64,000 nucleotides of DNA. Source: Clostridia bacterium UC5.1-2E3 (lineage in GTDB: Bacteria > Bacillota > Clostridia > Lachnospirales > Lachnospiraceae). Location of the stretch: contig BBZO01000006.1 in the NCBI GenBank assembly GCA_001304875.1, positions 1 through 64,000 on the forward strand. The letters are read 5' to 3'. Below the pieces are notes generated by a model. The model saw only the letters and a program-made list of their open reading frames with translations, made no database searches and was not told the origin of the DNA. Shown here one piece after another: positions 1 to 64,000 of this stretch; within the stretch, counting starts at the first letter, position 1, and every line of letters begins with the position of its first letter. Position numbers and translations under genes: made by a program.

Positions 1-1
1 C

Positions 2-320
2 GGACAGGGAGGCCGCGACAGCAGCGGGGACCGCGGGAAAAAGAAGGAAACCAGGCGCAGCCGGGATGACGGGTACGAGGCGGAGGACACGGATGAGCGG
101 TCCGAAGAGGAGTACAGAGCGAGACAATACCGGGGACCGGAGCACCGCGACGCGGAGCGGTACATGGCGGGGCGAGGAACCGGATGACGATTTCGAGGAA
201 TTTGAAGATTTAGACGATCTGGCAGGCGGGCCGCAGGAGGATCCCTATAAGAGGAGACCGGCCAGAGAGGCCGCGGCGGCGAAGGCGGACGACGACTTCG
301 AGTTTATTGATCTGGATTAG
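2..320 (+). CDS. C-terminal end of an unidentified acidic protein (partial, frameshifted)
   Basis: The window opens inside a coding region. Reading from base 2 gives a highly charged stretch (for example RDDGYEAEDTDERSEEEY) that stops at 185-187. The next frame takes over from about 175 with EEPDDDFEEFEDLDDL and ends at the TAG at 318-320. The two halves join if one base is missing near 175, the same kind of break seen in many genes here. What is visible is low-complexity, acidic and probably disordered, so I cannot name a family. A strong terminator follows at once. Confidence 0.5.
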   Translation, partial: DREAATAAGTAGKRRKPGAAGMTGTRRRTRMSGPKRSTERDNTGDRSTATRSGTWRGEEPDDDFEEFEDLDDLAGGPQEDPYKRRPAREAAAAKADDDFEFIDLD

Positions 321-326
321 ACAGCA

Positions 327-381
327 GGGGTGCTGCCTCACAGGAGTTTAAATACCTGTGAGGCGGCACCCCCTTGTTTTT
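327..381 (+). terminator. Rho-independent terminator
   Basis: An 18-bp stem (327-344 with 355-372, one G-U pair) closes a 10-base loop and is followed by a T-rich run. It ends the upstream unit and isolates the gntR-mcsA-mcsB-clpC operon. Confidence 0.9.
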
Positions 382-435
382 ATGGCGGTCATCCAGACAT
401 TTTACGCCTAGGGATCCCTTCCCAGCGATTGACAC

Positions 436-474
436 TTGACGTACCACAAAAATATGTTATACTATCACTATAAC
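436..474 (+). promoter_or_regulatory. Promoter of the gntR-mcsAB-clpC operon with a possible GntR operator
   Basis: A -35 box TTGACG (436-441) lies 16 bp before a -10 box TATACT (458-463). A perfect inverted repeat GTTATA (456-461) / TATAAC (469-474) with a 7-base spacer overlaps the -10 box. That placement suits repression by the GntR-family protein encoded next. No CtsR-type GGTCAAA direct heptads are visible. The operator assignment is inference. Confidence 0.5.
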
Positions 475-499
475 AGATATAACGAAAGATGGTGAGCGT

Positions 500-886
500 A
501 TGTTTATAGAGATTGATTTTAACAGTGATGAGGCGATATACATCCAGCTGAGAAATCAGATCATTGTCGGAATTGCCACGGACCGCATCCGGGAGGGGGA
601 CCCGCTTCCGTCGGTGCGCCAGCTGGCGGAAAACATCGGAATTAACATGCACACGGTCAACAAGGCATATTCTGTATTGAAGCAGGAGGGCTTTGTGAAG
701 CTGGACCGCCGCAAGGGCGCGGTCATTGCCGTGGACGTGGATAAGCTGCAGGCGCTGGAGGAGATGCGAAGGGACTTAAGCGTGGTTCTGGCCAAGGCCG
801 CCTGCAAGCATATCAGCCGGGGCGAGGTGCACCAGCTGGTGGACTCCATTTTTGAGGATTTTTCCGGAGTCTGCGGCGGAGAGTAG
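500..886 (+). CDS. GntR-family transcriptional regulator (short, YtrA-like)
   Basis: This 128-residue protein has an N-terminal GntR winged helix (about residues 10-75, with PLPSVRQLAENIGINMHTVN as the recognition region). It has only a short helical tail of about 45 residues, the layout of the YtrA subfamily rather than of FadR- or HutC-type regulators with a ligand domain. It opens the clp operon, where Bacilli usually carry ctsR, and ends 24 bp before the likely mcsA start. It probably controls its own operon through the inverted repeat over the -10 box. The family call is secure; the regulatory role is inferred. Confidence 0.88.
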   Translation: MFIEIDFNSDEAIYIQLRNQIIVGIATDRIREGDPLPSVRQLAENIGINMHTVNKAYSVLKQEGFVKLDRRKGAVIAVDVDKLQALEEMRRDLSVVLAKAACKHISRGEVHQLVDSIFEDFSGVCGGE

Positions 887-910
887 ATGCCGGAGTATGG
901 AGGAAAGAAT

Positions 911-1517
911 ATGATTTGTGAGAGATGCAAGATACGTGAAGCCAATATAAAGTACACCGAGGTCATCAACGGCGTGAAGACGGAGCACAACCTCTGTTCC
1001 CAGTGCGCCAGGGAGATGGATTTCGGGCAGTATTCGTCTATTTTTGAGGGGGATTTCCCTTCGGGAAGCTCTTATCGGGCTTCTGGGCCTGGGGGAGAAC
1101 ACTTCCAGCCGGGAGCAGGAGATGCGGCAGATCACCTGTCCCACCTGCGGGCTCACCTACGAGGAGTTTCTGAAAAAGAGCCGTTTCGGATGCGCCGACT
1201 GCTACCAGGTGTTCGACCTTCTGATCACGGACAATATAAAAAAGGTCCAGGGGAGCGAGAGCCACAAGGGAAAGATTCCCAAAATGAGGAGCCGCTCGGC
1301 GGGCTTTGGCGCGGAAAATGGGGAGGACGCCGGTATGGAGGATATGCCGAAGGCCGCGTCTGCCGGGACGCAGGAGGACGGGGACGATATGGAGAGCCGT
1401 CTGATGAGATTAAAGCGCCAGCTGGAGGCTGCCGTAAAGAACGAGGAGTACGAGACCGCGGCCCGTCTGCGTGACGAGATCCGCGCGATCAAAGAGGAGA
1501 TAAAGACAGATGAGTGA
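911..1517 (+). CDS. mcsA: McsA, zinc-binding activator of the McsB arginine kinase (one frameshift)
   Basis: The protein has two CxxC pairs near its start (CERC and CSQC) and two more (CPTC and CADC), then a C-terminal UVR motif (about LKRQLEAAVKNEEYETAARL). This is the McsA plan: a zinc protein that binds and activates McsB in the ClpC stress system. I start at ATG 911, preceded by GGAGGAAAG, rather than the in-frame ATG at 887. The frame breaks near 1060, where CCCC appears as CCC, and continues to 1515-1517. It overlaps mcsB by 8 bp, so translation is probably coupled. Confidence 0.9.
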
Positions 1518-2545
1518 TTGGTTTGAACGAGTGGAAAATGACAGCTCCAACGTGGTCTACAGCCGCGTCCGCCTGTCCCGCAATTGGGATGAGTACGCGT
1601 TTCCGTCCCGTCTCATGGACCGGGAGAGCCGCGAGCTGGTGGTGCGTCTGGAGCAGGGGATCCAGGGACTGGGATCGCTGGACGGACACAGGTATGAGTC
1701 CGCGTTTCTCTCCCAGCTCAGGATCTGGATAAGGAGGCGCTTAAGGAGCGGAGGATTTTAAACAGCTCCATCGCCCAGCGCCGTTCGCCCACGGGCCTCG
1801 TGATCTCCGATGACGAGAGCGCGAGCCTGGTGTTAAACGGCGAAGATCACATACGGATGCAGTTTCTGGCGCCGGGGCTGGCGCTCAGGGAGTGCTGGCA
1901 GAGGGCGGATAAGCTGGACGACTATATCAACGAGCGGTTCAGCTATGCCTTCGACGACAAGTACGGATATCTGACCACCTATCCCACCAACATGGGGACG
2001 GGGATGAAGGCGTCGGTGGTCATACACATGCCGACGCTCTCCACCAGCCGCAAGTTCAACGAGCTTCTGGGGGAGATGAGCCGCTTCGGCACCACGGTGC
2101 GGGGCGTCTACGGACAGGGAAGCGAGAACTACGGCGCCCTCTACGAGATCTATAACCAGAAGACCCTGGGACAGTCGGAGCAGGAGATCATCGACCTGGT
2201 GGAGAAGGTGGCGCTGCAGCTCACCGGCCAGGAGAACCAGGTGCGGAAGAAGGCGCTGGAGAATCACCGCCTGATCAGGGAGGACGAGATTTATAAATCC
2301 TACGGCGTGTTAAAATACGCCCGCAGGCTGACCATGAAGGACGCCATGACATTTTTATCCCAGATCATGCAGGCTTTGCCGACGGTCTTATCGAGAGCGA
2401 GAAGCCCTGCCATGTGTACCGGCTGATGCTGGGCATCCAGCCGGCCAACCTGCAGCTTCACTCGTCGCGCCCCCTGGGGAAGGACGAGCTGGAGACCGCC
2501 AGGGCGGAGTATTTAAGGAACGCCCTGCCGGAACTTAAAATGTAA
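1510..2545 (+). CDS. mcsB: McsB, protein-arginine kinase (two frameshifts)
   Basis: McsB phosphorylates arginines on proteins, marking them for ClpC-ClpP degradation. The ATP-guanido phosphotransferase fold is recognised from SRVRLSRNWDEYAFPSRL near the start, PTNMGTGMKASVVIHMP in the middle, and RLMLGIQPANLQLHSSRPLG close to the end. Frames break near 1725 (CC reads as C) and near 2373 (GGG reads as GG), and the conserved protein continues across both. The position before PTN reads Tyr (TTYPTNMGTG), whereas phosphagen kinases and many McsB proteins have Cys there. It overlaps mcsA and lies 22 bp before clpC. Confidence 0.9.
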
Positions 2546-2567
2546 GACGAATTTAGGAGGACGCGAT

Positions 2568-5021
2568 ATGATCGATCGATTTACAGCGAAGGCCAGGGAA
2601 GCCATCCGCCTGGCCGTGGAGGCGGCGGAGGAGCTGGGCCACGGCTACGTGGGCACCGAGCACCTTCTCATTGGCCTCATAGAGGAGGGCAGCGGCGTGG
2701 CTGCCCAGATACTGAATGCCCACGGCGTGCAGGAGGAGAAGGTGATGAACCTGGTGAGCCAGCTCATCGCCCCCAACAACGTGGCGCGCCTTAAGGAGCC
2801 GGGGGCTACACCCCCAGCGCCAAGCGCATTCTGGAGAACAGCTACCGGGAGGCGGTGCGCTTTAAGGCGCCGCTCATCGGCACCGAGCATCTTCTGATGG
2901 CTATTTTAAAGGAGGGCGACTGCGTGGCGTCCCGGCTGTTAAACACCATGAACGTCAACGTGCAGAAGCTCTACATCGACCTTCTGGGAGCCATGGGCGA
3001 GGATGCGCCCACGGACCGGGAGGAGCTTCCCAGAGAGGCGGGCGGGAGAGGAACGCCACGCCGACCCTGGACAATTACAGCCGGGATCTGACCAGCCTGG
3101 CCCAGGCGGGACGCCTGGATCCGGTCATCGGCAGGGAGCAGGAGATCCAGCGGGTGATCCAGATCTTAAGCCGCAGGACGAAGAACAACCCCTGTCTGAT
3201 CGGCGAGCCCGGCGTGGGAAAGACCGCCGTGGTGGAGGGGCTGGCCCAGATGATCGTGGGCGGCGACGTGCCGGAGACCATCTCCGGCAAGCGGGTGGTG
3301 ACCCTGGATCTCTCCGGTATGGTGGCCGGCTCCAAGTACAGGGGCGAGTTTGAGGAGCGCATCAAGAAGGTGCTCTCCGAGGTCCGCGAGGCCGGCGACG
3401 TGCTCCTGTTCATCGACGAGATCCACACCATCATCGGCGCAGGCGGCGCCGAGGGGGCCATCGACGCCTCCAATATTTTAAAGCCGTCCCTGGCCAGGGG
3501 AGAGCTCCAGCTGATCGGAGCCACCACCATCGACGAGTACCGCAAGCACATCGAGAAGGACGCGGCGCTGGAGCGCCGGTTCCAGCCAGTGACCGTGGAG
3601 GAGCCCACAGAGGAGCAGTCCTACGAGATCCTTAAAGGACTGCGGGCCGCTACGAGGAGCATCACAAGGTGAAGATCACCGACGAGGCTTTAAAGGCTGC
3701 CGTGAAGCTCTCCGCCCGCTATATTAACGACCGTTTCCTGCCGGATAAGGCCGTGGATCTGATCGACGAGGCCTCGTCCAAGGTGCGGCTGACCGTGTTT
3801 GTGGAGCCGCCGGAGATCCGGGAGCTGGAGGAGGAGATCGCCGCCCTGGAGAAATCCAAGGAGAACGCCATCAAGTCCGAGGCCTACGAGAAGGCCGGCG
3901 ACATCAAGAAAAAGCAGGAGAAGAAGCGCGAGAAGATCGAGAAGATCCGTGCAAAATGGCAGAAGGAGAAGACCACCCGCCTTCTGGTGGTGGGGGAGAA
4001 TGAGATCGCCGACGTGGTGTCCGGCTGGACCAAGATCCCCGTCCAGAAGCTGGAGGAGGAGGAATCCCAGAAGTTAATGAAGCTGGAGTCCATTCTCCAC
4101 GAGCGGGTCATCGGCCAGGAGGAGGCCGTGACCGCGGTGTCCCGCGCCATCCGCCGCGGCCGGGTGGGACTCAAGGACCCGAAGCGTCCCATCGGCTCCT
4201 TCCTGTTCTTAGGCCCCACCGGCGTGGGAAAGACGGAGCTCTCCAAGGCGCTGGCAGAGGCCATGTTCGGTACAGAGAGCGCGCTGATCCGCGTGGACAT
4301 GTCCGAGTATATGGAGAAGCACAGCGTCTCCAAGATGATCGGCTCCCCGCCCGGATACGTGGGCTACGACGAGGGCGGCCAGCTCAGCGAGAAGGTGCGC
4401 AGGAATCCCTACTCGGTGATCCTGTTCGACGAGATCGAGAAGGCGCACCCGGACGTGTTCAACATCCTGCTGCAGGTGCTGGACGACGGCCACATCACCG
4501 ACGCCCAGGGGCGTAAGATCGATTTTAAGAACACCATCCTCATCATGACCTCCAACGCAGGCGCCGAGAACATCGTGTCGCCCAAGCGCCTGGGCTTCTC
4601 CTCGGAGAACGACGAGAAAGCCAACTACGGCTTTATGAAGGATAAGGTCATGGAGGAGGTGAAACGCCTCTTCAAGCCGGAGTTTTTAAACCGGATCGAC
4701 GACATTGTGGTGTTCCATCAGTTAAACAGAGAGCACATGAAGGAGATCGCCGACATCATGCTGCGCACCATCGTCTCCAGGAGCCGGGAGCAGATGGGCA
4801 TTGCCCTCACAGTGGACGACAGCGCGAAGGAGCTGCTGATCGAGAAAGGCTACGATGAGAAGTACGGCGCCCGCCCGCTGCGCCGCACCATCCAGACCTA
4901 TCTGGAAGATAAGCTGGCGGAGGCCATCCTGGAAGGCGCCGTGAAGAAGGATGAGGAGGTGCTGGTGACGCGGGAGAATGATGCGCTCAAATTTTCCTCC
5001 CCGGTTGCCGCAAACCTCTAG
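2568..5021 (+). CDS. clpC: ClpC, AAA+ unfoldase of the Clp protease (three frameshifts)
   Basis: ClpC is the hexameric unfoldase that feeds substrates to ClpP. Visible parts in order are the repeated N-domain ([13 protein letters not shown], then [11 protein letters not shown]), Walker A of D1 ([13 protein letters not shown]) with Walker B (VLLFIDEIH), a UVR-type coiled middle segment ([16 protein letters not shown]), Walker A of D2 ([13 protein letters not shown]) with [13 protein letters not shown], and the C-terminal sensor-2 region (YGARPLRR). Frame breaks near 2803, 3052 and 3645 each fit loss of one G in a G run. The ribosome site AGGAGG precedes the ATG. It is the last gene of the operon. 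Confidence 0.95.
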
Positions 5022-5093
5022 CCAACCGCCGGGAAGTATGATATACTATTGAGACTTAAACCAATACACATGAGAATACCAGGAGGACGAGAT

Positions 5094-5507
5094 ATGCCAG
5101 GAATTAAGGAACTGATCCGCAGCGAGGAAGACGGGACCATCAGCTTTGGTAACTACGAGCTTGAGACCAAGTCTAAGCTTCAGGATTTCGAACATCAGGG
5201 GGACCTCTACAAGGTCAAGACATTTTATGAGATAACGAAGCTGGAGCGCAACGGTATGTTCGTGTATGAGTCCGTACCGGGCACAGCGGTGAACCATTTC
5301 CAGGTGTTCGACACCGAGCTCACCTTTACGGTGGAGGGAACGAAGGATGCACAGATTACGGTGCAGCTTGAGGATGACTGCGAGTACGAGGTCTATGTGG
5401 ACGGCGTGGCCGTGGGAGGCATGAAGACCAATCTGAGCGGCAAGCTGGTGTTCAGCGTGGAATTGAGCGAGGGCCAGGAGTCCGGGATCCGCATTGTAAA
5501 AAGATAA
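5094..5507 (+). CDS. Conserved small clostridial protein (often labelled endosialidase)
   Basis: This intact protein of 137 residues begins MPGIKELIRSEEDGTISFGN and has regularly alternating beta-type sequence throughout. Proteins of this kind are common in Lachnospiraceae and are often called endosialidase in databases, but I see no catalytic motif to support that activity. I chose ATG 5094 because AGGAGG lies at the right spacing; an in-frame upstream start lacks one. It sits between clpC and radA with its own terminator. Function unknown. Confidence 0.7.
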   Translation: MPGIKELIRSEEDGTISFGNYELETKSKLQDFEHQGDLYKVKTFYEITKLERNGMFVYESVPGTAVNHFQVFDTELTFTVEGTKDAQITVQLEDDCEYEVYVDGVAVGGMKTNLSGKLVFSVELSEGQESGIRIVKR

Positions 5508-5510
5508 CAG

Positions 5511-5548
5511 CCGGGGGCGCGGGGATGTAGTTCCGCGCCCCGGTTTTT
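5511..5548 (+). terminator. Rho-independent terminator
   Basis: CCGGGG(G)CGCGG at 5511-5522 pairs with CCGCGCCCCGG at 5533-5543 (one bulged G), followed by TTTTT. It sits just before the radA ribosome site. Confidence 0.85.
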
Positions 5549-5559
5549 GAGGAGAATCT

Positions 5560-6927
5560 ATGGCAAAAGCGAAGACGACCGCATTTTTCTGCAAGGAGTG
5601 CGGGTACGAATCGGCAAAATGGATGGGGCAGTGCCCCGCCTGCCGTCAGTGGAACACGATGGTGGAGGAGCCGGTGGCCCCGAAGAAGGAGAGTGCGGCA
5701 AGGAGCGCCCCGGCGTTTTCCGTGCGCACGCCGCCCATGAAGCTTTCGGAGGTGTCGCTGGCGGAGCAGGACCGCATGTCCACCGGCTACGGAGAGCTGG
5801 ACCGGGTGCTGGGAAGCGGCATCGTGGGCGGCTCCATGATCCTGGTGGGCGGCGACCCGGGCATCGGAAAATCTACGCTGCTTCTGCAGGTGTGCCGGAA
5901 TCTGGCGGCCGCGGGAAAGCGGGTGCTCTACATATCCGGGGAGGAGTCCTTAAAGCAGATCAGGCTGCGGGCGGAGCGCATCGGCGATATGAACGGGGAA
6001 CTGTACTTTCTCTGCGAGACGGCCCTCGGCCGCATCGAGGAGGAGATTAAAAAGCTTAAGCCCGACGTGGCCGTCATCGACTCCATCCAGACCATGTTCT
6101 GCGACTCGGCCGCCGCCGCGCCGGGGAGCGTGAGCCAGGTGCGGGAGTCCACCAGCCTGCTGATGCAGATTGCCAAAGGGCTGGGCGTCGCCATGTTCAT
6201 CGTGGGTCACGTGACCAAGGAGGGCGTGGTGGCCGGCCCCAGACTTTTGGAGCACATGGTGGACACGGTGCTCTACTTCGAGGGCGAGAGGAACGCCGCC
6301 TACCGGGTGGTGCGGGGCGTCAAGAACCGCTTCGGCTCCACCAACGAGATCGGCGTTTTCGAGATGACGGAGGCGGGCCTTATGGAGGTGCCGAACCCGT
6401 CGGAGTATATGCTGAACGGCCGGCCGGAGGGGGCCTCCGGGGCCGTGGTGGCCTGCTCCATGGAGGGGACGAGGCCCATTCTCATCGAGGTGCAGGCGCT
6501 GGTCACCAGGACCAATTTCGGCATGCCCCGCAGAACCGCCGCGGGCGTGGACTACAACCGGGTGAATCTTCTGACCGCGGTGCTGGAAAAGCGGTGCCGC
6601 TACGACCTGTCCCAGATGGACGCCTACGTGAACATCGCCGGCGGCATGAAGATGAACGAGCCCGCGCTGGATCTGGCCATCGCCATGGCCATCATCTCCA
6701 GCTACAAGGACGTACCCGTGGACGAGAAGACCATCATCTTCGGCGAGGTGGGCTTATCCGGCGAGGTGCGGGCGGTTTCCATGGCGGAGCAGCGGGTGAA
6801 CGAGGCCGTGAAGCTGGGCTTCGAGGCCTGCATCCTGCCGAAGATCTGTCTGGAAAAGATGAAAAAGAACGATAAAATAAAGCTTTACGGCGTCAGCAGC
6901 CTGCGGGAGGCCATCGCGCTTTTGTAA
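5560..6927 (+). CDS. radA: RadA, DNA repair ATPase
   Basis: This intact gene of 455 residues encodes a RadA/Sms protein, a RecA-like helicase that aids branch migration during recombination. Features in order are an N-terminal zinc finger (CKEC...CPAC), Walker A GGDPGIGKSTLLLQ at about residue 95, the RadA signature VKNRFGSTNE at about residue 252, and a C-terminal Lon-protease-like domain without the catalytic serine. The ribosome site GAGGAG precedes the ATG. It is one of the few long genes here without a frame break. Confidence 0.97.
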   Translation: MAKAKTTAFFCKECGYESAKWMGQCPACRQWNTMVEEPVAPKKESAARSAPAFSVRTPPMKLSEVSLAEQDRMSTGYGELDRVLGSGIVGGSMILVGGDPGIGKSTLLLQVCRNLAAAGKRVLYISGEESLKQIRLRAERIGDMNGELYFLCETALGRIEEEIKKLKPDVAVIDSIQTMFCDSAAAAPGSVSQVRESTSLLMQIAKGLGVAMFIVGHVTKEGVVAGPRLLEHMVDTVLYFEGERNAAYRVVRGVKNRFGSTNEIGVFEMTEAGLMEVPNPSEYMLNGRPEGASGAVVACSMEGTRPILIEVQALVTRTNFGMPRRTAAGVDYNRVNLLTAVLEKRCRYDLSQMDAYVNIAGGMKMNEPALDLAIAMAIISSYKDVPVDEKTIIFGEVGLSGEVRAVSMAEQRVNEAVKLGFEACILPKICLEKMKKNDKIKLYGVSSLREAIALL

Positions 6928-6942
6928 AGAGAAAGGTGAATT

Positions 6943-7338
6943 ATGCGGGATAAATTTATGCGTTTTATGCAGGGAAGATACGGGATGGACCAGTTTGGCC
7001 GGTTTATAGCCGCGGCGGCGCTGTTCTGCGCCCTGCTGTCCATGTTTCTGAGACACAATCTGTTTTACTGGATCGCGCTGGCGCTCATCGCCTACAGCTA
7101 TTTCCGGATGTTCTCCAGAAATATAAGCAAGCGGTACGCGGAGAACGTGGCGTTCCAGAAGCAGTGGAATAAGTTTATGGGGAAATTCAACAAACAGAAA
7201 AATCTCTGGTCGCAGCGCAGGTACTACCATATCTACACCTGCCCCGGATGCCGGCAGAAGATCCGGATCCCCAAAGGAAAGGGGAAGATCGAGGTCAGAT
7301 GCCCGAAATGCGGCGAGACCTTCATCCGGAAGTCATAG
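6943..7338 (+). CDS. Two-helix membrane protein with C-terminal zinc ribbon
   Basis: This 131-residue protein lies 15 bp after radA and probably shares its transcript. Two hydrophobic segments (FIAAAALFCALLSMFL and LFYWIALALIAYSYF) are followed by a basic linker and a four-cysteine zinc ribbon (CPGC...CPKC) at the C terminus. The ribbon probably faces the cytoplasm. I do not recognise a named family, and the function is unknown. Confidence 0.75.
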   Translation: MRDKFMRFMQGRYGMDQFGRFIAAAALFCALLSMFLRHNLFYWIALALIAYSYFRMFSRNISKRYAENVAFQKQWNKFMGKFNKQKNLWSQRRYYHIYTCPGCRQKIRIPKGKGKIEVRCPKCGETFIRKS

Positions 7339-7398
7339 GACGCGGCTGGCCTGTCCGGAGCATGTGACGTATTTTGCGAAATATTTTGAAAAAAGCAT

Positions 7399-7427
7399 TT
7401 GACATATAATCGGTGTTATGATATCAT
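7399..7427 (+). promoter_or_regulatory. Promoter of tRNA-Trp
   Basis: TTGACA (7399-7404) is spaced 17 bp from TATCAT (7422-7427), which ends 17 bp before the tRNA. This is a near-consensus housekeeping promoter. Confidence 0.7.
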
Positions 7428-7444
7428 ATCCGGGTAGGCAATTT

Positions 7445-7515
7445 AGGGGAATAGTTCAATGGCAGAGCAACGGTCTCCAAAACCGTTAATGGGGGTTCGA
7501 ATCCCTCTTCCCCTG
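7445..7515 (+). tRNA. tRNA-Trp (anticodon CCA)
   Basis: A full cloverleaf can be drawn. The acceptor stem AGGGGAA (7445-7451) pairs with TTCCCCT (7508-7514), with discriminator G 7515. The anticodon stem ACGGT/ACCGT holds the loop CTCCAAA with anticodon CCA, and the T loop reads TTCGAAT. The CCA tail is not encoded. Confidence 0.97.
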
Positions 7516-7541
7516 TTTCAGAATGAATAGCGCAAGCGGTA

Positions 7542-7571
7542 AAGACCAGTCATCGGAGACTGGTCTTTTTT
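7542..7571 (+). terminator. Terminator after tRNA-Trp
   Basis: AAGACCAGT (7542-7550) pairs with ACTGGTCTT (7559-7567) across an 8-base loop, followed by a T run. I see no gene between here and 7784. Confidence 0.9.
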
Positions 7572-7783
7572 CAAACCTGCGAAAAAAGCGTGTAAATTCT
7601 CTGTAAATCTGTGAATTTTAATAAAATCCTTACACCAGAACGGGACCTGTGGGAAAGAATGCGTATGAGTTCCCCTTTTTCCATACCGCATTCTGATAAA
7701 CACTGCCGATGCCGCCATGCCAGAGCCGTGAAAATTGTGCATTTTACACAATGAAACCTGCTTCTGTATAATGGAGGTAAAAT

Positions 7784-7813
7784 TTGACAATTATAATTAT
7801 TACATGGTATATA
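7784..7813 (+). promoter_or_regulatory. Promoter of the HPr-like gene
   Basis: TTGACA (7784-7789) is spaced 18 bp from TATATA (7808-7813), about 65 bp before the start codon. The gene-free stretch 7516-7877 otherwise holds only the tRNA terminator. Confidence 0.6.
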
Positions 7814-7877
7814 TAACCAGAATACTATATATTGTGCTGCAGTCAGGACTGCACTGCGAAAGGATGAAAGAAATTCT

Positions 7878-8117
7878 ATGAATCAGAGACGAATTATGTT
7901 GTCTACGATTGACGATGCAAAGAGATTTGTTGCCGCTGCATCCAAATGTGATTTTGAGATCGACATTTTTTACAACCGTGTTGTGATTGATGCCAAGTCC
8001 TTATTGGGTGTGCTCAGCCTGGATCTGACCAGAGTTCTCACCGTGGAATACGACGGACACAATGAGGAGTTTGAGACATTTCTTGACGAGGTGGCTGCAA
8101 AGGTGAGCGCTGCGTAA
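7878..8117 (+). CDS. HPr-fold protein lacking the phosphorylatable histidine
   Basis: This 79-residue protein has the HPr fold, best seen in VVIDAKSLLGVLSLDL, the counterpart of the HPr helix-2 and regulatory-serine region. The usual GLHARPA segment with the active histidine is replaced by STIDDAKRFVAAAS, so it cannot accept phosphate as HPr does. It may be a regulatory HPr-like protein, comparable in principle to Crh. The ribosome site AAAGGATG precedes the ATG and a terminator hairpin follows. Confidence 0.8.
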   Translation: MNQRRIMLSTIDDAKRFVAAASKCDFEIDIFYNRVVIDAKSLLGVLSLDLTRVLTVEYDGHNEEFETFLDEVAAKVSAA

Positions 8118-8159
8118 TCGGCAGACGAAATCAGAGTTTAATTATTGAATTTAGAGACT

Positions 8160-8204
8160 GGAAAAAGGGAATGACGGGCCAGGGGTCCGCCGTTCCCTTT
8201 TTCC
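8160..8204 (+). terminator. Terminator hairpin
   Basis: GGAAAAAGGGAA (8160-8171) pairs with TTCCCTTTTTCC (8193-8204), with further imperfect pairing inside. The T tract is part of the descending arm, so it may work in both directions. Confidence 0.65.
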
Positions 8205-8232
8205 GTCATCTGCAGGGAGAGGGAGCGACGGC

Positions 8233-10588
8233 ATGGAAACGCCGGAGAGAATGCCAGACGGGAAAGACAACAGAAAAGATTTGAGGATATCTGTCCGCAA
8301 CCTGGTGGAGTTCGTCCTGCGAAGCGGAGATCTGGACAACCGCCGCACCGCCGGGGCGAAGCGGGAGGCCATGCAGGCCGGGAGCCGCCTCCACCGGAAG
8401 ATCCAGCGGCGCATGGGCGCCGGCTACCGGGCGGAGGTGCCTTTAAAGCACCGGGTGAGCGAGGACGAGTTCACGCTCCTGGTGGAGGGGCGGGCCGACG
8501 GCATCATCGAGCGGGACGGCCAGGTGACCATCGACGAGATCAAGTGCGTCTACGCCGACGTGAACCGCTTTAAGGAGCCGGATCCGGTGCATATGGCCCA
8601 GGCCATGTGCTACGGCCATTTCTGCTGCGCGGACCGAGGCCTTCTGGAGGTGGGGGTGCAGGTCACCTACTGCAATATCGAGAGCGAGGAGATCCGGCGG
8701 TTTGAGTGCCTGAAGACGGCGGATGAGCTTGAACAGTGGTTTTCCGGCCTCATCCACGAGTACGTGAAATGGGCCCGCTACCTCTATGTGAACGGCCTGC
8801 GCCGGGATGAATCGCTTAAGGAGCTCCAGTTTCCCTTCCCCTACCGCGAGGGGCAGAGGGAGCTGGCGGTGTCGGTCTACCGCACCGTCAGCCGGGAGAA
8901 GGTGCTGTTCATCCAGGCGGCTACCGGCATCGGAAAGACCATGTCCACGCTGTTTCCCGCGGTCAAGGCCATGGGGGAGGGGCTGGCGGAGAAAGTGTTT
9001 TACCTGACGGCCAAGACCATCACCCGCTCCGTGGCCGAGGAGGCCTTCGCGATCCTGCGGGAGCGGGGGCTCTACATGCGGACCGTGACCATCACCTCCA
9101 AGGAAAAGCTCTGCGTGCTGGATAAACCGGAGTGCAATCCGGACGCCTGTCCGCGGGCGAAGGGGCATTTTGACCGGGTGAACGATGCGGTCTACGAGAT
9201 CATACACCGGGAGTCCGGCATCACCCGTGAGATAGTGCTCGCCTACGCGAAGGAACACAATGTCTGTCCCTTCGAGTTCTGTCTGGATATCTCCAACTGG
9301 GTGGACGGGATCATCTGCGATTACAATTACGTGTTTGACCCCAATGTGCGTCTTAAGCGGTATTTCGCTGAGGGGCAGACCGGAGATTATTTGTTCCTGG
9401 TGGATGAGGCCCATAATCTGGTTCCCCGGGCCAGGGAGATGTACAGCGCTGAGCTCATAAAGGAGGAGGTGCTGGAGGCCAGGCGTATCGTGAAGGAGCG
9501 TTCCCCGAGGCTTTCCCGGGCCCTGGAGCAGGTGAATAAACACCTTCTGGCGCTCAAGCGGGAGTGCGAGGATTTTCAGATTCTCCCCGACGTCAGCGTG
9601 CTGGCGCTGGGCCTCATGAAGGCCCTGGGGGAGATGGATAAATTTCTGGACGATCACCGGGAGTTCGAGGGCCGGGAGACGGTACTGGACTTCTACTTTT
9701 CCATGAGAAACTTCATGGACATCTATGAGCGGCTGGACGACCATTATAAAATCTACAGCCAGATGCTGCCCGACGGAAAATTCATGGTGCGTCTCTTCTG
9801 CGTGAATCCGGCGGCCAACCTAAAGCAGTGCATGGAGCAGGGGAGGAGCACCGTGTTTTTCTCCGCCACCATGCTGCCGGTCCGCTACTACCGGGAGCTT
9901 TTAAGCGGCAGCGAGGAGGACTATGCGGTCTATGTGGCGTCGCCGTTTCCGAGGGAGAACCGGGCCGTGTACGTGGCCTCCGACGTGAGCAGCCTCTACA
10001 GCCGCAGGAATGAGCGGGAGTACGACCGGGTCATCGCCTACATCCGGGCGGCCATGGGAGGCCCGGCGGGGGAATTACATGGTGTTCTTCCCCTCCTACC
10101 AGTACATGCGGGACGTGACGGACCGGCTGGAATCTCTGGGAGGCGGGATACACTACATGTGCCAGTCCTCGCGGATGACCGAGGCGGAGCGGGAGGAGTT
10201 TCTGGAGGAGTTTTCCAGGGAGCACGAGGAGTCCATGGCCGCCTTCTGCGTCATGGGCGGGCTGTTCTCCGAGGGCATCGATCTGACCGAGGAGAAGCTG
10301 ATCGGCGCCATCGTGGTGGGCACCGGGCTTCCGATGGTATGCACGGAGCAGACGATTTTAAAGGACTATTTCGAGGAGAAGGAGAGTCAGGGCTTTGACT
10401 TCGCCTACCGCTATCCGGGGATGAACAAGGTCATGCAGGCCGGAGGCCGTGTCATCCGCACCGCCGCGGACCGGGGGATCATCCTGCTTCTGGACGACCG
10501 TTTCCTCAGAAACGACTACCAGGCGCTGTTTCCCAGGGAGTGGCAGGACTACCAGGTGGTGAACGTGAGAAATGTGAGAGAAAAATAG
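8233..10588 (+). CDS. DinG/XPD-type helicase with N-terminal PD-(D/E)XK-like domain (one frameshift)
   Basis: The N-terminal third resembles a PD-(D/E)XK nuclease module (VEGRADG then TIDEIKC, about residues 85-110). It is followed by a superfamily 2 Rad3/XPD helicase with Walker A AATGIGKT (about residue 232), a cysteine cluster expected to hold an iron-sulfur centre (CVLDKPEC, DACP, CPFEFC), DEAH box FLVDEAHNLV, and motif VI region GRVIRTAADRG. The frame breaks near 10068 in a G run, here one G too many. It probably acts in DNA repair. It is not part of a CRISPR locus, since no cas genes are near. Confidence 0.88.
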
Positions 10589-10627
10589 AGGCCTTCTGGT
10601 CCCGGACCGGCCGGGAGGAAAGCCTCT
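10587..10627. terminator. Bidirectional terminator between convergent genes
   Basis: AGAGGC (10587-10592) pairs with GCCTCT (10622-10627), and inside it TCCCGG (10600-10605) pairs with CCGGGA (10611-10616). It overlaps the helicase stop codon and lies between the helicase and the reverse-strand LysR gene. Confidence 0.65.
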
Positions 10628-10640
10628 GATGTTCCATATT

Positions 10641-11515
10641 TTAAAGAATATCCATGAACTGCTTGGCCGCCTGGGAGATGGGAATGTTCTCGTTGTAGAC
10701 CACCACCATCTGCCGGGCGGGAAGCTTCTCCTCCAGATGGAGGATGAACAGGTTTTTCTCGCCTGCCGGCATACAGAAATCCGGCACGAAGGCGATGCCC
10801 AGGCCGATCTTTGCCAGGTCGATGAGCAGGTCGTTGCTGCTTAACTCGATCTCGGGCACCAGGTCCAGCTGGTGCTTCTGGAACAGGTTGTGCAGAAATT
10901 CGCTGGTGGTGCTTTTGCGGTCCAGCATGAGGATCGGGTAGTTTAAGAGCTCCTTCAGCGAGAGGATCTTATTCTGCAATGGGAAATACTCGGAGTTGGC
11001 GATGAACACGTCGTAGAAATCCCGGATGATGCGGATGTTCTGCGTGTTGGAGAGCCGGAGTTGGGGTAGTTGGTCACGATGAAATCCACCTGCCCGTTGT
11101 CTAAAAGCTTCGCGCACTCGATGGAGGTCTGGTTGGTCACCTTGATATGTACGTTGGGGTACATGCGGTGAAACTGCTTTAAATAGGGGATCAGGAAGTA
11201 GCGGCAGATGGTGTCGCTGGCCCCGATCCTGAGCTGGCCGCCGTTTAAGGTGTTGGCCTCCAAAAGCTGGCTCTCGCCCTTGCGGATCAGGTTCATGGCC
11301 GGCTCGATGTGTTTAAGTAAAATCTCTCCCTCCGGCGTCAGCTGCACCCGCTTGGTGCTCCGGATAAAGAGCGTCTGGTTGAGTTTCTTCTCCAGCACTT
11401 TGATGGACTGGCTCACGGCGGACTGGGAGATGAAGAGCTGTTTGGAGGCCTCCGAGAAGCTGAGCGTCGATGCCACATGGTAGAAAACTTTATATAATTC
11501 GTAGTTGATGTCCAT
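10641..11515 (-). CDS. LysR-family transcriptional regulator (one frameshift)
   Basis: The N terminus is a typical LysR winged helix (LSFSEASKQLFISQSAVSQS). The C-terminal effector domain continues in another frame after about 11058, where GGG reads as GG (NYPNSG then LSNTQN). About 291 residues in all, the usual length. It is divergent from the sigma-like gene at 11635, with 119 bp between the two starts. The effector is unknown. Confidence 0.88.
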
Positions 11516-11634
11516 TATTAGTCCTCCTTATAACAAGCCCATTCTAGCATAAGCAGATTCATTTTGCAAATGGTATATTTACTAAATAAAAATACGTGTG
11601 ATAAAATGATGAAAAACGAAAAGGAGAGAGCGGA

Positions 11635-12147
11635 ATGCACGACGATTATTTTCAGATATATTTAGAAGAGCTGGAGGCGGTTCTTCCCTTCGGCGAAGGC
11701 GAGGAGGAGGAGATTCTGCGCCTCGCCTCCCTGCGGGACGAACAGGCGAGGAGCCGCCTCATAGAAGGCAAGCTTAAGACGGCCCTCACCTGGGCCAGGG
11801 AGTACGAGGGGAAGGGGCTTCCCGCCGCAGACCTGGTACAGGAGGCCAATATGGCGCTGATTCTCTGCGCCCAGGCGTACGAGGGGGGCGATTTCGATGC
11901 CCTCCTGCGGGAGGCGGTCATCCGCCGCATCGAAGAGGCCATCGAGGTCCAGAGGGCGGAGCACGCCGTGGAGGAGGAGATGGCGGCCCGCGTCAACGTC
12001 TTAAAGGACATTTCCCAGATGATGGCCGAGGAGCTGGGCCGGGAGGCCACGGTGGAGGAGCTGGCCGCGAAGATGAAGATGACTGAGGAGGAGATCAAGG
12101 ATATCATGAAGCTGACCCTGGACGCCCTCTCGGTTTCCGGAGAATAA
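11635..12147 (+). CDS. Sigma-70-like small protein
   Basis: This 170-residue protein resembles sigma factor region 2 (DLVQEANMALILCAQAYEG recalls the DLIQEG...A...F core) and region 3 (EELGREATVEELAAKMKMT). It lacks an obvious region 4 for -35 recognition, so it may be a degenerate sigma-like protein. It overlaps nothing and is followed 4 bp later by the phosphatase gene, suggesting one transcript. The ribosome site AAGGAGAG precedes the ATG. Confidence 0.6.
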   Translation: MHDDYFQIYLEELEAVLPFGEGEEEEILRLASLRDEQARSRLIEGKLKTALTWAREYEGKGLPAADLVQEANMALILCAQAYEGGDFDALLREAVIRRIEEAIEVQRAEHAVEEEMAARVNVLKDISQMMAEELGREATVEELAAKMKMTEEEIKDIMKLTLDALSVSGE

Positions 12148-12151
12148 GAGG

Positions 12152-12760
12152 ATGAAGATATACATGATTCGGCACGGCCAGACCGACTGGAACCTGGCCG
12201 GAAAGATACAGGGAAAGACCGACGTGCCGCTCAACGAAGAGGGCCGCGCCCAGGCCCGTTTTCTGGCAGAAGCCATGAAGAGCCGCCCGGCGGCGAAGGT
12301 GTTTACAAGCCCCTTAAAGCGGGCCAGGGAGACCGCCCAGGCCGTGGCGGAGGCGCTGGAGGCCCCGCTTCTTCTGGTGCCGGAGTTTGAGGAGGTGGAC
12401 TTCGGCCTGTGGGAGGGGCTCACCTGGCAGCAGATCGGGGAGAGGTACCCAAAGGAGTACGCAGGCTGGAGACGTGAGCCGGTGGAGCATCCGCCGGTGG
12501 GCGGCGAGGGCCGGGAGAGCGCGTCCCTGCGCGCTAAAAGGGGACTGGAGATTCTATTTGAGAAGTCCGGGGGAGAGGACGCGGCTCTGGTGGCCCACGG
12601 GGCCATCCTGGCCTATATCCGGGACGCGCTGTTCGAGAACCAGGAAAAGCCCCCGGAGCAGATCGTAAAAAACGCCAGCATCACCACCATTGAGTACGAC
12701 ACGGCGGAGAAACGCGCCAAGATTTTGGAAACCAACGTGACAAACCACTTAAATGACTGA
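12152..12760 (+). CDS. Histidine phosphatase (phosphoglycerate mutase superfamily)
   Basis: This intact protein of 202 residues has the RHG signature MIRHGQTDWNLAGKIQGKTD at its start, a SPLKRARETAQ segment, and the second catalytic histidine in LVAHGAILAY. It belongs to the histidine phosphatase superfamily (cobC/gpmB-like). The substrate cannot be told from sequence, and no cobalamin genes are nearby. It lies 4 bp after the sigma-like gene. Confidence 0.9.
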   Translation: MKIYMIRHGQTDWNLAGKIQGKTDVPLNEEGRAQARFLAEAMKSRPAAKVFTSPLKRARETAQAVAEALEAPLLLVPEFEEVDFGLWEGLTWQQIGERYPKEYAGWRREPVEHPPVGGEGRESASLRAKRGLEILFEKSGGEDAALVAHGAILAYIRDALFENQEKPPEQIVKNASITTIEYDTAEKRAKILETNVTNHLND

Positions 12761-12778
12761 ATATTCCGTGAATGATCG

Positions 12779-12807
12779 TTGATTTTGCTTCGTATTTATA
12801 TTATAAT
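12779..12807 (+). promoter_or_regulatory. Promoter of the phosphofructokinase pair
   Basis: TTGATT (12779-12784), 17-bp spacer, TATAAT (12802-12807), 32 bp before the first pfk start codon. A strong housekeeping-type promoter by sequence. Confidence 0.75.
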
Positions 12808-12838
12808 TGAGTACAAAGTGAAAGAGGAGGTATTTTTT

Positions 12839-14078
12839 ATGGTTGGAAATGTGATCGTTGGTCAGTCGGGAGGCCCCACGGCTGTTATCAATTCCAGTCT
12901 GGCGGGGGTGTATAAGACTGCCATAGACAGGGGAGCTCCGAAGGTGTACGGCATGCTGTTCGGCATCCAGGGATTCTTAGATGAGCAGTACATCGATCTC
13001 TCCGACTACATAAAGAACGATCTGGACATCGAGATCTTAAAGAGGACGCCGTCGGCCTTTCTCGGCACCTGCCGCTACAAGCTGCCGGCCATCCACGAGA
13101 ACCAGGAGATCTACGTGAAGATTTTCGAGATCCTCAACAAGCTGAACGTGGAGTGCTTCATCTACATCGGCGGAAACGATTCCATGGACACGATCAAGAA
13201 GCTGTCCGATTACGCCATCTTGACGGGACAGACCCAGAAATTCGTGGGCGTGCCGAAGACCATCGACAACGATCTGGCTCTGACGGACCACACGCCGGGC
13301 TATGGGAGCGCGGCCAAGTACATCGCCACCTCCACCAAGGAGGCATCCGCGATGGGCTTGGATTCTCTTATAAGAAGAAACTGGTCACGATCATCGAGAT
13401 CATGGGCCGCAACGCCGGCTGGCTGACCGGCGCCTCCGCGCTGGCCAAGGGCGAGGACTGCAGCGGTCCCGATATGATTTTCCTGCCGGAGCTTCCCTTC
13501 GACGTTCCGGATTTCGTGAATAAGGTGAGAAACCTCCTGGAGAAGCAGGACACCGTGGTGGTGGCCATCTCCGAGGGCATCAAGCTGGCCGATGGCCGCT
13601 ATGTCAGCGAGCAGTCGGGAAATGCGGACTACGTGGACGCATTTGGGCACAAACAGCTCACCGGCTCCGCCAACTATCTGGCCAACGTGATAAGCGCCGA
13701 GATCGGCTGCAAGACCAGGGCCGTGGAGTTCAGCACGCTGCAGAGAAGCGCGTCCCATCTGGCCTCCCGCGTGGACATCAACGAGGCGTTCATGGTGGGC
13801 GGCGCGGCCGTGAAGGCGGCGGACGAGGGCGACAGCGGCAAGATGGTGGTCATCGACCGCGTCTCCGACGACCCTTACCAGAGTGCGACGGCATTTACGA
13901 CGTTCACAAGATCGCCAACGGCGAGAAGCTGGTTCCGAGAGAGTGGATCACCAAGGATGGAACCTACGTGACGCAGGAATTTATCGATTACGTGCGGCCG
14001 CTGATCCAGGGTGACTACCCGTCCGTCATGGTGGGCGGTATCCCGAGACATCTGGTGCACGACAGGACCCGCAAATAG
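12839..14078 (+). CDS. Phosphofructokinase, pyrophosphate-type, copy 1 (two frameshifts)
   Basis: The enzyme phosphorylates fructose 6-phosphate in glycolysis. The phosphate-donor loops read GGNDSMDT and PKTIDNDL. Asp after GGN and Lys before TIDND are the residues that mark pyrophosphate-dependent rather than ATP-dependent enzymes. The N terminus VGQSGGPTAVINSSL and MGRNAGWLTG are also typical. About 413 residues. Frames break near 13345 and near 13885; the protein ends at 14076-14078. The ribosome site GAGGAGG precedes ATG 12839. A very similar second copy follows 53 bp later. Confidence 0.92.
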
Positions 14079-14131
14079 ACAGTCCGGCTAGGAGATATTG
14101 AGGAAGAATATCATCCAGGAGGGGAAAAGAA

Positions 14132-15381
14132 ATGGCAACAACTAAGGGCAACGTGATCGTTGGCCAGTCGGGAGGACCCACGGCGGTCATCAACTCCAGT
14201 CTGGCGGGGGTTTACAAGACGGCGAAGGACCGGGGAGCGAAGAAAATTTACGGGATGCTCCACGGCATCCAGGGACTTTTGGAGGAGCGGTATGTGGATC
14301 TGTCGAAGCACATCACCAGCGATCTGGATATCGAGCTTTTAAAGAGGACGCCCTCATCCTATCTGGGCTCCTGCCGCTATAAGCTTCCGGAGATCAAGGA
14401 AAATACAGAGATCTACGACAAGATTTTCGGGATTCTCGATAAGCTGGAGATCGAGTATTTCTTCTACATCGGAGGAAACGACTCCATGGACACCATCAAG
14501 AAGCTTTCCGACTACGCGATTTTAAACGGCAGCAAAATCCGCTTCATGGGCGTGCCGAAGACCATCGACAACGATCTGGCCGGCACGGACCACACGCCGG
14601 GCTTTGGGAGCGCGGCCAAGTACATCGGCTCCATCACCAAGGAGGTCATCCGCGACGGCCTGGTATATGACCAGCAGAGCGTGACGATCCTGGAGATCAT
14701 GGGCCGCAACGCCGGCTGGCTCACGGGAGCCGCGGCGCTGGCCAAGTGCGAGGACTGCGAGGGGCCGGACATGATCTTCCTGCCGGAGATCACCTTCGAC
14801 GTGGACGAGTTCATGCGCAAGGTGGCCGACCTGCACAAGAAAAAGAAATCCGTGGTGGTGGCCGTCTCCGAGGGCGTCAGGGTGGCGGATGGGCGCTACG
14901 TCTGCGAGCTGACCGACGGCATCGACTACGTGGACGCGTTCGGACACAGGCAGCTGACCGGAACCGCCAGATATCTGGCGGAGAAGATTTCCAGGGAGGT
15001 GCCCGGCTGCAAGACCAGGGCCATCGAGTTCAACTCCCTGCAGCGCTGCGCGTCCCACATCGTGTCCCGCGTGGACATCACCGAGGCCTACCAGGTGGGA
15101 GCTCCGCCGTGAAGGCGGCCTTCGAGGGCGAGACCGGGAAGATGATCATTTTAAAGAGATTGTTTGACGATCCCTACATCTGCATCACCGATCTCTACGA
15201 CGTGCACAAGGTGGCCAACGTGGAGAAGAAGGTGCCGAGAGAGTGGATCAACGAGACCGGCGACTACGTGACGCAGGAGTTCGTAAACTACGTGAAGCCG
15301 CTGATCCAGGCGGAGCTGACGCCGATGATGACCGACGGTCTTCCCAGACATCTGTACTACACGGAGAAAGAGAATAAATAA
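14132..15381 (+). CDS. Phosphofructokinase, pyrophosphate-type, copy 2 (one frameshift)
   Basis: This is a close paralogue of the preceding gene, alike over its full length (VGQSGGPTAVINSSLAGVYK is identical). It has the same donor-loop residues, GGNDSMDT and PKTIDNDL, pointing to pyrophosphate as donor. The frame breaks near 15105, where AA reads as A, and continues to the TAA at 15379-15381. The copies differ most near the substrate-proximal and C-terminal segments. The ribosome site AGGAGGGG precedes the ATG. Both are probably read from the promoter at 12779. Confidence 0.92.
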
Positions 15382-15393
15382 GTAAAATGCGGG

Positions 15394-15435
15394 ATTGCCC
15401 GGAGGACGTGTGTGCGCGTGTTCCGGGCAATTTGT
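15394..15435 (+). terminator. Terminator after the phosphofructokinase pair
   Basis: ATTGCCCGGA (15394-15403) pairs with TCCGGGCAAT (15422-15431), followed by TTGTCT. The tail is short on T, so efficiency is uncertain. Confidence 0.65.
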
Positions 15436-15597
15436 CTGCGGGACGGTTCCATCCGCAGAGCGAGGAGGCGGCGCGGCCATGAATATTAGGTAGAGTAATA
15501 TAAAAGATAAGATATATTAATTTTACTTATTGAATCGCACTGTGGTATGATTAGAGCAGGAAATGAGTGTAGACTGCATCCAGTTTAGGAGGTACTT

Positions 15598-18500
15598 ATG
15601 AGCGTAAGACGAGTGTATGTTGAGAAGAAACCGGATTTTGCCGTGGCGGCCAAGGATCTGGCGGAGGAGATTAAGAGCTATTTAAGCATCGATTCCGTGG
15701 ACAAGGTGCGCGTGCTGATCCGCTACGACGTGGAAAATGTGTCCGATGTCACCTACCATGCGTCCCTGGGCACGATTTTCTCCGAGCCGCCGGTGGATTT
15801 TTTATATGAGGAGGACTTCCCCAGAGAGGAAGGAGACCGGGTGTTCTCCGTGGAGTACCTGCCCGGCCAGTACGACCAGAGGCCGATTCCGCCGAGCAGT
15901 GCGTGAAGCTGCTCAATGAGGACGAGGAGCCGGTGATCCGCACCGCCACCACCTACGTCTTAAGCGGCAGCCTGGACGAGGAGCAGTTTGCCCGCATCAA
16001 GGCGTTCTGCATCAACCCGGTGGACTCCCGCGAGGCGGCCGGAAAGAAGCCGGAGACTCTGATCACCGTGTTTGAGCAGCCGGAGGACGTGAAGATCTTC
16101 GACGGCTTCACCGCTTACGGGACGGAGGAGCTGAAAAAGCTCTACGATTCCTTAAACCTGGCCATGACCTTCAAGGATTTTGAGCATATCCAGAATTACT
16201 ATAAGGGCGAGGAGAAGCGCGATCCGTCCATGACGGAGATCCGCGTGCTGGACACCTACTGGTCCGACCACTGCCGCCACACCACGTTCCAGACCGAGCT
16301 CAAGGATGTGACCTTCACCGACGGCGATTACAAGGAGCCCATGGTGAAGACCTACGAGCAGTATCTGGCCGACCGCGAGGACGTGTTTAAGGGCAGAAGC
16401 GACAAGTTCGTGTGTCTGATGGATTTAGCCCTCATGGCCATGAGAAAGCTGAGAAAAGAAGGAAAACTCAAGGACATGGAGGTGTCCGAGGAGATCAACG
16501 CCTGCAGCATCGTGGTTCCCGTGGTGGTGGACGGCGTGGAGGAGGAGTGGCTCGTGAACTTCAAGAACGAGACTCACAACCATCCCACCGAGATCGAGCC
16601 TTCGGCGGCGCGGCCACCTGCCTGGGCGGAGCCATCCGCGACCCGCTGTCCGGGCGCACCTACGTGTACCAGGCCATGCGCGTCACCGGCGCGGCGGATC
16701 CCACGAGACCGCTTGACGAGACATTGAAGGGCAAGCTTCCCCAGCGCCAGATCGTCACCGAGGCAGCCAGAGGTTACAGCTCCTACGGCAACCAGATCGG
16801 CCTGGCCACCGGATACGTGAAGGAGATCTATCACCCGGACTACGTGGCCAAGAGAATGGAGATCGGCGCCGTCATGGGCGCGGCTCCCAGGAGAAACGTG
16901 ATCCGTGAGACCTCCGATCCCGGCGATATCATCATTCTGCTGGGCGGACGCACCGGCCGCGACGGCTGCGGCGGAGCCACCGGCTCCTCCAAGGTGCACA
17001 CCGAGGCCTCCATCGAGACCTGCGGCGCCGAGGTGCAGAAGGGAAATGCTCCCACCGAGAGAAAGATCCAGAGGCTGTTCCGCCGCGCGGAGGTCAGCCG
17101 TTTAATTAAGAAGTGCAACGATTTCGGAGCCGGCGGTGTGTCCGTGGCCATCGGCGAGCTGGCCTCAGGCCTTCAGATCGATTTAGACAAGGTTCCGAAG
17201 AAATACGCCGGCCTGGACGGCACGGAGATCGCCATCTCCGAATCCCAGGAGAGAATGGCCGTGGTGGTCGATAAAAAGGACGTGGAGGCCATGTTAGCCT
17301 ACGCCGCCGAGGAGAACTTAGAGGCGATCCCCGTGGCCGAGGTGACCGCAGAGCCCAGACTCCGCATGAACTGGAGAGGCAGGACCATCGTGGACATCAG
17401 CCGCGCGTTCCTGGACACCAACGGCGCGCACCAGGAGGCCAGCGTGGTCGTGGAGGTTCCGAACCGTGAGGGAACCCTGTTCGAGCGCAGGGAAGTGGGG
17501 GATGTCCGTGCAAAATGGCTTGAGACGCTTTCCGACTTAAACGTGTGCTCCCAGAAGGGCCTGGTGGAAATGTTCGACTCCACCGTCGGCGCCGGTTCCG
17601 TGTACCTGCTACGGCGGTACCTACCAGCTCACCGAGACACAGGCCATGATCGGCAAGCTGCCGCTCCTCGAGGGAAAGACTGACACCGTGACCATGATGA
17701 GCTACGGCTTCGACCCGTATCTGTCCAGCTGGAGCCCCTACCACGGCGCCATCTACGCAGTGCTCTCCTCCGTGGCGAAGATCGTGGCAAACGGCGGAGA
17801 CTATAAGAAGATCCGCTTCACCTTCCAGGAGTATTTCCGCAGGATGACCGAGGATCCCACCCGCTGGAGCCAGCCGTTCTCCGCACTCCTCGGCGCCTAC
17901 AGCGCACAGATGGGCTTCGGGCTTCCGTCCATCGGAGGAAAGGACAGCATGTCCGGCACCTTCAACGACATCGACGTGCCGCCGACGCTGGTATCCTTCG
18001 CCGTGGACATTTCCGATAAGCAGCATGTGCTGACGCCGGAGTTCAAGAGACCGGGCAGCAAGATTGTGGTATTTAACATCGAGAAAGACCAGTATGACCT
18101 GCCTGTATACAGCCAGGTGATGGACGGGTATGAGAAATTATATAAGGACATGGAGGACGGAACGATCATTTCCGCCTACGCCGTGGAAGGCCATGGACTG
18201 GCCGAGGCCGTGGGCAAGATGGCTTTCGGAAACAAGCTGGGCGTGAAGATCGAGCACAATGTGGATCCCCGCGACTTCTTCGCACCGGCTGGGGCAATAT
18301 CGTCTGCGAGGTTCCCGACGGCAAGGTGGGCGAGCTCTCCATCACCTACACCGTGATCGGCGAGGTGACCGGCACCGGAGCGCTGGAGTACGGGAATGTG
18401 AGCATCCCGCTGGACGAGGCCCTGTCCGCCTGGAACAGGCCGCTGGAGGACGTGTTCCCCACCGAGACCGGCGTGGAGAAGAAATCCCTGGATATCCCGG

Positions 18501-19338
18501 CCTACAGCACCGACAAGGTCTACATCTGCAAGAATAAAGTGGCGAAGCTCACGTGTTCATTCCCGTGTTCCCCGGCAACAACTGTGAGTTCGACTGCCAG
18601 ATGGCCTTCGAGCGCGCGGCGCGAGGTGAAGCAGAGAGTGTTTAAGAACCTGACGGCCTCCGACATCCGTGAGTCCGTGGAGATGTTCAGGGAGGAAATC
18701 AGAAAGTCCCAGATCATCATGTTCCCCGGCGGCTTCTCCGCCGGCGACGAGCCCGACGGCTCCGCCAAGTTTATCGCCGCCGTGTTCCGCAACGCGGTGT
18801 TAAAGGAGGAGACCGAGAAGCTCTTAAATGAGAGGGACGGACTGGTGATCGGTATCTGCAACGGTTTCCAGGCGCTTATCAAGCTGGGCCTGGTGCCGGA
18901 GGGCAGGATCGTGGAGCTGACAGACAGCTCACCGACCCTGACCACCAACATCATCGGCCGCCACATTTCCAAGATGGGTTACATCAAGGTGGTGTCCAAC
19001 CAGTCCCCGTGGCTCAGGAAGGCCGCTCTGGGCGGCGTGTACGCCAACCCCTTATCCCACGGCGAGGGCCGCTTCGTGGCGAACGCCCAGTGGATTGAGA
19101 AGTTACAGGCAAACGGCCAGATTGCCACCCAGTATGTGGACAATTTCGGCAGCGCATCCACCGACGAATACTGGAACCCCAACGGCTCCTACATGGCCAT
19201 CGAGGGAATCACCAGCCCGACGGGCGTGTGCTGGGCAAGATGGCGCACTCCGAGAGAATCGGAGACGGCGTGGCCGTCAACATCCCGGTGGAGCAGGATA
19301 TGAAGATCTTCGAGTCCGGCGTGGAGTATTTTAAATAG
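15598..19338 (+). CDS. purL: PurL, phosphoribosylformylglycinamidine synthase, single-chain type (many frameshifts)
   Basis: This enzyme makes FGAM from FGAR, glutamine and ATP in purine synthesis. The ~1,247-codon span is the long, single-chain form: an N-terminal domain, an AIR-synthase-like half (VLDTYWSDHCRHTTF; FKNETHNHPTEIEP), a second half (SYGFDPYLSSWSPYHGA; SIGGKDSMSGTF), and a C-terminal glutamine amidotransferase (IPVFPGNNCEFD, MFPGGFSAGDE, GICNGFQ with the catalytic Cys, LSHGEGRF). Frames break near 15883, 16600, 17610, 18290, 18548, 18595 and 19220, each fitting loss of one or two bases in a run. The ribosome site AGGAGG precedes the start. Confidence 0.95.
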
Positions 19339-19807
19339 AAGAACAGAATACGACGACCAGCTCCGGCGTGGTCAAGGCAGGAATGCTCCTTGTGGATGCC
19401 TTGTAATCCACAAAGAGCATTTTGCCGTTTAAGGCCCCCGGATAGTCCAGGCCGTTGGGCAGGATCACCTCGGTGTCGGCGGCGATCTGGAGCCGCAGGC
19501 TTCCCTTCGAGTTGATCAGCCGGTCGCCGTAGGTGTCCAGGTCATAGCTGTGGCCCTCCTCCGGCTTTACGAGGAGCACCGGGCTGTACTGGGGCGGATA
19601 GATCAGGGGAGCGGGGGCGCTTGAATCGCAGTAGGCCAGGACCGGATCGCCCACCTGCAGATTTTCCATGTCCACCACGTAGGTGGAGCTGTCAATGATC
19701 AGGTTGACCGGGCCGCCGCCGGTGTCCGTGACGCTCATGATAAGGGAGCAGTCACCGTGCGATTCGATGCGCCGGATGGTGCCGGATATGGTGAAAAAGG
19801 ATTGCAT
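19331..19807 (-). CDS. Hypothetical beta-rich protein
   Basis: This intact 158-residue protein starts MQSFFTISGTIRRIESHG and is rich in predicted beta strands. A segment reading LNGKMLFVDYKASTRSIPA resembles the kind of short barrel fold seen in OB-like proteins, but I do not recognise a family. It overlaps the 3' end of purL on the other strand by 8 bp. Its ribosome site GGAGG is buried in the 3' arm of a long hairpin (19811-19857). Confidence 0.65.
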   Translation of the reverse strand: MQSFFTISGTIRRIESHGDCSLIMSVTDTGGGPVNLIIDSSTYVVDMENLQVGDPVLAYCDSSAPAPLIYPPQYSPVLLVKPEEGHSYDLDTYGDRLINSKGSLRLQIAADTEVILPNGLDYPGALNGKMLFVDYKASTRSIPALTTPELVVVFCSSI

Positions 19808-19810
19808 AAA

Positions 19811-19857
19811 AACCTCCGGGTATTGATACTATAGTAATATAGTATCGCCCGGAGGTT
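19811..19857 (-). promoter_or_regulatory. Long hairpin that ends the EamA unit and covers the next gene's ribosome site
   Basis: AACCTCCGGG (19811-19820) pairs with CCCGGAGGTT (19848-19857), and GATACTATA (19825-19833) pairs with TATAGTATC (19838-19846). Read on the minus strand, the structure is followed by TTTTT and then the ATG of the 158-residue protein. The same arm carries that gene's GGAGG site, 5 bases from the ATG. It can therefore act as a terminator, as a translational block, or both. Confidence 0.7.
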
Positions 19858-19884
19858 CTCTTTGTGAAGAAATTCTGAAAGATT

Positions 19885-20781
19885 TTACGCCTCGTGGGAT
19901 TCCCTGGCCTCCACCCGCGAGTAGAGGATGACGCCGCCGATGATGATGGCGCCTCCCAGGACCTGCAGCGGCACCGGCGCCTCGCGGAACAGGAAATAGG
20001 CCGCCACAGCGGCAAACACCGGCTCGCACAGCTTCGCCGCGGAGACGAAGGCGGGGGAGATGTATTTTAAGCACCAGCTGAAGATGCTGTGTCCCATCAG
20101 CGTGGAGAGCACGGAGAGCAGCAGCCCGATGACCAGCTCATTCTGGCCGTAGCCCCAGAGCGGCGTGCCTGTGACCAGCGCGGATACGAGGAGCGTGGCG
20201 AAGCAGAACACGTACACGATGAAGGTGTAGACCGTGGTGGAGGCGTGTTTTCTGGCCACCCGCCCGATGAGCGTGTAGGCGGCCACCAGGATGGCGGCGC
20301 ACAGGGAGACCAGGTCTCCCAGAATGTTGTCCGAGCCCGACGACGAGTAGTCGGAGAACGCGATGATGACGCTTCCCATCAGGGTGATCACGATGCAGGC
20401 CACCGCGGATTTTGAAATATTTCCGTGCAGGAAAAACTTATACCCCAGGGCCACCCAGATGACCTCGGTGCACACGATGGTGGTGGAGCTGGCCACGGAG
20501 GTCATGTTAAGGGACTCGAACCAGGTCACGAAGTGGAAGGCCAGGAAGACGCCGCTGGCCGCGCAGAGCGCCAGAAGCTTTCCGGAGATGGAGGCAAGCT
20601 CCGCCCGGTGTTCCCGGTTTCCAAACGTCATGGGAAGCATCAGAAGAACCGTCCAGCCCAGGCGGTAGACGGCGGTGATGACCGATGGAGCCTGGGAGTA
20701 TTTGACCAGGATGGCGGAGGCGGAGACGCCTAAGATGCCGATGGCCAGAACCAGCATGGGGTGACGTGAAAAAAAGTTCAT
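19885..20781 (-). CDS. EamA/DMT-family transporter
   Basis: This intact membrane protein of about 298 residues has ten hydrophobic segments arranged as two EamA repeats. Examples are MLVLAIGILGVSASAILVKY at the start and LGGAIIIGGVILYSR at the end. The drug/metabolite transporter superfamily exports small metabolites or amino acids, and the substrate cannot be predicted here. I start at ATG 20781 (MNFFSRHP); an in-frame GTG at 20820 is possible but has no better ribosome site. Confidence 0.88.
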   Translation of the reverse strand: MNFFSRHPMLVLAIGILGVSASAILVKYSQAPSVITAVYRLGWTVLLMLPMTFGNREHRAELASISGKLLALCAASGVFLAFHFVTWFESLNMTSVASSTTIVCTEVIWVALGYKFFLHGNISKSAVACIVITLMGSVIIAFSDYSSSGSDNILGDLVSLCAAILVAAYTLIGRVARKHASTTVYTFIVYVFCFATLLVSALVTGTPLWGYGQNELVIGLLLSVLSTLMGHSIFSWCLKYISPAFVSAAKLCEPVFAAVAAYFLFREAPVPLQVLGGAIIIGGVILYSRVEARESHEA

Positions 20782-20899
20782 AGCGTTTGTATTCCTCATT
20801 TCATCAAAATGTATTCTCACTTTATCTTATCATAAAAGCCTAAAAAAATCAATAAATTAAGGCAATTTCTTAAAACTAAATAAAAATGTCAGAAAAGTA

Positions 20900-20927
20900 T
20901 TGACAAAAGGCGGAAACATGGTAAAAT
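20900..20927 (+). promoter_or_regulatory. Promoter of the second HPr-like gene
   Basis: TTGACA (20900-20905), 16-bp spacer, TAAAAT (20922-20927), 37 bp before the ATG. Confidence 0.65.
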
Positions 20928-20964
20928 AGGTTAACAAAATATATGCCCTGGAAGGAGTGATTGT

Positions 20965-21216
20965 ATGGTGGTCAGAAGCTTATATTTTGGCAGGGCGGGC
21001 AGCGGCCGCCCCGTTCCTATATCGGTCCTCACCCAGGCGGCGAACACGTTCGGATGCGATATCTACATACAGGCGAACGAGAGCCGCGTGAATGTAAAGA
21101 ATTATGAGGAGCTCCAGCGTACGCTGGGAACCCAGAGCGGCAGTGCGGAGATGCACTTTGATGGAACAGATGAACAGGAGGCAGAGATCAAATTTCAGCA
21201 GATCGCTGAGGAATGA
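20965..21216 (+). CDS. HPr-like small protein
   Basis: This 83-residue protein seems to share the HPr fold (RPVPISVLTQAANTFGCDIY followed by a short strand-helix pattern), like the gene at 7878. The normal HPr active-site histidine is not present. The ribosome site GGAAGGAG precedes ATG 20965 at the right spacing. It has its own promoter and is followed by a terminator at 21261, so it is probably transcribed alone. A regulatory role is likely, but the partner is unknown. Confidence 0.6.
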   Translation: MVVRSLYFGRAGSGRPVPISVLTQAANTFGCDIYIQANESRVNVKNYEELQRTLGTQSGSAEMHFDGTDEQEAEIKFQQIAEE

Positions 21217-21260
21217 TTGAGTGAAGCAGCATGAGAGAAGAAACGAACACTGGTAGATGA

Positions 21261-21293
21261 CAACCTCGGGGACTGACGATTCCGGGGTTGTTT
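21261..21293 (+). terminator. Terminator after the HPr-like gene
   Basis: CAACCTCGG (21261-21269) pairs with CCGGGGTTG (21282-21290), with one G-U pair, followed by TTT. Confidence 0.75.
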
Positions 21294-21336
21294 CTATGAT
21301 GATAGATGAATAGAAGAAATGCAGGAGGGACAGATT

Positions 21337-21732
21337 TTGAAGGAGACTGTTTTATTATATAATTTCGACGACGAGAAGCGGACGGCCGCCGTGAAACGGA
21401 CGCTGATTCTGATGGGCGTGCGCATCCGGACGGTGGAGAAAAAGGACTATCTAAGACCGCTTAAGGAGCTTCTGGGACTGGAGGAGGCCGCCGGAGCGGA
21501 GGCGGCCTCCAGGCAGGACTACGACGGCGAGGGATTTGCGGAGGAGATGCTTCTCATGGCCGGATTTACCTCCCGTCGCATCGACGCGCTGATTGCTGGC
21601 CTTAAGAAAAACGGTGCGGGCCGCGTGGACTTAAAGGCCGTGCTGACGCCCACCAACGCGGGCTGGAACTCGCTGGAGCTGTACGAGGAGATAAAGAGAG
21701 AGCATGAGAAAATGAGCGGAAACCAGGCGTGA
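21337..21732 (+). CDS. DUF3783 family protein
   Basis: This acidic protein of about 131 residues ends with the pattern typical of DUF3783 (LKAVLTPTNAGWNSLELYEE). I chose the TTG at 21337 because AGGAGG lies 8 bases before it; an in-frame ATG at 21319 lacks a good site. The function of the family is unknown. It ends 31 bp before the PPK2 gene and may be in one transcript with it. Confidence 0.75.
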   Translation: MKETVLLYNFDDEKRTAAVKRTLILMGVRIRTVEKKDYLRPLKELLGLEEAAGAEAASRQDYDGEGFAEEMLLMAGFTSRRIDALIAGLKKNGAGRVDLKAVLTPTNAGWNSLELYEEIKREHEKMSGNQA

Positions 21733-21763
21733 GAAGAGACGCGCAGAGGAAGGAGGAGAACAG

Positions 21764-23248
21764 ATGCTGGATCAGATCGATGTGAACAAGACGGTGGACA
21801 AGGAAACCTACAGGGCCGCCAGGGAAAATCTGGGCGCGGAGCTGGGAAAGCTGCAGCGGGAGCTCAAGGAGGAAAAGATTCCCGTGATGATCGTGTTTGA
21901 CGGTCTGGACGCCGCGGGGAAGGGGCTTCAGATCAACCGCATGATCCAGGCGCTGGATCCCAGGGGCTACGAGGTCTACGCCGCCCGCGAGGCCACCGAG
22001 GACGAGGTCATGCGGCCATTTCTCTGGAGGTACTGGACGAAGACGCCGGAGGCCGGGAAAATCGCCATCTACGACAGGAGCTGGTATCACCGGGTGAATG
22101 TGGAGCGGTTCGAGGACGAACCTGACGAGAGAGAGCTGGCGGAGGCCTTTAAGGATATCAATTCCTTTGAGCGTCAGCTCACCGACGGCGGCGCCGTCAT
22201 CATCAAATTTTTCCTTCTTATATCAAAGAAGGAACAGAAGAAGCGCTTCAAAAAGCTGAAGGACAGCCGGGAGACCCGCTGGAGAGTCTCCGCCGGGGAT
22301 GAAGCGCGCAACGAACACTACGGCAGATATCTGGCGTACAACGAGGAGATGTTAGAGAAAACCGACACGGATTTCGCGCCCTGGACCATCGTGGAGGCCG
22401 AGGACAAGGACTATGCGGCCTTAAAGATCCTCATTGAAACCGTGCGGCAGTTTAAGGAGGCGCTGGAGGCGAAGCGGGCGGCCGCCGGGAAGAAGACGGC
22501 AGAGATTACAGAGCTTGCGCCGCTGAAAAACGGAGTTCTCTCCGGCGTGGATCTTGCGAAGACCATGGACCGGGAGACCTACAAAAAAGAGATGGACAGG
22601 CTTAAAAAACGCCTGGAGTTTCTGCACAGCGAGATCTACCGCCTGCGCATCCCCGTGGTGCTCTGCTTCGAGCTGGGACGCCGCGGGAAAGGGCGGGGCC
22701 ATCCGCCGGCTCACCAGCCACCTGGACCCCAGGGGCTACAAGGTGGTTCCCACCGCCTCGCCCAACGATCTGGAGAAGGCCCACCACTACCTCTGGCGCT
22801 TCTGGAACCAGATGCCGAAGGCCGGCCACATCGCCATCTTCGACCGCACCTGGTACGGCCGTGTCATGGTGGAGCGCATCGAGGGCTTCTGCACCGGCGA
22901 GGAGTGGAGGCGGGCCTACGGCGAGATCAACGAGATGGAGCCCACATGGCCAATTTCGGCGCTGTGATCTTGAAATTCTGGATTCACATCGACAAGGAAG
23001 AGCAGCTTAAGCGCTTTAACGAGCGGCAGGAGAATCCGGAGAAGCGGTGGAAGATCACCGACGAGGACTGGCGGAACCGGGAGAAGTGGGACGCCTATGA
23101 GACTGCCGTGGACGAGATGCTGGTGCGCACCTCCACCACCTATGCCCCATGGATCGTGGTCGAGGGAAATTCCAAATATTACGCCCGCGTGAAGATTCTA
23201 TCCGCCGTGGCGGACGCCCTGGAGGCCCGAATTAAGAGTTGTAATTAA
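21764..23248 (+). CDS. Double-domain PPK2 polyphosphate:nucleotide phosphotransferase (two frameshifts)
   Basis: Two PPK2 domains lie in tandem, the layout of polyphosphate:AMP phosphotransferase (about 495 residues). Domain 1 has Walker A FDGLDAAGKG and Walker B IAIYDRSWYHRV; domain 2 has WDAAGKGGAI and IAIFDRTWYGRV. Such enzymes use polyphosphate to phosphorylate AMP. The frame breaks near 22670 (two G missing) and near 22942 (one G missing), and the second domain is complete across them. The ribosome site AGGAGG precedes the ATG. Confidence 0.92.
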   Translation: MLDQIDVNKTVDKETYRAARENLGAELGKLQRELKEEKIPVMIVFDGLDAAGKGLQINRMIQALDPRGYEVYAAREATEDEVMRPFLWRYWTKTPEAGKIAIYDRSWYHRVNVERFEDEPDERELAEAFKDINSFERQLTDGGAVIIKFFLLISKKEQKKRFKKLKDSRETRWRVSAGDEARNEHYGRYLAYNEEMLEKTDTDFAPWTIVEAEDKDYAALKILIETVRQFKEALEAKRAAAGKKTAEITELAPLKNGVLSGVDLAKTMDRETYKKEMDRLKKRLEFLHSEIYRLRIPVVLCFELGRRGKGRGHPPAHQPPGPQGLQGGSHRLAQRSGEGPPLPLALLEPDAEGRPHRHLRPHLVRPCHGGAHRGLLHRRGVEAGLRRDQRDGAHMANFGAVILKFWIHIDKEEQLKRFNERQENPEKRWKITDEDWRNREKWDAYETAVDEMLVRTSTTYAPWIVVEGNSKYYARVKILSAVADALEARIKSCN

Positions 23249-23299
23249 TGGAGAATTATACTAGAATTAGAGGAAAATGAACCTTGGGAGGAAAGTAAC

Positions 23300-23668
23300 A
23301 TGGACAAGACAGCAGTAGAATTATTCGATATGAAGGTGAAGCACGTGGGCGTCAACGCCTCCGGCGACGAGGAAGCCGCCGTGTGGGCGAAGGAGTTTCT
23401 GGAGCTTTTAGGCCTTGGAACCAGGGATGCGGGCGCGTCCTATTTCTGCGGCGAGCTGGTGGAGATCATGAAGCACAACGGACGCGGCGCCAAGGGACAC
23501 ATCGCGTTTTCCGTCAATGACTGTGAGGCGGCCCTTAAATATTTCGAGGAGCGTGGATTTAAGGCCATCGAGGAGACGAAGCAGTACGACGAGAACGGAA
23601 CGCTTAAATTCTTCTATTTCGACCGTGAGATCGCCGGCTTTGCCATCCATCTGGTGAAGCAGGCATAG
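23300..23668 (+). CDS. VOC (glyoxalase-like) superfamily protein
   Basis: This intact 122-residue single-domain protein has the beta-alpha-beta-beta-beta pattern of the vicinal oxygen chelate fold (VKHVGVNASGDEEAAVWAKE; HIAFSVNDCEAALKYFEERG; FYFDREIAGFAIHLV). Metal ligands are not certain. Similar domains occur fused to KDPG aldolases in clostridia. It stops 4 bp before the flavoprotein start, so the two are probably co-transcribed. Confidence 0.75.
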   Translation: MDKTAVELFDMKVKHVGVNASGDEEAAVWAKEFLELLGLGTRDAGASYFCGELVEIMKHNGRGAKGHIAFSVNDCEAALKYFEERGFKAIEETKQYDENGTLKFFYFDREIAGFAIHLVKQA

Positions 23669-23672
23669 GCGC

Positions 23673-24908
23673 ATGGGTACGGTTTTAGTAATCGGAGGAG
23701 GCGCCTCCGGGATGATGGCCGCCTACGCGGCGGCGAAGCGCGGCCAGACGGTGCGCCTCTATGAGAAAAATGAAAAGCTGGGAAAGAAAATCTTCATCAC
23801 CGGCAAGGGCCGCTGCAATCTGACCAACGGCTGCGAGGTGGAGGATCTGTTCGCCAATGTGGTGACCAATGAAAAGTTCCTCTACAGCGCGTTCTACGGC
23901 CTCACAAACCGGGACGTGATGGAGCTGTTTGAAGGCTGGGGCTGCCGCCTCAAGGTGGAGCGGGGAAACCGCGTGTTCCCCGTGTCGGACAAGTCCTCGG
24001 ACGTGATTGCGGCCATCGCCGGAGCCATCCGGAGGGCCGGTGTGGAGATCCATTTAAACGAGGAGGTCTCGTCCCTCGAGCTGCGCGGCGGCCGCTGCGT
24101 GGGCGTGCGGATGAAGGGGCAGAAGCGGCCCGTGGAGGCGGACGCGGTCATCGTGGCCACCGGCGGCCTTTCCTATCCGACCACCGGCTCCAGCGGCGAC
24201 GGCTACCGCTTTGCGGCAGAAGCCGGCCTGGCGGTGACGGAGTGCCTGCCGGCGCTGGTGCCCTTCGAGGTTCTGGAGGACGATGCGAAGGAGCTGCAGG
24301 GGCTGGCTTTAAAGAATATAGAGGCCACGGTGTATAACGGGAAAAAGGTTCTGTACCGGGAGTTCGGCGAGATGCTGTTTACCCATTTCGGCGTCAGCGG
24401 CCCGGTGCTTTTAAGCGCCAGCAGCTATGCGGCGAAAGCGCTTAAAAAGGGGCCGCTTTCGCTGTCCATCGATCTGAAACCGGCCTTAAGCGGGGAGCAG
24501 CTGGACGCCAGGATTTTACGGGATTTCGAGGAGGCGAAAATAAAGCAGTTTAAGAATGCCTTAAACCACCTCTATCCCCAGAAGATGATCCCGGTCATCA
24601 TCGCCCGCAGCGGCATTTCGCCGGAGAAGCGGGTGAACGAGATCACCCGCGAGGAGCGCCAGGCCCTGGTGCGCGCCACCAAGGATTTCCGGCTGACGCT
24701 CACCGGCCTTCGCGGCTACAATGAGGCCATCATCACCCAGGGCGGCGTCTCCGTGAAGGAGATCGACCCCTCCACCATGGAATCCAAGAAGGTGCCCGGC
24801 CTCTACTTCGCCGGCGAAGTGCTGGATCTGGACGCCGTCACCGGCGGGTTTAACCTGCAGATCGCCTGGGCGACGGGGTATGCGGCGGGGATGAGCGCGG
24901 GGGAGTAA
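23673..24908 (+). CDS. NAD(P)/FAD-dependent oxidoreductase, YhiN/HI0933 family
   Basis: This intact flavoprotein of 411 residues has the FAD-binding start VLVIGGGASGMMAAYAAAKR, the family signature TGKGRCNLTN, and a C-terminal FAGEVLDLDAVTGGFNLQIA. The substrate is unknown. Its TAA stop (24906-24908) lies inside the 5-bp duplication that flanks the transposon, so the insertion leaves the protein intact. The 3' end of yhiN is among the chromosomal sites known to be used by Tn7-like elements, so this gene probably supplies the attachment site. Its natural terminator seems to be the hairpin now at 60451. Confidence 0.93.
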   Translation: MGTVLVIGGGASGMMAAYAAAKRGQTVRLYEKNEKLGKKIFITGKGRCNLTNGCEVEDLFANVVTNEKFLYSAFYGLTNRDVMELFEGWGCRLKVERGNRVFPVSDKSSDVIAAIAGAIRRAGVEIHLNEEVSSLELRGGRCVGVRMKGQKRPVEADAVIVATGGLSYPTTGSSGDGYRFAAEAGLAVTECLPALVPFEVLEDDAKELQGLALKNIEATVYNGKKVLYREFGEMLFTHFGVSGPVLLSASSYAAKALKKGPLSLSIDLKPALSGEQLDARILRDFEEAKIKQFKNALNHLYPQKMIPVIIARSGISPEKRVNEITREERQALVRATKDFRLTLTGLRGYNEAIITQGGVSVKEIDPSTMESKKVPGLYFAGEVLDLDAVTGGFNLQIAWATGYAAGMSAGE

Positions 24909-24909
24909 G
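24905..24909. repeat. Target-site duplication, left copy (GTAAG)
   Basis: GTAAG lies directly before the transposon's terminal TGT and recurs directly after the other end at 60382-60386. Five bases is the duplication length made by Tn7-family transposases. Confidence 0.93.
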
Positions 24910-25215
24910 TGTTTAATTTACATTTATAAGGGAATTTAAGACATTTAAAGGGAATTATACGAGTCGGAAAGCTGGATTTTTTTACATTTATATCGGAACT
25001 ACCGGTTTTGGAAAGCCTTATAAAATAAGGACTCCCAGAGAAAAATGTACATTTGTAAAGGAATTATGAGAGTCTGATGCCAAAAGAATTTTTTACATTT
25101 ATATCGGAACCAGAATCGTGATTTTTTACATTTACAAGGGAATTAAGCGCTCCAAAAAAGGAAAAGGAATTATAGCAATCTGGCACGAAAAAATTTTTAC
25201 ATTTATATCGGAACT
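24910..25215 (+). repeat. Left transposon end: array of seven TnsB-site-like repeats
   Basis: Seven direct copies of a sequence close to TTTACATTTATAWSGGAAYT lie at about 24917, 24939 (shorter), 24981, 25046, 25092, 25125 and 25196. A degenerate GGAATTAT half-copy lies near 25168. All face the same way. Spacing is irregular (22 to 71 bp). This matches the multiple TnsB sites that fill Tn7-type ends. The remaining bases up to 25409 hold no gene that I can see. Confidence 0.9.
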
Positions 25216-25409
25216 ATGTTTTGGGTATAAAGGGCCGGGCTGTTCGCATTTTGTGAATGGTCTGGTCCTTTTTACGGAAAAGATCCGTTTAAAGTGAATT
25301 GCAGGTTCAACACAAAAATATTTTGTGGGTGTATAATAAAGACTATCTCAAGGAGGCAGCCGCAGATAAGATCGGATAAAGGATGAAGGCAGATTATAAG
25401 GTGGGGAAT

Positions 25410-25613
25410 ATGATTCGGTATAAAGGATATGTAGGCAGCGTTGAGTTTTCAGAAGAAGACGGGATTTTTTACGGTAAGGTTATGGGAGTCCGTTCCTTGA
25501 TCTCTTATGAGGGCGAAAATGAGAAAGAGCTTCTTAATGACTTTCACGCTGCGGTGGATGATTATCTGAAAACTTGCGTGGAAGAGGTGAAAAGGAGCTG
25601 TATCATTAAATGA
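25410..25613 (+). pseudogene. HicB-like antitoxin remnant
   Basis: The reading frame gives MIRYKGYVGSVEFSEEDGIF then a helix ending VDDYLKTCVEE, matching the N-terminal domain of HicB antitoxins. It stops after about 67 residues, where HicB normally continues with a DNA-binding tail, and no HicA toxin gene is adjacent. I start at ATG 25410, which has AGGTGGGG before it; an upstream in-frame ATG exists at 25383. It is probably a degraded toxin-antitoxin gene, though a single sequencing error at the end cannot be excluded. Confidence 0.6.
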
Positions 25614-25700
25614 CATTAAGGTGGTTATAGCAAACAGAAGATAGTAGATGAATATATGCAAGATTATAATTGTAGCAGAAGGAGGAACCTCTAAATCATT

Positions 25701-26576
25701 ATGGCATTACAAGATAGGAATATTATGCCTCCACCTTGGCTGGCCCACCGGGAGATTGAGCGATACTCCATTGGCTGGCGCATGGGCTATGGGGAGGATT
25801 ACATATACCGATTTGGCGATTGGCTGGACACCCTCTCGCCGGAGGAGAAGATGGAATACCGTGCCCTCTTTCCCGAGCCGGTGACCTGGAAGGGCTGGTG
25901 GGATGACGAGGACAGCAGCGAGATGCTGGAGCACGGCGGCTTCTTTGTGGAAGCGTGGCAGCCGGAGGGCCGGCCCAAGTACACCCGCCAGTGGCTCCAG
26001 CAGGAGTTTGCTGCGGGGAGAACGCGGGAACTGTGCCTGTTCTGGGGCCATCAACCTGCCGAGGACGGCCAGCTGACAAAAAGCTGCCTCAGCCAGTGGT
26101 GGATGGCGGACTTCTGGTCTGTCGCCCACACTTACCTCTGCATGGAACAGTATATGATGGCGGGCAAAGCGGAACTCTTTGGTGACCACGAAATCCGGGA
26201 GCAAATTTTGAAATGCAGCGATCCCAGACAGATCAAGGCCCTGGGCCGCAAGGTGCGGGGCTTTGACCAGAAGGTATGGGATAAGTTCAAATACGCCATT
26301 GTGCTGAACGGAAACTGGTGCAAATTCAGCCAGAACCGGGATCTGCGGGAGTTTCTCCTCTCCACAGGGGACAGTGTGCTGGTGGAGGCTAGTCCTTATG
26401 ACGGTATCTGGGGCATTCGCTTGGCGGTCAGTTCTCCGGAGGCCCAGAACCCGATGAAGTGGCGTGGACAAAACCTGCTGGGCTTTGCGCTGATGGAGGT
26501 GCGGGACGAGCTGGGCCGAATTACTCAAAATGAGCAGTTATATAATTGGAAATCTGTATGGAGAGACAAACGGTAA
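25701..26576 (+). CDS. NADAR-domain protein (YbiA/DUF1768 superfamily)
   Basis: This intact protein of 291 residues has an N-terminal extension of about 110 residues, then a NADAR domain: LSQWWMADF, MEQYMMAGKAELFGD, LGRKVRGFD, KFSQNRDLREFLLSTGD, LVEASPYDGIWGI. NADAR proteins act on ADP-ribose-type nucleotides. Some remove ADP-ribose from guanine in DNA as the antitoxin partner of DarT toxins. No DarT gene lies next to it, so it may stand alone or serve as an anti-ADP-ribosylation factor. AGGAGG precedes the ATG. Its GC content is higher than that of the restriction genes that follow. Confidence 0.9.
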   Translation: MALQDRNIMPPPWLAHREIERYSIGWRMGYGEDYIYRFGDWLDTLSPEEKMEYRALFPEPVTWKGWWDDEDSSEMLEHGGFFVEAWQPEGRPKYTRQWLQQEFAAGRTRELCLFWGHQPAEDGQLTKSCLSQWWMADFWSVAHTYLCMEQYMMAGKAELFGDHEIREQILKCSDPRQIKALGRKVRGFDQKVWDKFKYAIVLNGNWCKFSQNRDLREFLLSTGDSVLVEASPYDGIWGIRLAVSSPEAQNPMKWRGQNLLGFALMEVRDELGRITQNEQLYNWKSVWRDKR

Positions 26577-26624
26577 CGGAATATCAGATTACCTTAGTTA
26601 CTTTGAAAAAGAAATGACTTAAAG

Positions 26625-26789
26625 ATGACAGATTGTAAATTGCCGTTGGAAATCATTATGTCACACGATTATTGTTTTGGGGATCTTAGGGAAGAACTGG
26701 AAAAGTGGAAGGACAGAAAATTTCCATATAGAGATAAAGTTAAGAACCTCCAAAATCATGTAGTGCCTCAGAAACCGAGGAACAGATAG
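26625..26789 (+). CDS. Small hypothetical protein (54 residues)
   Basis: An open frame begins MTDCKLPLEIIMSHDYCFGD and contains a charged helix (LREELEKWKDRKFPYRDKVK). There is no strong ribosome site. It lies between the NADAR and DUF503 genes and may be a remnant. Confidence 0.3.
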   Translation: MTDCKLPLEIIMSHDYCFGDLREELEKWKDRKFPYRDKVKNLQNHVVPQKPRNR

Positions 26790-26837
26790 AAAATCCGGGG
26801 CTTTATGAAGCCATATATATTAAGGAAGGGAAATAAC

Positions 26838-27119
26838 TTGAAAATTGCTGTGATGGAACTCAGGCTTTACGCTCCGTGGGTTCATTCATTAAAGGAAAAA
26901 AGAATGGTGGTAAAAAGTCTGCTGGGAAAGATAAGAAGCCGGTATGCTGTATCTGCGGCCGAAACGGGTGAGCAGGACATCCACCAGACGATTGTGATCG
27001 GTGTGGCGGGCATAGTGGCTCATGCTGCTCAGGCGGACAGTATGCTGGATGATATCCTGGCCTTTGTGGAGAGCAGTACGGAGGCAGAGATTGTTTCCGT
27101 GGAGCGGGAGATCAGATAG
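26838..27119 (+). CDS. DUF503 (YlxP-like) family protein
   Basis: This protein of about 93 residues matches DUF503: an opening strand MKIAVMELRLYAPWVHSLKEK (first half), then KSLLGKIRSRYAVSAAETGEQD and a C-terminal helix. I start at TTG 26838, 7 bases after GGAAGGG; an in-frame ATG at 26805 has no such site. Chromosomal ylxP genes normally sit in the nusA-infB-rbfA cluster, so finding one as transposon cargo is unusual. The role is unclear. Confidence 0.75.
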   Translation: MKIAVMELRLYAPWVHSLKEKRMVVKSLLGKIRSRYAVSAAETGEQDIHQTIVIGVAGIVAHAAQADSMLDDILAFVESSTEAEIVSVEREIR

Positions 27120-27322
27120 GAAAAGTAAATATGTGGATAAACAGGGTGAAATCCTCCGGGAGATATTGGTCTTTCGGGGGATTTTTCTGTCATGGGCCTC
27201 AAATTTAGGGAATTTTAGGCCAAACAAAATAAATTTTATTGTCTGACCCATAATCCGTAAATTCCTCACATAATTGAAATAACAGGATGAGGGAAAGCAA
27301 AGGATCAATAATTGAAGATTTT

Positions 27323-27350
27323 ATATTGAAATATATTGATAATTCAATAT
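27323..27350. promoter_or_regulatory. Inverted repeat upstream of the restriction operon
   Basis: ATATTGAA (27323-27330) and TTCAATAT (27343-27350) form an 8-bp inverted repeat in a very AT-rich promoter region 46 bp before hsdM. It is a possible operator, perhaps for the ribbon-helix-helix protein at the operon's end. The binding partner is a guess. Confidence 0.4.
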
Positions 27351-27395
27351 ATATATTGTATATTAAAAATAAGATTGCAGAATGGAGGAACCATT

Positions 27396-29182
27396 ATGAC
27401 TGAAAGTAATAAGCAAATTGTAGCTGTGGGAAAAAACATTCAAGATAAAGCAGCCCTCATATGGAATGTGGCCAATACTCTTTTTGGAGCTTTTAAACCG
27501 CATGAATACGGTCTCGTGATTCTCCCTATGGTAGTTATAAAGCGTTTTCATGACTGCCTGCTTCCAAAGCGTGAGGATGTACTAAAAACATATAAGAAGG
27601 TTCAGCACCTTGCAGTAAAGGACGGCTTTCTGAAAGACGCTGCAGGATATCAATTCTATAATACCAGCCGTTTTACATTTGAGACCCTTAAAGCTGATCC
27701 TGAAAATATCAATGATAACTTCCGTGCTTACATAAACGGATTCTCTGACAATGTGCAGGATATCCTTACCCGTATGGATTTCAATGCCCAGATCAACCGT
27801 ATGGAAGAGGGCGGACTCCTTTATCAGGTAATCGTGGATTTCTGCTCTGAAAAGGCATACATGGGACCGGACAAGATCAGTGCGGTGGATATGGGCTACA
27901 TCTTCGAGAACCTCGTACAGAGATTTTCAGAGTCATATAATGAGGAAGCCGGAGCACATTTCACGAGCCGTGACATCATCTATCTCATGTGTGATCTGCT
28001 GGTAGAGGGCGATAGCAATGCCTTTAACAATGACGGCATCACAAAAACCGTCTATGACATGACCATGGGTACAAGCCAGATGCTTACATGTATGGAGGAG
28101 CGTCTTAGGCAGCTGGATGCCGACGCCGATATCACTCTGTTCGGACAGGAGTTTAATCCTTTCACATTCGGTATTGCGAAGGCTGACATGCTGATCCGTG
28201 GCGGAGACCCTGACAACATGCAGTTCGGAGATACTCTGAGCGATGATAAATTTAGTGGATATGAGTTTGACTACATCATATCCAACCCGCCCTTCGGTAT
28301 TGACTGGAAGCGGGAGGCGACAGCAGTGGAGGCGGAACATAAGAGAGGCACTGCAGGACGCTTTGCTCCCGGACTTCCAGCAAAGAGCGATGGACAGATG
28401 CTGTTCCTCATGAATGGCCTTGCAAAGCTTAAGTCTGAGGGACGCATGGCTATCATTCAGAATGGATCTTCCTGTTTACGGGAGATGCAGGCTCAGGACA
28501 GTCTGAGATCCGTCGGTATCTCATAGAGAATGACTGGCTTGATGCCATCGTGCAGCTTCCAAACGACAGCTTTTACAATACTGGCATCGCTACTTATGTG
28601 TGGATCATCACAAAGGATAAGCCTTCGGAGCATATCGGAAAGGTGCAGCTTATAGACGGAAGCAAGTGTTTTGAGGCCCGTAGGAAGTCCATAGGTAATA
28701 AGCGTGTGGATATCACGGAAGCCTGCAGGGAACTGATCGTAAAGGCTTATGGCGAGTACACGGATAAGACATATGAGCAGGATATTGAGACCGGTGGGCA
28801 TATTGTATGCAAGAGCAAGGTATTAGACAGCGTATCCTTGGGCTACTATAAGATCACCGTTGAGAGCCCTATGCTTGATGATGAAGGCAACAAAGTCCTT
28901 AAGAAGGGAAAGCCAGTGGTTGATCCATCAAAGAGAGATACGGAAAATGTGCCTCTTGATGAAGATATAGACGCATACTTTGCCCGTGAGGTATTGCCTT
29001 ACAATCCAGATGCTTGGATCGATAAGACAAAGACTAAGGTGGGCTATGAAATACCCTTTACCCGTACTTTTTATGAGTACAAGGAGATAGAGCCTGCCGA
29101 TCAGATTGCAAAACGCATCGAGGAACATGAGCATGCCCTGATGCAGAAGCTCCATGAGCTCTTTGGTAAGGATGGTGAGTGA
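27396..29182 (+). CDS. hsdM: HsdM, type I restriction-modification methyltransferase (one frameshift)
   Basis: HsdM is the adenine-methylating subunit of a type I restriction enzyme. The N-terminal helical domain is followed by the methyltransferase core: GAHFTSRDIIYLMCDLLV, YDMTMGTSQML (the AdoMet loop in this branch) and the catalytic motif ISNPPFGIDW. The frame breaks near 28470 (CCC reads as CC) and resumes with DNDW-type sequence LIENDWLDAIVQLPND through the C-terminal helices. ATG 27396 follows GGAGG. It begins a five-gene operon with hsdS, an unknown gene, hsdR and a small regulator. Confidence 0.94.
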
Positions 29183-29183
29183 T

Positions 29184-30436
29184 ATGACACCTGTAAGAGG
29201 CTACAGTGAGATGAAGGATAGCGGGATCGAATGGGTAGGAGAAATTCCGAAACATTGGCAGATAAAGGTTCTTTTTCAACTTGCTACACAAGTGAAAAAT
29301 AAAAACAAAGACCTTGTGGAAAAAAACTTACTTTCTCTTAGCTATGGAAAAATTAAGAGAAAAAACATTGAAAAGTCTGAAGGATTATTACCGGCTTCAT
29401 TCGATGGATATAACATAATAGAAGAAAATGACATAGTCCTGAGATTAACAGATTTACAGAATGACCATACAAGCTTACGAGTAGGTAGAACAACTGAGAG
29501 AGGAATTATCACTTCAGCATATGTAACAATTAGACCTATTAATTCAAATACTTCGAAATATTTATATTATTTATTGCATTCTTTTGATATAAAAAAAGGA
29601 TTTTATGGAATGGGAGCCGGAGTCCGTCAAGGACTTAATTTTGAGGAAGTGAAAATGCTTAAAATTCCTGTTCCTCCTATAGAAGAACAAATATCAATCG
29701 CTGCCTACCTCGATGAAAAATGTTCAAAAATAGATGAAATAATAGCCTCAGCAAAGGCAAGCATTGAGGATTATAAGCAGTGGAAGACATCCATTATCTA
29801 TGAGGCAGTTACAAAAGGCCTTGATCCGGATGCGGAGATGAAAGACAGTGGGATAGAGTGGATCGGGAAGATGCCTTTACATTGGAAGGTTAGTAGAATA
29901 AAAAATGAAACTATAAATGAAGACAATTTAAGAGAACCTATAAGTGCAGAAAATAGAAATAATCAGTTAGGATTGTACGATTATTATGGAGCATCAGGAG
30001 CAATAGATAAAATTGATGATTATAATGTTGATGATGAGGTATTGTTAATCGGTGAGGATGGAGCCAATCTTCGAATGAGAAATCTACCATTAGTATATAA
30101 GGCAAAAGGTAAATTTTGGGTAAACAATCACGCTCATATTTTAAAAGTGAAAGACTCTAATTTATATGATTATATGGCGTATGTCCTTGAAGCAGGTGAT
30201 TATTCAAATTATATTACTGGATCGGCGCAACCGAAACTTTCACAATTTAATTTAATGCGCTTCCCTATTCCTATTGCTCCAATAAATGAGCAATTTAAGA
30301 TTGAGAAATTCTTAAATAATAAATGTTTAGGAATAGATAAAATAATTACAGAAAAGGAATTACTTATCATTGATCTTGAATCCTATAAAAATCCCTCATA
30401 TACGAGGTCGTAACTGGTAAAAGGAGGGTGTGTTAA
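29184..30436 (+). CDS. hsdS: HsdS, type I specificity subunit (frameshift near its end)
   Basis: HsdS chooses the DNA site. Two target-recognition halves each begin with the same kind of segment (MKDSGIEWVGEIPKHWQ and MKDSGIEWIGKMPLHWK), and each is followed by a conserved helix (ISIAAYLDEKCSKIDEIIAS and FKIEKFLNNKCLGIDKII). The recognition domains are strikingly AT-rich compared with the flanking conserved parts, as expected of swapped specificity domains. The frame breaks near 30390 in an A run. With one A restored, the protein ends with SLIYEVVTGKRRVC at 30434-30436. It starts 1 bp after hsdM stops. Confidence 0.92.
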
Positions 30437-31131
30437 TGTCCTCCAATCTTACAAAAATAGATGTCGGAAAAAGAGCAATATATAACTATCACGTGTTAGG
30501 CGACAAAAACAATTCTAAAACAAATATGCAGATAGTTGATGCGTGGTATCCCAAAACAGCTCATCAAGAGGAGATCTATATACTGAATAATCTGCTCAAA
30601 TTAGCAAATGGACGAGATGGAGAGTATATTGAATTAAGTGAATATACCTTTTTGCTGGCGTTTATGACTGCAGGAGATATTCCTAAGATGGATGAATCAG
30701 GAAATCTCCTTGGCTATAGAAAAAATGCTAATGCTGTTCAACAAGCACTTCTTCGCTTTGAAGATTTTTCCAATAGAAAATTAGTGACTGGAAAACCGTT
30801 ATATTTGGCCGTTAATTTTGCAGGGAAACTTGAGCTTGAAGATCAAATATCACTTTCAAAAGTTCAAAATGAGTATATTTCTCAAAATATCGAGGACCTG
30901 TTGAAAATACTAACTGGTAGTACAGAACTTCTTGCAGATAATGTGAATCTAATTATTAAAGAATTGAGGGAATTAGAAGAACTTATAAAAGAAGAAAACA
31001 GGCCTTCAGTGGCAAAAACTCTATCAACAACTAATGATATAGCATCGATTATAGGTATGATTGCAGAAAATGTTCCAATCGCAGCAAAATTAGGCGTAAA
31101 TTTAGTGAAGACATTTGTATCAACCATATAA
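30436..31131 (+). CDS. Unknown protein inside the type I restriction operon
   Basis: This intact protein of about 232 residues begins MSSNLTKIDVGKRAIYNYHV. It starts at an ATG that overlaps the hsdS stop as TAATG, so it is translationally coupled. It has a central predicted helical region and a hydrophobic C-terminal segment (IASIIGMIAENVPIAAKLG). I do not recognise a family. Its position between hsdS and hsdR and its low GC suggest an accessory or companion defence gene acquired with the specificity region. Confidence 0.7.
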   Translation: MSSNLTKIDVGKRAIYNYHVLGDKNNSKTNMQIVDAWYPKTAHQEEIYILNNLLKLANGRDGEYIELSEYTFLLAFMTAGDIPKMDESGNLLGYRKNANAVQQALLRFEDFSNRKLVTGKPLYLAVNFAGKLELEDQISLSKVQNEYISQNIEDLLKILTGSTELLADNVNLIIKELRELEELIKEENRPSVAKTLSTTNDIASIIGMIAENVPIAAKLGVNLVKTFVSTI

Positions 31132-31150
31132 ATTCAGGAGATAATAGCCT

Positions 31151-34100
31151 ATGCAGGACAATGAAAAAAGATTTGAATCAGATATAGAAGAATTCCTGAT
31201 CTCTCCGGAAGGAGGCTGGGATAAGGCTTCCGATGCCGGATACTGTGCGTCCAAAGGGTCAGGCATGGCACTGGACCTTTCCACGCTGATCGGGTTCGTA
31301 AAGGATACGCAGCCGGTCGCATGGCAGCGTTTTGAGAAGCAGTGCAACTCTGATCCGGAGAAGAAATTCTACCGTGCTTTCGAAAATGCCGTTGAAAACG
31401 ACGGTCTTATCAGCGTGCTCAGACATGGCTTCAAGCACCGCGGTATAGATTTTAGGGTATGCTATTTTAAGCCGGAATCCACACTCAATGACCTTGCCGT
31501 GAAGCACTACGGACAGAACATATGCCAGTGTATCAGGCAGTGGCATTATTCCGAGCAGAATAATAACAGCGTGGACATGATGCTTGCCGTAAACGGTATT
31601 CCGGTAGTGGCTATAGAGCTTAAGAACCAGCTTACAGGTCAGAGTATCGACAATGCAAAACGCCAGTGGATGTTTGACAGGGATCCGAAGGAGCCTGCTT
31701 TCAGGCTCAACTACAGGATATTGGTATTCTTTGCCGTGGATCTTTATGAAGCAGTGATGACAACGAAACTCAACGGCGCCAAGACTTTCTTCTTCCCCTT
31801 TAACCAGGCTCAAATGGCCCCGGAAACGACGGCGGAGCCGGAAATCCGGAGACCAAGGACGGCGATTATGTGACTTCTTACCTTTGGAAAGACGTGCTGC
31901 AGAAGGACAGCCTCCTTGATATACTGCAGAAATTTGTCAATTTTGAGGTAAAAAAGGAAAAGACAGTCCTTGAGGACGGCACCTATAAGGAAGTGACGAA
32001 GAAGTCCCTGATATTCCCGAGATATCATCAGATGGATGCGGTAAGGAAGCTTGTAAAGGATGTTAGAGAGCATGGCCCCGGAAAGAACTATCTTATCCAG
32101 CACAGTGCAGGATCCGGTAAGTCGAATTCTATCGCATGGACGGCATACCGCCTTGCAAGCCTTCATAACGATAAGAATGAGCCTGTTTTCACATCTGTTG
32201 TGATCGTCACCGACCGTACCGTTCTTGATCAGCAGCTGCAGGATACGATCTCAGGCTTTGACCATACCCTCGGCTCAGTGGTGACCATAGATGAAAAGAA
32301 GAACTCAAAGGACCTGAGGGATGCCCTTAACGACGGCAAACGTATTATTGTGACTACTCTTCAGAAGTTCCCGGTGATCTATGAAGAAGTCAACGATACT
32401 ACAGGTAAGGCATTTGCCATTATAGTGGATGAGGCTCACAGCTCTCAGACGGGACAGAGTGCCATGAAGCTTAAGATGGCTTTGGCTGATACCCGAGATG
32501 CTCTTAAAGAGTATGCAGAGCTTGAGGGCAAGGCTGAGGCGGAGATGGAAGACGGTGAGGACAGCCTTGTCAGGGAGATGATCTCCCACGGAAAGCATAA
32601 GAACTTAAGCTTCTTTGCATTTACCGCTACGCCTAAAAATAAGACTCTTGAGATGTTCGGAGATGAGTACGATGACGGATTCTTCCATCCGTTTCATATC
32701 TACTCTATGAGACAGGCTATAGAAGAGGGATTTATCCTTGATGTGCTGCAGAACTATGTGACCTATAAAACTTGCTTCAGATTGCAAAGAGTACTCCGGA
32801 TAACCCGGAAGTGCCTACCACAAAGGCGATAAAGACTATCCGCCGCTTTGAGGAACTCCATCCTCATAACCTTCAGCAGAAGGCTGCTATTATTGTGGAA
32901 ACCTTCAGGGATGTGACAAAGCATAAAATTGGCGGAAAGGGCAAGATGATGGTCGTTACCGCATCAAGGCTCGCTGCAGTCCGCTATTATCATGAGATCA
33001 AGCATATCTTGAAGCCAATCACTATGACGATATAGAGATCCTGATCGCATTTTCTGGCAGTATAAAGGATCCGGAGGAGGATAACGGACCAGAGTACACC
33101 GAGAGCGGCATGAACGTGGATAGGAACGGTAACCGCGTCAGTGAAGCCCAGACCAAGGAAGTGTTCCATAACGAAGGCGATGTGCTGATCGTTGCGGAGA
33201 AATATCAGACAGGCTTTGACGAACCGCTCCTTCATACCATGATCGTAGATAAGAAGCTCAGAGACGTTAAGGCAGTACAGACCTTAAGCAGATTGAATCG
33301 TACATATCCTGGCAAGGAAGATACGTTTATTCTTGATTTTGTCAATACAAAAGATGAGATTCTTGAAGCCTTTCAGCTATATTATCAGGAGACAAGCCTT
33401 TCTGAAGAGATCAATGTAGATCTGATCTATAAGACTCAGAAACAGCTTCGTGATTTCAAAATCTACAACGATGATAATATAGAGGCCGTAAGCAAGATAT
33501 ACTTCTCACCTGACGCAAAAAAGGTGGACTCTGTCCAAGCAAAGATATCGAATGCCCTACTTCCTGTGGCTAAGGCTTACAATCAGCTTGATAAGAATGA
33601 GAGATACCAGTTCAGACGCCTTATAAGAGCTTTTGTTAAGTGGTATAACTATATCTCCCAGATCGTGCGTATGTTCGACAAGAATCTTCATAAGGAGTAT
33701 CTTTTTGTTCATATCTTTCAAAGCTGATACCATCTGATCCGGTGACTCCGTTCGATCTTGATAATAAGATCAAACTTGAGTATTACAGGCTGGAAAAGAC
33801 ATTTGAGGGTTCTATAGAACTCAAAGACAAAAAGGGAGTGCTTGATCCGGCAAAGACCAAGAAATCTGTAAAGATGGATTCTCAAAAAGATCCGCTTGAT
33901 GTAGTCATAAGCGCCATCAATGAGAATTATAAAGGCTCGTTCACTGACGCTGACAGGGTACTTGTAGGCACTCTTCGAGAAAAGCTTAAGGCTGACAAGA
34001 AACTCAGGAAAGCTGCTAAGGTCGACGGACAGCAGATTTTTGAAAAGAACGTCTTCCCTAAAATTTTCGATCAGACTGCGCAGAAGTCATATATTGAGAG

Positions 34101-34209
34101 TACGGAGACATATACATCTCTGTTCGAGGATCAAACCAAGTATAAGGCTATCATGACTGCTCTTGCAAAGGAGCTTTACAGAGAGCTCAGGAACGGCCAG
34201 GAGGTGTAA
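31151..34209 (+). CDS. hsdR: HsdR, type I restriction endonuclease/translocase (four frameshifts)
   Basis: HsdR translocates and cuts DNA. Visible in order are the N-terminal PD-(D/E)XK nuclease ([20 protein letters not shown]), Walker A ([18 protein letters not shown]), the DEAH-type box ([13 protein letters not shown]), the ATPase motif [14 protein letters not shown], and the motif VI region ([17 protein letters not shown]). The C-terminal helical domain ends at 34207-34209. Frames break near 31810, 32775, 33010 and 33715, each fitting one lost base in a run. It ends 1 bp before a small regulator gene. Confidence 0.92.
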
Positions 34210-34210
34210 T

Positions 34211-34381
34211 ATGGCACGGGTAAGGAAAGATGGAAAGTATATAAATTATTATATAGATAGGATTCTGTATGAGCGCTTAAAGTCCTATGCGGATGACAAG
34301 GGACAGACTGTAACAACGGCCCTGGAACGCATTCTTAAACAGTATTTTGACAATTTGGATAAAACAGAGAAAAGTGATTAA
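34211..34381 (+). CDS. Small ribbon-helix-helix protein
   Basis: This 56-residue protein (INYYIDRILYERLKSYADDK then TTALERILKQYFDN) has the strand-helix-helix pattern of Arc/CopG-type DNA-binding proteins. It is the last gene of the restriction operon and is followed by a strong terminator. It may regulate the operon through the inverted repeat at 27323, by analogy with other small restriction-operon controllers. That link is inferred. Confidence 0.65.
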   Translation: MARVRKDGKYINYYIDRILYERLKSYADDKGQTVTTALERILKQYFDNLDKTEKSD

Positions 34382-34386
34382 ATAAG

Positions 34387-34440
34387 AAATAGCAGACGGT
34401 AATCGAAAATAGTTTTCGTTTATGGTCTGCTATTTAAAAG
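34387..34440 (+). terminator. Terminator of the restriction operon
   Basis: AAATAGCAGAC (34387-34397) pairs with GTCTGCTATTT (34425-34435). An inner CGAAAA/TTTTCG hairpin (34404-34418) is nested within it. Confidence 0.8.
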
Positions 34441-34489
34441 AATATAATATCATTCTTGAAATTCTTCCTAAAAAGATGGGAGATAATTG

Positions 34490-34804
34490 TCATTTACTAT
34501 GCGCCAGCCCCTTAACAATAGCCTTCACGTTCTGAAGACTGGCCTGATCGAGATGCTTCAAATCGGACAGAATTTCCTGGTATTCACCAGGATACCGGTT
34601 TCCATCCTCAAAAAATTCCGCAGGTGTGACGCCGAGGTATTCGCAGATATAGAAGAAGACCTGCATGGACGGGAAGCCGTTCCGATTTTCGAGCGCATTA
34701 ATGTAACCGGCACTCTGTCCGATGGACAGGCTCATATCCCGTGCCGATACGCCTTTATTCGCCCTCAATTCTGCCAGCCGTTTGTAAAATAAATCTTCAT
34801 ACAT
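34490..34804 (-). CDS. Xre-family transcriptional regulator
   Basis: This protein of about 105 residues has a helix-turn-helix of the Xre type (KGVSARDMSLSIGQSAGYIN) and a C-terminal helical tail. I chose the ATG at 34804 (MYEDLFYKR) because GAGGATG lies before it; an in-frame start 4 residues upstream is possible. It faces away from the gene at 34950. Two related 19-bp sequences in the gap between them could be its operators. Confidence 0.85.
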   Translation of the reverse strand: MYEDLFYKRLAELRANKGVSARDMSLSIGQSAGYINALENRNGFPSMQVFFYICEYLGVTPAEFFEDGNRYPGEYQEILSDLKHLDQASLQNVKAIVKGLAHSK

Positions 34805-34852
34805 ATGCGATACCATCCTCTGTATGATTGTACCCTATATGGTGGATGAATA

Positions 34853-34906
34853 TATCTGGTTAAACAGTATATTTTTCTTGACCTATCTGGCTGTACTGGA
34901 TATGAT
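34853..34906 (+). promoter_or_regulatory. Promoter with two operator-like repeats
   Basis: TTGACC (34878-34883), 17-bp spacer, TATGAT (34901-34906) form a promoter for the gene at 34950. Two related 19-bp sequences, TATCTGGTTAAACAGTATA (34853-34871) and TATCTGGCTGTACTGGATA (34884-34902), flank the -35 box and lie 31 bp apart, about three turns of DNA. They probably bind the divergent Xre protein. Confidence 0.55.
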
Positions 34907-34949
34907 AAAATATATGAAGGTGTAAACCGGATACGGGGAGGAAAATGAC

Positions 34950-35414
34950 GTGAAAATGGAAAGGCGGTATTATACAAAATCAAAAGAAGAGTTAGAGAAA
35001 ATCCGTGCCGAGCTGCAAGCGGAACGTGAGGCAATGACCGAGGAGGAGTGGTTGGCGGAACAGCTGGAGAATGAGCGGGGATTCCAAAGATTGATGGAAC
35101 GGCTGGAATGCGAGCAGAAAAAGTATAAAAGGATCAGAAATCCTGAGAAAGAGGAAGCATTCAAGAAGATGCAGGCAATTGGCGTGAAACTGGCAAGGAG
35201 GATCGAAGCGGATCTGATCATTGAAAATAATGAGGAATACGGCTGCATCAAGCTGACCACAGGGTTGATATTATTCGGAAAGCCGACCAGGAACGCCGGA
35301 AAAGAGAAGTTGCTGCTGTTGCTGAGAATGGCGGATGACGTGCTGATCCGGCCGAAAGGGGAGGCGTTCGAGATTGATTTGCGGTTTGACCTTTTTGATG
35401 AAATGGTAATTTAA
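34950..35414 (+). CDS. Unknown protein with charged coiled-coil N terminus
   Basis: This intact protein of about 154 residues has a highly charged helical first half (KSKEELEKIRAELQAEREAM, probably coiled coil) and a C-terminal part with beta strands (YGCIKLTTGLILFG; EAFEIDLRFDLFDEMVI). The GTG at 34950 or the ATG at 34956 could start it; GGGGAGG lies before both. No family is recognised. It is controlled by the promoter and repeats at 34853-34906. Confidence 0.6.
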   Translation: MKMERRYYTKSKEELEKIRAELQAEREAMTEEEWLAEQLENERGFQRLMERLECEQKKYKRIRNPEKEEAFKKMQAIGVKLARRIEADLIIENNEEYGCIKLTTGLILFGKPTRNAGKEKLLLLLRMADDVLIRPKGEAFEIDLRFDLFDEMVI

Positions 35415-35579
35415 GCTGTGTACCAGTCATAAAACAATAAAACAAGAAATACAGGGCAAATAGAGCAGGCGAAGCGACTAATTTCGTCTGCTTTTTTATT
35501 TTTTTGAAAGAAAAAACCAATTTTGGCCTTATCGCGCCCACAATTATAGGTAGAAGGATTAATCGTGAGGAGGATCAAC

Positions 35580-35675
35580 ATGGGCGGATCGATAAAAGTC
35601 AAAAAGGAATGCATGAATAACTGTAAGGTGGCGAATATGCTGACCGTTAACAAGGGATTGGCGGAAAACAGATGA
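35580..35675 (+). CDS. 31-residue leader peptide coupled to the replication protein gene
   Basis: A small frame (MGGSIKVKKECMNNCKVANM then 11 more residues) has a strong ribosome site, AGGAGG, 9 bases before its ATG. Its TGA overlaps the ATG of the next gene as ATGA. Such a leader could set the translation rate of the initiator-like protein. Too short to place in a family. Confidence 0.5.
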   Translation: MGGSIKVKKECMNNCKVANMLTVNKGLAENR

Positions 35676-36517
35676 TCAGGGTTTCCACCCTTCCCAGCCG
35701 GAAGATCGTAACCCTGGTCAACCTGTGCCAGGACAAAAACATACAGCTGTCATGCAATGACATTTCTCCGTATGATATGGCTGTCATGGATGCGTTCTAT
35801 ACGCTGTATAAAAGCGGATACCAGACATTTTCACTGCAGACCGTCATCCGGATCATGTCCGGCAACATGGAGCAGGACATTACGGCGCAAAAAATCGCCA
35901 GGCTGAAGGAAAGCGTGGAGAAACTGCGGCTTATCCTGATTACGATTGACTGTACGGATGAGCTGAGGGCCAGAAAATTAATCAAAAAGGAGGAGACAGC
36001 AAAGTACCGGAGCTATTTCCTTCCGGTATCAAGCGTGGAAATACAGTCCGGCAACCAGACGGTTGTGGAAGGGTACAGGCTGCTGGAGCTGCCGGCCCTG
36101 TATGCATACGCAGAAAGAATAAAACAGATGATCAGTGTCCCAATCGAGCTGCTGGCCTCCACGGAAGGGTTTCTGCCGGATACGGATGAGAATATTGTCC
36201 TAAAGCGGTATCTGCTTAAGCGGATTGCCCGGATGAAAAAGGAAAAAGCCACAGTCTATAGCCGACGTATCCGTTATGAGTGGTATGACAGGAAAGCCCA
36301 GCGTGAAAAGGGAATGTTTGCCGAACTGGGGTACAGGGAGGAAGATTTTGCATCAAGATCCTCCTGGCTCAACAAACGGGCCAAAGTACATAAGGTGGTC
36401 AAACAGATACTGGATGCCTTCCGGCAGGCCGGTTACATTGCGGGATATTCAGAAACCAGGGAGGGAAATACCATTACGGGGGTGGAGATCCTGCTGGGGG
36501 AGACCACCGAAAAGTGA
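35672..36517 (+). CDS. Replication-initiator-like protein
   Basis: This intact protein of 281 residues begins MIRVSTLPSRKIVTLVNLCQ. It contains winged-helix-like stretches (SPYDMAVMDAFYTLYKSGYQ; LNKRAKVHKVVKQILDAFRQ, followed by GYIAGYSETREG). I read it as a plasmid-type initiator because of the layout and because four 22-bp direct repeats begin at its last codons, a classic Rep-iteron arrangement. A DnaB-like ATPase gene follows after a structured spacer. I cannot match it to a named Rep family with certainty. Confidence 0.6.
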   Translation: MIRVSTLPSRKIVTLVNLCQDKNIQLSCNDISPYDMAVMDAFYTLYKSGYQTFSLQTVIRIMSGNMEQDITAQKIARLKESVEKLRLILITIDCTDELRARKLIKKEETAKYRSYFLPVSSVEIQSGNQTVVEGYRLLELPALYAYAERIKQMISVPIELLASTEGFLPDTDENIVLKRYLLKRIARMKKEKATVYSRRIRYEWYDRKAQREKGMFAELGYREEDFASRSSWLNKRAKVHKVVKQILDAFRQAGYIAGYSETREGNTITGVEILLGETTEK

Positions 36518-36589
36518 TGATTGGACCACCGAAAAGTGATGATTGAACCACCGAAAAGTGGTGATTGGACCACCGAAAAGTGGTGATTC
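36502..36589 (+). repeat. Four tandem 22-bp iterons (possible replication origin)
   Basis: Four head-to-tail 22-bp units at 36502, 36524, 36546 and 36568 share the core ACCACCGAAAAGTGRTGATT. The last two contain an ACCAC/GTGGT inverted repeat. The first unit covers the stop codon of the initiator-like gene. Exact 22-bp spacing keeps all units on one face of the helix, as in iteron origins. Confidence 0.8.
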
Positions 36590-36990
36590 CCATAAATGCC
36601 GTATTGGGTCGATTTTGCTGATAAAATAAGGGTTTTCCGGGTGCCGGTTTTTGGGATGTAGTTACCAGTAGGTAACTGTAGGTAACTGCAGGGCCTGCGG
36701 CTCCGTCCGGGCACGGGAGCCCGCCTGCGCCTTGTCCCTTGTGCCCCGGCGGCTGTACTAGCGAAGGCGTAAGGTGATGGACAGTCTGGACCGTAAATGC
36801 GGTGCGCTGCCGTGTCTGCCGGGCTGGCGTATTATCCGACGTGAAGGATAATGGCCGCCAACCGTTTATTAAACGAAGTAAAACCATGGGGTTCCGATAC
36901 GGAGGCGGGTGCGTGTTGCATCCACGCCCCTGACGCCTCCTAAGCCGGACGTATTGGAAGGCGCGACGGCCGTTTTGATAAAATGTAAGA
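36590..36990. other. Gene-free structured spacer between iterons and DnaB-like gene
   Basis: No convincing gene is present in about 400 GC-rich bases. I see three GTAGGTAACT-like repeats near 36660-36690, a hairpin ATTATCC (36831-36837) / GGATAAT (36846-36852), and a strong hairpin GGAGGCG (36901-36907) / CGCCTCC (36934-36940) with inner pairing of GCGTG and CACGC. This could be the rest of an origin (unwinding or primosome site) or an RNA gene. Confidence 0.5.
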
Positions 36991-37003
36991 AGGAGATGAC
37001 CAT

Positions 37004-38029
37004 ATGACTAACGATGATTTAACTGTTTTCCGGGAACGGAATGCACGGAAGCGTCTGTCCAATGCGGCGGCGCTGATTGGGAAGGCGGATGACGCCGTAT
37101 TTGAAGCCTGCCGCCCGACCGGATACGCGGAACTGGACAGGTGCCTTGGCGGCGGACTGACTGCCGGCCTTCACTGCCTTGGCGCGGTTCCGTCCTTGGG
37201 AAAATCAACCTATGTGATGCAGATGGCGGAACAAATGGCAGCAGAGGGGACCCATGTGATTGTGATTTCCCTGGAAATGAAGCCCGTGGATCTGGCGGCA
37301 AAGGCTGTCAGCAGGCAGCTTTACACGGACTGGCATGAAACATCCGCAGGTCTGTTAAAGACATCCGGCGAGCTGAGAAGCCGCACGGCCGTTATAAAGC
37401 TTACGGGCCGCGAATGGATGGCCGTGGAAGAAGCCGCCGGGAAAGTGGAAAAGCGCAGCCGTACCATCACGGTGGAAGAATGCGGGGCCAAGGCATGGAC
37501 TGCGGCGGACATCGCACAGTATGTGGGAAAATACATATCCGCATTTGGGGTTATCCCGGTGGTCATCGTGGACTACCTGCAGATCCTTGCCGCGCCGGAA
37601 GGAAAGGGCAGCCTTACCGACAAGCAGGCAGTGGATGAAAGCCTGCGTGTGCTTAAGTCCCTGAGTGATTCCAGGAAACTGCCGGTTGTCCTGATCAGCA
37701 GCCTCAACCGGGAAAGCTACGACCAGCCGGTATCCCTCCGATCGTATAAGGATACCGGGAGCATTGAATATTCCTGCGATACCGTGCTGGGGATGCAGTA
37801 CAGGGGTGTCGGGGCCAGGGACTTTGATGTTTTTCAGGCACAGGGGCAGAACCCGCGGGAACTGGAGGTCTGCGTACTGAAACAGAGATACGGGGCTGTC
37901 GGGATCCGCATCCCTTACCGGTTCTATCCCGCTTACAGCTGTTTTGAGGAACTTCCGTCTGCGCGGAGCGGAAAGCAGCCCAAAGGCTCCAAAAGACAAG
38001 CGCAGGATGACGGGATACTGGAAGTTTAA
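37004..38029 (+). CDS. DnaB-like RecA-fold ATPase (replicative helicase-like)
   Basis: This intact protein of 341 residues lacks the DnaB N-terminal domain. Its RecA-like core has TGYAELDRCLGGGLTAGLHC, Walker A GAVPSLGKSTYVMQ, VIVISLEMKPVDLAAK, a Walker B strand VVIVDYLQILAAPEGKGS, and a sensor-type segment VVLISSLNRESY. This is the C-terminal DnaB helicase pattern. It probably loads on, or unwinds, the iteron origin upstream. AAGGAG precedes the ATG. Confidence 0.85.
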   Translation: MTNDDLTVFRERNARKRLSNAAALIGKADDAVFEACRPTGYAELDRCLGGGLTAGLHCLGAVPSLGKSTYVMQMAEQMAAEGTHVIVISLEMKPVDLAAKAVSRQLYTDWHETSAGLLKTSGELRSRTAVIKLTGREWMAVEEAAGKVEKRSRTITVEECGAKAWTAADIAQYVGKYISAFGVIPVVIVDYLQILAAPEGKGSLTDKQAVDESLRVLKSLSDSRKLPVVLISSLNRESYDQPVSLRSYKDTGSIEYSCDTVLGMQYRGVGARDFDVFQAQGQNPRELEVCVLKQRYGAVGIRIPYRFYPAYSCFEELPSARSGKQPKGSKRQAQDDGILEV

Positions 38030-38167
38030 GTGCCGTGGATCGCTGCCATGCTATCGGAGATTTTAATAAAATGTAAGGCATAAGTAATACACGGAGCGCC
38101 GGAATATGGTATAGTTTTATTAAAGGAACCGGACGTTGAAGATTGCGTTATGGGGGAGGTGGGCGTT

Positions 38168-39034
38168 ATGGGCCATGGATTAAAAAGGGATTTATCGGAA
38201 TGATGTGGATGGCTTGTGCGGCGGCAATCTCCGCCTGCAGTCCGTCTCCCTCGGCGGAACCTGCCGTGCTGCCGCCAGAGGAACAGGTGCGGACGGTTTC
38301 CGTGGAACGGGACGGAGTGGCTGCAGACTGCGGGAACCGGGAACAGATCGGCGAACTGCTTTCCATTCTGGCGGACATGGAACCAACAAACCTGCAGTCC
38401 GTGCAGGATGTCCCGCAGGCGGATGCATATACATCCATTCATTTTGAAGATACGGAAGGCTGTGTTTACACGATTTTCTATTACGAAACGGACGGCACGG
38501 ATTATGTGGAACAGTCCTATCAGGGGATCTACAAGCCGGCATCAGCCTTGGCGAGCTTTTGGACAGCCTGCTGAAATCAGGGGAAGCGCCGATAAATGAC
38601 CGGATTCCGATGGTGATGGCAGACGGGGCGATGTATTATGACACCGGAAGGGAAAGCACGGTTACGGGCCGCTGCGGCGTCATGGACGGCGAGATCACAT
38701 CCGCGGTGGAGCGGACGGAAGTGCCGTCTGAAAACAACCAGTCCAATTTCGGCGCCGGGTATGGATATCAGTGGGGACCGGAGGAAGGAACCTGGAAGTA
38801 TGCATGGACGGCAAATGGCTGGTATTTGAGCGGCAGTACGTGGACGACAATCGGGTTTATTTTGCGGGAAGATGGCATGATAAAAGCGGACTGTCGGAGG
38901 ATACCCTTCGGTGGCTTGCGTGGTACAACGGCTTAAGTGAAGAAGAGCAGGCGTGCATCAGTGCCGTCCCGTCGGATCTGCTGGATGAAAGCGGAATTTC
39001 CAGGACAGAGGAAACGGATGCGCAGGCGGACTGA
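38168..39034 (+). CDS. Lipoprotein of unknown function (frameshifted)
   Basis: A signal segment (GFIGMMWMACAAAISAC, lipobox ISAC) is followed by about 260 residues with the recurring clostridial pattern GRCGVMDGEITSAV...NQSNFGAGYGYQWG. Frames break near 38555 and 38800. The best start is ATG 38168 behind GGGGGAGGTG, which requires one missing A near 38182; a TTG at 38143 is in frame without that. It is probably anchored in the cell membrane and starts a run of small membrane genes. Function unknown. Confidence 0.65.
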
Positions 39035-39087
39035 CCGCTTTTAATCGACATGAATATGAGGATAGGAAACGCAAAAGCGGGGTGAAC

Positions 39088-39501
39088 ATGATGAATGGAA
39101 AAACAATGCGTTATGCCGGCACAGCAGTTTTAATGATTTTTATTGCTGCCGGAGCATATCTGATCGGATATAAAACGGCGTATGACCGGATGGAACGTGC
39201 GGCAGCCAGTTATGAGACCGAGACGTTCTACGCGGCCATTACCGACATTTCCGACAGTTCCATAACGGTCCAGGGCATGGAGATCAATGATATTAATTTC
39301 AGGGGCAGATTTACTTTTCCCGTAATGGAAGAGACCTCTTATCTGTGGCGAGGGACGAGGATCAGCGCCAAAGACCTGGAAGAGGGTGATAATATTTCGA
39401 TTACCTTTACGGGACTGGTACAGGAAACATCTCCAGCCGGGATCCAGGAAGTCTTGAAGGTGCAGCTGCTGGACGATGATTTGAGGCTGATGGTTGTTTA
39501 A
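39088..39501 (+). CDS. Membrane-anchored protein of unknown function
   Basis: This intact protein of about 138 residues has one N-terminal membrane segment (YAGTAVLMIFIAAGAYLIGY) and an extracellular beta-rich domain (FYAAITDISDSSITVQGMEI; DNISITFTGLVQETSP), which resembles small OB-like folds. It is 53 bp downstream of the lipoprotein and 14 bp before the next membrane gene, so they probably form one operon. Confidence 0.65.
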   Translation: MMNGKTMRYAGTAVLMIFIAAGAYLIGYKTAYDRMERAAASYETETFYAAITDISDSSITVQGMEINDINFRGRFTFPVMEETSYLWRGTRISAKDLEEGDNISITFTGLVQETSPAGIQEVLKVQLLDDDLRLMVV

Positions 39502-39515
39502 GGGAGCGGGACTCT

Positions 39516-39752
39516 ATGTGGAATAAACTCAATACATTTTTAAACTGTCTGATTGGGGCGTTTATCGGAGTGTTTTTGGCAAGAAGCGTTTATACATACT
39601 GGGATTATACGACGCATCCTGAGATTTATGCGGTGTCATCCGCACCATGGTACACGGCTATCCTGCTGTTTGGCATCGTATCAGGCGCGATTATTTTAGC
39701 GGCGATGCTTGTGAAGGTCATGATTAGGGAAAAAGTGAAAAAGGGTGAATGA
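39516..39752 (+). CDS. Small two-helix membrane protein
   Basis: This 78-residue protein has two hydrophobic helices (FLNCLIGAFIGVFLARSVYT and AILLFGIVSGAIILAAMLVK) and a basic tail. It lies in a run of cell-envelope genes from 38168 to 40628. No function can be assigned. Confidence 0.6.
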   Translation: MWNKLNTFLNCLIGAFIGVFLARSVYTYWDYTTHPEIYAVSSAPWYTAILLFGIVSGAIILAAMLVKVMIREKVKKGE

Positions 39753-39787
39753 AAATAGCATAAATTAAAATACGGAGGTGCTGCGTT

Positions 39788-39937
39788 ATGAAAGGCATCA
39801 GAATTGAATTGTTGGGTATTGGTATTATTTTATTAGGAATTGCACTTAGCACAAATAATTTTTGGGCTTATACGCTGGGAGTTGTAGGTTTTGGAATTAT
39901 TTCTATGGGGTGTTTTTGGAAAGAGAAAAACAACTAG
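39788..39937 (+). CDS. 49-residue membrane peptide
   Basis: A short frame with a good ribosome site (GGAGGTGCTGCGTTATG) encodes one long or two short hydrophobic helices (LLGIGIILLGIALS; YTLGVVGFGIISMGCFW). It is probably translated given the ribosome site. Function unknown. Confidence 0.5.
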   Translation: MKGIRIELLGIGIILLGIALSTNNFWAYTLGVVGFGIISMGCFWKEKNN

Positions 39938-39976
39938 CTCACAGTTCATTGATGAGCAAAAAGAGGAGTAATGCTG

Positions 39977-40201
39977 ATGAAATGTCCTAAGTGTGGAAAA
40001 GATATGAAGCCGGGTTATTTACAGACATCGAAGATTGTCGCATTTAACAAAAGAAAACATAAAATTTCATTAAATCCTGAGTGTGAGGATGGTGTTATGA
40101 TTGCCCGAAAGGCATTTACGGGAACAGATTTTCCGGGCTTTATCTGTAAAGAGTGCGGCCTGATTTTATTTGATTATAAGAACGGTACATCTCGCTTTTG
40201 A
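39977..40201 (+). CDS. Zinc-ribbon protein
   Basis: This protein of about 74 residues has two cysteine pairs (CPKC near the start and CKEC near the end), enough for a single zinc ribbon, as in a group of small clostridial proteins with PF20097-like sequence. ATG 39977 lies 8 bases after AGAGGAG; the ATG at 39971 is too close to it. Function unknown. Confidence 0.6.
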   Translation: MKCPKCGKDMKPGYLQTSKIVAFNKRKHKISLNPECEDGVMIARKAFTGTDFPGFICKECGLILFDYKNGTSRF

Positions 40202-40262
40202 TTTTCTATTTACCTGGGAATAAGACGGTTCACAAATTAGACATTCTGGAGGAATCAATCGT

Positions 40263-40628
40263 ATGAAAAAGAGAATAGAAATTCTTTTGATCATGCTTTG
40301 CCTGCTCGGCTTAAGCGGCTGTAACCCCAATCATGATGAACCGACTCCGACCGGGTATCCATCCGGAGAGGCGCAGCGTCCGCAGATTATGTACAATGGG
40401 GTAATTTATTTCTATACGGCGGATGGATTTGATCATCTACTTCCGGATGGTTATGAGCAGGTTGGCGAAGTAAAAGAAGTAGACAACAGACAGGAACCTG
40501 CGGAGGATTGGTGCGGAAGCCGTGTTGAGGTGGGTCAGAAGATATATGTTTCCAATGATACGTCCACAATTTATGTGGAATATGAGACGGGATATGCAGA
40601 GTTTGCCGCTGTTTCCGAATCAGAGTGA
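40263..40628 (+). CDS. Small lipoprotein
   Basis: This intact 121-residue protein has a signal sequence with lipobox LSGC (IEILLIMLCLLGLSGC) and a mature domain beginning NPNHDEPTPTGYP. It ends the small envelope operon; a terminator follows. No family is recognised. Confidence 0.65.
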   Translation: MKKRIEILLIMLCLLGLSGCNPNHDEPTPTGYPSGEAQRPQIMYNGVIYFYTADGFDHLLPDGYEQVGEVKEVDNRQEPAEDWCGSRVEVGQKIYVSNDTSTIYVEYETGYAEFAAVSESE

Positions 40629-40670
40629 TGGCTGATAAGCGGAATCATGGCATACTGGAAGCAAAAAGGT

Positions 40671-40706
40671 GCGGGAGCAGCGCGAGTGCAACTCCCGTAT
40701 CTTTTT
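40671..40706 (+). terminator. Terminator between the lipoprotein and kptA
   Basis: GCGGGAG (40671-40677) pairs with CTCCCGT (40692-40698), followed by CTTTTTT. It also lies at the 3' side of the reverse-strand kptA gene. Confidence 0.75.
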
Positions 40707-40716
40707 TATAGCCGGT

Positions 40717-41267
40717 TTAAATTTCCCGCGGAAGTCTTTGAAGAAATTCCGCAGGAACTTCCTTTGTCAGCCATACACCGTTTGCGGAAAGATAGAAGGC
40801 GTAACCGGCCCGCGCCATCTGTCCGGCAGCAACCTGATAGACAACCGGTTTTCCGTGCCGTTTTCCTACGGCAATGGCCGTATCCATATCTTTGGAAAGA
40901 TGGACGTAAAGCCGGCTTTTTGGAATCAGGCCGGTTTTCTCGATGGAGGCCGTATATTTCTCCCCGGTGCCATGCCAAAGAAGTTCCGGCGGCATAGCCT
41001 GCGTCAGTTCCACATCCACGGGAATGGAGTGACCCTGGCTGGCCCGGATCAATGTATGGTCTTCATTGTAAGCATAGCGTTGTTTGCTGTCGGTGCGGAC
41101 GATTTCGTCCAGCAGTTCCCTGGAGAAGAAGGGTTCCTTGGTTTCCCTAATTCCCCGGATCAGCGCATCTACGTCGCCCACCCATGTTCGTCCAGGGTAA
41201 TGCCGATAACTTCCGGCTTATGGCGCAGGATCAGGCTTATATAGCGGCTGATGGCAGTCAGATTCAC
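40717..41267 (-). CDS. kptA: KptA, NAD+-dependent RNA 2'-phosphotransferase (one frameshift)
   Basis: KptA/Tpt1 removes an internal 2'-phosphate from RNA by passing it to NAD+. Conserved parts are [20 protein letters not shown] at the start, [23 protein letters not shown] and [16 protein letters not shown]. The frame breaks near 41177, where a base is lost after EHGW. With it restored the protein begins at the GTG at 41265-41267, behind GGAAGGAAG, for about 183 residues. It stands alone as cargo. In bacteria without tRNA splicing its natural job is unclear, and RNA repair or ADP-ribosyl chemistry has been proposed. Confidence 0.92.
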
Positions 41268-41460
41268 GCGATCACTTCCTTCCGATTGATCTTATAGGGG
41301 TATTCTACCCGGCAATAGACCCAAAATCAAGTATTCCAGTGAAATATCCAGCGCCTATAAATCCATGGCGACAATTCAACCTGTGGTTCAATGTATTTTG
41401 CGCCCGCTTATAGTATAATGATGGTATTTACCAGGTTACAGAAGGAGAGTGAGCGCGAAA

Positions 41461-42079
41461 TGAGAAATGTCTGGAACCGGGATCCGTACCGATGGTACAA
41501 ATACAAAAAGGACTGGAAGGCAATCATAGGGCAGTTCCGTCTGGATCTGCGCTGTTGCAGGCAGAGGATCACGAAAGGATACTGCGAAAAGGATCTGTGG
41601 AGCATCCGGGACTGGTTCCTGGATGTTGTCCCGGATATGCTGGAGGAGTATAAGAAAAGCCGTAACGGAAGCCCCGGCATACTGGGAGAGAATTACAAAA
41701 ATGAGGAAGGGTTCCTGGTCAATGATACCTGTCACGGTGAGTGGGATCGGATCCTGGATGAAATGATTTTTCTGTTCCGGGAGGCGGATGAAAGACAGTG
41801 CAGGTGCAAAAATCCATATGAAGAAGAGCATTCCAAGGCATTTTCGCTGTTTATGGACAAATACGGCTGCTTGGGGAGAAACTGAGGACGCCGGAAGAGC
41901 GGAAACGTGACAGCGAGCAGAATGTCATTACCTACCACGGCATGCGCGAACTGCCGGAATACAAAGAGCTCTGCAAGCGGTATGACGAAGAAGAGAAGAA
42001 GCTGGAACAATATAGGGAAGAATGCAAGAATGAGGCATTTGAACTGTTTACGAAATGGTTTTACAGCCTGTGGGATTAG
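41461..42079 (+). CDS. Unknown protein of mobile-element type (one frameshift)
   Basis: The frame begins MRNVWNRDPYRWYKYKKDWK and is rich in charged and aromatic residues, with several cysteines (RLDLRCCRQR; ERQCRCKN). It breaks near 41875 in a G run and continues to LFTKWFYSLWD at 42077-42079, about 206 residues. I do not recognise the family. The metallophosphoesterase gene follows after 33 bp. Confidence 0.55.
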
Positions 42080-42112
42080 AGGAAGGCTGAGCAGATTGGA
42101 GGCGGCGATAGA

Positions 42113-42808
42113 ATGGCGGTATATATCACGGGGGATACCCATGGGGATTTCCGGCAGATCGGAGACTTCTGTTTCTCCATGGGGACAAAGCGGGACGATG
42201 TTATGATTGTACTGGGTGATGCGGGATTGAATTACTTTGGCGATGAACGGGACACTGTCAGAAAAACAGGCGTATCCCAGACCCGGATGACCTATCTGAT
42301 GGTACACGGAAACCACGAAATGCGGCCGGAGACGCTGAACGGGTACAGGCTGATCCCGTGGAACGGCGGAATGGTGTACCAGGAAGAACCGTTCCCAAAT
42401 CTGCTGTTTGCAAAGGACGGGGAAATTTACCGGCTTGGCGGGAAGGATGTGTTGGTCATCGGCGGGGCCTACAGCGTGGACAAGGAATACCGGCTGCGGA
42501 TGGGGTATCGCTGGTTTCCGGACGAACAGCCTTCCGATGAGACTAAGGAGTATGTGGAACAACAATTGGATAAAGCCGGCTGGAAGGTGGATGCGGTACT
42601 GTCCCATACCTGCCCCCGCAAATACGAGCCGGTGGAGCATTTCATGCCGGGGATTGACCAGTCCAAGGTGGATAAGTCTACGGAAAACTGGCTTGACACG
42701 ATCGAGGACAAGCTGGATTATAAGGAATGGTACTGTGGGCACTGGCATATCAATAAGCGGATTGATAAACTGACGTTCCTATTTCATGACATACGGCTGT
42801 TTAACTGA
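42113..42808 (+). CDS. Calcineurin-like metallophosphoesterase
   Basis: This intact protein of 231 residues has all the metal-binding motifs of the family: GDTHGDF, VLGDAG, VHGNHE, SHTC and CGHWH. It should hydrolyse a phosphoester, possibly a nucleotide or DNA end; the substrate is unknown. Such genes are common cargo in clostridial mobile elements. It may share a transcript with the preceding unknown gene. Confidence 0.88.
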   Translation: MAVYITGDTHGDFRQIGDFCFSMGTKRDDVMIVLGDAGLNYFGDERDTVRKTGVSQTRMTYLMVHGNHEMRPETLNGYRLIPWNGGMVYQEEPFPNLLFAKDGEIYRLGGKDVLVIGGAYSVDKEYRLRMGYRWFPDEQPSDETKEYVEQQLDKAGWKVDAVLSHTCPRKYEPVEHFMPGIDQSKVDKSTENWLDTIEDKLDYKEWYCGHWHINKRIDKLTFLFHDIRLFN

Positions 42809-42897
42809 AAATTTAAGAGACCCGTGTAGTGAAGACCAATAAGCATAAAATGCCACCTATATGGAATCATAAGGAATAAATGAAAATATGGAACCTA

Positions 42898-42944
42898 TAA
42901 AAAGAGAGTGCCGCAAAGCCTCCATAACGGATGACTTTACGGCA
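42898..42944 (-). terminator. Terminator of the minus-strand gene at 42961
   Basis: On the minus strand GTGCCGTAAAG pairs with CTTTGCGGCAC (42934-42944 with 42909-42919), with one mismatched or wobble position, followed by a T-rich run (complement of 42898-42903). Confidence 0.7.
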
Positions 42945-42960
42945 CCGCCTGGGTCCGGCC

Positions 42961-43290
42961 TTACAGTGCAGACGCCTCCTGATACAGCGCGGCAGCAACC
43001 GCTATTTTGACGCACCACCGGTTATAATCGGGGATACGGTTAAAAAACGGTCTGCCGGTCTGCTTCTTAAAAAACTGGTTTATGCCATGAAGCAGCTCCG
43101 CAAGGGAATCCAGCAGATCCAGGTATTCCGCGACGTCCATGAATGTAACCGCAGCCGCAATGGCTGTTTCCGCCGGCTGGCAGAGACGATAAACCCGTCC
43201 GGTGACTGCAAGCATCTGGGAAAAGAGGGCATTGTTCTCCGCTTTTAATGTGATGAGATTCTCAACGGGGTAATAGGTATGCCGTTCCAT
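42961..43290 (-). CDS. Hypothetical helical protein
   Basis: This intact protein of 109 residues is mostly alpha-helical (VENLITLKAENNALFSQMLA; FMDVAEYLDLLDSLAELLHG). A strong ribosome site, GGAAGGAGG, precedes the ATG and a terminator follows. No family recognised. The gap 43291-43617 holds the promoter for the next forward unit. Confidence 0.55.
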   Translation of the reverse strand: MERHTYYPVENLITLKAENNALFSQMLAVTGRVYRLCQPAETAIAAAVTFMDVAEYLDLLDSLAELLHGINQFFKKQTGRPFFNRIPDYNRWCVKIAVAAALYQEASAL

Positions 43291-43463
43291 GGGATTCCTC
43301 CTTCCATATGTGAAAATAAAAAGAGGACAGGCCGGAATTGATACGCTCCATGCCTTGTCCTGGTATCTATAAAGATTATGGAGAAGGATGTATCACGGAA
43401 GAATCAAGATGGCAGATTTAACCGGAAGGGCATTGAAAAATGGGTAAAAAGAGCAAAAAGTCA

Positions 43464-43491
43464 TTGACAATCGGATGGGCATCCATTAAAC
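43464..43491 (+). promoter_or_regulatory. Promoter with a palindrome in its spacer
   Basis: TTGACA (43464-43469) is spaced 16 bp from TTAAAC (43486-43491). The spacer contains the palindrome GGATGGGCATCC (43473-43484). Its position would let the Xre-like protein encoded downstream repress its own promoter. Confidence 0.45.
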
Positions 43492-43617
43492 TTAAAGTAT
43501 AAAGAAAAGCAAATATTGGATATGTAGAACGCCAATAGGCGCAGTAGATATTATATCCTTGAGTGGATAGTATCTGCTGTGCCTTTTTGTTTTTCGGGGA
43601 AAAAGGAGGCGCGGCGG

Positions 43618-43874
43618 ATGGGGTCAGGATAAGGAAAATAAGAAAAATATCAAAGAAGCGGACGGGGCTGCAGATCCGTCAGATGATGACGGACCGGGGA
43701 ATAACGGTCGCGCAGCTCCAGGATTGGCTGGAAATCGACTCGCCTCAGGCAGTCTACAAGTGGCTGCACGGCGTCAACCTGCCGTCGGTAACTCATCTGC
43801 ACGGGTTAAGCCAGATCCTGAACGTAAAAATCGATGAAATATTGGCTGTTGAGGAGGAAAAGGATGATGACTGA
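43618..43874 (+). CDS. Xre/Cro-type small regulator
   Basis: The protein includes a helix-turn-helix (LQIRQMMTDRGITVAQLQDW then IDSPQAVYKWLHG) typical of Cro/C1 regulators, about 80 residues. The best start is ATG 43618 behind AAAAGGAGG, which needs one missing G just after it; without that the frame is open from further upstream with no start of comparable quality. It overlaps the next gene by 11 bp and heads a unit of unknown genes. Confidence 0.65.
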
Positions 43875-44289
43875 GAAGGAAAAACTGTATGACACGCTGT
43901 TGCAGCTGGGGACGGCCCTGCGGGAGAAACGGGTACATGTGTATGGTGTGGGCTGGGATCTGCACAAAGAGAAAGTGGAAGCAGTCTGTGAGGCGGATAA
44001 AAAGTACATGGACCTGCCGCTGCCAGAGGAACATAAGGAAACCATCGAAAGAATGTTGGAGAAACGGATGGAGGCCAATGAGTGCGAGCTGACCCTTACG
44101 TACATTGCTGGAATCCTGGATGGGATTTCATATTTGCGAGATGCCGGGTTCCTCGACATGTATGTGGTAGACAGTGAAGAACTCTCTAAAAAGACGGACA
44201 AAAAGATAAGAGAAGCTGCTTTGCGGTGGCGATCATACCGGGCAGGGACGGATGCTTCTCGGCACAGGTACAGGATCGAAAACAGCTGA
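43864..44289 (+). CDS. Unknown protein, probably one unit with the next frame
   Basis: This 141-residue frame begins MMTEKEKLYDTLLQLGTALR and is helical and charged. The last part (LRWRSYRAGTDASRHRYR) looks out of frame. If one T were missing near 44221, the protein would continue as AFAVAIIPGRDGCFSAQVQD into the frame that ends at 44468. I therefore suspect a frameshift joining the two entries. Family unknown. GAGGAGG precedes the ATG. Confidence 0.5.
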   Translation: MMTEKEKLYDTLLQLGTALREKRVHVYGVGWDLHKEKVEAVCEADKKYMDLPLPEEHKETIERMLEKRMEANECELTLTYIAGILDGISYLRDAGFLDMYVVDSEELSKKTDKKIREAALRWRSYRAGTDASRHRYRIENS

Positions 44290-44468
44290 TTGATTTTGCG
44301 AGAAAATGGACAGATAAAGGGGTCGAAATCTATGTGATCAGCCGGCCGGAGGCGTATGGGGAGTATGGGCCATATACCTTCACGCTCTCGTTAGACTTGC
44401 TGGATGGTGCGCTGGAGGGCTATATGGAAAGAAAGGGGATGGGGAGTAATGGGAGACTCAATGTATGA
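44226..44468 (+). CDS. Small protein or C-terminal part of the preceding gene
   Basis: The frame reads VAIIPGRDGCFSAQVQDRKQ, then a compact alpha/beta segment (VEIYVISRPEAYGEYGPYTF) ending RKGMGSNGRLNV. The GTG at 44226 has only a weak ribosome site, which supports the reading that this is the displaced end of the gene at 43864. Overlaps the next gene by 20 bp. Confidence 0.45.
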   Translation: MAIIPGRDGCFSAQVQDRKQLIDFARKWTDKGVEIYVISRPEAYGEYGPYTFTLSLDLLDGALEGYMERKGMGSNGRLNV

Positions 44469-45186
44469 CAGCATGTGGATCCATGGCTATAAGTTGGGAC
44501 GAATCCTGTCAGAACTTAAGATAGTTATGACAATCGAAGGGGAGAAAAATGTCAGGAAGCTTTGCCCAGGTGCAACGGATGAAATGCTGGAAGATTTACG
44601 AAATGCCGGAAAGAGTTTTGAGGCAGATAGAGCTTTTACAAAAAAATATCAAGGAATCCTGGTGGAAACGGATATGTATAAAGAATTGGGAGAAGAAGCC
44701 AGGCAGGCCCTCAGGGAAGAAGAAGAGCAGGAAGCTGTAAAAAGCCTCATGAATGAGGCTACCGGGTTCCTGGTTACTGCAGATGAAGCCAAAGTTACGA
44801 AAAAGGCCCTTAAAAGAAAAGTGCCGATTGCGTTGTATTCTTCTGTCGGTAGGGATTATATCCTTCCGAAGGGGTTTAAAAAAGATGAGCTGAAAAATAC
44901 GGAAGTAAGGATACGACTGGCAAAACATTTCCTTCGGAGGCAAAATCAACAATGGAGCTCCAAAGAGGAAGCAGAGAGAGGTTTGAGCGATTGTCCGAAA
45001 GGCACCGTACTCCGATCCGGAAATCATGTGGTTATTACAGGCGAGGTTCCGGCTTTGTGGAAAATTGAATATGTATCCAGAAATAATCCCTGGTATATCC
45101 AGTATAGGCGGGGACATGAGACAGTTGTTAGAGTCCGTATGGATCCATATGGACGCGTATCACATATGGAGTCGGAGTCAATATGA
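44449..45186 (+). CDS. Unknown protein, first of two tandem paralogues
   Basis: This protein of about 245 residues (MGDSMYDSMWIHGYKLGRIL) has an all-helical first half (ATDEMLEDLRNAGKSFEADR) and a beta-rich second half (VPIALYSSVGRDYILPKGFK; TEVRIRLAKHFL; WKIEYVSRNNPWYIQYRRG). The next gene has the same order of motifs. I know no named family. The ATG is preceded by GGGGAG. No membrane segments are seen. Confidence 0.6.
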   Translation: MGDSMYDSMWIHGYKLGRILSELKIVMTIEGEKNVRKLCPGATDEMLEDLRNAGKSFEADRAFTKKYQGILVETDMYKELGEEARQALREEEEQEAVKSLMNEATGFLVTADEAKVTKKALKRKVPIALYSSVGRDYILPKGFKKDELKNTEVRIRLAKHFLRRQNQQWSSKEEAERGLSDCPKGTVLRSGNHVVITGEVPALWKIEYVSRNNPWYIQYRRGHETVVRVRMDPYGRVSHMESESI

Positions 45187-45205
45187 TTTTGAAAGGGAAA
45201 TAGGA

Positions 45206-45938
45206 ATGAGCGATACATTATTGGATGCATTGTGGCTTGAGGGGTACAGTATCAGTTTTGCTGTCGGTGTCTTGAAAACGATTCTGGATCAGTTGGGAGA
45301 GGAACGGGTGCGCAAGTATTGTCCGGACATTACGGACGAGATCCTGGCGGCTCTGAAGGAGCTGGGAAAGGATTGCACGGATGACGAGTATAATCTGTTC
45401 GAGAAAAAGTATGAAGCCGATATCATGAAAATGCAGATATATGAGAAGGCATATGCCCAAGCGGAGAGGGCACTGGAGGCAAAAAAAATCAGGAGCTGGC
45501 GGGAATCCGCCGTAAGGGAGTCGGCGAAGTTTTTGAAGGAAATGCGGGACAATGATGAAGAGCATTACGATGACAGCGTTCCGGTCGCAATCTTTACGGA
45601 GTATGAAGAGGCCCCGATTGTCCCGTCACAATTTGGCACAGAGTGTCCCCAAAAGACGGAAGACCGGATCCGGCTGGCCCGTTTTTTCTGGAGCTGGAAG
45701 ATCGGTCACCGTTCTCCATGGCTGAACTGGAAGACTTTTTATATTCGCAGATAAGAGAAGGGGAGAACACGGCCATCTGCCGCTGTAAAACCCGTGCGGT
45801 GGTGATACGGGACAATTATTGGACCCAATGGCGGATCGTGTATGTATCACCGCAGGAGCGTGGTATATCGGTTATTACAAGGGCAGGGAACGTGTTAAGG
45901 AGATCGAACTGGACGAATACGGAAGACTGATGGACTAG
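45206..45938 (+). CDS. Unknown protein, second of two tandem paralogues (one frameshift)
   Basis: Begins MSDTLLDALWLEGYSISFAV, matching the first copy's SMWIHGYKLGRIL region. Further shared blocks are DITDEILAALKELGK, VPVAIFTEYEEAPIVPSQFG, TEDRIRLARFF and WRIVYVSPQERG. The frame breaks near 45680 and again near 45885. The last residues, in the third frame, read KEIELDEYGRLMD, ending at 45936-45938, equal to the MDPYGRVSHME end of copy 1. Function unknown. Confidence 0.55.
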
Positions 45939-45956
45939 GGAAAGGACAGATTGCTT

Positions 45957-46286
45957 ATGAAATCCAGGAAGGTAAAAAGTATTTTTAAAGTAATGATCTT
46001 TGGAAAATTAAAACGGAATCCAAGAAAACAGAAGAGGCCTGCTGGCCGAGGCGAAGAAGGAATAACCGATAAAATCGGGATGACATTTGGATTTGATGCC
46101 AGCGAATGGGAACAGATTAGACATTGGCAGAAGACACATAAATGCAAGTATCGGAAACCGGATGGCAGCCAGTATTATGGCTGCATCGGAGGCGGTTATG
46201 AATACCGTTTTACACCGACCTCAATCGGCATGCTGACGGAGATCAGGTGTGCTTGTGGAGCAAAACTTGATGTGGATCGTATTTAG
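45957..46286 (+). CDS. Small basic zinc-ribbon-like protein
   Basis: This protein of about 109 residues has a basic N terminus (FGKLKRNPRKQKRPAGRGEE) and a C-terminal region with paired cysteines (HKCKYRKPDGSQYYGC and RCACGAKLDVD), possibly a zinc site. Unknown family. It lies in the run of small genes upstream of the tns region. Confidence 0.5.
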   Translation: MKSRKVKSIFKVMIFGKLKRNPRKQKRPAGRGEEGITDKIGMTFGFDASEWEQIRHWQKTHKCKYRKPDGSQYYGCIGGGYEYRFTPTSIGMLTEIRCACGAKLDVDRI

Positions 46287-46322
46287 ACATTACACTTTGA
46301 GATTTATATGAGGTGGTTCGAA

Positions 46323-46988
46323 ATGAAAACATTGAAATACTGGTATATTACGGCAGTCAGAAAAGGAGAGTGGAAAGGCTGCATTGCCCACGGGATTGTC
46401 CATGGCCATCAGCGCCTTGCGGACGGGATAAAGATCCACACATCCGCAATATCTACGGTAACAATTGTTAATGATACGGCGATTATCAAAACAAAAAATT
46501 CAGAATATTATTGTAGACTTAATGAAGCCTTCTTCCATTTGTTTGATGAACCTGGAAAGCGCTATTTTCCCAATTTCGAGGAACTGCGAGAGACGTATGA
46601 AAGGCGGCTTGAGGTGCCCGGACAAAGAGATGGGGTATTGATTGTCCTGGATAGCGAAGCAGAATATTACTATATTGGAGCAACTTTTCGCTGCGGTGGT
46701 GAAAACATAGAAATTAGAATTCCGACTGTACATATTGGAACGTTTTGCGACTCGGTGCTTATAGGATGTCTTACAGGTAAGACAAGACAGGCTATTGACT
46801 ATCGTTATTTTCCGTTCTCAGACAGAGTCGAATTCTACTCGTGGACGAATGAACTCGACACGTACATTACAAACGCGGGTACTAAAAAAATGAAAGTAGA
46901 AGTGAAGGGACAGGAAAACTTGATAGAACCGGGATGCACGCTGATGATTCCCGGTACGAAAGACAGAGGAGGTGATGGAGATGTCTGA
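46323..46988 (+). CDS. Hypothetical protein
   Basis: This intact protein of about 221 residues (MKTLKYWYITAVRKGEWKGC) has mixed alpha/beta sequence, with strand-rich stretches (IHTSAISTVTIVNDTAIIK; DGVLIVLDSEAEYYYIGATF). AGGTGG precedes ATG 46323. It overlaps the next frame by 8 bp. No family is recognised. Confidence 0.6.
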   Translation: MKTLKYWYITAVRKGEWKGCIAHGIVHGHQRLADGIKIHTSAISTVTIVNDTAIIKTKNSEYYCRLNEAFFHLFDEPGKRYFPNFEELRETYERRLEVPGQRDGVLIVLDSEAEYYYIGATFRCGGENIEIRIPTVHIGTFCDSVLIGCLTGKTRQAIDYRYFPFSDRVEFYSWTNELDTYITNAGTKKMKVEVKGQENLIEPGCTLMIPGTKDRGGDGDV

Positions 46989-47168
46989 TTTTCCGACTAA
47001 GAATCCTTTGACGTTGGCGCAATTAGAAAAGATGGGAGTCCGCAACATGGCCGAATATGAGGAAAAAGGGATGAAATCCGAAGCCGGATCAATTTTGTTA
47101 TGTTTTTGGGGACAGGTTTCGAACCGGACGAGGAATTTGAGGCGGCTACTGAACGAAAAAAGGAGTGA
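46981..47168 (+). CDS. Small protein with probable frameshift
   Basis: Starts MSDFPTKNPLTLAQLEKMGV. From about 47085 the third frame looks more natural (FLGTGFEPDEEFEAATERKK) and ends in TGA at 47166-47168, just before the next ribosome site. I propose one short protein of about 62 residues with a shift near 47090. Low confidence. Confidence 0.35.
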
Positions 47169-47172
47169 TTGT

Positions 47173-47604
47173 ATGTCAACACTGAAAAACCTGTATTTTG
47201 ATCTTGTACCATTTGCATACCATGCGGCATTTTACGAAGGCTTGAAGAAAGAATTAAAGAAAATCTGTCAAAGAATGCTTGAAAGCCGGGAGTACGAAAA
47301 AATGCTGGCGATTGCCTGTGAATATGCGGATCGTATTGGTTCCATGGAAGAGGCATTGCAGCTCCTTGGGATTAAAGAAGAACTGCCGGAATTGCTGGAA
47401 CGTGACTGGGATCAGCAGACAGCGATCGGAACGGCAGTACAGTCGGTCTATGAGGACGGAGCTCTTGACGGAGCAGAATATGCCTGCTGCATGGCGATGT
47501 ATGCCTGCCGCTCCCGGCATATTCCCTATGATGGCGATCCGCTTACAGAAATGGGGTACGAAAATTACGCGGAAGCTCCATACGAGATTCCACAGCGTTT
47601 CTGA
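47173..47604 (+). CDS. Hypothetical helical protein
   Basis: This protein of about 143 residues starts at ATG 47173, four bases after the preceding stop and behind GGAGTG. It is helical (GLKKELKKICQRMLESREYE; GSMEEALQLLGIKEELPELL). It converges on the Xre gene at 47610. Family unknown. Confidence 0.55.
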   Translation: MSTLKNLYFDLVPFAYHAAFYEGLKKELKKICQRMLESREYEKMLAIACEYADRIGSMEEALQLLGIKEELPELLERDWDQQTAIGTAVQSVYEDGALDGAEYACCMAMYACRSRHIPYDGDPLTEMGYENYAEAPYEIPQRF

Positions 47605-47609
47605 TTATG

Positions 47610-47966
47610 TTATCGGTGCTGTTTGATAAATTCAAGCACCTGTCGGATAAATATCTTCTCTTCCAGAGTGAGTTGTAAATACTGCTGTATGGCTTCCCAA
47701 TCCCCTTCTTCCAGCTGATTGCGGGGAATGGCTACCAGATCCGGAAGGCGCTGGTCTGTCGTCCCACATATGTAGCCGACGTTCACGTTATACTTGGCGG
47801 CAATGGCGATTATGGCAGTATCGCGAGGTACGCGCTGACCGATTTCCCATTGCTGCCAGGTGCCCGTGCCGGCACCGACATAATCGGACGCTTCCATTTG
47901 ACTGAATCCTTTTTCCTGCCGCAGTTTTTTCAACCGTTCCATCATTAGTGTTTTATTGATTTCCAT
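47610..47966 (-). CDS. Xre-family regulator divergent from the tns operon
   Basis: This intact protein of 118 residues has a helix-turn-helix (QEKGFSQMEASDYVGAGTGT followed by WQQWEIGQRVP) and a C-terminal helical extension (LEEGDWEAIQQYLQLTLEEK). It is transcribed away from tnsA, and a perfect 17-bp palindrome lies in the gap. It probably represses the transposition genes, but this is inferred from position. Confidence 0.82.
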   Translation of the reverse strand: MEINKTLMMERLKKLRQEKGFSQMEASDYVGAGTGTWQQWEIGQRVPRDTAIIAIAAKYNVNVGYICGTTDQRLPDLVAIPRNQLEEGDWEAIQQYLQLTLEEKIFIRQVLEFIKQHR

Positions 47967-48164
47967 ATCACTGATTGACTCCCTAAATTATAAAAATAGT
48001 TTACCATGGCGAGAGGCAACTGAAAAGAACTTTATAGCATCCGATTTGAATTTTATTGTTGATACAGTCCAAGACTGTAAAATATAAAATTAAACATACA
48101 GATTGAAATGAAAAAGTAAAAAACTATTTATCTGTGAGGAAAACATAGGAAATTTTGAAATTGA

Positions 48165-48206
48165 TAAATACTCAGTATTTACTAAAATCAAAATATTAAA
48201 TTATAT
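48165..48206 (+). promoter_or_regulatory. Promoter and palindromic operator of the tns operon
   Basis: TAAATACT (48165-48172), one base, AGTATTTA (48174-48181) form a perfect palindrome. It overlaps a plausible -35 box (TTTACT, 48178-48183), with TTATAT at 48201-48206 as the -10 box. It lies 136 bp before the tnsA start. It is the best candidate binding site for the divergent Xre protein. Confidence 0.55.
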
Positions 48207-48342
48207 ACAGTCAATATGAAAGCGTGCAAAAATAAAAATGATTGGATCGCAGATGACGCAGAAATTTTTTAGAAAGACTGCAAAAAAGGAATCAGGGGAA
48301 CGCTCCATAATTACTATAGATAACTTTGCAGGAGATGATAAT

Positions 48343-49083
48343 GTGAAAATGAAAAGCGATAGAACGAAGCTGGCTGAAAAGAGATGTCTTGGAGAAGGAC
48401 CGGATTATACGGGATTCATTTTGGCAAGGGAGTCTGGCAGCATCGGAACGGCGGTAAGTGTTTATGATCCGATTGCCGGACGAAAAGTGGAACTGTTATC
48501 CCAGGGAGAGGCAGAGCTGTTCTGGATAATCCGATTCAGGGATGGGGTTAAAGAGATTAGGGAACAGATGATGCTGGCGCCGGAGATCGTCGCGGAAATT
48601 TGTACGGAATTTGGATTTCGAAGACCTTCCCATATCCTGAGTACGGATCTGCTCGTGGAGTATGAGAATGGGAATATGACCGCATACAGCGTAAAATCAG
48701 ACCGATCCGCGCTCTTTCAGCCCAACCTCGAACCCAGGAAGCAGAGGCGCATTCTGGAACGGCAGAAGATAGAACAGGAGTATTGGAGACGACACGGGGC
48801 AGAGTTTAAAATCGTGTTCCGAACCGATCTGAATCCGGTATATACCCGCAACGTGGAAGCGGCAATGGCATTTTATGATCCCCGCTTTGTAAATAGTGAG
48901 GAGGATATGCTTAAATATCTGGTGGCTCACAAGAAAATCCGTATTGATATGGAAAACGGTCCTGTTCCCTATGCAAGATTGTGCAGGGAGCTTCCCGATA
49001 TAAAGGCCAGATACCGGATGGCTCTGCGGGATGGGAATACCGGACAAATCCGACTGGAGGGATATTATGCTGAAGGAAATTAA
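48343..49083 (+). CDS. tnsA: TnsA, transposase endonuclease subunit
   Basis: TnsA cuts the 5' ends of the transposon so that Tn7-like elements leave the donor fully. The PD-(D/E)XK residues are visible: Glu in LLSQGEAELFWI (about residue 59), Asp in HILSTDLLVEY (about 101) and Lys in TAYSVKSD (about 117), followed by KIEQEYWRRHGAEFKIVF. I chose the GTG at 48343, with GGAGA 7 bases before it; ATG 48349 is close by. An in-frame ATG at 48238 has no ribosome site. It overlaps tnsB by 17 bp. Confidence 0.9.
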   Translation: MKMKSDRTKLAEKRCLGEGPDYTGFILARESGSIGTAVSVYDPIAGRKVELLSQGEAELFWIIRFRDGVKEIREQMMLAPEIVAEICTEFGFRRPSHILSTDLLVEYENGNMTAYSVKSDRSALFQPNLEPRKQRRILERQKIEQEYWRRHGAEFKIVFRTDLNPVYTRNVEAAMAFYDPRFVNSEEDMLKYLVAHKKIRIDMENGPVPYARLCRELPDIKARYRMALRDGNTGQIRLEGYYAEGN

Positions 49084-51180
49084 AATTGGCGACAGAATTG
49101 TCCTGTTTGGAAAACTTTACCGTATTCTGATCAAACACAGGGACTTATTCTGATGATAGAAATGAACGTGGATAAGATGATTTTCAAATGGGAGCATGAG
49201 ACGGTCCTTTCCGCTTTTCTCAATAGGATGAAGCTGTAATTGATACAAGTGAGGAAGCACGATATCCCATTGAACACCTTACCGACGATGAAAAAGCGAG
49301 TATTCGGATGAAGCGGGACTATATTGAAGATATGTTGGATAAATTGTACCGAACTGGGATGACCTGGCAAAGAAAAGGACAAAACCGGAACTGTTAAAAC
49401 TGATTGATCAATTTATCTGTACTCCTAAGTATGTCCGAAAAAAAGTAAGGGAATATCTTCAGTCAGGAAGAAATGAATACTCCTTGATGGATCGAAGGAA
49501 AATGATTGACCATAGCGGTTGTTCAATGGTTAAGCTTCGCGGCGCAAAACCAAAATACTATGATCCCAATCGTATAGAGAACGATGAAAAATTAAAATCA
49601 ATTTATGATGAGTATTTTGCCCAGTTCCTGAACAGCAGCGAAAAGCTGACGATACAGGCCGTATATGATGAAATGGTAGCGGAGCATTTTGAAAATACGG
49701 CACTGGCACCTCCTACATATCGCCGTTTTAATTACTACGTCAATCGGAGACTGGAGGAAAATAACATGACCTTGAAGCAGGCAAAGATGAATGCCAGGGA
49801 AAGACGCAATAATCATCGGCTGCTCAAAGGAAACGCTCAGTCCGGAGTCTATTATCCGGGACAGATGCTGGAGATCGATGCAGTGGAGCTGGACAATTAC
49901 AACGTATCCCTTCGGAACCGCAGCCAGCTTGTTGGGAAGGGCGTTATGTACTGCGCGGTGGATGTGTACAGCTGCTGTTTGGTGGCCTGCTGGATCGGAT
50001 TTGAAAATAACAGCATTACGGGGATAACGGATCTTCTGTACACCCTGCTGGACGATCACACGGAAGAAGCGGCAAGATATGGAGTGGAGCTGACGCCGGA
50101 ACTTTTCCCGTCCCGCTTTATCCCGACCTCCATCCGGACGGACCATGGCGCGGAGTATGAATCAAAGGAGTTTTCCCGTATGTGCAAGGAGATGGGAATT
50201 AACCATCATTTTGTTGCACCGGCTACCGGAAGCCTTAAAGGTACGGTGGAGCAGTTTTTCCATCAGTTCCAGACCCTGATGAAATCGCAGCTTGTGGATG
50301 CGGGAGAGACCTACAGACGGTACAATTCCAATCACAAGCAAAAGGCAGTCCTTACCATTGAGGAAAGCCGCAGCATGATGTACCAGTTCGTGAAATATTT
50401 TAACCGCCAGATCCGCCCGAATTATCCCTATACCAGGGAGATGATCGAAAGCGGAATTGCTCAATGCCCCATGGCAATCTGGGAATACGGCATTCGGAAT
50501 ATCCAATCGCGAGGCAGGTGACGGATAAAAACAGGGACATGCTGTATTTCGCCCTGTTAAGAAATGATATTCCGTTCCGTGCTTCGGGGAAAGGCATTTC
50601 CTACAAGGGATTGTATTACTGGGATGAGAGCAGCTGGTTTCTGGAACTGAGCATGAAGATGAACCGGGAAGAAAAGAAGTCGATAAAGATTTCCGGAATC
50701 CGCTACGATCCGCGTCTGGTGGACCGGATTTACCGGATGGAAAACGGCAGGCTGATCACGATCCCGCTGAGTTTTCTAAGAGATGAGCAGAAGAGCTTCC
50801 TGGGAATGTCGTGGAAAGAATATCTGGAACTGTATGAGATGAAGAAGGAGAATGAGGCGGCCTACCGTCCGATCAATGACCAGTACAGGCGTGAAGCGAA
50901 AAAGGAAACCCGGAAAATCGTGGATGCGGCAAAAGCGGCGAAGGCCTTGGGCAGTCCGGAATCCAAAGGGAAAAACAAGACCACGGAGATTCGGGCGGCG
51001 CGGAAAGAGGATGGCAGGGAGCTCGTAAGGCGGGATGCGGATGCCAAAGGCAAGCTGCTGCTTCCGGAAACGGAAGTTCCGGAGCCGGCTGCCGTTGAAA
51101 TCAGGCAGGAGGCACCCATGCAGCCCGCTTCCATGGAAGAATTCCTCAAAATGACGGAAGAACTCTCAAAATTCAATTAA
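49067..51180 (+). CDS. tnsB: TnsB, DDE transposase (four frameshifts)
   Basis: TnsB binds the end repeats and cuts and joins the 3' ends. The start is ATG 49067 (MLKEIKIGDRIVLFGKLYRI) behind GGAGG. The catalytic triad is Asp in QMLEIDAVELD (near 49875), Asp in IRTDHGAEYES (near 50140) and Glu in GSLKGTVEQFFHQF (near 50247), followed by the C-terminal beta barrel. Frames break near 49130, 49230, 49365 and 50505. The central integrase core (49484-50500) is unbroken. A long charged, Ala/Lys-rich tail ends at TEELSKFN, possibly the TnsC contact. Confidence 0.93.
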
Positions 51181-51194
51181 CGGAGGTGATATGG

Positions 51195-52824
51195 ATGAAG
51201 AAAATCCGGAATTTTAATCTTTCGTATGTTTCGCGTGACGCCGCTCAGTATGATGCAAGGCTCCTGGATGAAAACGATGTTGTGGCGGCACGGTACCGCA
51301 GGTATGATGGGTATGAAAATAATCCCAATATATGCGCTCTTCCGGAAGAAGAGGATATGCAGGGACTGTACAGAAGCCATGCCGTTCCCCTTCCGGGATA
51401 TGACAGCCGACTGGTTCCCCAAATGGGGACGGAAGAAAGGCAGAGGATCCTGTTTGGGATCAAGGATGTGAGGCTTCCCCTCCCGTTTCATGCAAGTGTT
51501 GAGTCCACGCTCCATAACTGCCTGATCCGCAGCTATGCCAACCGTGAATACAGGCTTGCGGAGACCGGGAAGACTGCAGAGATCGTCCTGGACGGGCATA
51601 CGGTATCGACGGCCATGTGCTCCCGCCGGAATGACCTGATGAGCACCCCTCCCGCCTTTTCCGTCATCGGGACGGCTGGCTCTGGAAAAACGTCGGCCAT
51701 CCGGCTGACGCTGCGGAAGTTCCCGAAGGTTATCATTCATGAACTGGATGAGGTTTCCTATATCCAGATTCCAATCGTGCTTCTTACCGCTCCGGCTAAC
51801 AGCAACCTGAAGGCGCTGTTCATACAGTTCGGCCAGCAGATGGATGACCTCCTGGGCCAGGATTCATATTACAGCGAAATGTTTTCGAAGCAGACAAGCA
51901 ATGTCGGACGGGCAAGTAATATGATGACGCAGATCATAAAGAAATTTTCCATAGGCATGATTATCATTGACGAGATCCAGCAGATGGACTTCAAGGCAAA
52001 TTCCGCAAAATCCTTTGAAAATTTCCTGGCCATAACCTCGAACAGCGGGGTTGCCTGTGCTGTATCGGCACGCCGGATGCCATGGACAAGATCGCCGGGG
52101 ATCTGAGAATATACCGGCGTATCGCGGGGATCACGGTAAAGGCGGATGAGTACTGCATGGAGAGGGAATACGTGAAGCAGCTGGTATCCGTACTGTGGCA
52201 GTATCAGTTTACGGAGATTCCCGTTCTGTTCTCTGATGGAACGGCGGAGCTGATTGCGGATCTGTCAGGAGGCTCCATTGACGCGATTACCACCATCTGC
52301 TTTACCATCCAGAGACACGCCATACTCCGAAACTGCCCGGAAAGATGGACTGCGAGTATCTGAGGGGGCTGCTTACCACCAGGGAACTGGAAAAGATGGG
52401 CGCCATGATCCGTGTGTCCAGGGACAAAAACCTGAAAGGACGTCTGGATTACCGCACTTCCATCCGGGGAGAGGGAGAAAACAGCGAATATCAAAAGAAG
52501 GAAGCGGAGTTAAAGGGCATGCTGAATGCAAAATCCTATGGCCGGGTTGCGGACATGGCGGCAGTTCGAAGCAGCATTATGAACGTATTTGACATTTACA
52601 GTGAGGCGATGATCAGCGCGGCATACGAAGAGGCGGAAAAAGAAGAGGGCTTTGCGGAGCTGCCGGTATCGGATAAAACAAAGGCCGTGATGGGTGTTTT
52701 GAAAAAAATGAGGATCCCAGGCCGGAAGAAGAGGGCCGGAAAGAAAGAGGAAAAGAGTCCCAGACCGGTCTTAAGCGATGAGGAACTGATGGAAGACATG
52801 AAGAAAGCGGCGGGAGGAATCTAA
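51195..52824 (+). CDS. tnsC: TnsC, AAA+ regulator of transposition (two frameshifts)
   Basis: TnsC is the ATPase that links the target selector to the transposase. It has Walker A GTAGSGKTSAIRL (near 51670-51700), Walker B GMIIIDEIQQMD (near 51960-51990) and sensor sequence IGTPDAMDKIAGDL read across the frame break near 52068. A second break near 52345 leads to the C-terminal part (DCEYLRGLLTTRELEKMGAM). The N-terminal extension of about 150 residues suits contact with TnsA/TnsB and the TniQ proteins. ATG 51195 follows GGAGGTGAT. The stop is immediately followed by tniQ1. Confidence 0.92.
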
Positions 52825-54807
52825 ATGCTGTCTTATTGTGAAAAGCCATATGAAGGGGAACTGCTTTACGGGTTTGCGCTGCGCATGTACCGGTATAATG
52901 AGGAACCGGAATCCTTTCGGCGGTTTGCCTTCCGCAACTTTGGCATCGGGTACGGCACGGGAAGGGGCACCAAAATCCCATACGATTATGTCACAGACGC
53001 GGAACGGGCAGCGGCCGAAAACATAAGGCTTCGTTCCTTTCCGGATATACGCCGTCTGGTGTTTGAAATGCTGCCGACGGGGACAATCCTTCCGTTCATG
53101 CGTTTTTCCCATCAGGCCAGGTATATGGAAGCCGTCCTGCACGGCGCCCATAATTTCATCCGGCCCGTGAGGACGACAAGAAGCCTTCCCTATCTCAAGC
53201 TCTGTCCGGACTGCATGAGGGAGGATATAAAACGGTATGGGGAAGCTTATTACCATGCGGAACACCATATACCCGGAATGAAAATCTGCCCGAAACATTT
53301 ATGTCCCCTGAAAATGGCCCGCACGGAGAGGGCGGCAGATTTATGGGAACAGGCAGATGCTTTCCGCACCGACGGGGAGGAGGCCGTGGAGGAGATGAGG
53401 ACGGAAATTTTCCGCAGCGGATTCCTGGCGGGGCTTTACCGGGAACCGGCTTATACCGATTTCACGGAGATCATCCGAAGCGTCCAGAATAAAATTCAGA
53501 AAGAAGGCATTGCGGTGTCGGAGGCATATGAACGGATCAGGGAACGGTACGGCATGCAGTGTGCTTTTAACGGCATGGATCGGTTTGAATTGTTTCTCCA
53601 GAGGCAGGTAAAGGATGGGGAGTGTCTGCTCCAGGCCGCCGAAACATATCTTACGGTCCGGGAAATGGGCGCGGACACTGCGGGACAGGAGCGGGCGCTG
53701 CGGACGGAGCTGCAGGGGAGATTTGAACTCCTTTCCGATTTTGGGGTGATCGTAAAGCTGAAATGCGGCTGCGGCCGCGAATTTTACACGCATCCTTACG
53801 CTTTGCTCATGGGGCTTGGCTGTCCGAGCTGCGATGAAAAGCTGTCCCCGGAAGAACTTGCCAACCGGATGCTCTCCAGGCTGGGAGACGGAAAATACCA
53901 TACGGATTATGTCCCCGAAAAGATCAAGGCGTGCAGGGTTATCCATGATACCTGCGGAGCTTACAGGGATGATTTTTATGACATCGTGTTTGGGGAGAAA
54001 CGCTGCAAATGTGAAGTGGTGCTCAGTCTGGACGAATATCAGGACCTGATTGATAAGAAACGCCGGGAGTTTTTGGCGGAATCCTTCGTGGAAGATCCTT
54101 CCGGGAGAAAGATACGGATCAGGCATAAAAAATGCGGCGGGGTTTTTGACGTAAAGCCGGTGTACTTTCTTCCTAATCGCACCTGCCGTATCTGCAGCCC
54201 GCGATACGTGCCGTCCTTATCCGTTGACCAGGCCATGGAGGCGCTTACCGGGAAGGAGTACGTCAGGATATCGCCCTACGGGGGATACCGGGATAAGATG
54301 CTGGTACGCCATGCGTCCTGCGGCACCTGGTTTGCGATAACGCCGGACGGCTTCCGGGAGGGATACCGCTGTCCGCTCTGTACTCCGGTGAATTGGCCGA
54401 GGGAATATGTGGAGCAGGCGGTACGTGACTGCACGGATGGCCTGTACAATGTGGAGGAAATCCAAAGAGACCGGGTAACGGTCCGGTGTGCTGACGGTAC
54501 CGTATTCCATAAATCCAGAAGCTTTATTATCCAGGAATTGATCCGGCCCACACCGTCCGCCGTGTTCCGCTTTCGGTCATCCAGGCCGGAAACGCTGATC
54601 AACGACCGGTTTGCGGTGTTTGACCGGGCCAGGGAGACATGTGAAAGGAAAGGGCACTGGATCGCGGAAGATCTTCCAGGAATCAGTTATGGAACAAGAA
54701 AAAGCATCTGCCGGTGGCTCAATGACAACGGTTATCTGAAAAGAGTGGAAAAGGGGGTATATGTCCTGGGAGAAAAGGCGTATCCCCCGGAGAACAATAA
54801 AAAGTAA
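52825..54807 (+). CDS. tniQ: TniQ/TnsD-like target selector 1 with zinc-module array
   Basis: This intact protein of 660 residues begins with the TniQ domain (GELLYGFALRMYRYNEEPES) and its zinc finger CPDC...CPKHLCPL at about residues 126-163. After a helical middle come four similar modules of the type CxC or C..F...G..CxxC, near residues 311, 375, 434 and 496 (KCGCGREFY, DTCGAYRDD, KKCGGVFDV, ASCGTWFAI). A winged-helix-like end (NDNGYLKRVEKGVYVL) follows. TnsD proteins bind the 3' end of a fixed gene and recruit TnsC; here the likely target is the adjacent yhiN end. It starts directly after the tnsC stop. Confidence 0.93.
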   Translation: MLSYCEKPYEGELLYGFALRMYRYNEEPESFRRFAFRNFGIGYGTGRGTKIPYDYVTDAERAAAENIRLRSFPDIRRLVFEMLPTGTILPFMRFSHQARYMEAVLHGAHNFIRPVRTTRSLPYLKLCPDCMREDIKRYGEAYYHAEHHIPGMKICPKHLCPLKMARTERAADLWEQADAFRTDGEEAVEEMRTEIFRSGFLAGLYREPAYTDFTEIIRSVQNKIQKEGIAVSEAYERIRERYGMQCAFNGMDRFELFLQRQVKDGECLLQAAETYLTVREMGADTAGQERALRTELQGRFELLSDFGVIVKLKCGCGREFYTHPYALLMGLGCPSCDEKLSPEELANRMLSRLGDGKYHTDYVPEKIKACRVIHDTCGAYRDDFYDIVFGEKRCKCEVVLSLDEYQDLIDKKRREFLAESFVEDPSGRKIRIRHKKCGGVFDVKPVYFLPNRTCRICSPRYVPSLSVDQAMEALTGKEYVRISPYGGYRDKMLVRHASCGTWFAITPDGFREGYRCPLCTPVNWPREYVEQAVRDCTDGLYNVEEIQRDRVTVRCADGTVFHKSRSFIIQELIRPTPSAVFRFRSSRPETLINDRFAVFDRARETCERKGHWIAEDLPGISYGTRKSICRWLNDNGYLKRVEKGVYVLGEKAYPPENNKK

Positions 54808-54818
54808 CATCTGTTTCC

Positions 54819-54846
54819 GGGTCTCCTGAGAGGGAGGCCCCTTTTT
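54819..54846 (+). terminator. Terminator between the two tniQ genes
   Basis: GGGTCTCC (54819-54826) pairs with GGAGGCCC (54833-54840), with one G-U pair, followed by TTTTT at 54842-54846. It can end the tnsABC-tniQ1 transcript and set the second selector apart. Confidence 0.75.
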
Positions 54847-54909
54847 GTGCGGTAATTGCAGGCAGACGGACCATAATATAAGAAACAAAACTTATGGGAG
54901 GGAAGCCTA

Positions 54910-57070
54910 TGCTGCTGCCGCGTGTATTAAAATCCAGGATGATGAACTGCTCTACGGATGGTATGAGCGCATCCTGCAGGAAAACCGGATCGAGGGAAAC
55001 AAAGGCGAGGAAACACGCTTTTTCAGGACGTTTTTTAATCCCAGGGAGGATGCGGAAATCAGGGGAACGATTCGATACGACTACATACTGAATCTGGAGC
55101 GGCTCTGCAGCCTGCACGCTCTTCACAGGAAGTTCCCAAGCGTGGAGGAGTTTCTTCGGTTCCATACGGATTATTACGCTATGCTGCCGCTGCGGACGTT
55201 TGGGGAGCAGGTAAAACTGGCGGAGTTCATTTTGCGGCCCCGCACGGACAGGAAGACCTGTATTTCCACATGCCAGACAGAGATTACGGAACTGCATGCA
55301 AGGGAGGGCAGCTGGTACCTTCGTGTGGAGGACCAGCTGCCGGGTGTCCGTGTCCATAACGGAAAGCCGCTGGTTCGCTGCCGGGTAATGGAAGGCAGGA
55401 TTGTCAGGGAAGAACCGTTAAAACTGAAGGGCGGTATGGAGGTTGAGGAGCGTCTCAGCCGCTTCGTAAAGGAAATGTATCGGAAACCAGCGGCAGGAAT
55501 CAGCTTGATCAGACCAAGGAAGCTGTCCGCAGGCAGCTTGTAAAAAAAGGCTTCCACCCGGAATATCCTTATGGAGGCCTGGTATCCGGGCTAGCGGATG
55601 CGGGCTTTGCCCCGTTCTTTCAGTCGGATGACATTGCCGTCCGGATTAGGAAGCTGATGGGGCAGGACAGCATTGTAATAGAAGAAATGCTGGCATTGCT
55701 GGCTTTCCTGTTTGAGGAATATGGGGAATTTTATGAAGCGGTTCTTAAATTTCGGGATTCCGATCTTCCCTTCCTGGAGTCCTATGAGGTGTTGGAAAAT
55801 TTTGAGCCGATTTTGAAGGTGCGCTGTCCGAAATGCGGAAATGAGTTCTACATTCACAAATACGGCCCTGAGATCGGCGTGGGCTGCCCGGAATGTGACC
55901 GGAGCCTGACGGATGACGCCATTGCAGAGCGCTATCTGTCACATCTGGGAGATGGAAATTATGAAATGCTGGAGCCATTCCAGGGCTTTGGAAAGCAGAC
56001 AAAAATTCTCCATAAGACTTGCGGCAGTATCAGGAATGTCAATTTTTCCGATATGATCTGGGGAAGGCGGGCATGCACCTGCGAGGCCGGCGTGGACTTG
56101 GAGGAAATACAGCGTCGATCGATCCGACAAAAACAAGGTTCCGGCTGCTGGAATATAACGGGGCAAAAGGCGAAGGCCAGCTCATTCGGGTTCAGTGCCT
56201 GTCGTGCGGCGAGGAATTTGCGATTCACTTGAAAGGTTTCCTGGACCATCCTTTCTGCCGTATCTGTAACAGTGACAACCGTTACCGAGATACATTTGAA
56301 GAAAAAGTAAGGATCCTGGGAAATGGGGAATATGACTTGATTGTTCCGTATGTGAACGAGAAAACAAAGGTAAAGATCCGGCATCACCGCTGCGGAACCG
56401 ATACGGAGCTTTATCCGCCCAACTTCCTTTACGGCCAGAGATGTATTCTTTGTACGCCTGCGATCCGAAGCCGGAGTGAGTACAGCGTCCGCTCCAATGT
56501 TTACGTGGCCATAAAAAAGGCCTGCGAGATCAACGAGGGAATCTGCTTTATTGAAGACATCCGGTCGGATTTGGATATGGATTCAGCTAGTTTGACCTCT
56601 GCCATAGATGGCTGATAAAAAACGGGTATCTCAGAAAGCTGTCCTGGAATACCTATTCCCTGGAGGAATATACAGCGGACGAGATTGCGTACCGAAAGTA
56701 TATTAAGAGAAATGGGAATGTGGAGGGCGTGTATGCTTACGAGTCGGCAGCTTATCATGCCGGTATTGCTGAAGAACAGCCAGAGATGGAATATATATTT
56801 ACAAACATGGTGCAGTCGGAGGATTCGGTTGAGGTAAAGATTGCGGATCGGAGTTTTCGGGTCAGGAAAGCAAAATTTCCGGTAACCCAGGAGAATCAGA
56901 AGATACATACTGCATTGAATCTGCTGATGTATGCGGCAGAGAGTCCAGAGAAGGTGGAGGCCGTGCAGGAATGGATGGAAGAGAAGGGGATGACAAAGCA
57001 GAGGCTTTGGCTGTTTGTGAAGGCGTATCCTTTGGATGCGGCGAAGGGGATGGAGATGGTGTTTGGATAG
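54910..57070 (+). CDS. TniQ/TnsD-like target selector 2 (several frameshifts)
   Basis: From ATG 54910 (ribosome site GGGAGGGAAG) the frame shifts near 54925 into KIQDDELLYGWYERILQENR, a TniQ-type opening. The counterpart of the TniQ zinc finger (CISTC...LPGVRVHNGK) keeps the shape but has lost the CxxH ligands. Further breaks near 55470, 56110 and 56600 lead through four C..C modules (RCPKCGNEF, KTCGSIRNV, QCLSCGEEF, HRCGTDTEL) and a winged-helix-like NGYLRKLSWNTYSL. A last frame, ending AKGMEMVFG at 57070, appears to be its extension. About 720 residues. It may serve a second target or form a partner of the first selector. Confidence 0.78.
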
Positions 57071-57085
57071 AGAGAAAGTGTATGG

Positions 57086-57103
57086 GGCAGCCGAGAGGCT
57101 GCC
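57086..57103 (+). terminator. Hairpin after the second tniQ gene
   Basis: GGCAGCC (57086-57092) pairs with GGCTGCC (57097-57103) with loop GAGA, then a weak T-containing tail. Probably a terminator. Confidence 0.6.
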
Positions 57104-57190
57104 TCTATATATTTGCAAATTGTCATTGTAATTGTTGAGAAATATAAAGTATAATACAGTCAGAGTAATATTACTGGATAGCGAGGATTT

Positions 57191-58008
57191 GTGAATATGG
57201 ATATAGATTTGGATTTAGAGCAACAAAAAAAGAAATGGATGTCACGTTTTGCTATTTTGAATAACCGTGGACTTGTTTTTAACGCACTTAAAGGTAAGAC
57301 TATTGATAATCTCCTAGAACCGTATAAAAAACTATTTAAGCTGTTGCCGGTCTTTGAGACTGAAAATATTGAATATTATCGTGCGAGAACGGTGAACTTT
57401 GAGAAAGATGTGAATACAGGAAAAGGTATTATAGAGATAAATGGACATTTAGCGGGAGCATTTAATGAAAAAGAATCTGGAAAAGCTCCTGCTGCCAGTT
57501 GTAAAGCTGGGCGTTTGAATGATGCCGGAGAATCCGTGTTTTATATAGCCGAAGATTTGAAAACTGTAATTGCGGAAATGAAACCTACAAGTGGCAGTTA
57601 TATTTCCGTAGGGAAATTTCGTCAAAAGAAAGAGTTTAAAATATTTGATTTTGCAACATGGCTAAGAACAAATATAAATGATGATTTCATCATAGAACAA
57701 TTCCAACGATATAATGAGGATGAGGAATTAGATGCGGAGGTGCTTTTTCGTGGCGTAGAATTATATTTGACTATGCCTGACTATATAGAACAAGATTATA
57801 AAGTATCTCATGTTATAGCAAAAGCGTTAAAAGAACTGCCAATAGACGGTGTGAAATATATGTCATATTTTACACATAAAACAATATAGCTATTTGGAAG
57901 TGCGATGATATAGATTATGAATTTGAAGGAAGTAAATTATTCTATATCGATGAGCAATATAATATCGTTGGAAACGATGACAAGATAACATATGAAAAGC
58001 TAAAATAA
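57191..58008 (+). CDS. RES-domain protein (one frameshift near the end)
   Basis: The core shows the conserved Arg, Glu and Ser of RES proteins: YYRARTVNF, then AGRLNDAGESVFYIAEDLKT with IAEMKPTSGSYISVGKF. RES domains break down NAD+ and act as toxins in RES-Xre pairs. The frame stops at 57889, but one base restored near 57885 continues it as AIWKCDDIDYEFEGSKLF to 58006-58008, about 272 residues. No Xre partner lies before it. A promoter TTGTAA-18-TATAAT (57126-57155) precedes it. It is AT-rich and ends 14 bp before the TIR-like gene. Confidence 0.88.
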
Positions 58009-58022
58009 AATGAGGTGACAAA

Positions 58023-59057
58023 ATGAGTGAACAATGTAAATGTCCTATGTGTAATTCGAATGCTTGGTTAGATGTAGATATATCGGCTGCATCAAAATTT
58101 TATTCATGCCCAGTATGCGGACGTATAGATTTGCAGCTGAATTTAGATACACGTATTGATGAGGTTCAGTTTGATCGAAATCATTTGGCAGCATTTCTTG
58201 TTTATAATGGTTATAAAAATGAATTAGCATTTTATACAAACAGATCAAAAGAATGGGTTGATAAAGTAAAAGAGGAGTTTCACAAGGGAAATAGAGAACA
58301 TGGATTACCAGTGTATCTTGATAATGAGACTGTAGAAAATTGGTATCCAAAAACATTTGCCGAAAAGATAGATCGTATCCTTCTTTATTTTGGTGATCAT
58401 ATTAAACATGTAGGAGAAAGCCTTACACTAAAAAAGGAAGAACTTTATAGTGTCCTTTTTGTGGATAGATTTGATTATGATCAATTTGGCAAACCTGTAG
58501 AAAGAGGCAACGGTGCATTAAAAAGTCAAGCGGACTTCATGTTAAACTACCTTAAGGATCAGTCATATATAAAAAGTCTTACATCTGCTAGCTGGTGGAA
58601 TACTTCAGGCGATGAAATAAATTTGCAAGTATTACCGACATGCTATGCGAGGATTGATCTCTTACAGAAAAATAATACTCATGGGAAAGATGTTTTTGTA
58701 GCTATGAAATTTGGAGATGATACAACAAAGCTAAGAGAGGCTATTCATAAAGGCATTAAGAATGCAGGTTATAAGCCTATTTTGATAGACGAAGTTGAAC
58801 ATAACGAGTTTATTATTCCAGAATTATTAAAACATATCAAGGACAGTAAATTTGTCGTAGTGGATCTGACTCATCAAAATAATGGGGCGTATTTTGAAGA
58901 GGGGTACGCTATGGGACTTGGAAAGCCAGTTATTCAGCTCTGTAAATCGACTACAAAATTGCATTTTGATGTTGCTCAGAAAAATACTATTATGTGGAAA
59001 ACTGAAGAAGATATTCCTGAAAGACTTGAAAAACGTATAAAGGCTACTATAGATTAA
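58023..59057 (+). CDS. Zinc-ribbon plus nucleoside deoxyribosyltransferase/TIR-like protein
   Basis: This intact protein of 344 residues has an N-terminal zinc ribbon (CPMC and CPVC), a helical middle, and a C-terminal domain (DVFVAMKFGDDTTKLREAIH; KFVVVDLTHQNNGAYFEEGY; LGKPVIQLCK) of the nucleoside 2-deoxyribosyltransferase/TIR-like fold. The Glu in FEEGYAMGLGKP is the expected catalytic residue. Proteins of this fold cleave nucleosides or NAD+ and are common in antiphage systems. GAGGTGAC lies before ATG 58023. Its pairing with the RES gene suggests one two-gene unit. Confidence 0.85.
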   Translation: MSEQCKCPMCNSNAWLDVDISAASKFYSCPVCGRIDLQLNLDTRIDEVQFDRNHLAAFLVYNGYKNELAFYTNRSKEWVDKVKEEFHKGNREHGLPVYLDNETVENWYPKTFAEKIDRILLYFGDHIKHVGESLTLKKEELYSVLFVDRFDYDQFGKPVERGNGALKSQADFMLNYLKDQSYIKSLTSASWWNTSGDEINLQVLPTCYARIDLLQKNNTHGKDVFVAMKFGDDTTKLREAIHKGIKNAGYKPILIDEVEHNEFIIPELLKHIKDSKFVVVDLTHQNNGAYFEEGYAMGLGKPVIQLCKSTTKLHFDVAQKNTIMWKTEEDIPERLEKRIKATID

Positions 59058-59163
59058 AAATTGCTAAAAGTCGTTGCACAGCATAATGATATTACGAATA
59101 TGATTCGTGTTTTAAAGATTAGAGGTTGGACAAGGCACTATTAACTATACTTAGAGAGGGACT

Positions 59164-60197
59164 ATGAATCAATTGATTGACTTAGAGTTTTACAATCATA
59201 TCAAAGAAATCCTGACGACCGCTCGCAATAGGTATATCATACAGCCAATTCTGCGATGGTCAGAGCGTATTGGGAGATTGGAAAAAGTATTGTTGAGAAG
59301 CAGGGCGGTGAAACAAAGGCAGAATATGGAACAAAGTTATTAAGAGAATTATCGAAACAGATGACAACCGACTTTGGAAAAGGATTTACAGTAACCAATC
59401 TCAGCTATATGAGGCAATTTTATTTGACTTTTCCAAATTATCACGCACTGCGTGATGAATTGAGTTGGACACATTATCGCTTGCTTATAAAAGTCGAAAA
59501 TGAAAGAGCACGTCAATTTTATCTGGAAGAATGTGTAAAATCAGCCTGGAGTACAAGACAACTGGAGCGTCAGATCAATAGCTTTTTCTATGAACGCCTG
59601 CTGTCCAGTCAGGATAAAAAAGGGGTAGCTGCAGAAATCAATAAGCTGGAGCCGGGTAAAAAGCCGGAAGATATTATCCGTGACCCTTATGTCCTGGAGT
59701 TTCTGGGACTGGAACAGAATGCCAGTTTCTATGAAAGCGAACTGGAACAGGCGCTTATTGATCATCTGCAGAAATTCCTTCTGGAATTGGGAAGAGGTTT
59801 TTCCTTTGTGGCCAGACAAAAGCGATTTACTTTCGATGGGGAGCATTTTTTCATTGACCTCGTGTTTTACAATTACATTTTAAAATGCTTTGTCTTGATT
59901 GATCTTAAAACGGGAAAATTGACGCATCAGGATCTAGGACAAATGCAGATGTATGTAAACTATTATACGAGAGAGATGATGAATGAGGGAGATAATCTTC
60001 CCATTGGAATTGTTCTTTGCGCGGATAAAAGCGAATCGGTAGTGCGTTATACGCTGCCAGAAGACAATCACCAGATTTTTACTTCGAAATATAAGCTTTA
60101 CCTGCCGTCAGAGGAAGAACTGCGCCAGGAACTGCAGCGTGAATATCATGTGCTGGATGATGTTATGCAGAATGAAACAGGAGACAAGTGGAGCTAA
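59164..60197 (+). CDS. DUF1016/YhcG-type nuclease (one frameshift)
   Basis: Two domains are visible: an N-terminal helical DUF1016 domain (NSAMVRAYWEIGKSIVEKQG; GFTVTNLSYMRQFYLTF) and a C-terminal PD-(D/E)XK nuclease (FFIDLVFYNYILKCFVLIDL then KTGKLTHQDLGQMQMYVNYY). The start is ATG 59164 (MNQLIDLEFYNHIKEILTTA). The frame breaks near 59240, one base lost before YHTANSAMVR. It is the last gene before the right tip. Such proteins are frequent in mobile elements and defence islands; the role is unknown. Confidence 0.85.
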
Positions 60198-60220
60198 GCG
60201 AAAATGGCTCAGGATTCTAT

Positions 60221-60381
60221 AATTCGGATAAATGTAAAAAAATACTCTTATCAGTTTCCTATATTTCGGATATAAATGTAAAAAACAAAATGGCGAATTG
60301 GAAAGCTATAATTCGTTTTCTAATGTAAAAAACAGCATCAAAACAGGGGTAATATGATTCCGATATAAATGTCGAAAAACA
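60221..60381 (-). repeat. Right transposon end: four TnsB-site-like repeats
   Basis: Four copies of the left-end repeat lie in inverted orientation at 60221, 60263, 60311 (degenerate) and 60356. The last reaches to the terminal ACA at 60379-60381. Fewer and closer copies than at the left end, so the ends differ, as in Tn7. Confidence 0.88.
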
Positions 60382-60386
60382 GTAAG
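60382..60386. repeat. Target-site duplication, right copy (GTAAG)
   Basis: Identical to 24905-24909. It marks the right boundary of the element. Confidence 0.93.
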
Positions 60387-60450
60387 TGCCCGGCGCCATG
60401 TATTGAAAAATTCATTTTTATATTTAAGTCTGAAACATATTTTAGGACTG

Positions 60451-60500
60451 ATGTCGGCCGGATTCCACGCTGTATTTTGTGGGATTGGCCGGCATTTTTT
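60451..60500 (+). terminator. Terminator, probably the original one of the flavoprotein gene
   Basis: ATGTCGGCCGGATTCCAC (60451-60468) pairs with GTGGGATTGGCCGGCAT (60479-60495) with a few mismatches, followed by TTTTTT. It lies 65 bp beyond the right duplication, where the yhiN-family gene would have ended before the insertion. Confidence 0.75.
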
Positions 60501-60596
60501 GAGTCAGGTGAGGCGGCAGGTCTTTTATGAGATGGAGCTGGCGATGCGACAGGCAGGAAAGGTGAAGGCCCATGACTAAAAAGATTATTCTGCTTC

Positions 60597-61547
60597 TCAC
60601 TGTCCCCCAATCACCTCCCTCGCTCTCCCCACAAACGCCCCCGCCGCCCGTGACATATACCGGTTCTTCTTAAAAATAGCGGCCACCTCCCGTCGGGCAA
60701 GCGGCGAGTCGATGCGGAAAAAGAGAAGCTCCGGCTCCGGGGGAGCCGACTTCACCATGCAGTCGGAGACAAAGGCGATTCCCAGTCCCTTCCCCGCGAA
60801 GTGGTAGGAGGTGATGAGCTGGTCGAGGGAGAAGCGCACCTTCGGGGTGAAGCCGTGGGAGGCGCAGATTTCCATGGCATGGCGGTAGGTGACGGTCTCC
60901 GGGCGCAGCAGGATGAAGGGCGCGCCGGCAAAGAGCGAGAGTGGGGCCTGGGGGCAGCCGGGAGAGAGGTGTTCCCCGGTCATGATCTGCTCTCTGGACA
61001 GCGCGAAGGCGTCCGCGGCGCAGCGGGCGGCCAGAGCCCTGGGAACGGCCAGGAGAAAATACTCCTCAAACAGCACCTGGTTTAAAAACATTCCGGAGTC
61101 CTGGAACACCGGATCGATGATGAGATCCAGCTCTTCCTTAAGAAGCTTCTCTCTGAGCTCCAGGGAAGGGGCCTCGCAGATCTCCAGCTCGATTCCCGGG
61201 TAGGCCTCGGAAAATTCGGCGATGACGGGCAGCACGATCTGGGAGAGAAAGAAGTTGGACGCGCCCACGCGGACGGAGCCGGTTCTAAGCCCCGACAGGT
61301 CGCTGCAGTAGAGCCGCATGCCGGACTCCAGGCTGCGGATGGTCTCGGCGCTCTCGATGTAGGCTTTTCCCGCCTCGGTGAGCGTGACGCGGGACGTGCT
61401 GCGGTCAAAGAGCGGCTGTCCCAGCTCCTGCTCCTCCTTCTTGATGGCGATGCTGAGCGCCGGCTGCGTCAGATAGAGGTTTCTGGCGGCCTTGGAAAAA
61501 CTGCCGGTTTTATAGACCTCGTAAACGTAATTCATGTATTGGAACAT
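60597..61547 (-). CDS. LysR-family transcriptional regulator
   Basis: This intact protein of about 316 residues has the LysR helix-turn-helix (GSFSKAARNLYLTQPALSIA) and a substrate-binding domain (GSVRVGASNFFLSQIVLPVI; FILLRPETVTYRHAMEI). I start at ATG 61547 (MFQYMNYVYEV), behind AGAGGCAG; the frame is open further upstream. It is divergent from the TauE exporter gene and probably controls it, as is common for LysR genes. Confidence 0.9.
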   Translation of the reverse strand: MFQYMNYVYEVYKTGSFSKAARNLYLTQPALSIAIKKEEQELGQPLFDRSTSRVTLTEAGKAYIESAETIRSLESGMRLYCSDLSGLRTGSVRVGASNFFLSQIVLPVIAEFSEAYPGIELEICEAPSLELREKLLKEELDLIIDPVFQDSGMFLNQVLFEEYFLLAVPRALAARCAADAFALSREQIMTGEHLSPGCPQAPLSLFAGAPFILLRPETVTYRHAMEICASHGFTPKVRFSLDQLITSYHFAGKGLGIAFVSDCMVKSAPPEPELLFFRIDSPLARREVAAIFKKNRYMSRAAGAFVGRAREVIGGQ

Positions 61548-61650
61548 ATCTGCCTCTGTATAAAAATTATTTATCACTTTTATATATTTTATAAATTTGA
61601 TTATATAACAAATCTGTGGTATCTTCAATAGCAGAAGGGGAGAAAGTCAT

Positions 61651-62420
61651 ATGAGTTACACGACCATTCTGCTGATCATATGCCCCGTTTTTTCATCTCG
61701 GGGATCATCGACTCCATCGGGGGCGGCGGCGGGCTCATCGCACTGCCGACGTATCTGATGATCGGGCTTCCGATCCGGACCGCCTACGGGTGCAACAAGC
61801 TCCAGGCCGGCCTGGGAAATCTGGTATCGGCAGTGAAATACTTCAGAAACAACATGGTGGATTTAAAGATTGCCCTAATATCCGCCGTCACGGCCATGAC
61901 CGGGGCCTACTTCGGGACAAAGATCATCTTCCTGCTCCCGGAGGCCACGATCCAGAAGGCCATCACCATCGGACTTCCGGCCATTGCGCTCATCATGGTG
62001 CTCAGAAAATCCAGCGCCAGGGACGCGATCATGAAGAGCGGAATTTCAAAAAAGACCGTCGTCCAGGCACTGATCGTCGGCGTGATCATGGGCTTCTACA
62101 ACAGCCTGTTCGGCCCCGGCATCGGAACCGTGGCGATCATCGCCTTCACGATGATCATGCACTACGATTCCAGGGTCGCCTCCGGAAACGGAAAGGTGCT
62201 GATCGTGCTGACCAACGCGGTGGCCCTTGTCAGCTACGTGAAAACCGGAAATGTGGCCTATGAGATCGCAGTTCCGGCCGCCCTGTCGGCGATCCTGGGA
62301 AACCTGGTGGGCGTGAATCTGGCGATCAAAAAGGGAGACAAAATCATCAAGCCGGTGATGTTAATTATCGTAATTCTCACAGTCGTTAAATTTGCGTGGG
62401 AGAACCAGCTCTGGGGGTAG
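61651..62420 (+). CDS. TauE/SafE-family exporter (one frameshift)
   Basis: The membrane protein begins MSYTTILLIICPV and, after one missing T near 61690, continues FFISGIIDSIGGGGGLIALP, the family's glycine-rich signature, with about eight helices in total (256 residues). A second conserved repeat is IMGFYNSLFGPGIGTVAIIA. The family moves sulfite, sulfoacetate or other small acids. GGGAGAAAG precedes ATG 61651. Its neighbours suggest an organic acid uptake and export locus. Confidence 0.88.
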
Positions 62421-62583
62421 AGAACCTGCCCCCGGCTTCTTAGCGCATTTTTAACGGCTTTTTTTGCCTTTGAGGCGCGATTTTGACACTTCATACCAAT
62501 AACCTTGTCTGTGTTTATGAGAAATTGTAAAATTATACCATAATGTATAAACATTTTATAAACATTCAGGAGGAGAAGTCAGT

Positions 62584-63651
62584 ATGAAATTGAAAAAAAT
62601 CGCAGCAATCGTTCTTGCAGCATCCATGCTCAGTTCACTTACCGCGTGCTCAGGCGGAAGCAGCAGCGGAACCACCGCAGCGCCGGCTGACACCACTGCG
62701 GCAGCCGCAGCAGGAGAGGCATCCGGCGAAGACGCAGGCGGCTCTGCCCCCCAGATCGACCGTGCCACCGAGTTTGTCACCGTGGCAACCGGTCCTACCA
62801 GCGGCATCTACTATCCCATCGGCGGCGCATTCGCCACGGTTCTCGGAACCGCAGGCTATAAGACCTCTGCACAGGCCACCGGCGCATCCGTCGAGAACAT
62901 CAACCTGATTCTGAATAACGAGGCGGAGATCGCCATTGCCATGCAGGACTCCGTGATGCAGGCCTACGAGGCTTCGGTGCGTACGACACGCCGTCCGAGG
63001 ATCTTCGCGCGATGATGAGACTGTGGCCCAACTACGTACAGCTTGTAACGGTTGAGAGCACAGGCATCAAGAGCGTGGAGGACTTAAAGGGCAAGAGAGT
63101 CGGCGTCGGCGCTCCCAACTCCGGTGTGGAATTAAACGCCAGAATGATCTACGAGGCCTACGGCATGACCTACGAGGACAGCCAGGTGGACTACTTATCC
63201 TACGGCGAGGCCATCGACCAGATGAAGAACGGCCAGTGTGACGCCGCCTTCGTTACCTCCGGTCTTCCCAACGCCACAGTTTCCGAGCTGGCGTTCAGCT
63301 ACGACATGGTGGTCGTTCCGATTGACGGAGAGGGAAGAGACAACCTGATCGAGAAATACCCGTTCTTCGCAGCCAGCACCATTCCGGCCAACACCTACAA
63401 CAACGAGGAGGACGTGGAGAGCGTATTCGTTTACAATATCATGCTGGTAAATAAGAACCTGTCCGACGATATGGTTTACGATATGTTGGACATCATCCAC
63501 TCCGACGAGGCATGGCCAACATCAAGCGTCCCACAACACAGCGGATGAGAACATCGACATTACCTTCGGAGTCGAGGATGTAAAGATCCCGCTTCACGAC
63601 GGCGCTGCCAAGTGGTGGCAGGACCACGGCTATGAGACGCCGCAGAACTAA
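62584..63651 (+). CDS. TAXI-type TRAP transporter substrate-binding lipoprotein (two frameshifts)
   Basis: A signal with lipobox LTAC and a Ser/Thr/Ala-rich linker is followed by the TAXI domain: TVATGPTSGIYYPIGGAF, GASVENINLILNNEAEIAIA, then after a break near 62985 SVEDLKGKRVGVGAPNSGVE. A second break near 63535 leads to the end KWWQDHGYETPQN at 63649-63651, about 355 residues. It delivers a ligand, probably a carboxylate, to TRAP membrane subunits not seen in this window. AGGAGGAG precedes the ATG. Confidence 0.92.
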
Positions 63652-64000
63652 ATGGCTATTTGCAGGGCTTGTCCTTGCAGCAGCACTTATCTCTGCCGCC
63701 CTGTATACGGGGCGGCAGAAAAAGATTTTAGTGGTGGAGGAGCTGGAGACGGGAAAGATCTACGCAGAGCTTCCTGTCGAGACGGGGGAGGAGGTGTCCT
63801 TCCAGTGGGAGCATTCCTTCGAGCATATTCCATGGTATGAGTATTACGAGATCCAGGAGGACGGGAGCTTCCTTCTGAACACCATCGCCGTGGCCGGCTT
63901 CGGCGCGGGATCCCGGCGGAGATGGACTGCACCTACCGCTACGAGGACGGTCTGATCTACATGGACGATATCGGCAGCGTCTTCCCGCAGTTTAACTGGA
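63632..64000 (+). CDS. DUF1850 family protein (partial, frameshifted)
   Basis: Starts at an ATG that overlaps the TAXI gene by 20 bp (MRRRRTKWLFAGLVLAAALI, one membrane segment). It continues with VEELETGKIYAELPVETGEE and FQWEHSFEHIPWYEYYEIQE, the DUF1850 pattern. A missing G near 63908 leads to AEMDCTYRYEDGLIYMDDIG, and the window ends inside the gene. DUF1850 genes usually sit between a TAXI binding protein and the fused TRAP membrane subunit, so that gene is probably next. Confidence 0.8.

Follow-up and report, generated by a model that had tools for sequence, protein, structure and literature searches.

The window analysed here (64,000 nucleotides, positions 1 to 64,000 of contig BBZO01000006.1 of Clostridia bacterium UC5.1-2E3) contains a Tn7-like element of 35,472 bp (24910-60381) with TnsB-type repeats at each end. 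The element is flanked by the target-site duplication GTAAG, and the stop codon of an intact yhiN-type gene lies within the duplicated 5 bp (Table 1). It is called Tn7-like for its TnsB-box arrays at both ends, its TGT...ACA termini, the 5-bp duplication and the joint presence of TnsA, TnsB, TnsC and TniQ genes. With up to three mismatches allowed, all six matches to the TnsB box in the assembly fall at the two element ends. To place the junctions, TGT/ACA-like termini near the last box were chosen by eye and then checked by script.

Table 1. Features of the yhiN-associated element and its two array-bearing TniQ proteins (window coordinates; aa, amino acids).
Feature	Position	Strand	Evidence
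yhiN-type gene, target, intact	23673..24908	+	TIGR00275 family E 4.5e-139; stop codon 24906-24908
GTAAG, left duplication copy, includes yhiN stop	24905..24909	.	Junction check
Element left end, starts TGTTTAATTTAC..., six TnsB-box-like repeats	24910..25214	+	Repeat search
TnsA-like endonuclease gene	48238..49083	+	Pfam Tn7_TnsA-like_N E 4.7e-11
TnsB-like transposase gene, two frames (49484-50521, 50464-51180)	49484..51180	+	Pfam rve and relative
TnsC-like AAA gene, two frames (51186-52106, 52345-52824)	51186..52824	+	Pfam AAA_22 E 1e-9
TniQ1, TnsD-type selector with zinc array, single open frame, 660 aa	52825..54807	+	
TniQ1 TnsD-like core, aa 1-275	52825..53649	+	8glw_Y Z 15.4, rmsd 3.8, 254 aligned
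TniQ1 module 1, about aa 297-340	53713..53844	+	Alignment, AlphaFold model
TniQ1 module 2, about aa 355-397	53887..54015	+	Alignment, model, zinc motif
TniQ1 module 3, about aa 416-458	54070..54198	+	Alignment, model, zinc motif
TniQ1 module 4, about aa 478-520	54256..54384	+	Alignment, model, zinc motif
TniQ1 module 5, zinc-less, about aa 540-577	54442..54555	+	Strand-strand-strand-helix order in model
TniQ1 winged helix, aa 592-650	54598..54774	+	VIA Z 8.5 to 2ma3, followed by many other winged helices
TniQ2, TniQ1 paralogue, four pieces in three frames	54845..57070	+	ORFs, alignment, BLAST
TniQ2 module 1 zinc motif	55825..55896	+	
TniQ2 module 2 zinc motif	56011..56082	+	
TniQ2 module 3 zinc motif	56187..56267	+	
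TniQ2 module 4 zinc motif	56382..56453	+	
Element right end, four box repeats, terminus ...GAAAAACA	60217..60381	-	Repeat search and junction check
GTAAG, right duplication copy	60382..60386	.	Junction check

The genes for TnsB and TnsC are fragmented in the window, and both are intact in a relative (G485). TnsB matches Pfam rve at E 1.2e-6 (29.1 bits, below the cut-off of 32.6) and shares 42% identity with an intact relative. TnsC also matches TniB slightly below the Pfam cut-off (E 1.6e-4), and its first piece can be aligned with relatives.

TniQ1 carries a Pfam TniQ domain (E 8.5e-14, aa 7-162) with a CCCH site (C127, C130, C155, H158) that is invariant across nine aligned family proteins, a set drawn from proteins other than the TniQ2 of the window and those of the relative G933. 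Its N-terminal 275 residues resemble Tn7 TnsD bound to TnsC (8glw, Z 15.4; 8glu, Z 15.3). TnsD-TnsC structures are the best fold match for both structure models, and the best PDB profile match is TnsD/TniQ (E 1.7e-7). We class TniQ1 as TnsD-type for this combination of a CCCH-bearing TniQ domain and a TnsD core fold. It is not a canonical Tn7 TnsD in the narrow sense, which has a C-terminal region with several helix-turn-helix (HTH) domains; the C-terminal region of TniQ1 matches zinc-array families and is modelled as beta-beta-beta-helix modules and one winged helix. The Pfam TnsD family (PF15978; PMC8649781) was not matched in TniQ1 at E <= 1, nor was any Pfam nuclease family. In Tn7, the CCCH site of TnsD is described as necessary for att binding and transposition (PMC2918618). 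TniQ1 is modelled with five modules, four of them with zinc; in the AlphaFold model the fifth (aa 542-575) shows the same fold order as the others, with the zinc ligands absent.

TniQ2 is broken by three frameshifts. These are probably assembly errors, since this assembly also breaks the housekeeping gene purL into four pieces, which are collinear. The TniQ domain was not detected by Pfam in the first TniQ2 piece, which BLAST aligns with TniQ cores from relatives (for TniQ1 of B. catenula, 36% identity across 214 aa); its closest protein is a TniQ1, not a TniQ2. The CCCH site is lost: the first knuckle reads CQTE for CPxC, and the second has no Cys and a shifted His. The TniQ2 proteins of G485 and B. 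catenula retain this site, and TniQ2 is a single open frame in both other elements with two selectors (dual elements); the window copy may simply be decaying. All four of its zinc modules are intact in a motif scan. Its C-terminal end consists of a winged-helix-like stretch and about 130 further residues, is unlike that of TniQ1 and is common to the TniQ2 proteins of relatives. A tandem duplication predating the three dual elements seen is the probable origin of TniQ2. An earlier note on this DNA had proposed two TniQ-type selectors, each with four modules and with similar winged-helix ends. This is confirmed in part: the pairing holds for TniQ1 and, for TniQ2, as paralogy with a frameshifted gene that has lost its TniQ zinc site; the module count holds for the zinc modules, to which TniQ1 adds a zinc-less fifth; and the ends turn out to differ.

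The array modules contain a tandem H/CxxC...CxxC or CxC motif (module 3 of C. catus and F. kribbianus has an incomplete first pair of ligands) and are homologous to those of phage endonucleases (tblastn E 9e-14). The PHROG family phrog_559 (‘HNH endonuclease’) is matched by TniQ1 at E 2.9e-29, by three relatives at E 2e-29, 5e-32 and 1.5e-39, and by a TniQ2 piece at E 9.7e-17. The Pfam module families CapR, DUF723 and DUF4379 gave no match in TniQ1, and their matches stayed under the cut-off both in TniQ2 pieces (CapR E 0.017, DUF723 E 0.035) and in relatives (DUF4379 E 0.0055-0.056). Zinc repeats of the CapR/DUF723 type are described as the means by which homing endonucleases bind DNA (PMC10448857). 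Among the ten module pairs within TniQ1, M3-M4 beats all 500 shuffles, the scores of M1-M4, M1-M3 and M4-M5 are each equalled in no more than 25 of 500, and those of the remaining six pairs in 40-145 of 500. A repeat nature beyond chance can be read only partly from the window sequence alone, and the case rests on homology.

Foldseek returned 145 matches to viral proteins at E <= 0.001 for the model, with a whole-chain TM to the query of 0.08-0.19 among the best 50 of the 145; the likeness to viral arrays is local. Poor whole-chain agreement despite local matches fits beads on a string, and a rigid zinc solenoid is not supported; the earlier note had suggested looking for a solenoid of zinc ribbons along DNA. 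The AlphaFold model (pTM 0.52) is too weak to place the modules relative to one another. Most of the VIA alignments to the PDB fall in residues 9-181 and 592-656, and the comparison therefore scarcely reaches the array fold. A sequence search of the PDB with the array alone found no solved zinc array; it returned designed beta-trefoil proteins, the best at E 8.6e-7 and aligned to part of module 4, which were taken as a chance likeness.

The best match of a module lies in the same slot of another protein in 72 of 90 cases for M1, 63 of 90 for M2, 59 of 90 for M3, 88 of 90 for M4 and 66 of 81 for M5, which suggests that the modules are mostly orthologous by slot and not shuffled. M1-M4 are 36% (C. 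catus and MI.11_2), 31% (C. catus and F. kribbianus) and 37% (MI.11_2 and F. kribbianus) identical between proteins with the same target, versus 35%, 35% and 42% for TniQ1 pairs with different targets. We saw no identical modules on different targets, the four different-target orthologue pairs being 35-42% identical over M1-M4. A base-by-base module code is not supported: overall same-target and different-target identities (31-37% versus 35-42%) are not separated, and the slots are mostly fixed.

The architecture is common to seven further elements, located at nrdD (four, one of them inferred), rnfB, rsfS and comM. Together with the window element this makes eight elements at five target genes, with both junctions read in seven. 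Five relatives have duplications matching in all five bases and one in four of five; for the remaining one (U.6_8) the right junction alone was read, no left end with matching boxes was found, and a different left end is present at that nrdD. The insertions lie 15, 17, 15 and 16 (inferred) bp past the stop codon at nrdD, and 1 and 2 bp past it at yhiN; the offsets at these two genes are thus nearly fixed. The relative G933 uses comM, and the G485 element at rnfB has the right terminus TCA rather than ACA. This rnfB element is intact and comes from an uncultured Lachnospiraceae (CALWOX010000005). One further candidate (L110) was dropped, as it had a single box. The G485 genome also has a decayed yhiN element, whose TniQ1 and TniQ2 ends are 58.5% and 54.7% identical to those of the window, compared with 30.6% and 23.8% to those of the rnfB element in the same genome. 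This likeness could be due to common descent alone, because the tnsABC genes of the remnant are gone.

The C-terminal domains vary by lineage: some proteins have a winged helix, others a longer end with weak likeness to AbiEi, and others a pair of HA domains (E 2e-31 or better). The AbiEi likeness of the TniQ2-type end is a single weak match in one relative (E 9.4e-4, far below cut-off), was not confirmed among the fold-search rows and was not accepted. Separate proteins matching the TniQ2-type end only are present in two of the genomes.

TniQ proteins with such an array are rare, occurring in two of 391 genomes of the class and three of 397 of the family (E <= 1e-25; the window genome is in both counts). 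The idea that TniQ proteins commonly carry arrays was rejected. Seventeen of 18 same-order loci (those other than the window hits L001, L017 and L021) have a TniQ frame containing no more than three CxxC, scored as no array, and the remaining one (L016) has an array and a nuclease-like end without TniQ. In seven weaker loci on genome contigs (L050-L056), the TniQ frames contain two C..C motifs or fewer. A short-peptide scan found no close relatives of TniQ1 in genome contigs or viral contigs and none of TnsB in viral contigs. No description of an array TniQ was found in the literature searched.

We consider it likely that this is a protein-only selector in which the reading end of TnsD has been replaced by an array of the homing-endonuclease type. 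TniQ1 would act like TnsD, as the target-selection protein of a Tn7-like element: its four zinc modules, the zinc-less fifth and the winged helix would bind a segment of the yhiN 3' end, its N-terminal TniQ/TnsD core would recruit TnsC, and TnsC would position TnsA/TnsB for insertion directly past the yhiN stop codon. The HTH domains of Tn7 TnsD would thus have been exchanged for an array of the phage homing-type endonuclease kind. Both DNA binding and TnsC recruitment by these selectors are what we infer. The modular, protein-only selector of the earlier note is in this respect supported by the TnsD-like N-terminus, the array and the insertion at the yhiN stop with its duplication. More tentatively, and with somewhat less than even confidence, we propose that TniQ2 is retained for its array; the window copy would most likely bind together with TniQ1 at its site and not itself recruit TnsC, co-binding being the more likely role because its TniQ zinc site is lost.

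Alternatively, the two proteins could be independent selectors, TniQ1 for chromosomal yhiN and TniQ2 for a second target (a plasmid or another gene), like the two pathways of Tn7. Such two-pathway use is described as common in Tn7-like elements (PMC11406308, PMC10293859), and TniQ1 and TniQ2 form separate tree groups (91/90 and 81/81, under the star threshold of the tool) with unlike C-termini. A general second selector should, however, conserve its array, and between G485 and B. catenula TniQ2 is 35% identical in the array and 43% in the core, versus 42% and 34% for TniQ1 (difference in array/core log ratio 0.41, 95% 0.10-0.72, from this one pair only). As the TniQ2 of the window also has no TniQ zinc site, we find independent selectors somewhat unlikely. 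A slightly less favoured possibility, and an unlikely one, is that the window TniQ2 is a dead gene and TniQ1 alone is functional, one array protein sufficing in single-selector relatives. The three frameshifts, the lost zinc site and the single array TniQ in the operons of four of the eight elements (as far as contigs extend) point this way; the split purL, which makes the frameshifts likely errors, the four intact zinc modules and the single open frame in two other dual elements speak against it. That the zinc modules provide general DNA affinity or protein contacts, with specificity coming from the winged helix or other C-terminal domains, agrees with the variation of these domains between lineages and with slot-conserved modules whose overall identity does not follow the target, but appears improbable. 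In homing endonucleases it is the arrays that are described as binding DNA (PMC10448857). Moreover, F. kribbianus and MI.11_2 have HA-type ends and C. catus has the longer end, yet all three target nrdD, so that the C-terminal domain alone does not fix the target.

The TnsD-like selector with an exchanged reading part bears on how Tn7-like elements gain new attachment sites. The part also occurs in the phage homing-type endonucleases, which form a second and well-populated pool of arrays that find DNA, and this shared pool, together with eight elements at five genes, makes the matching of arrays to targets directly testable. With the same design at other genes in relatives, it looks like a reusable DNA-finding part, and would offer a protein-guided alternative to RNA-guided transposition. 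An extended version, a re-targetable chassis in which residue changes in fixed slots move the element among yhiN, nrdD, rnfB, rsfS and comM, with TniQ1 and TniQ2 side by side reading one long site, is a speculation that we rate as unlikely to hold as a whole.

Like TnsD of Tn7 at attTn7 (glmS), TniQ1 has a CCCH-bearing TniQ/TnsD core and is associated with insertion directly past the stop codon of a conserved gene. Tn7 itself has a 5-bp target-site duplication, as does the window element. TnsD differs in having HTH domains (PMC10293859) in place of the zinc array of homing-endonuclease type; moreover, the window element and its relatives use other target genes, and there are two full-size selectors. 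Both are large, unlike the TniQ of CAST systems (PMC10293859). Phage homing-type endonucleases with CapR/DUF723/DUF4379 repeats, such as YP_009905408.1 of Lactococcus phage AM4, have the same tandem module, joined there to a nuclease (a weak DUF2726-like end, E 0.041; annotated as HNH) and here to a TniQ core. The attachment site yhiN is shared with Tn6230 (PMC11406308), which lies between yhiN and yhiM in E. coli (PMC10121019) and whose molecular details are listed as unknown in a table of PMC11406308. Finally, Tn6022 has TniQ and TnsF, a protein selector with multiple zinc fingers (PMC10293859), and enters comM, as does the relative G933; TnsF contains an inactive tyrosine recombinase and is distinct from TniQ (PMC10293859), whereas here the array and TniQ are fused.

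The putative selectors TniQ1 and TniQ2 of the Tn7-like element in the window combine a TniQ core with an array of four zinc modules (M1-M4; together an array TniQ), and their sequences would place them among the TnsD-type selectors, as a new form of that selector. TniQ1 (660 aa) matches the Pfam TniQ family (E 8.5e-14), and its AlphaFold model (mean pLDDT 72.2, with 60-90 in the module blocks; pTM 0.52) predicts a helical core followed by five helix-joined beta-beta-beta-helix modules, the fifth being zinc-less, and a winged helix. The modeled core resembles TnsC-bound Tn7 TnsD (8glw; Z 15.4, rmsd 3.8, 254 aligned), and Foldseek matched the model to 8glu (E 3.1e-6). All nine aligned family proteins keep the ligands in the core and in modules 1, 2, and 4. 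Module 3 always keeps its second ligand pair; its first pair is gone in Coprococcus catus and half gone in Fusibacillus kribbianus.

TniQ2 is found in four pieces in the window. This split is likely an assembly error, since the sequence of the housekeeping gene purL is likewise divided into four collinear open frames and TniQ2 is a single open frame in two relatives. Three of the four pieces are closest to TniQ2 of Brotaphodocola catenula and the first piece to its TniQ1. All four zinc modules are retained, and the TniQ domain lacks the CCCH zinc site, described as required in Tn7 TnsD (PMC2918618). The housekeeping genes mcsB, clp, pfk, purL, and a helicase gene are shortened or frameshift-split, and throughout this assembly (3.46 Mb, 80 contigs, completeness 86.7%) an isolated broken frame should therefore be mistrusted. 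Named relatives are mostly Lachnospiraceae.

The element contains six TnsB-box-like repeats at its left end and four at its right end; with up to three mismatches, all box matches in the whole assembly (6/6) lie at these two ends. Its operon is ordered tnsA-tnsB-tnsC-TniQ1-TniQ2. The left copy of the duplication takes in the stop codon of the target gene, a TIGR00275 family member (E 4.5e-139) that we take to be yhiN. The cargo also encodes a YhcG-type nuclease, which PADLOC lists as PDC-S02, and a further protein whose end is TIR-effector-like. A DnaB-type helicase C-terminal protein (E 8.7e-29) is also encoded inside the element, with a similar protein, by eye, near another Tn7-like element (genome G546), and may mark an integrated replicon.

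Coordinates of the element in the window and of related features in other loci
Feature	Locus	Position	Basis or content
Tn7-like element	window	24910-60381 (35,472 bp)	box repeats, TGT...ACA termini, 5-bp duplication GTAAG
TniQ1	window	52825-54807 (+)	
TniQ2	window	54845-57070 (+)	
Cargo	window	25701-26576, 27336-33727, 57191-60197	NADAR protein, type I restriction-modification genes, RES-domain protein, others
DnaB-type helicase C-terminal protein	window	37004-38029	
Similar helicase protein	L038 (G546)	2717-3793	
Broken housekeeping genes	window	1800-5021, 8233-10588, 12779-13971, 15903-19303	
Decayed element at yhiN	L071 (G485:C2)	1303-3500	
comM insertion	L058; L081 (G933)	7117-8121; about 17015	
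Other left end at nrdD	L121 (U.6_8)	300-456	
Second left end	L045; L078 (B. catenula)	7387-7870; 17609-17830	

Profile and TnsB searches revealed array TniQ in seven further elements, from uncultured Lachnospiraceae CALWOX010000005 (G485), B. catenula, C. catus, F. kribbianus, Lachnospiraceae MI.11_2 and U.6_8, and one member of another family of the same class (G933). Full-size TniQ1-TniQ2 pairs are encoded in the window, in G485 and in B. catenula, where the pair is spread over two contigs and an intron-type reverse transcriptase precedes TniQ2. A single array TniQ was seen in C. catus, F. kribbianus, MI.11_2, and U.6_8 (the latter two elements being cut by contig ends), and G933 encodes one long and one short array TniQ. 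Their C-terminal ends are of three kinds: some have a winged helix, others two HA domains (E 1.9e-31 to 1.1e-33), and others a longer region with weak likeness to AbiEi. In a tree that left out the window TniQ2, TniQ1 and TniQ2 of the dual elements form separate groups (91/90 and 81/81, below the star threshold of the tool) nested in one group with support 100/100, which suggests that the duplication predates the dual elements.

Junctions were read on both sides in seven of the eight elements, with a target duplication of 5/5 bases in six and 4/5 in C. catus. The element sits at yhiN in the window, at rnfB in G485 (its ends lying on two contigs), at rsfS in B. catenula (also on two contigs), and at nrdD in F. 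kribbianus, C. catus, and, on two contigs, MI.11_2. Insertion lies 1 bp past the stop at yhiN (2 bp in a remnant), 15 bp at rnfB, 11 bp at rsfS, and 15, 17, and 15 bp at nrdD. The right flank of the U.6_8 element, GCACT, is found 12-16 bp past an nrdD stop, pointing to nrdD as its target (a fourth offset, inferred as 16 bp); a further left end, with boxes of a different kind, now lies at this nrdD, 18 bp beyond the stop, which suggests stacking of elements at one site. All elements past a stop have the upstream side of the tns operon towards the target gene (as deduced over contig boundaries in G485 and MI.11_2). The G933 element is inserted within comM, a gene also entered by Tn6022, and splits it, with the downstream side of the operon towards the 5' half. 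The right end of the B. catenula element is directly followed by another left end, which has boxes of similar type and an inner sequence like that of the first left end, and elements seem to be stacked at one attachment site.

The earlier note proposed both proteins as modular, protein-only target selectors, their modules perhaps reading DNA base by base. Overall M1-M4 identity carries no target signal, as it is similar in pairs sharing nrdD (31-37%; C. catus/MI.11_2 36%, C. catus/F. kribbianus 31%, MI.11_2/F. kribbianus 37%) and in different-target TniQ1 pairs (35-42%; 35%, 35%, and 42%), so that a change of module sequence with target was not borne out at this level. MI.11_2 and U.6_8, likewise counted as a same-target pair, share 74%. 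TnsB identity is 39-58% in same-target and 39-45% in different-target pairs (window TnsB by its first piece), and the array slots are mostly orthologous across the family. Selectors with two kinds of C-terminal end reach nrdD, thus this end alone would not set the target, although the nrdD elements are also nearest one another in TnsA, TnsB, and TnsC.

At yhiN of G485, which also has the intact-looking element at rnfB, lies a decayed Tn7-like element that retains left-end boxes and parts of TniQ1 and TniQ2. The TniQ1 and TniQ2 ends of this remnant share 58.5% and 54.7% identity with those of the window, versus at most 38.4% and 28.2% with elements inserted elsewhere; with the rnfB element of G485 itself, the values are 30.6% and 23.8%. 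This likeness favors target over host, but common descent would account for it as well.

A tblastn search with TniQ1 returned 178 phage records, the best among the 40 listed being Lactococcus phage arrays (E 9e-14), some of them annotated as ‘HNH endonuclease’. In the phage AM4 protein, four modules (Pfam CapR, E 1.1e-11) are joined to a weakly DUF2726-like end (E 0.041), hence the HNH annotation may be mistaken. PHROGs phrog_559 matches four family proteins (E 2.9e-29 to 1.5e-39), and 145 viral protein models match at E <= 0.001, many of the 50 listed being named zinc-ribbon, treble clef or homing endonuclease. Pfam module models match the family weakly and gave no match in TniQ1. CapR, DUF723 and a third related domain are described as ‘beads on a string’ repeats binding DNA in homing endonucleases, and their modularity may hasten change of target (PMC10448857). 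Locus L016 encodes a bacterial protein in which zinc modules in tandem are combined with a nuclease-like end and TniQ is absent, so phages and transposon selectors are not the only carriers of the array.

By analogy with TnsD (PMC2918618; PMC11406308), the array and winged helix would bind the target gene at the 3' end of its coding sequence and the TniQ/TnsD core would recruit TnsC, with insertion then occurring a fixed distance downstream. The least certain part of this mechanism is what TniQ2 does. In the one element pair allowing whole comparison of both proteins, the TniQ2 array, measured against its own core, shows lower conservation than the TniQ1 array (log ratio 0.41, 95% 0.10-0.72). 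This speaks against TniQ2 as a selector for a second target that is general and constant, and lends mild support to a function linked to the home site.

The sections of PMC10293859 on TnsD, TnsF and dual loci ascribe HTH domains to the C-terminus of TnsD, present TnsF as a selector protein in its own right that bears zinc fingers, and describe dual loci as usually encoding one protein of >400 aa and a substantially smaller one; they make no mention of array TniQ or paired full-size selectors, and our literature searches found no report of either. Array TniQ thus differs from the described TnsD in having a zinc array where the latter has C-terminal HTH domains, and the paired elements differ from the described dual loci in encoding two full-size selectors instead of one large and one substantially smaller protein.
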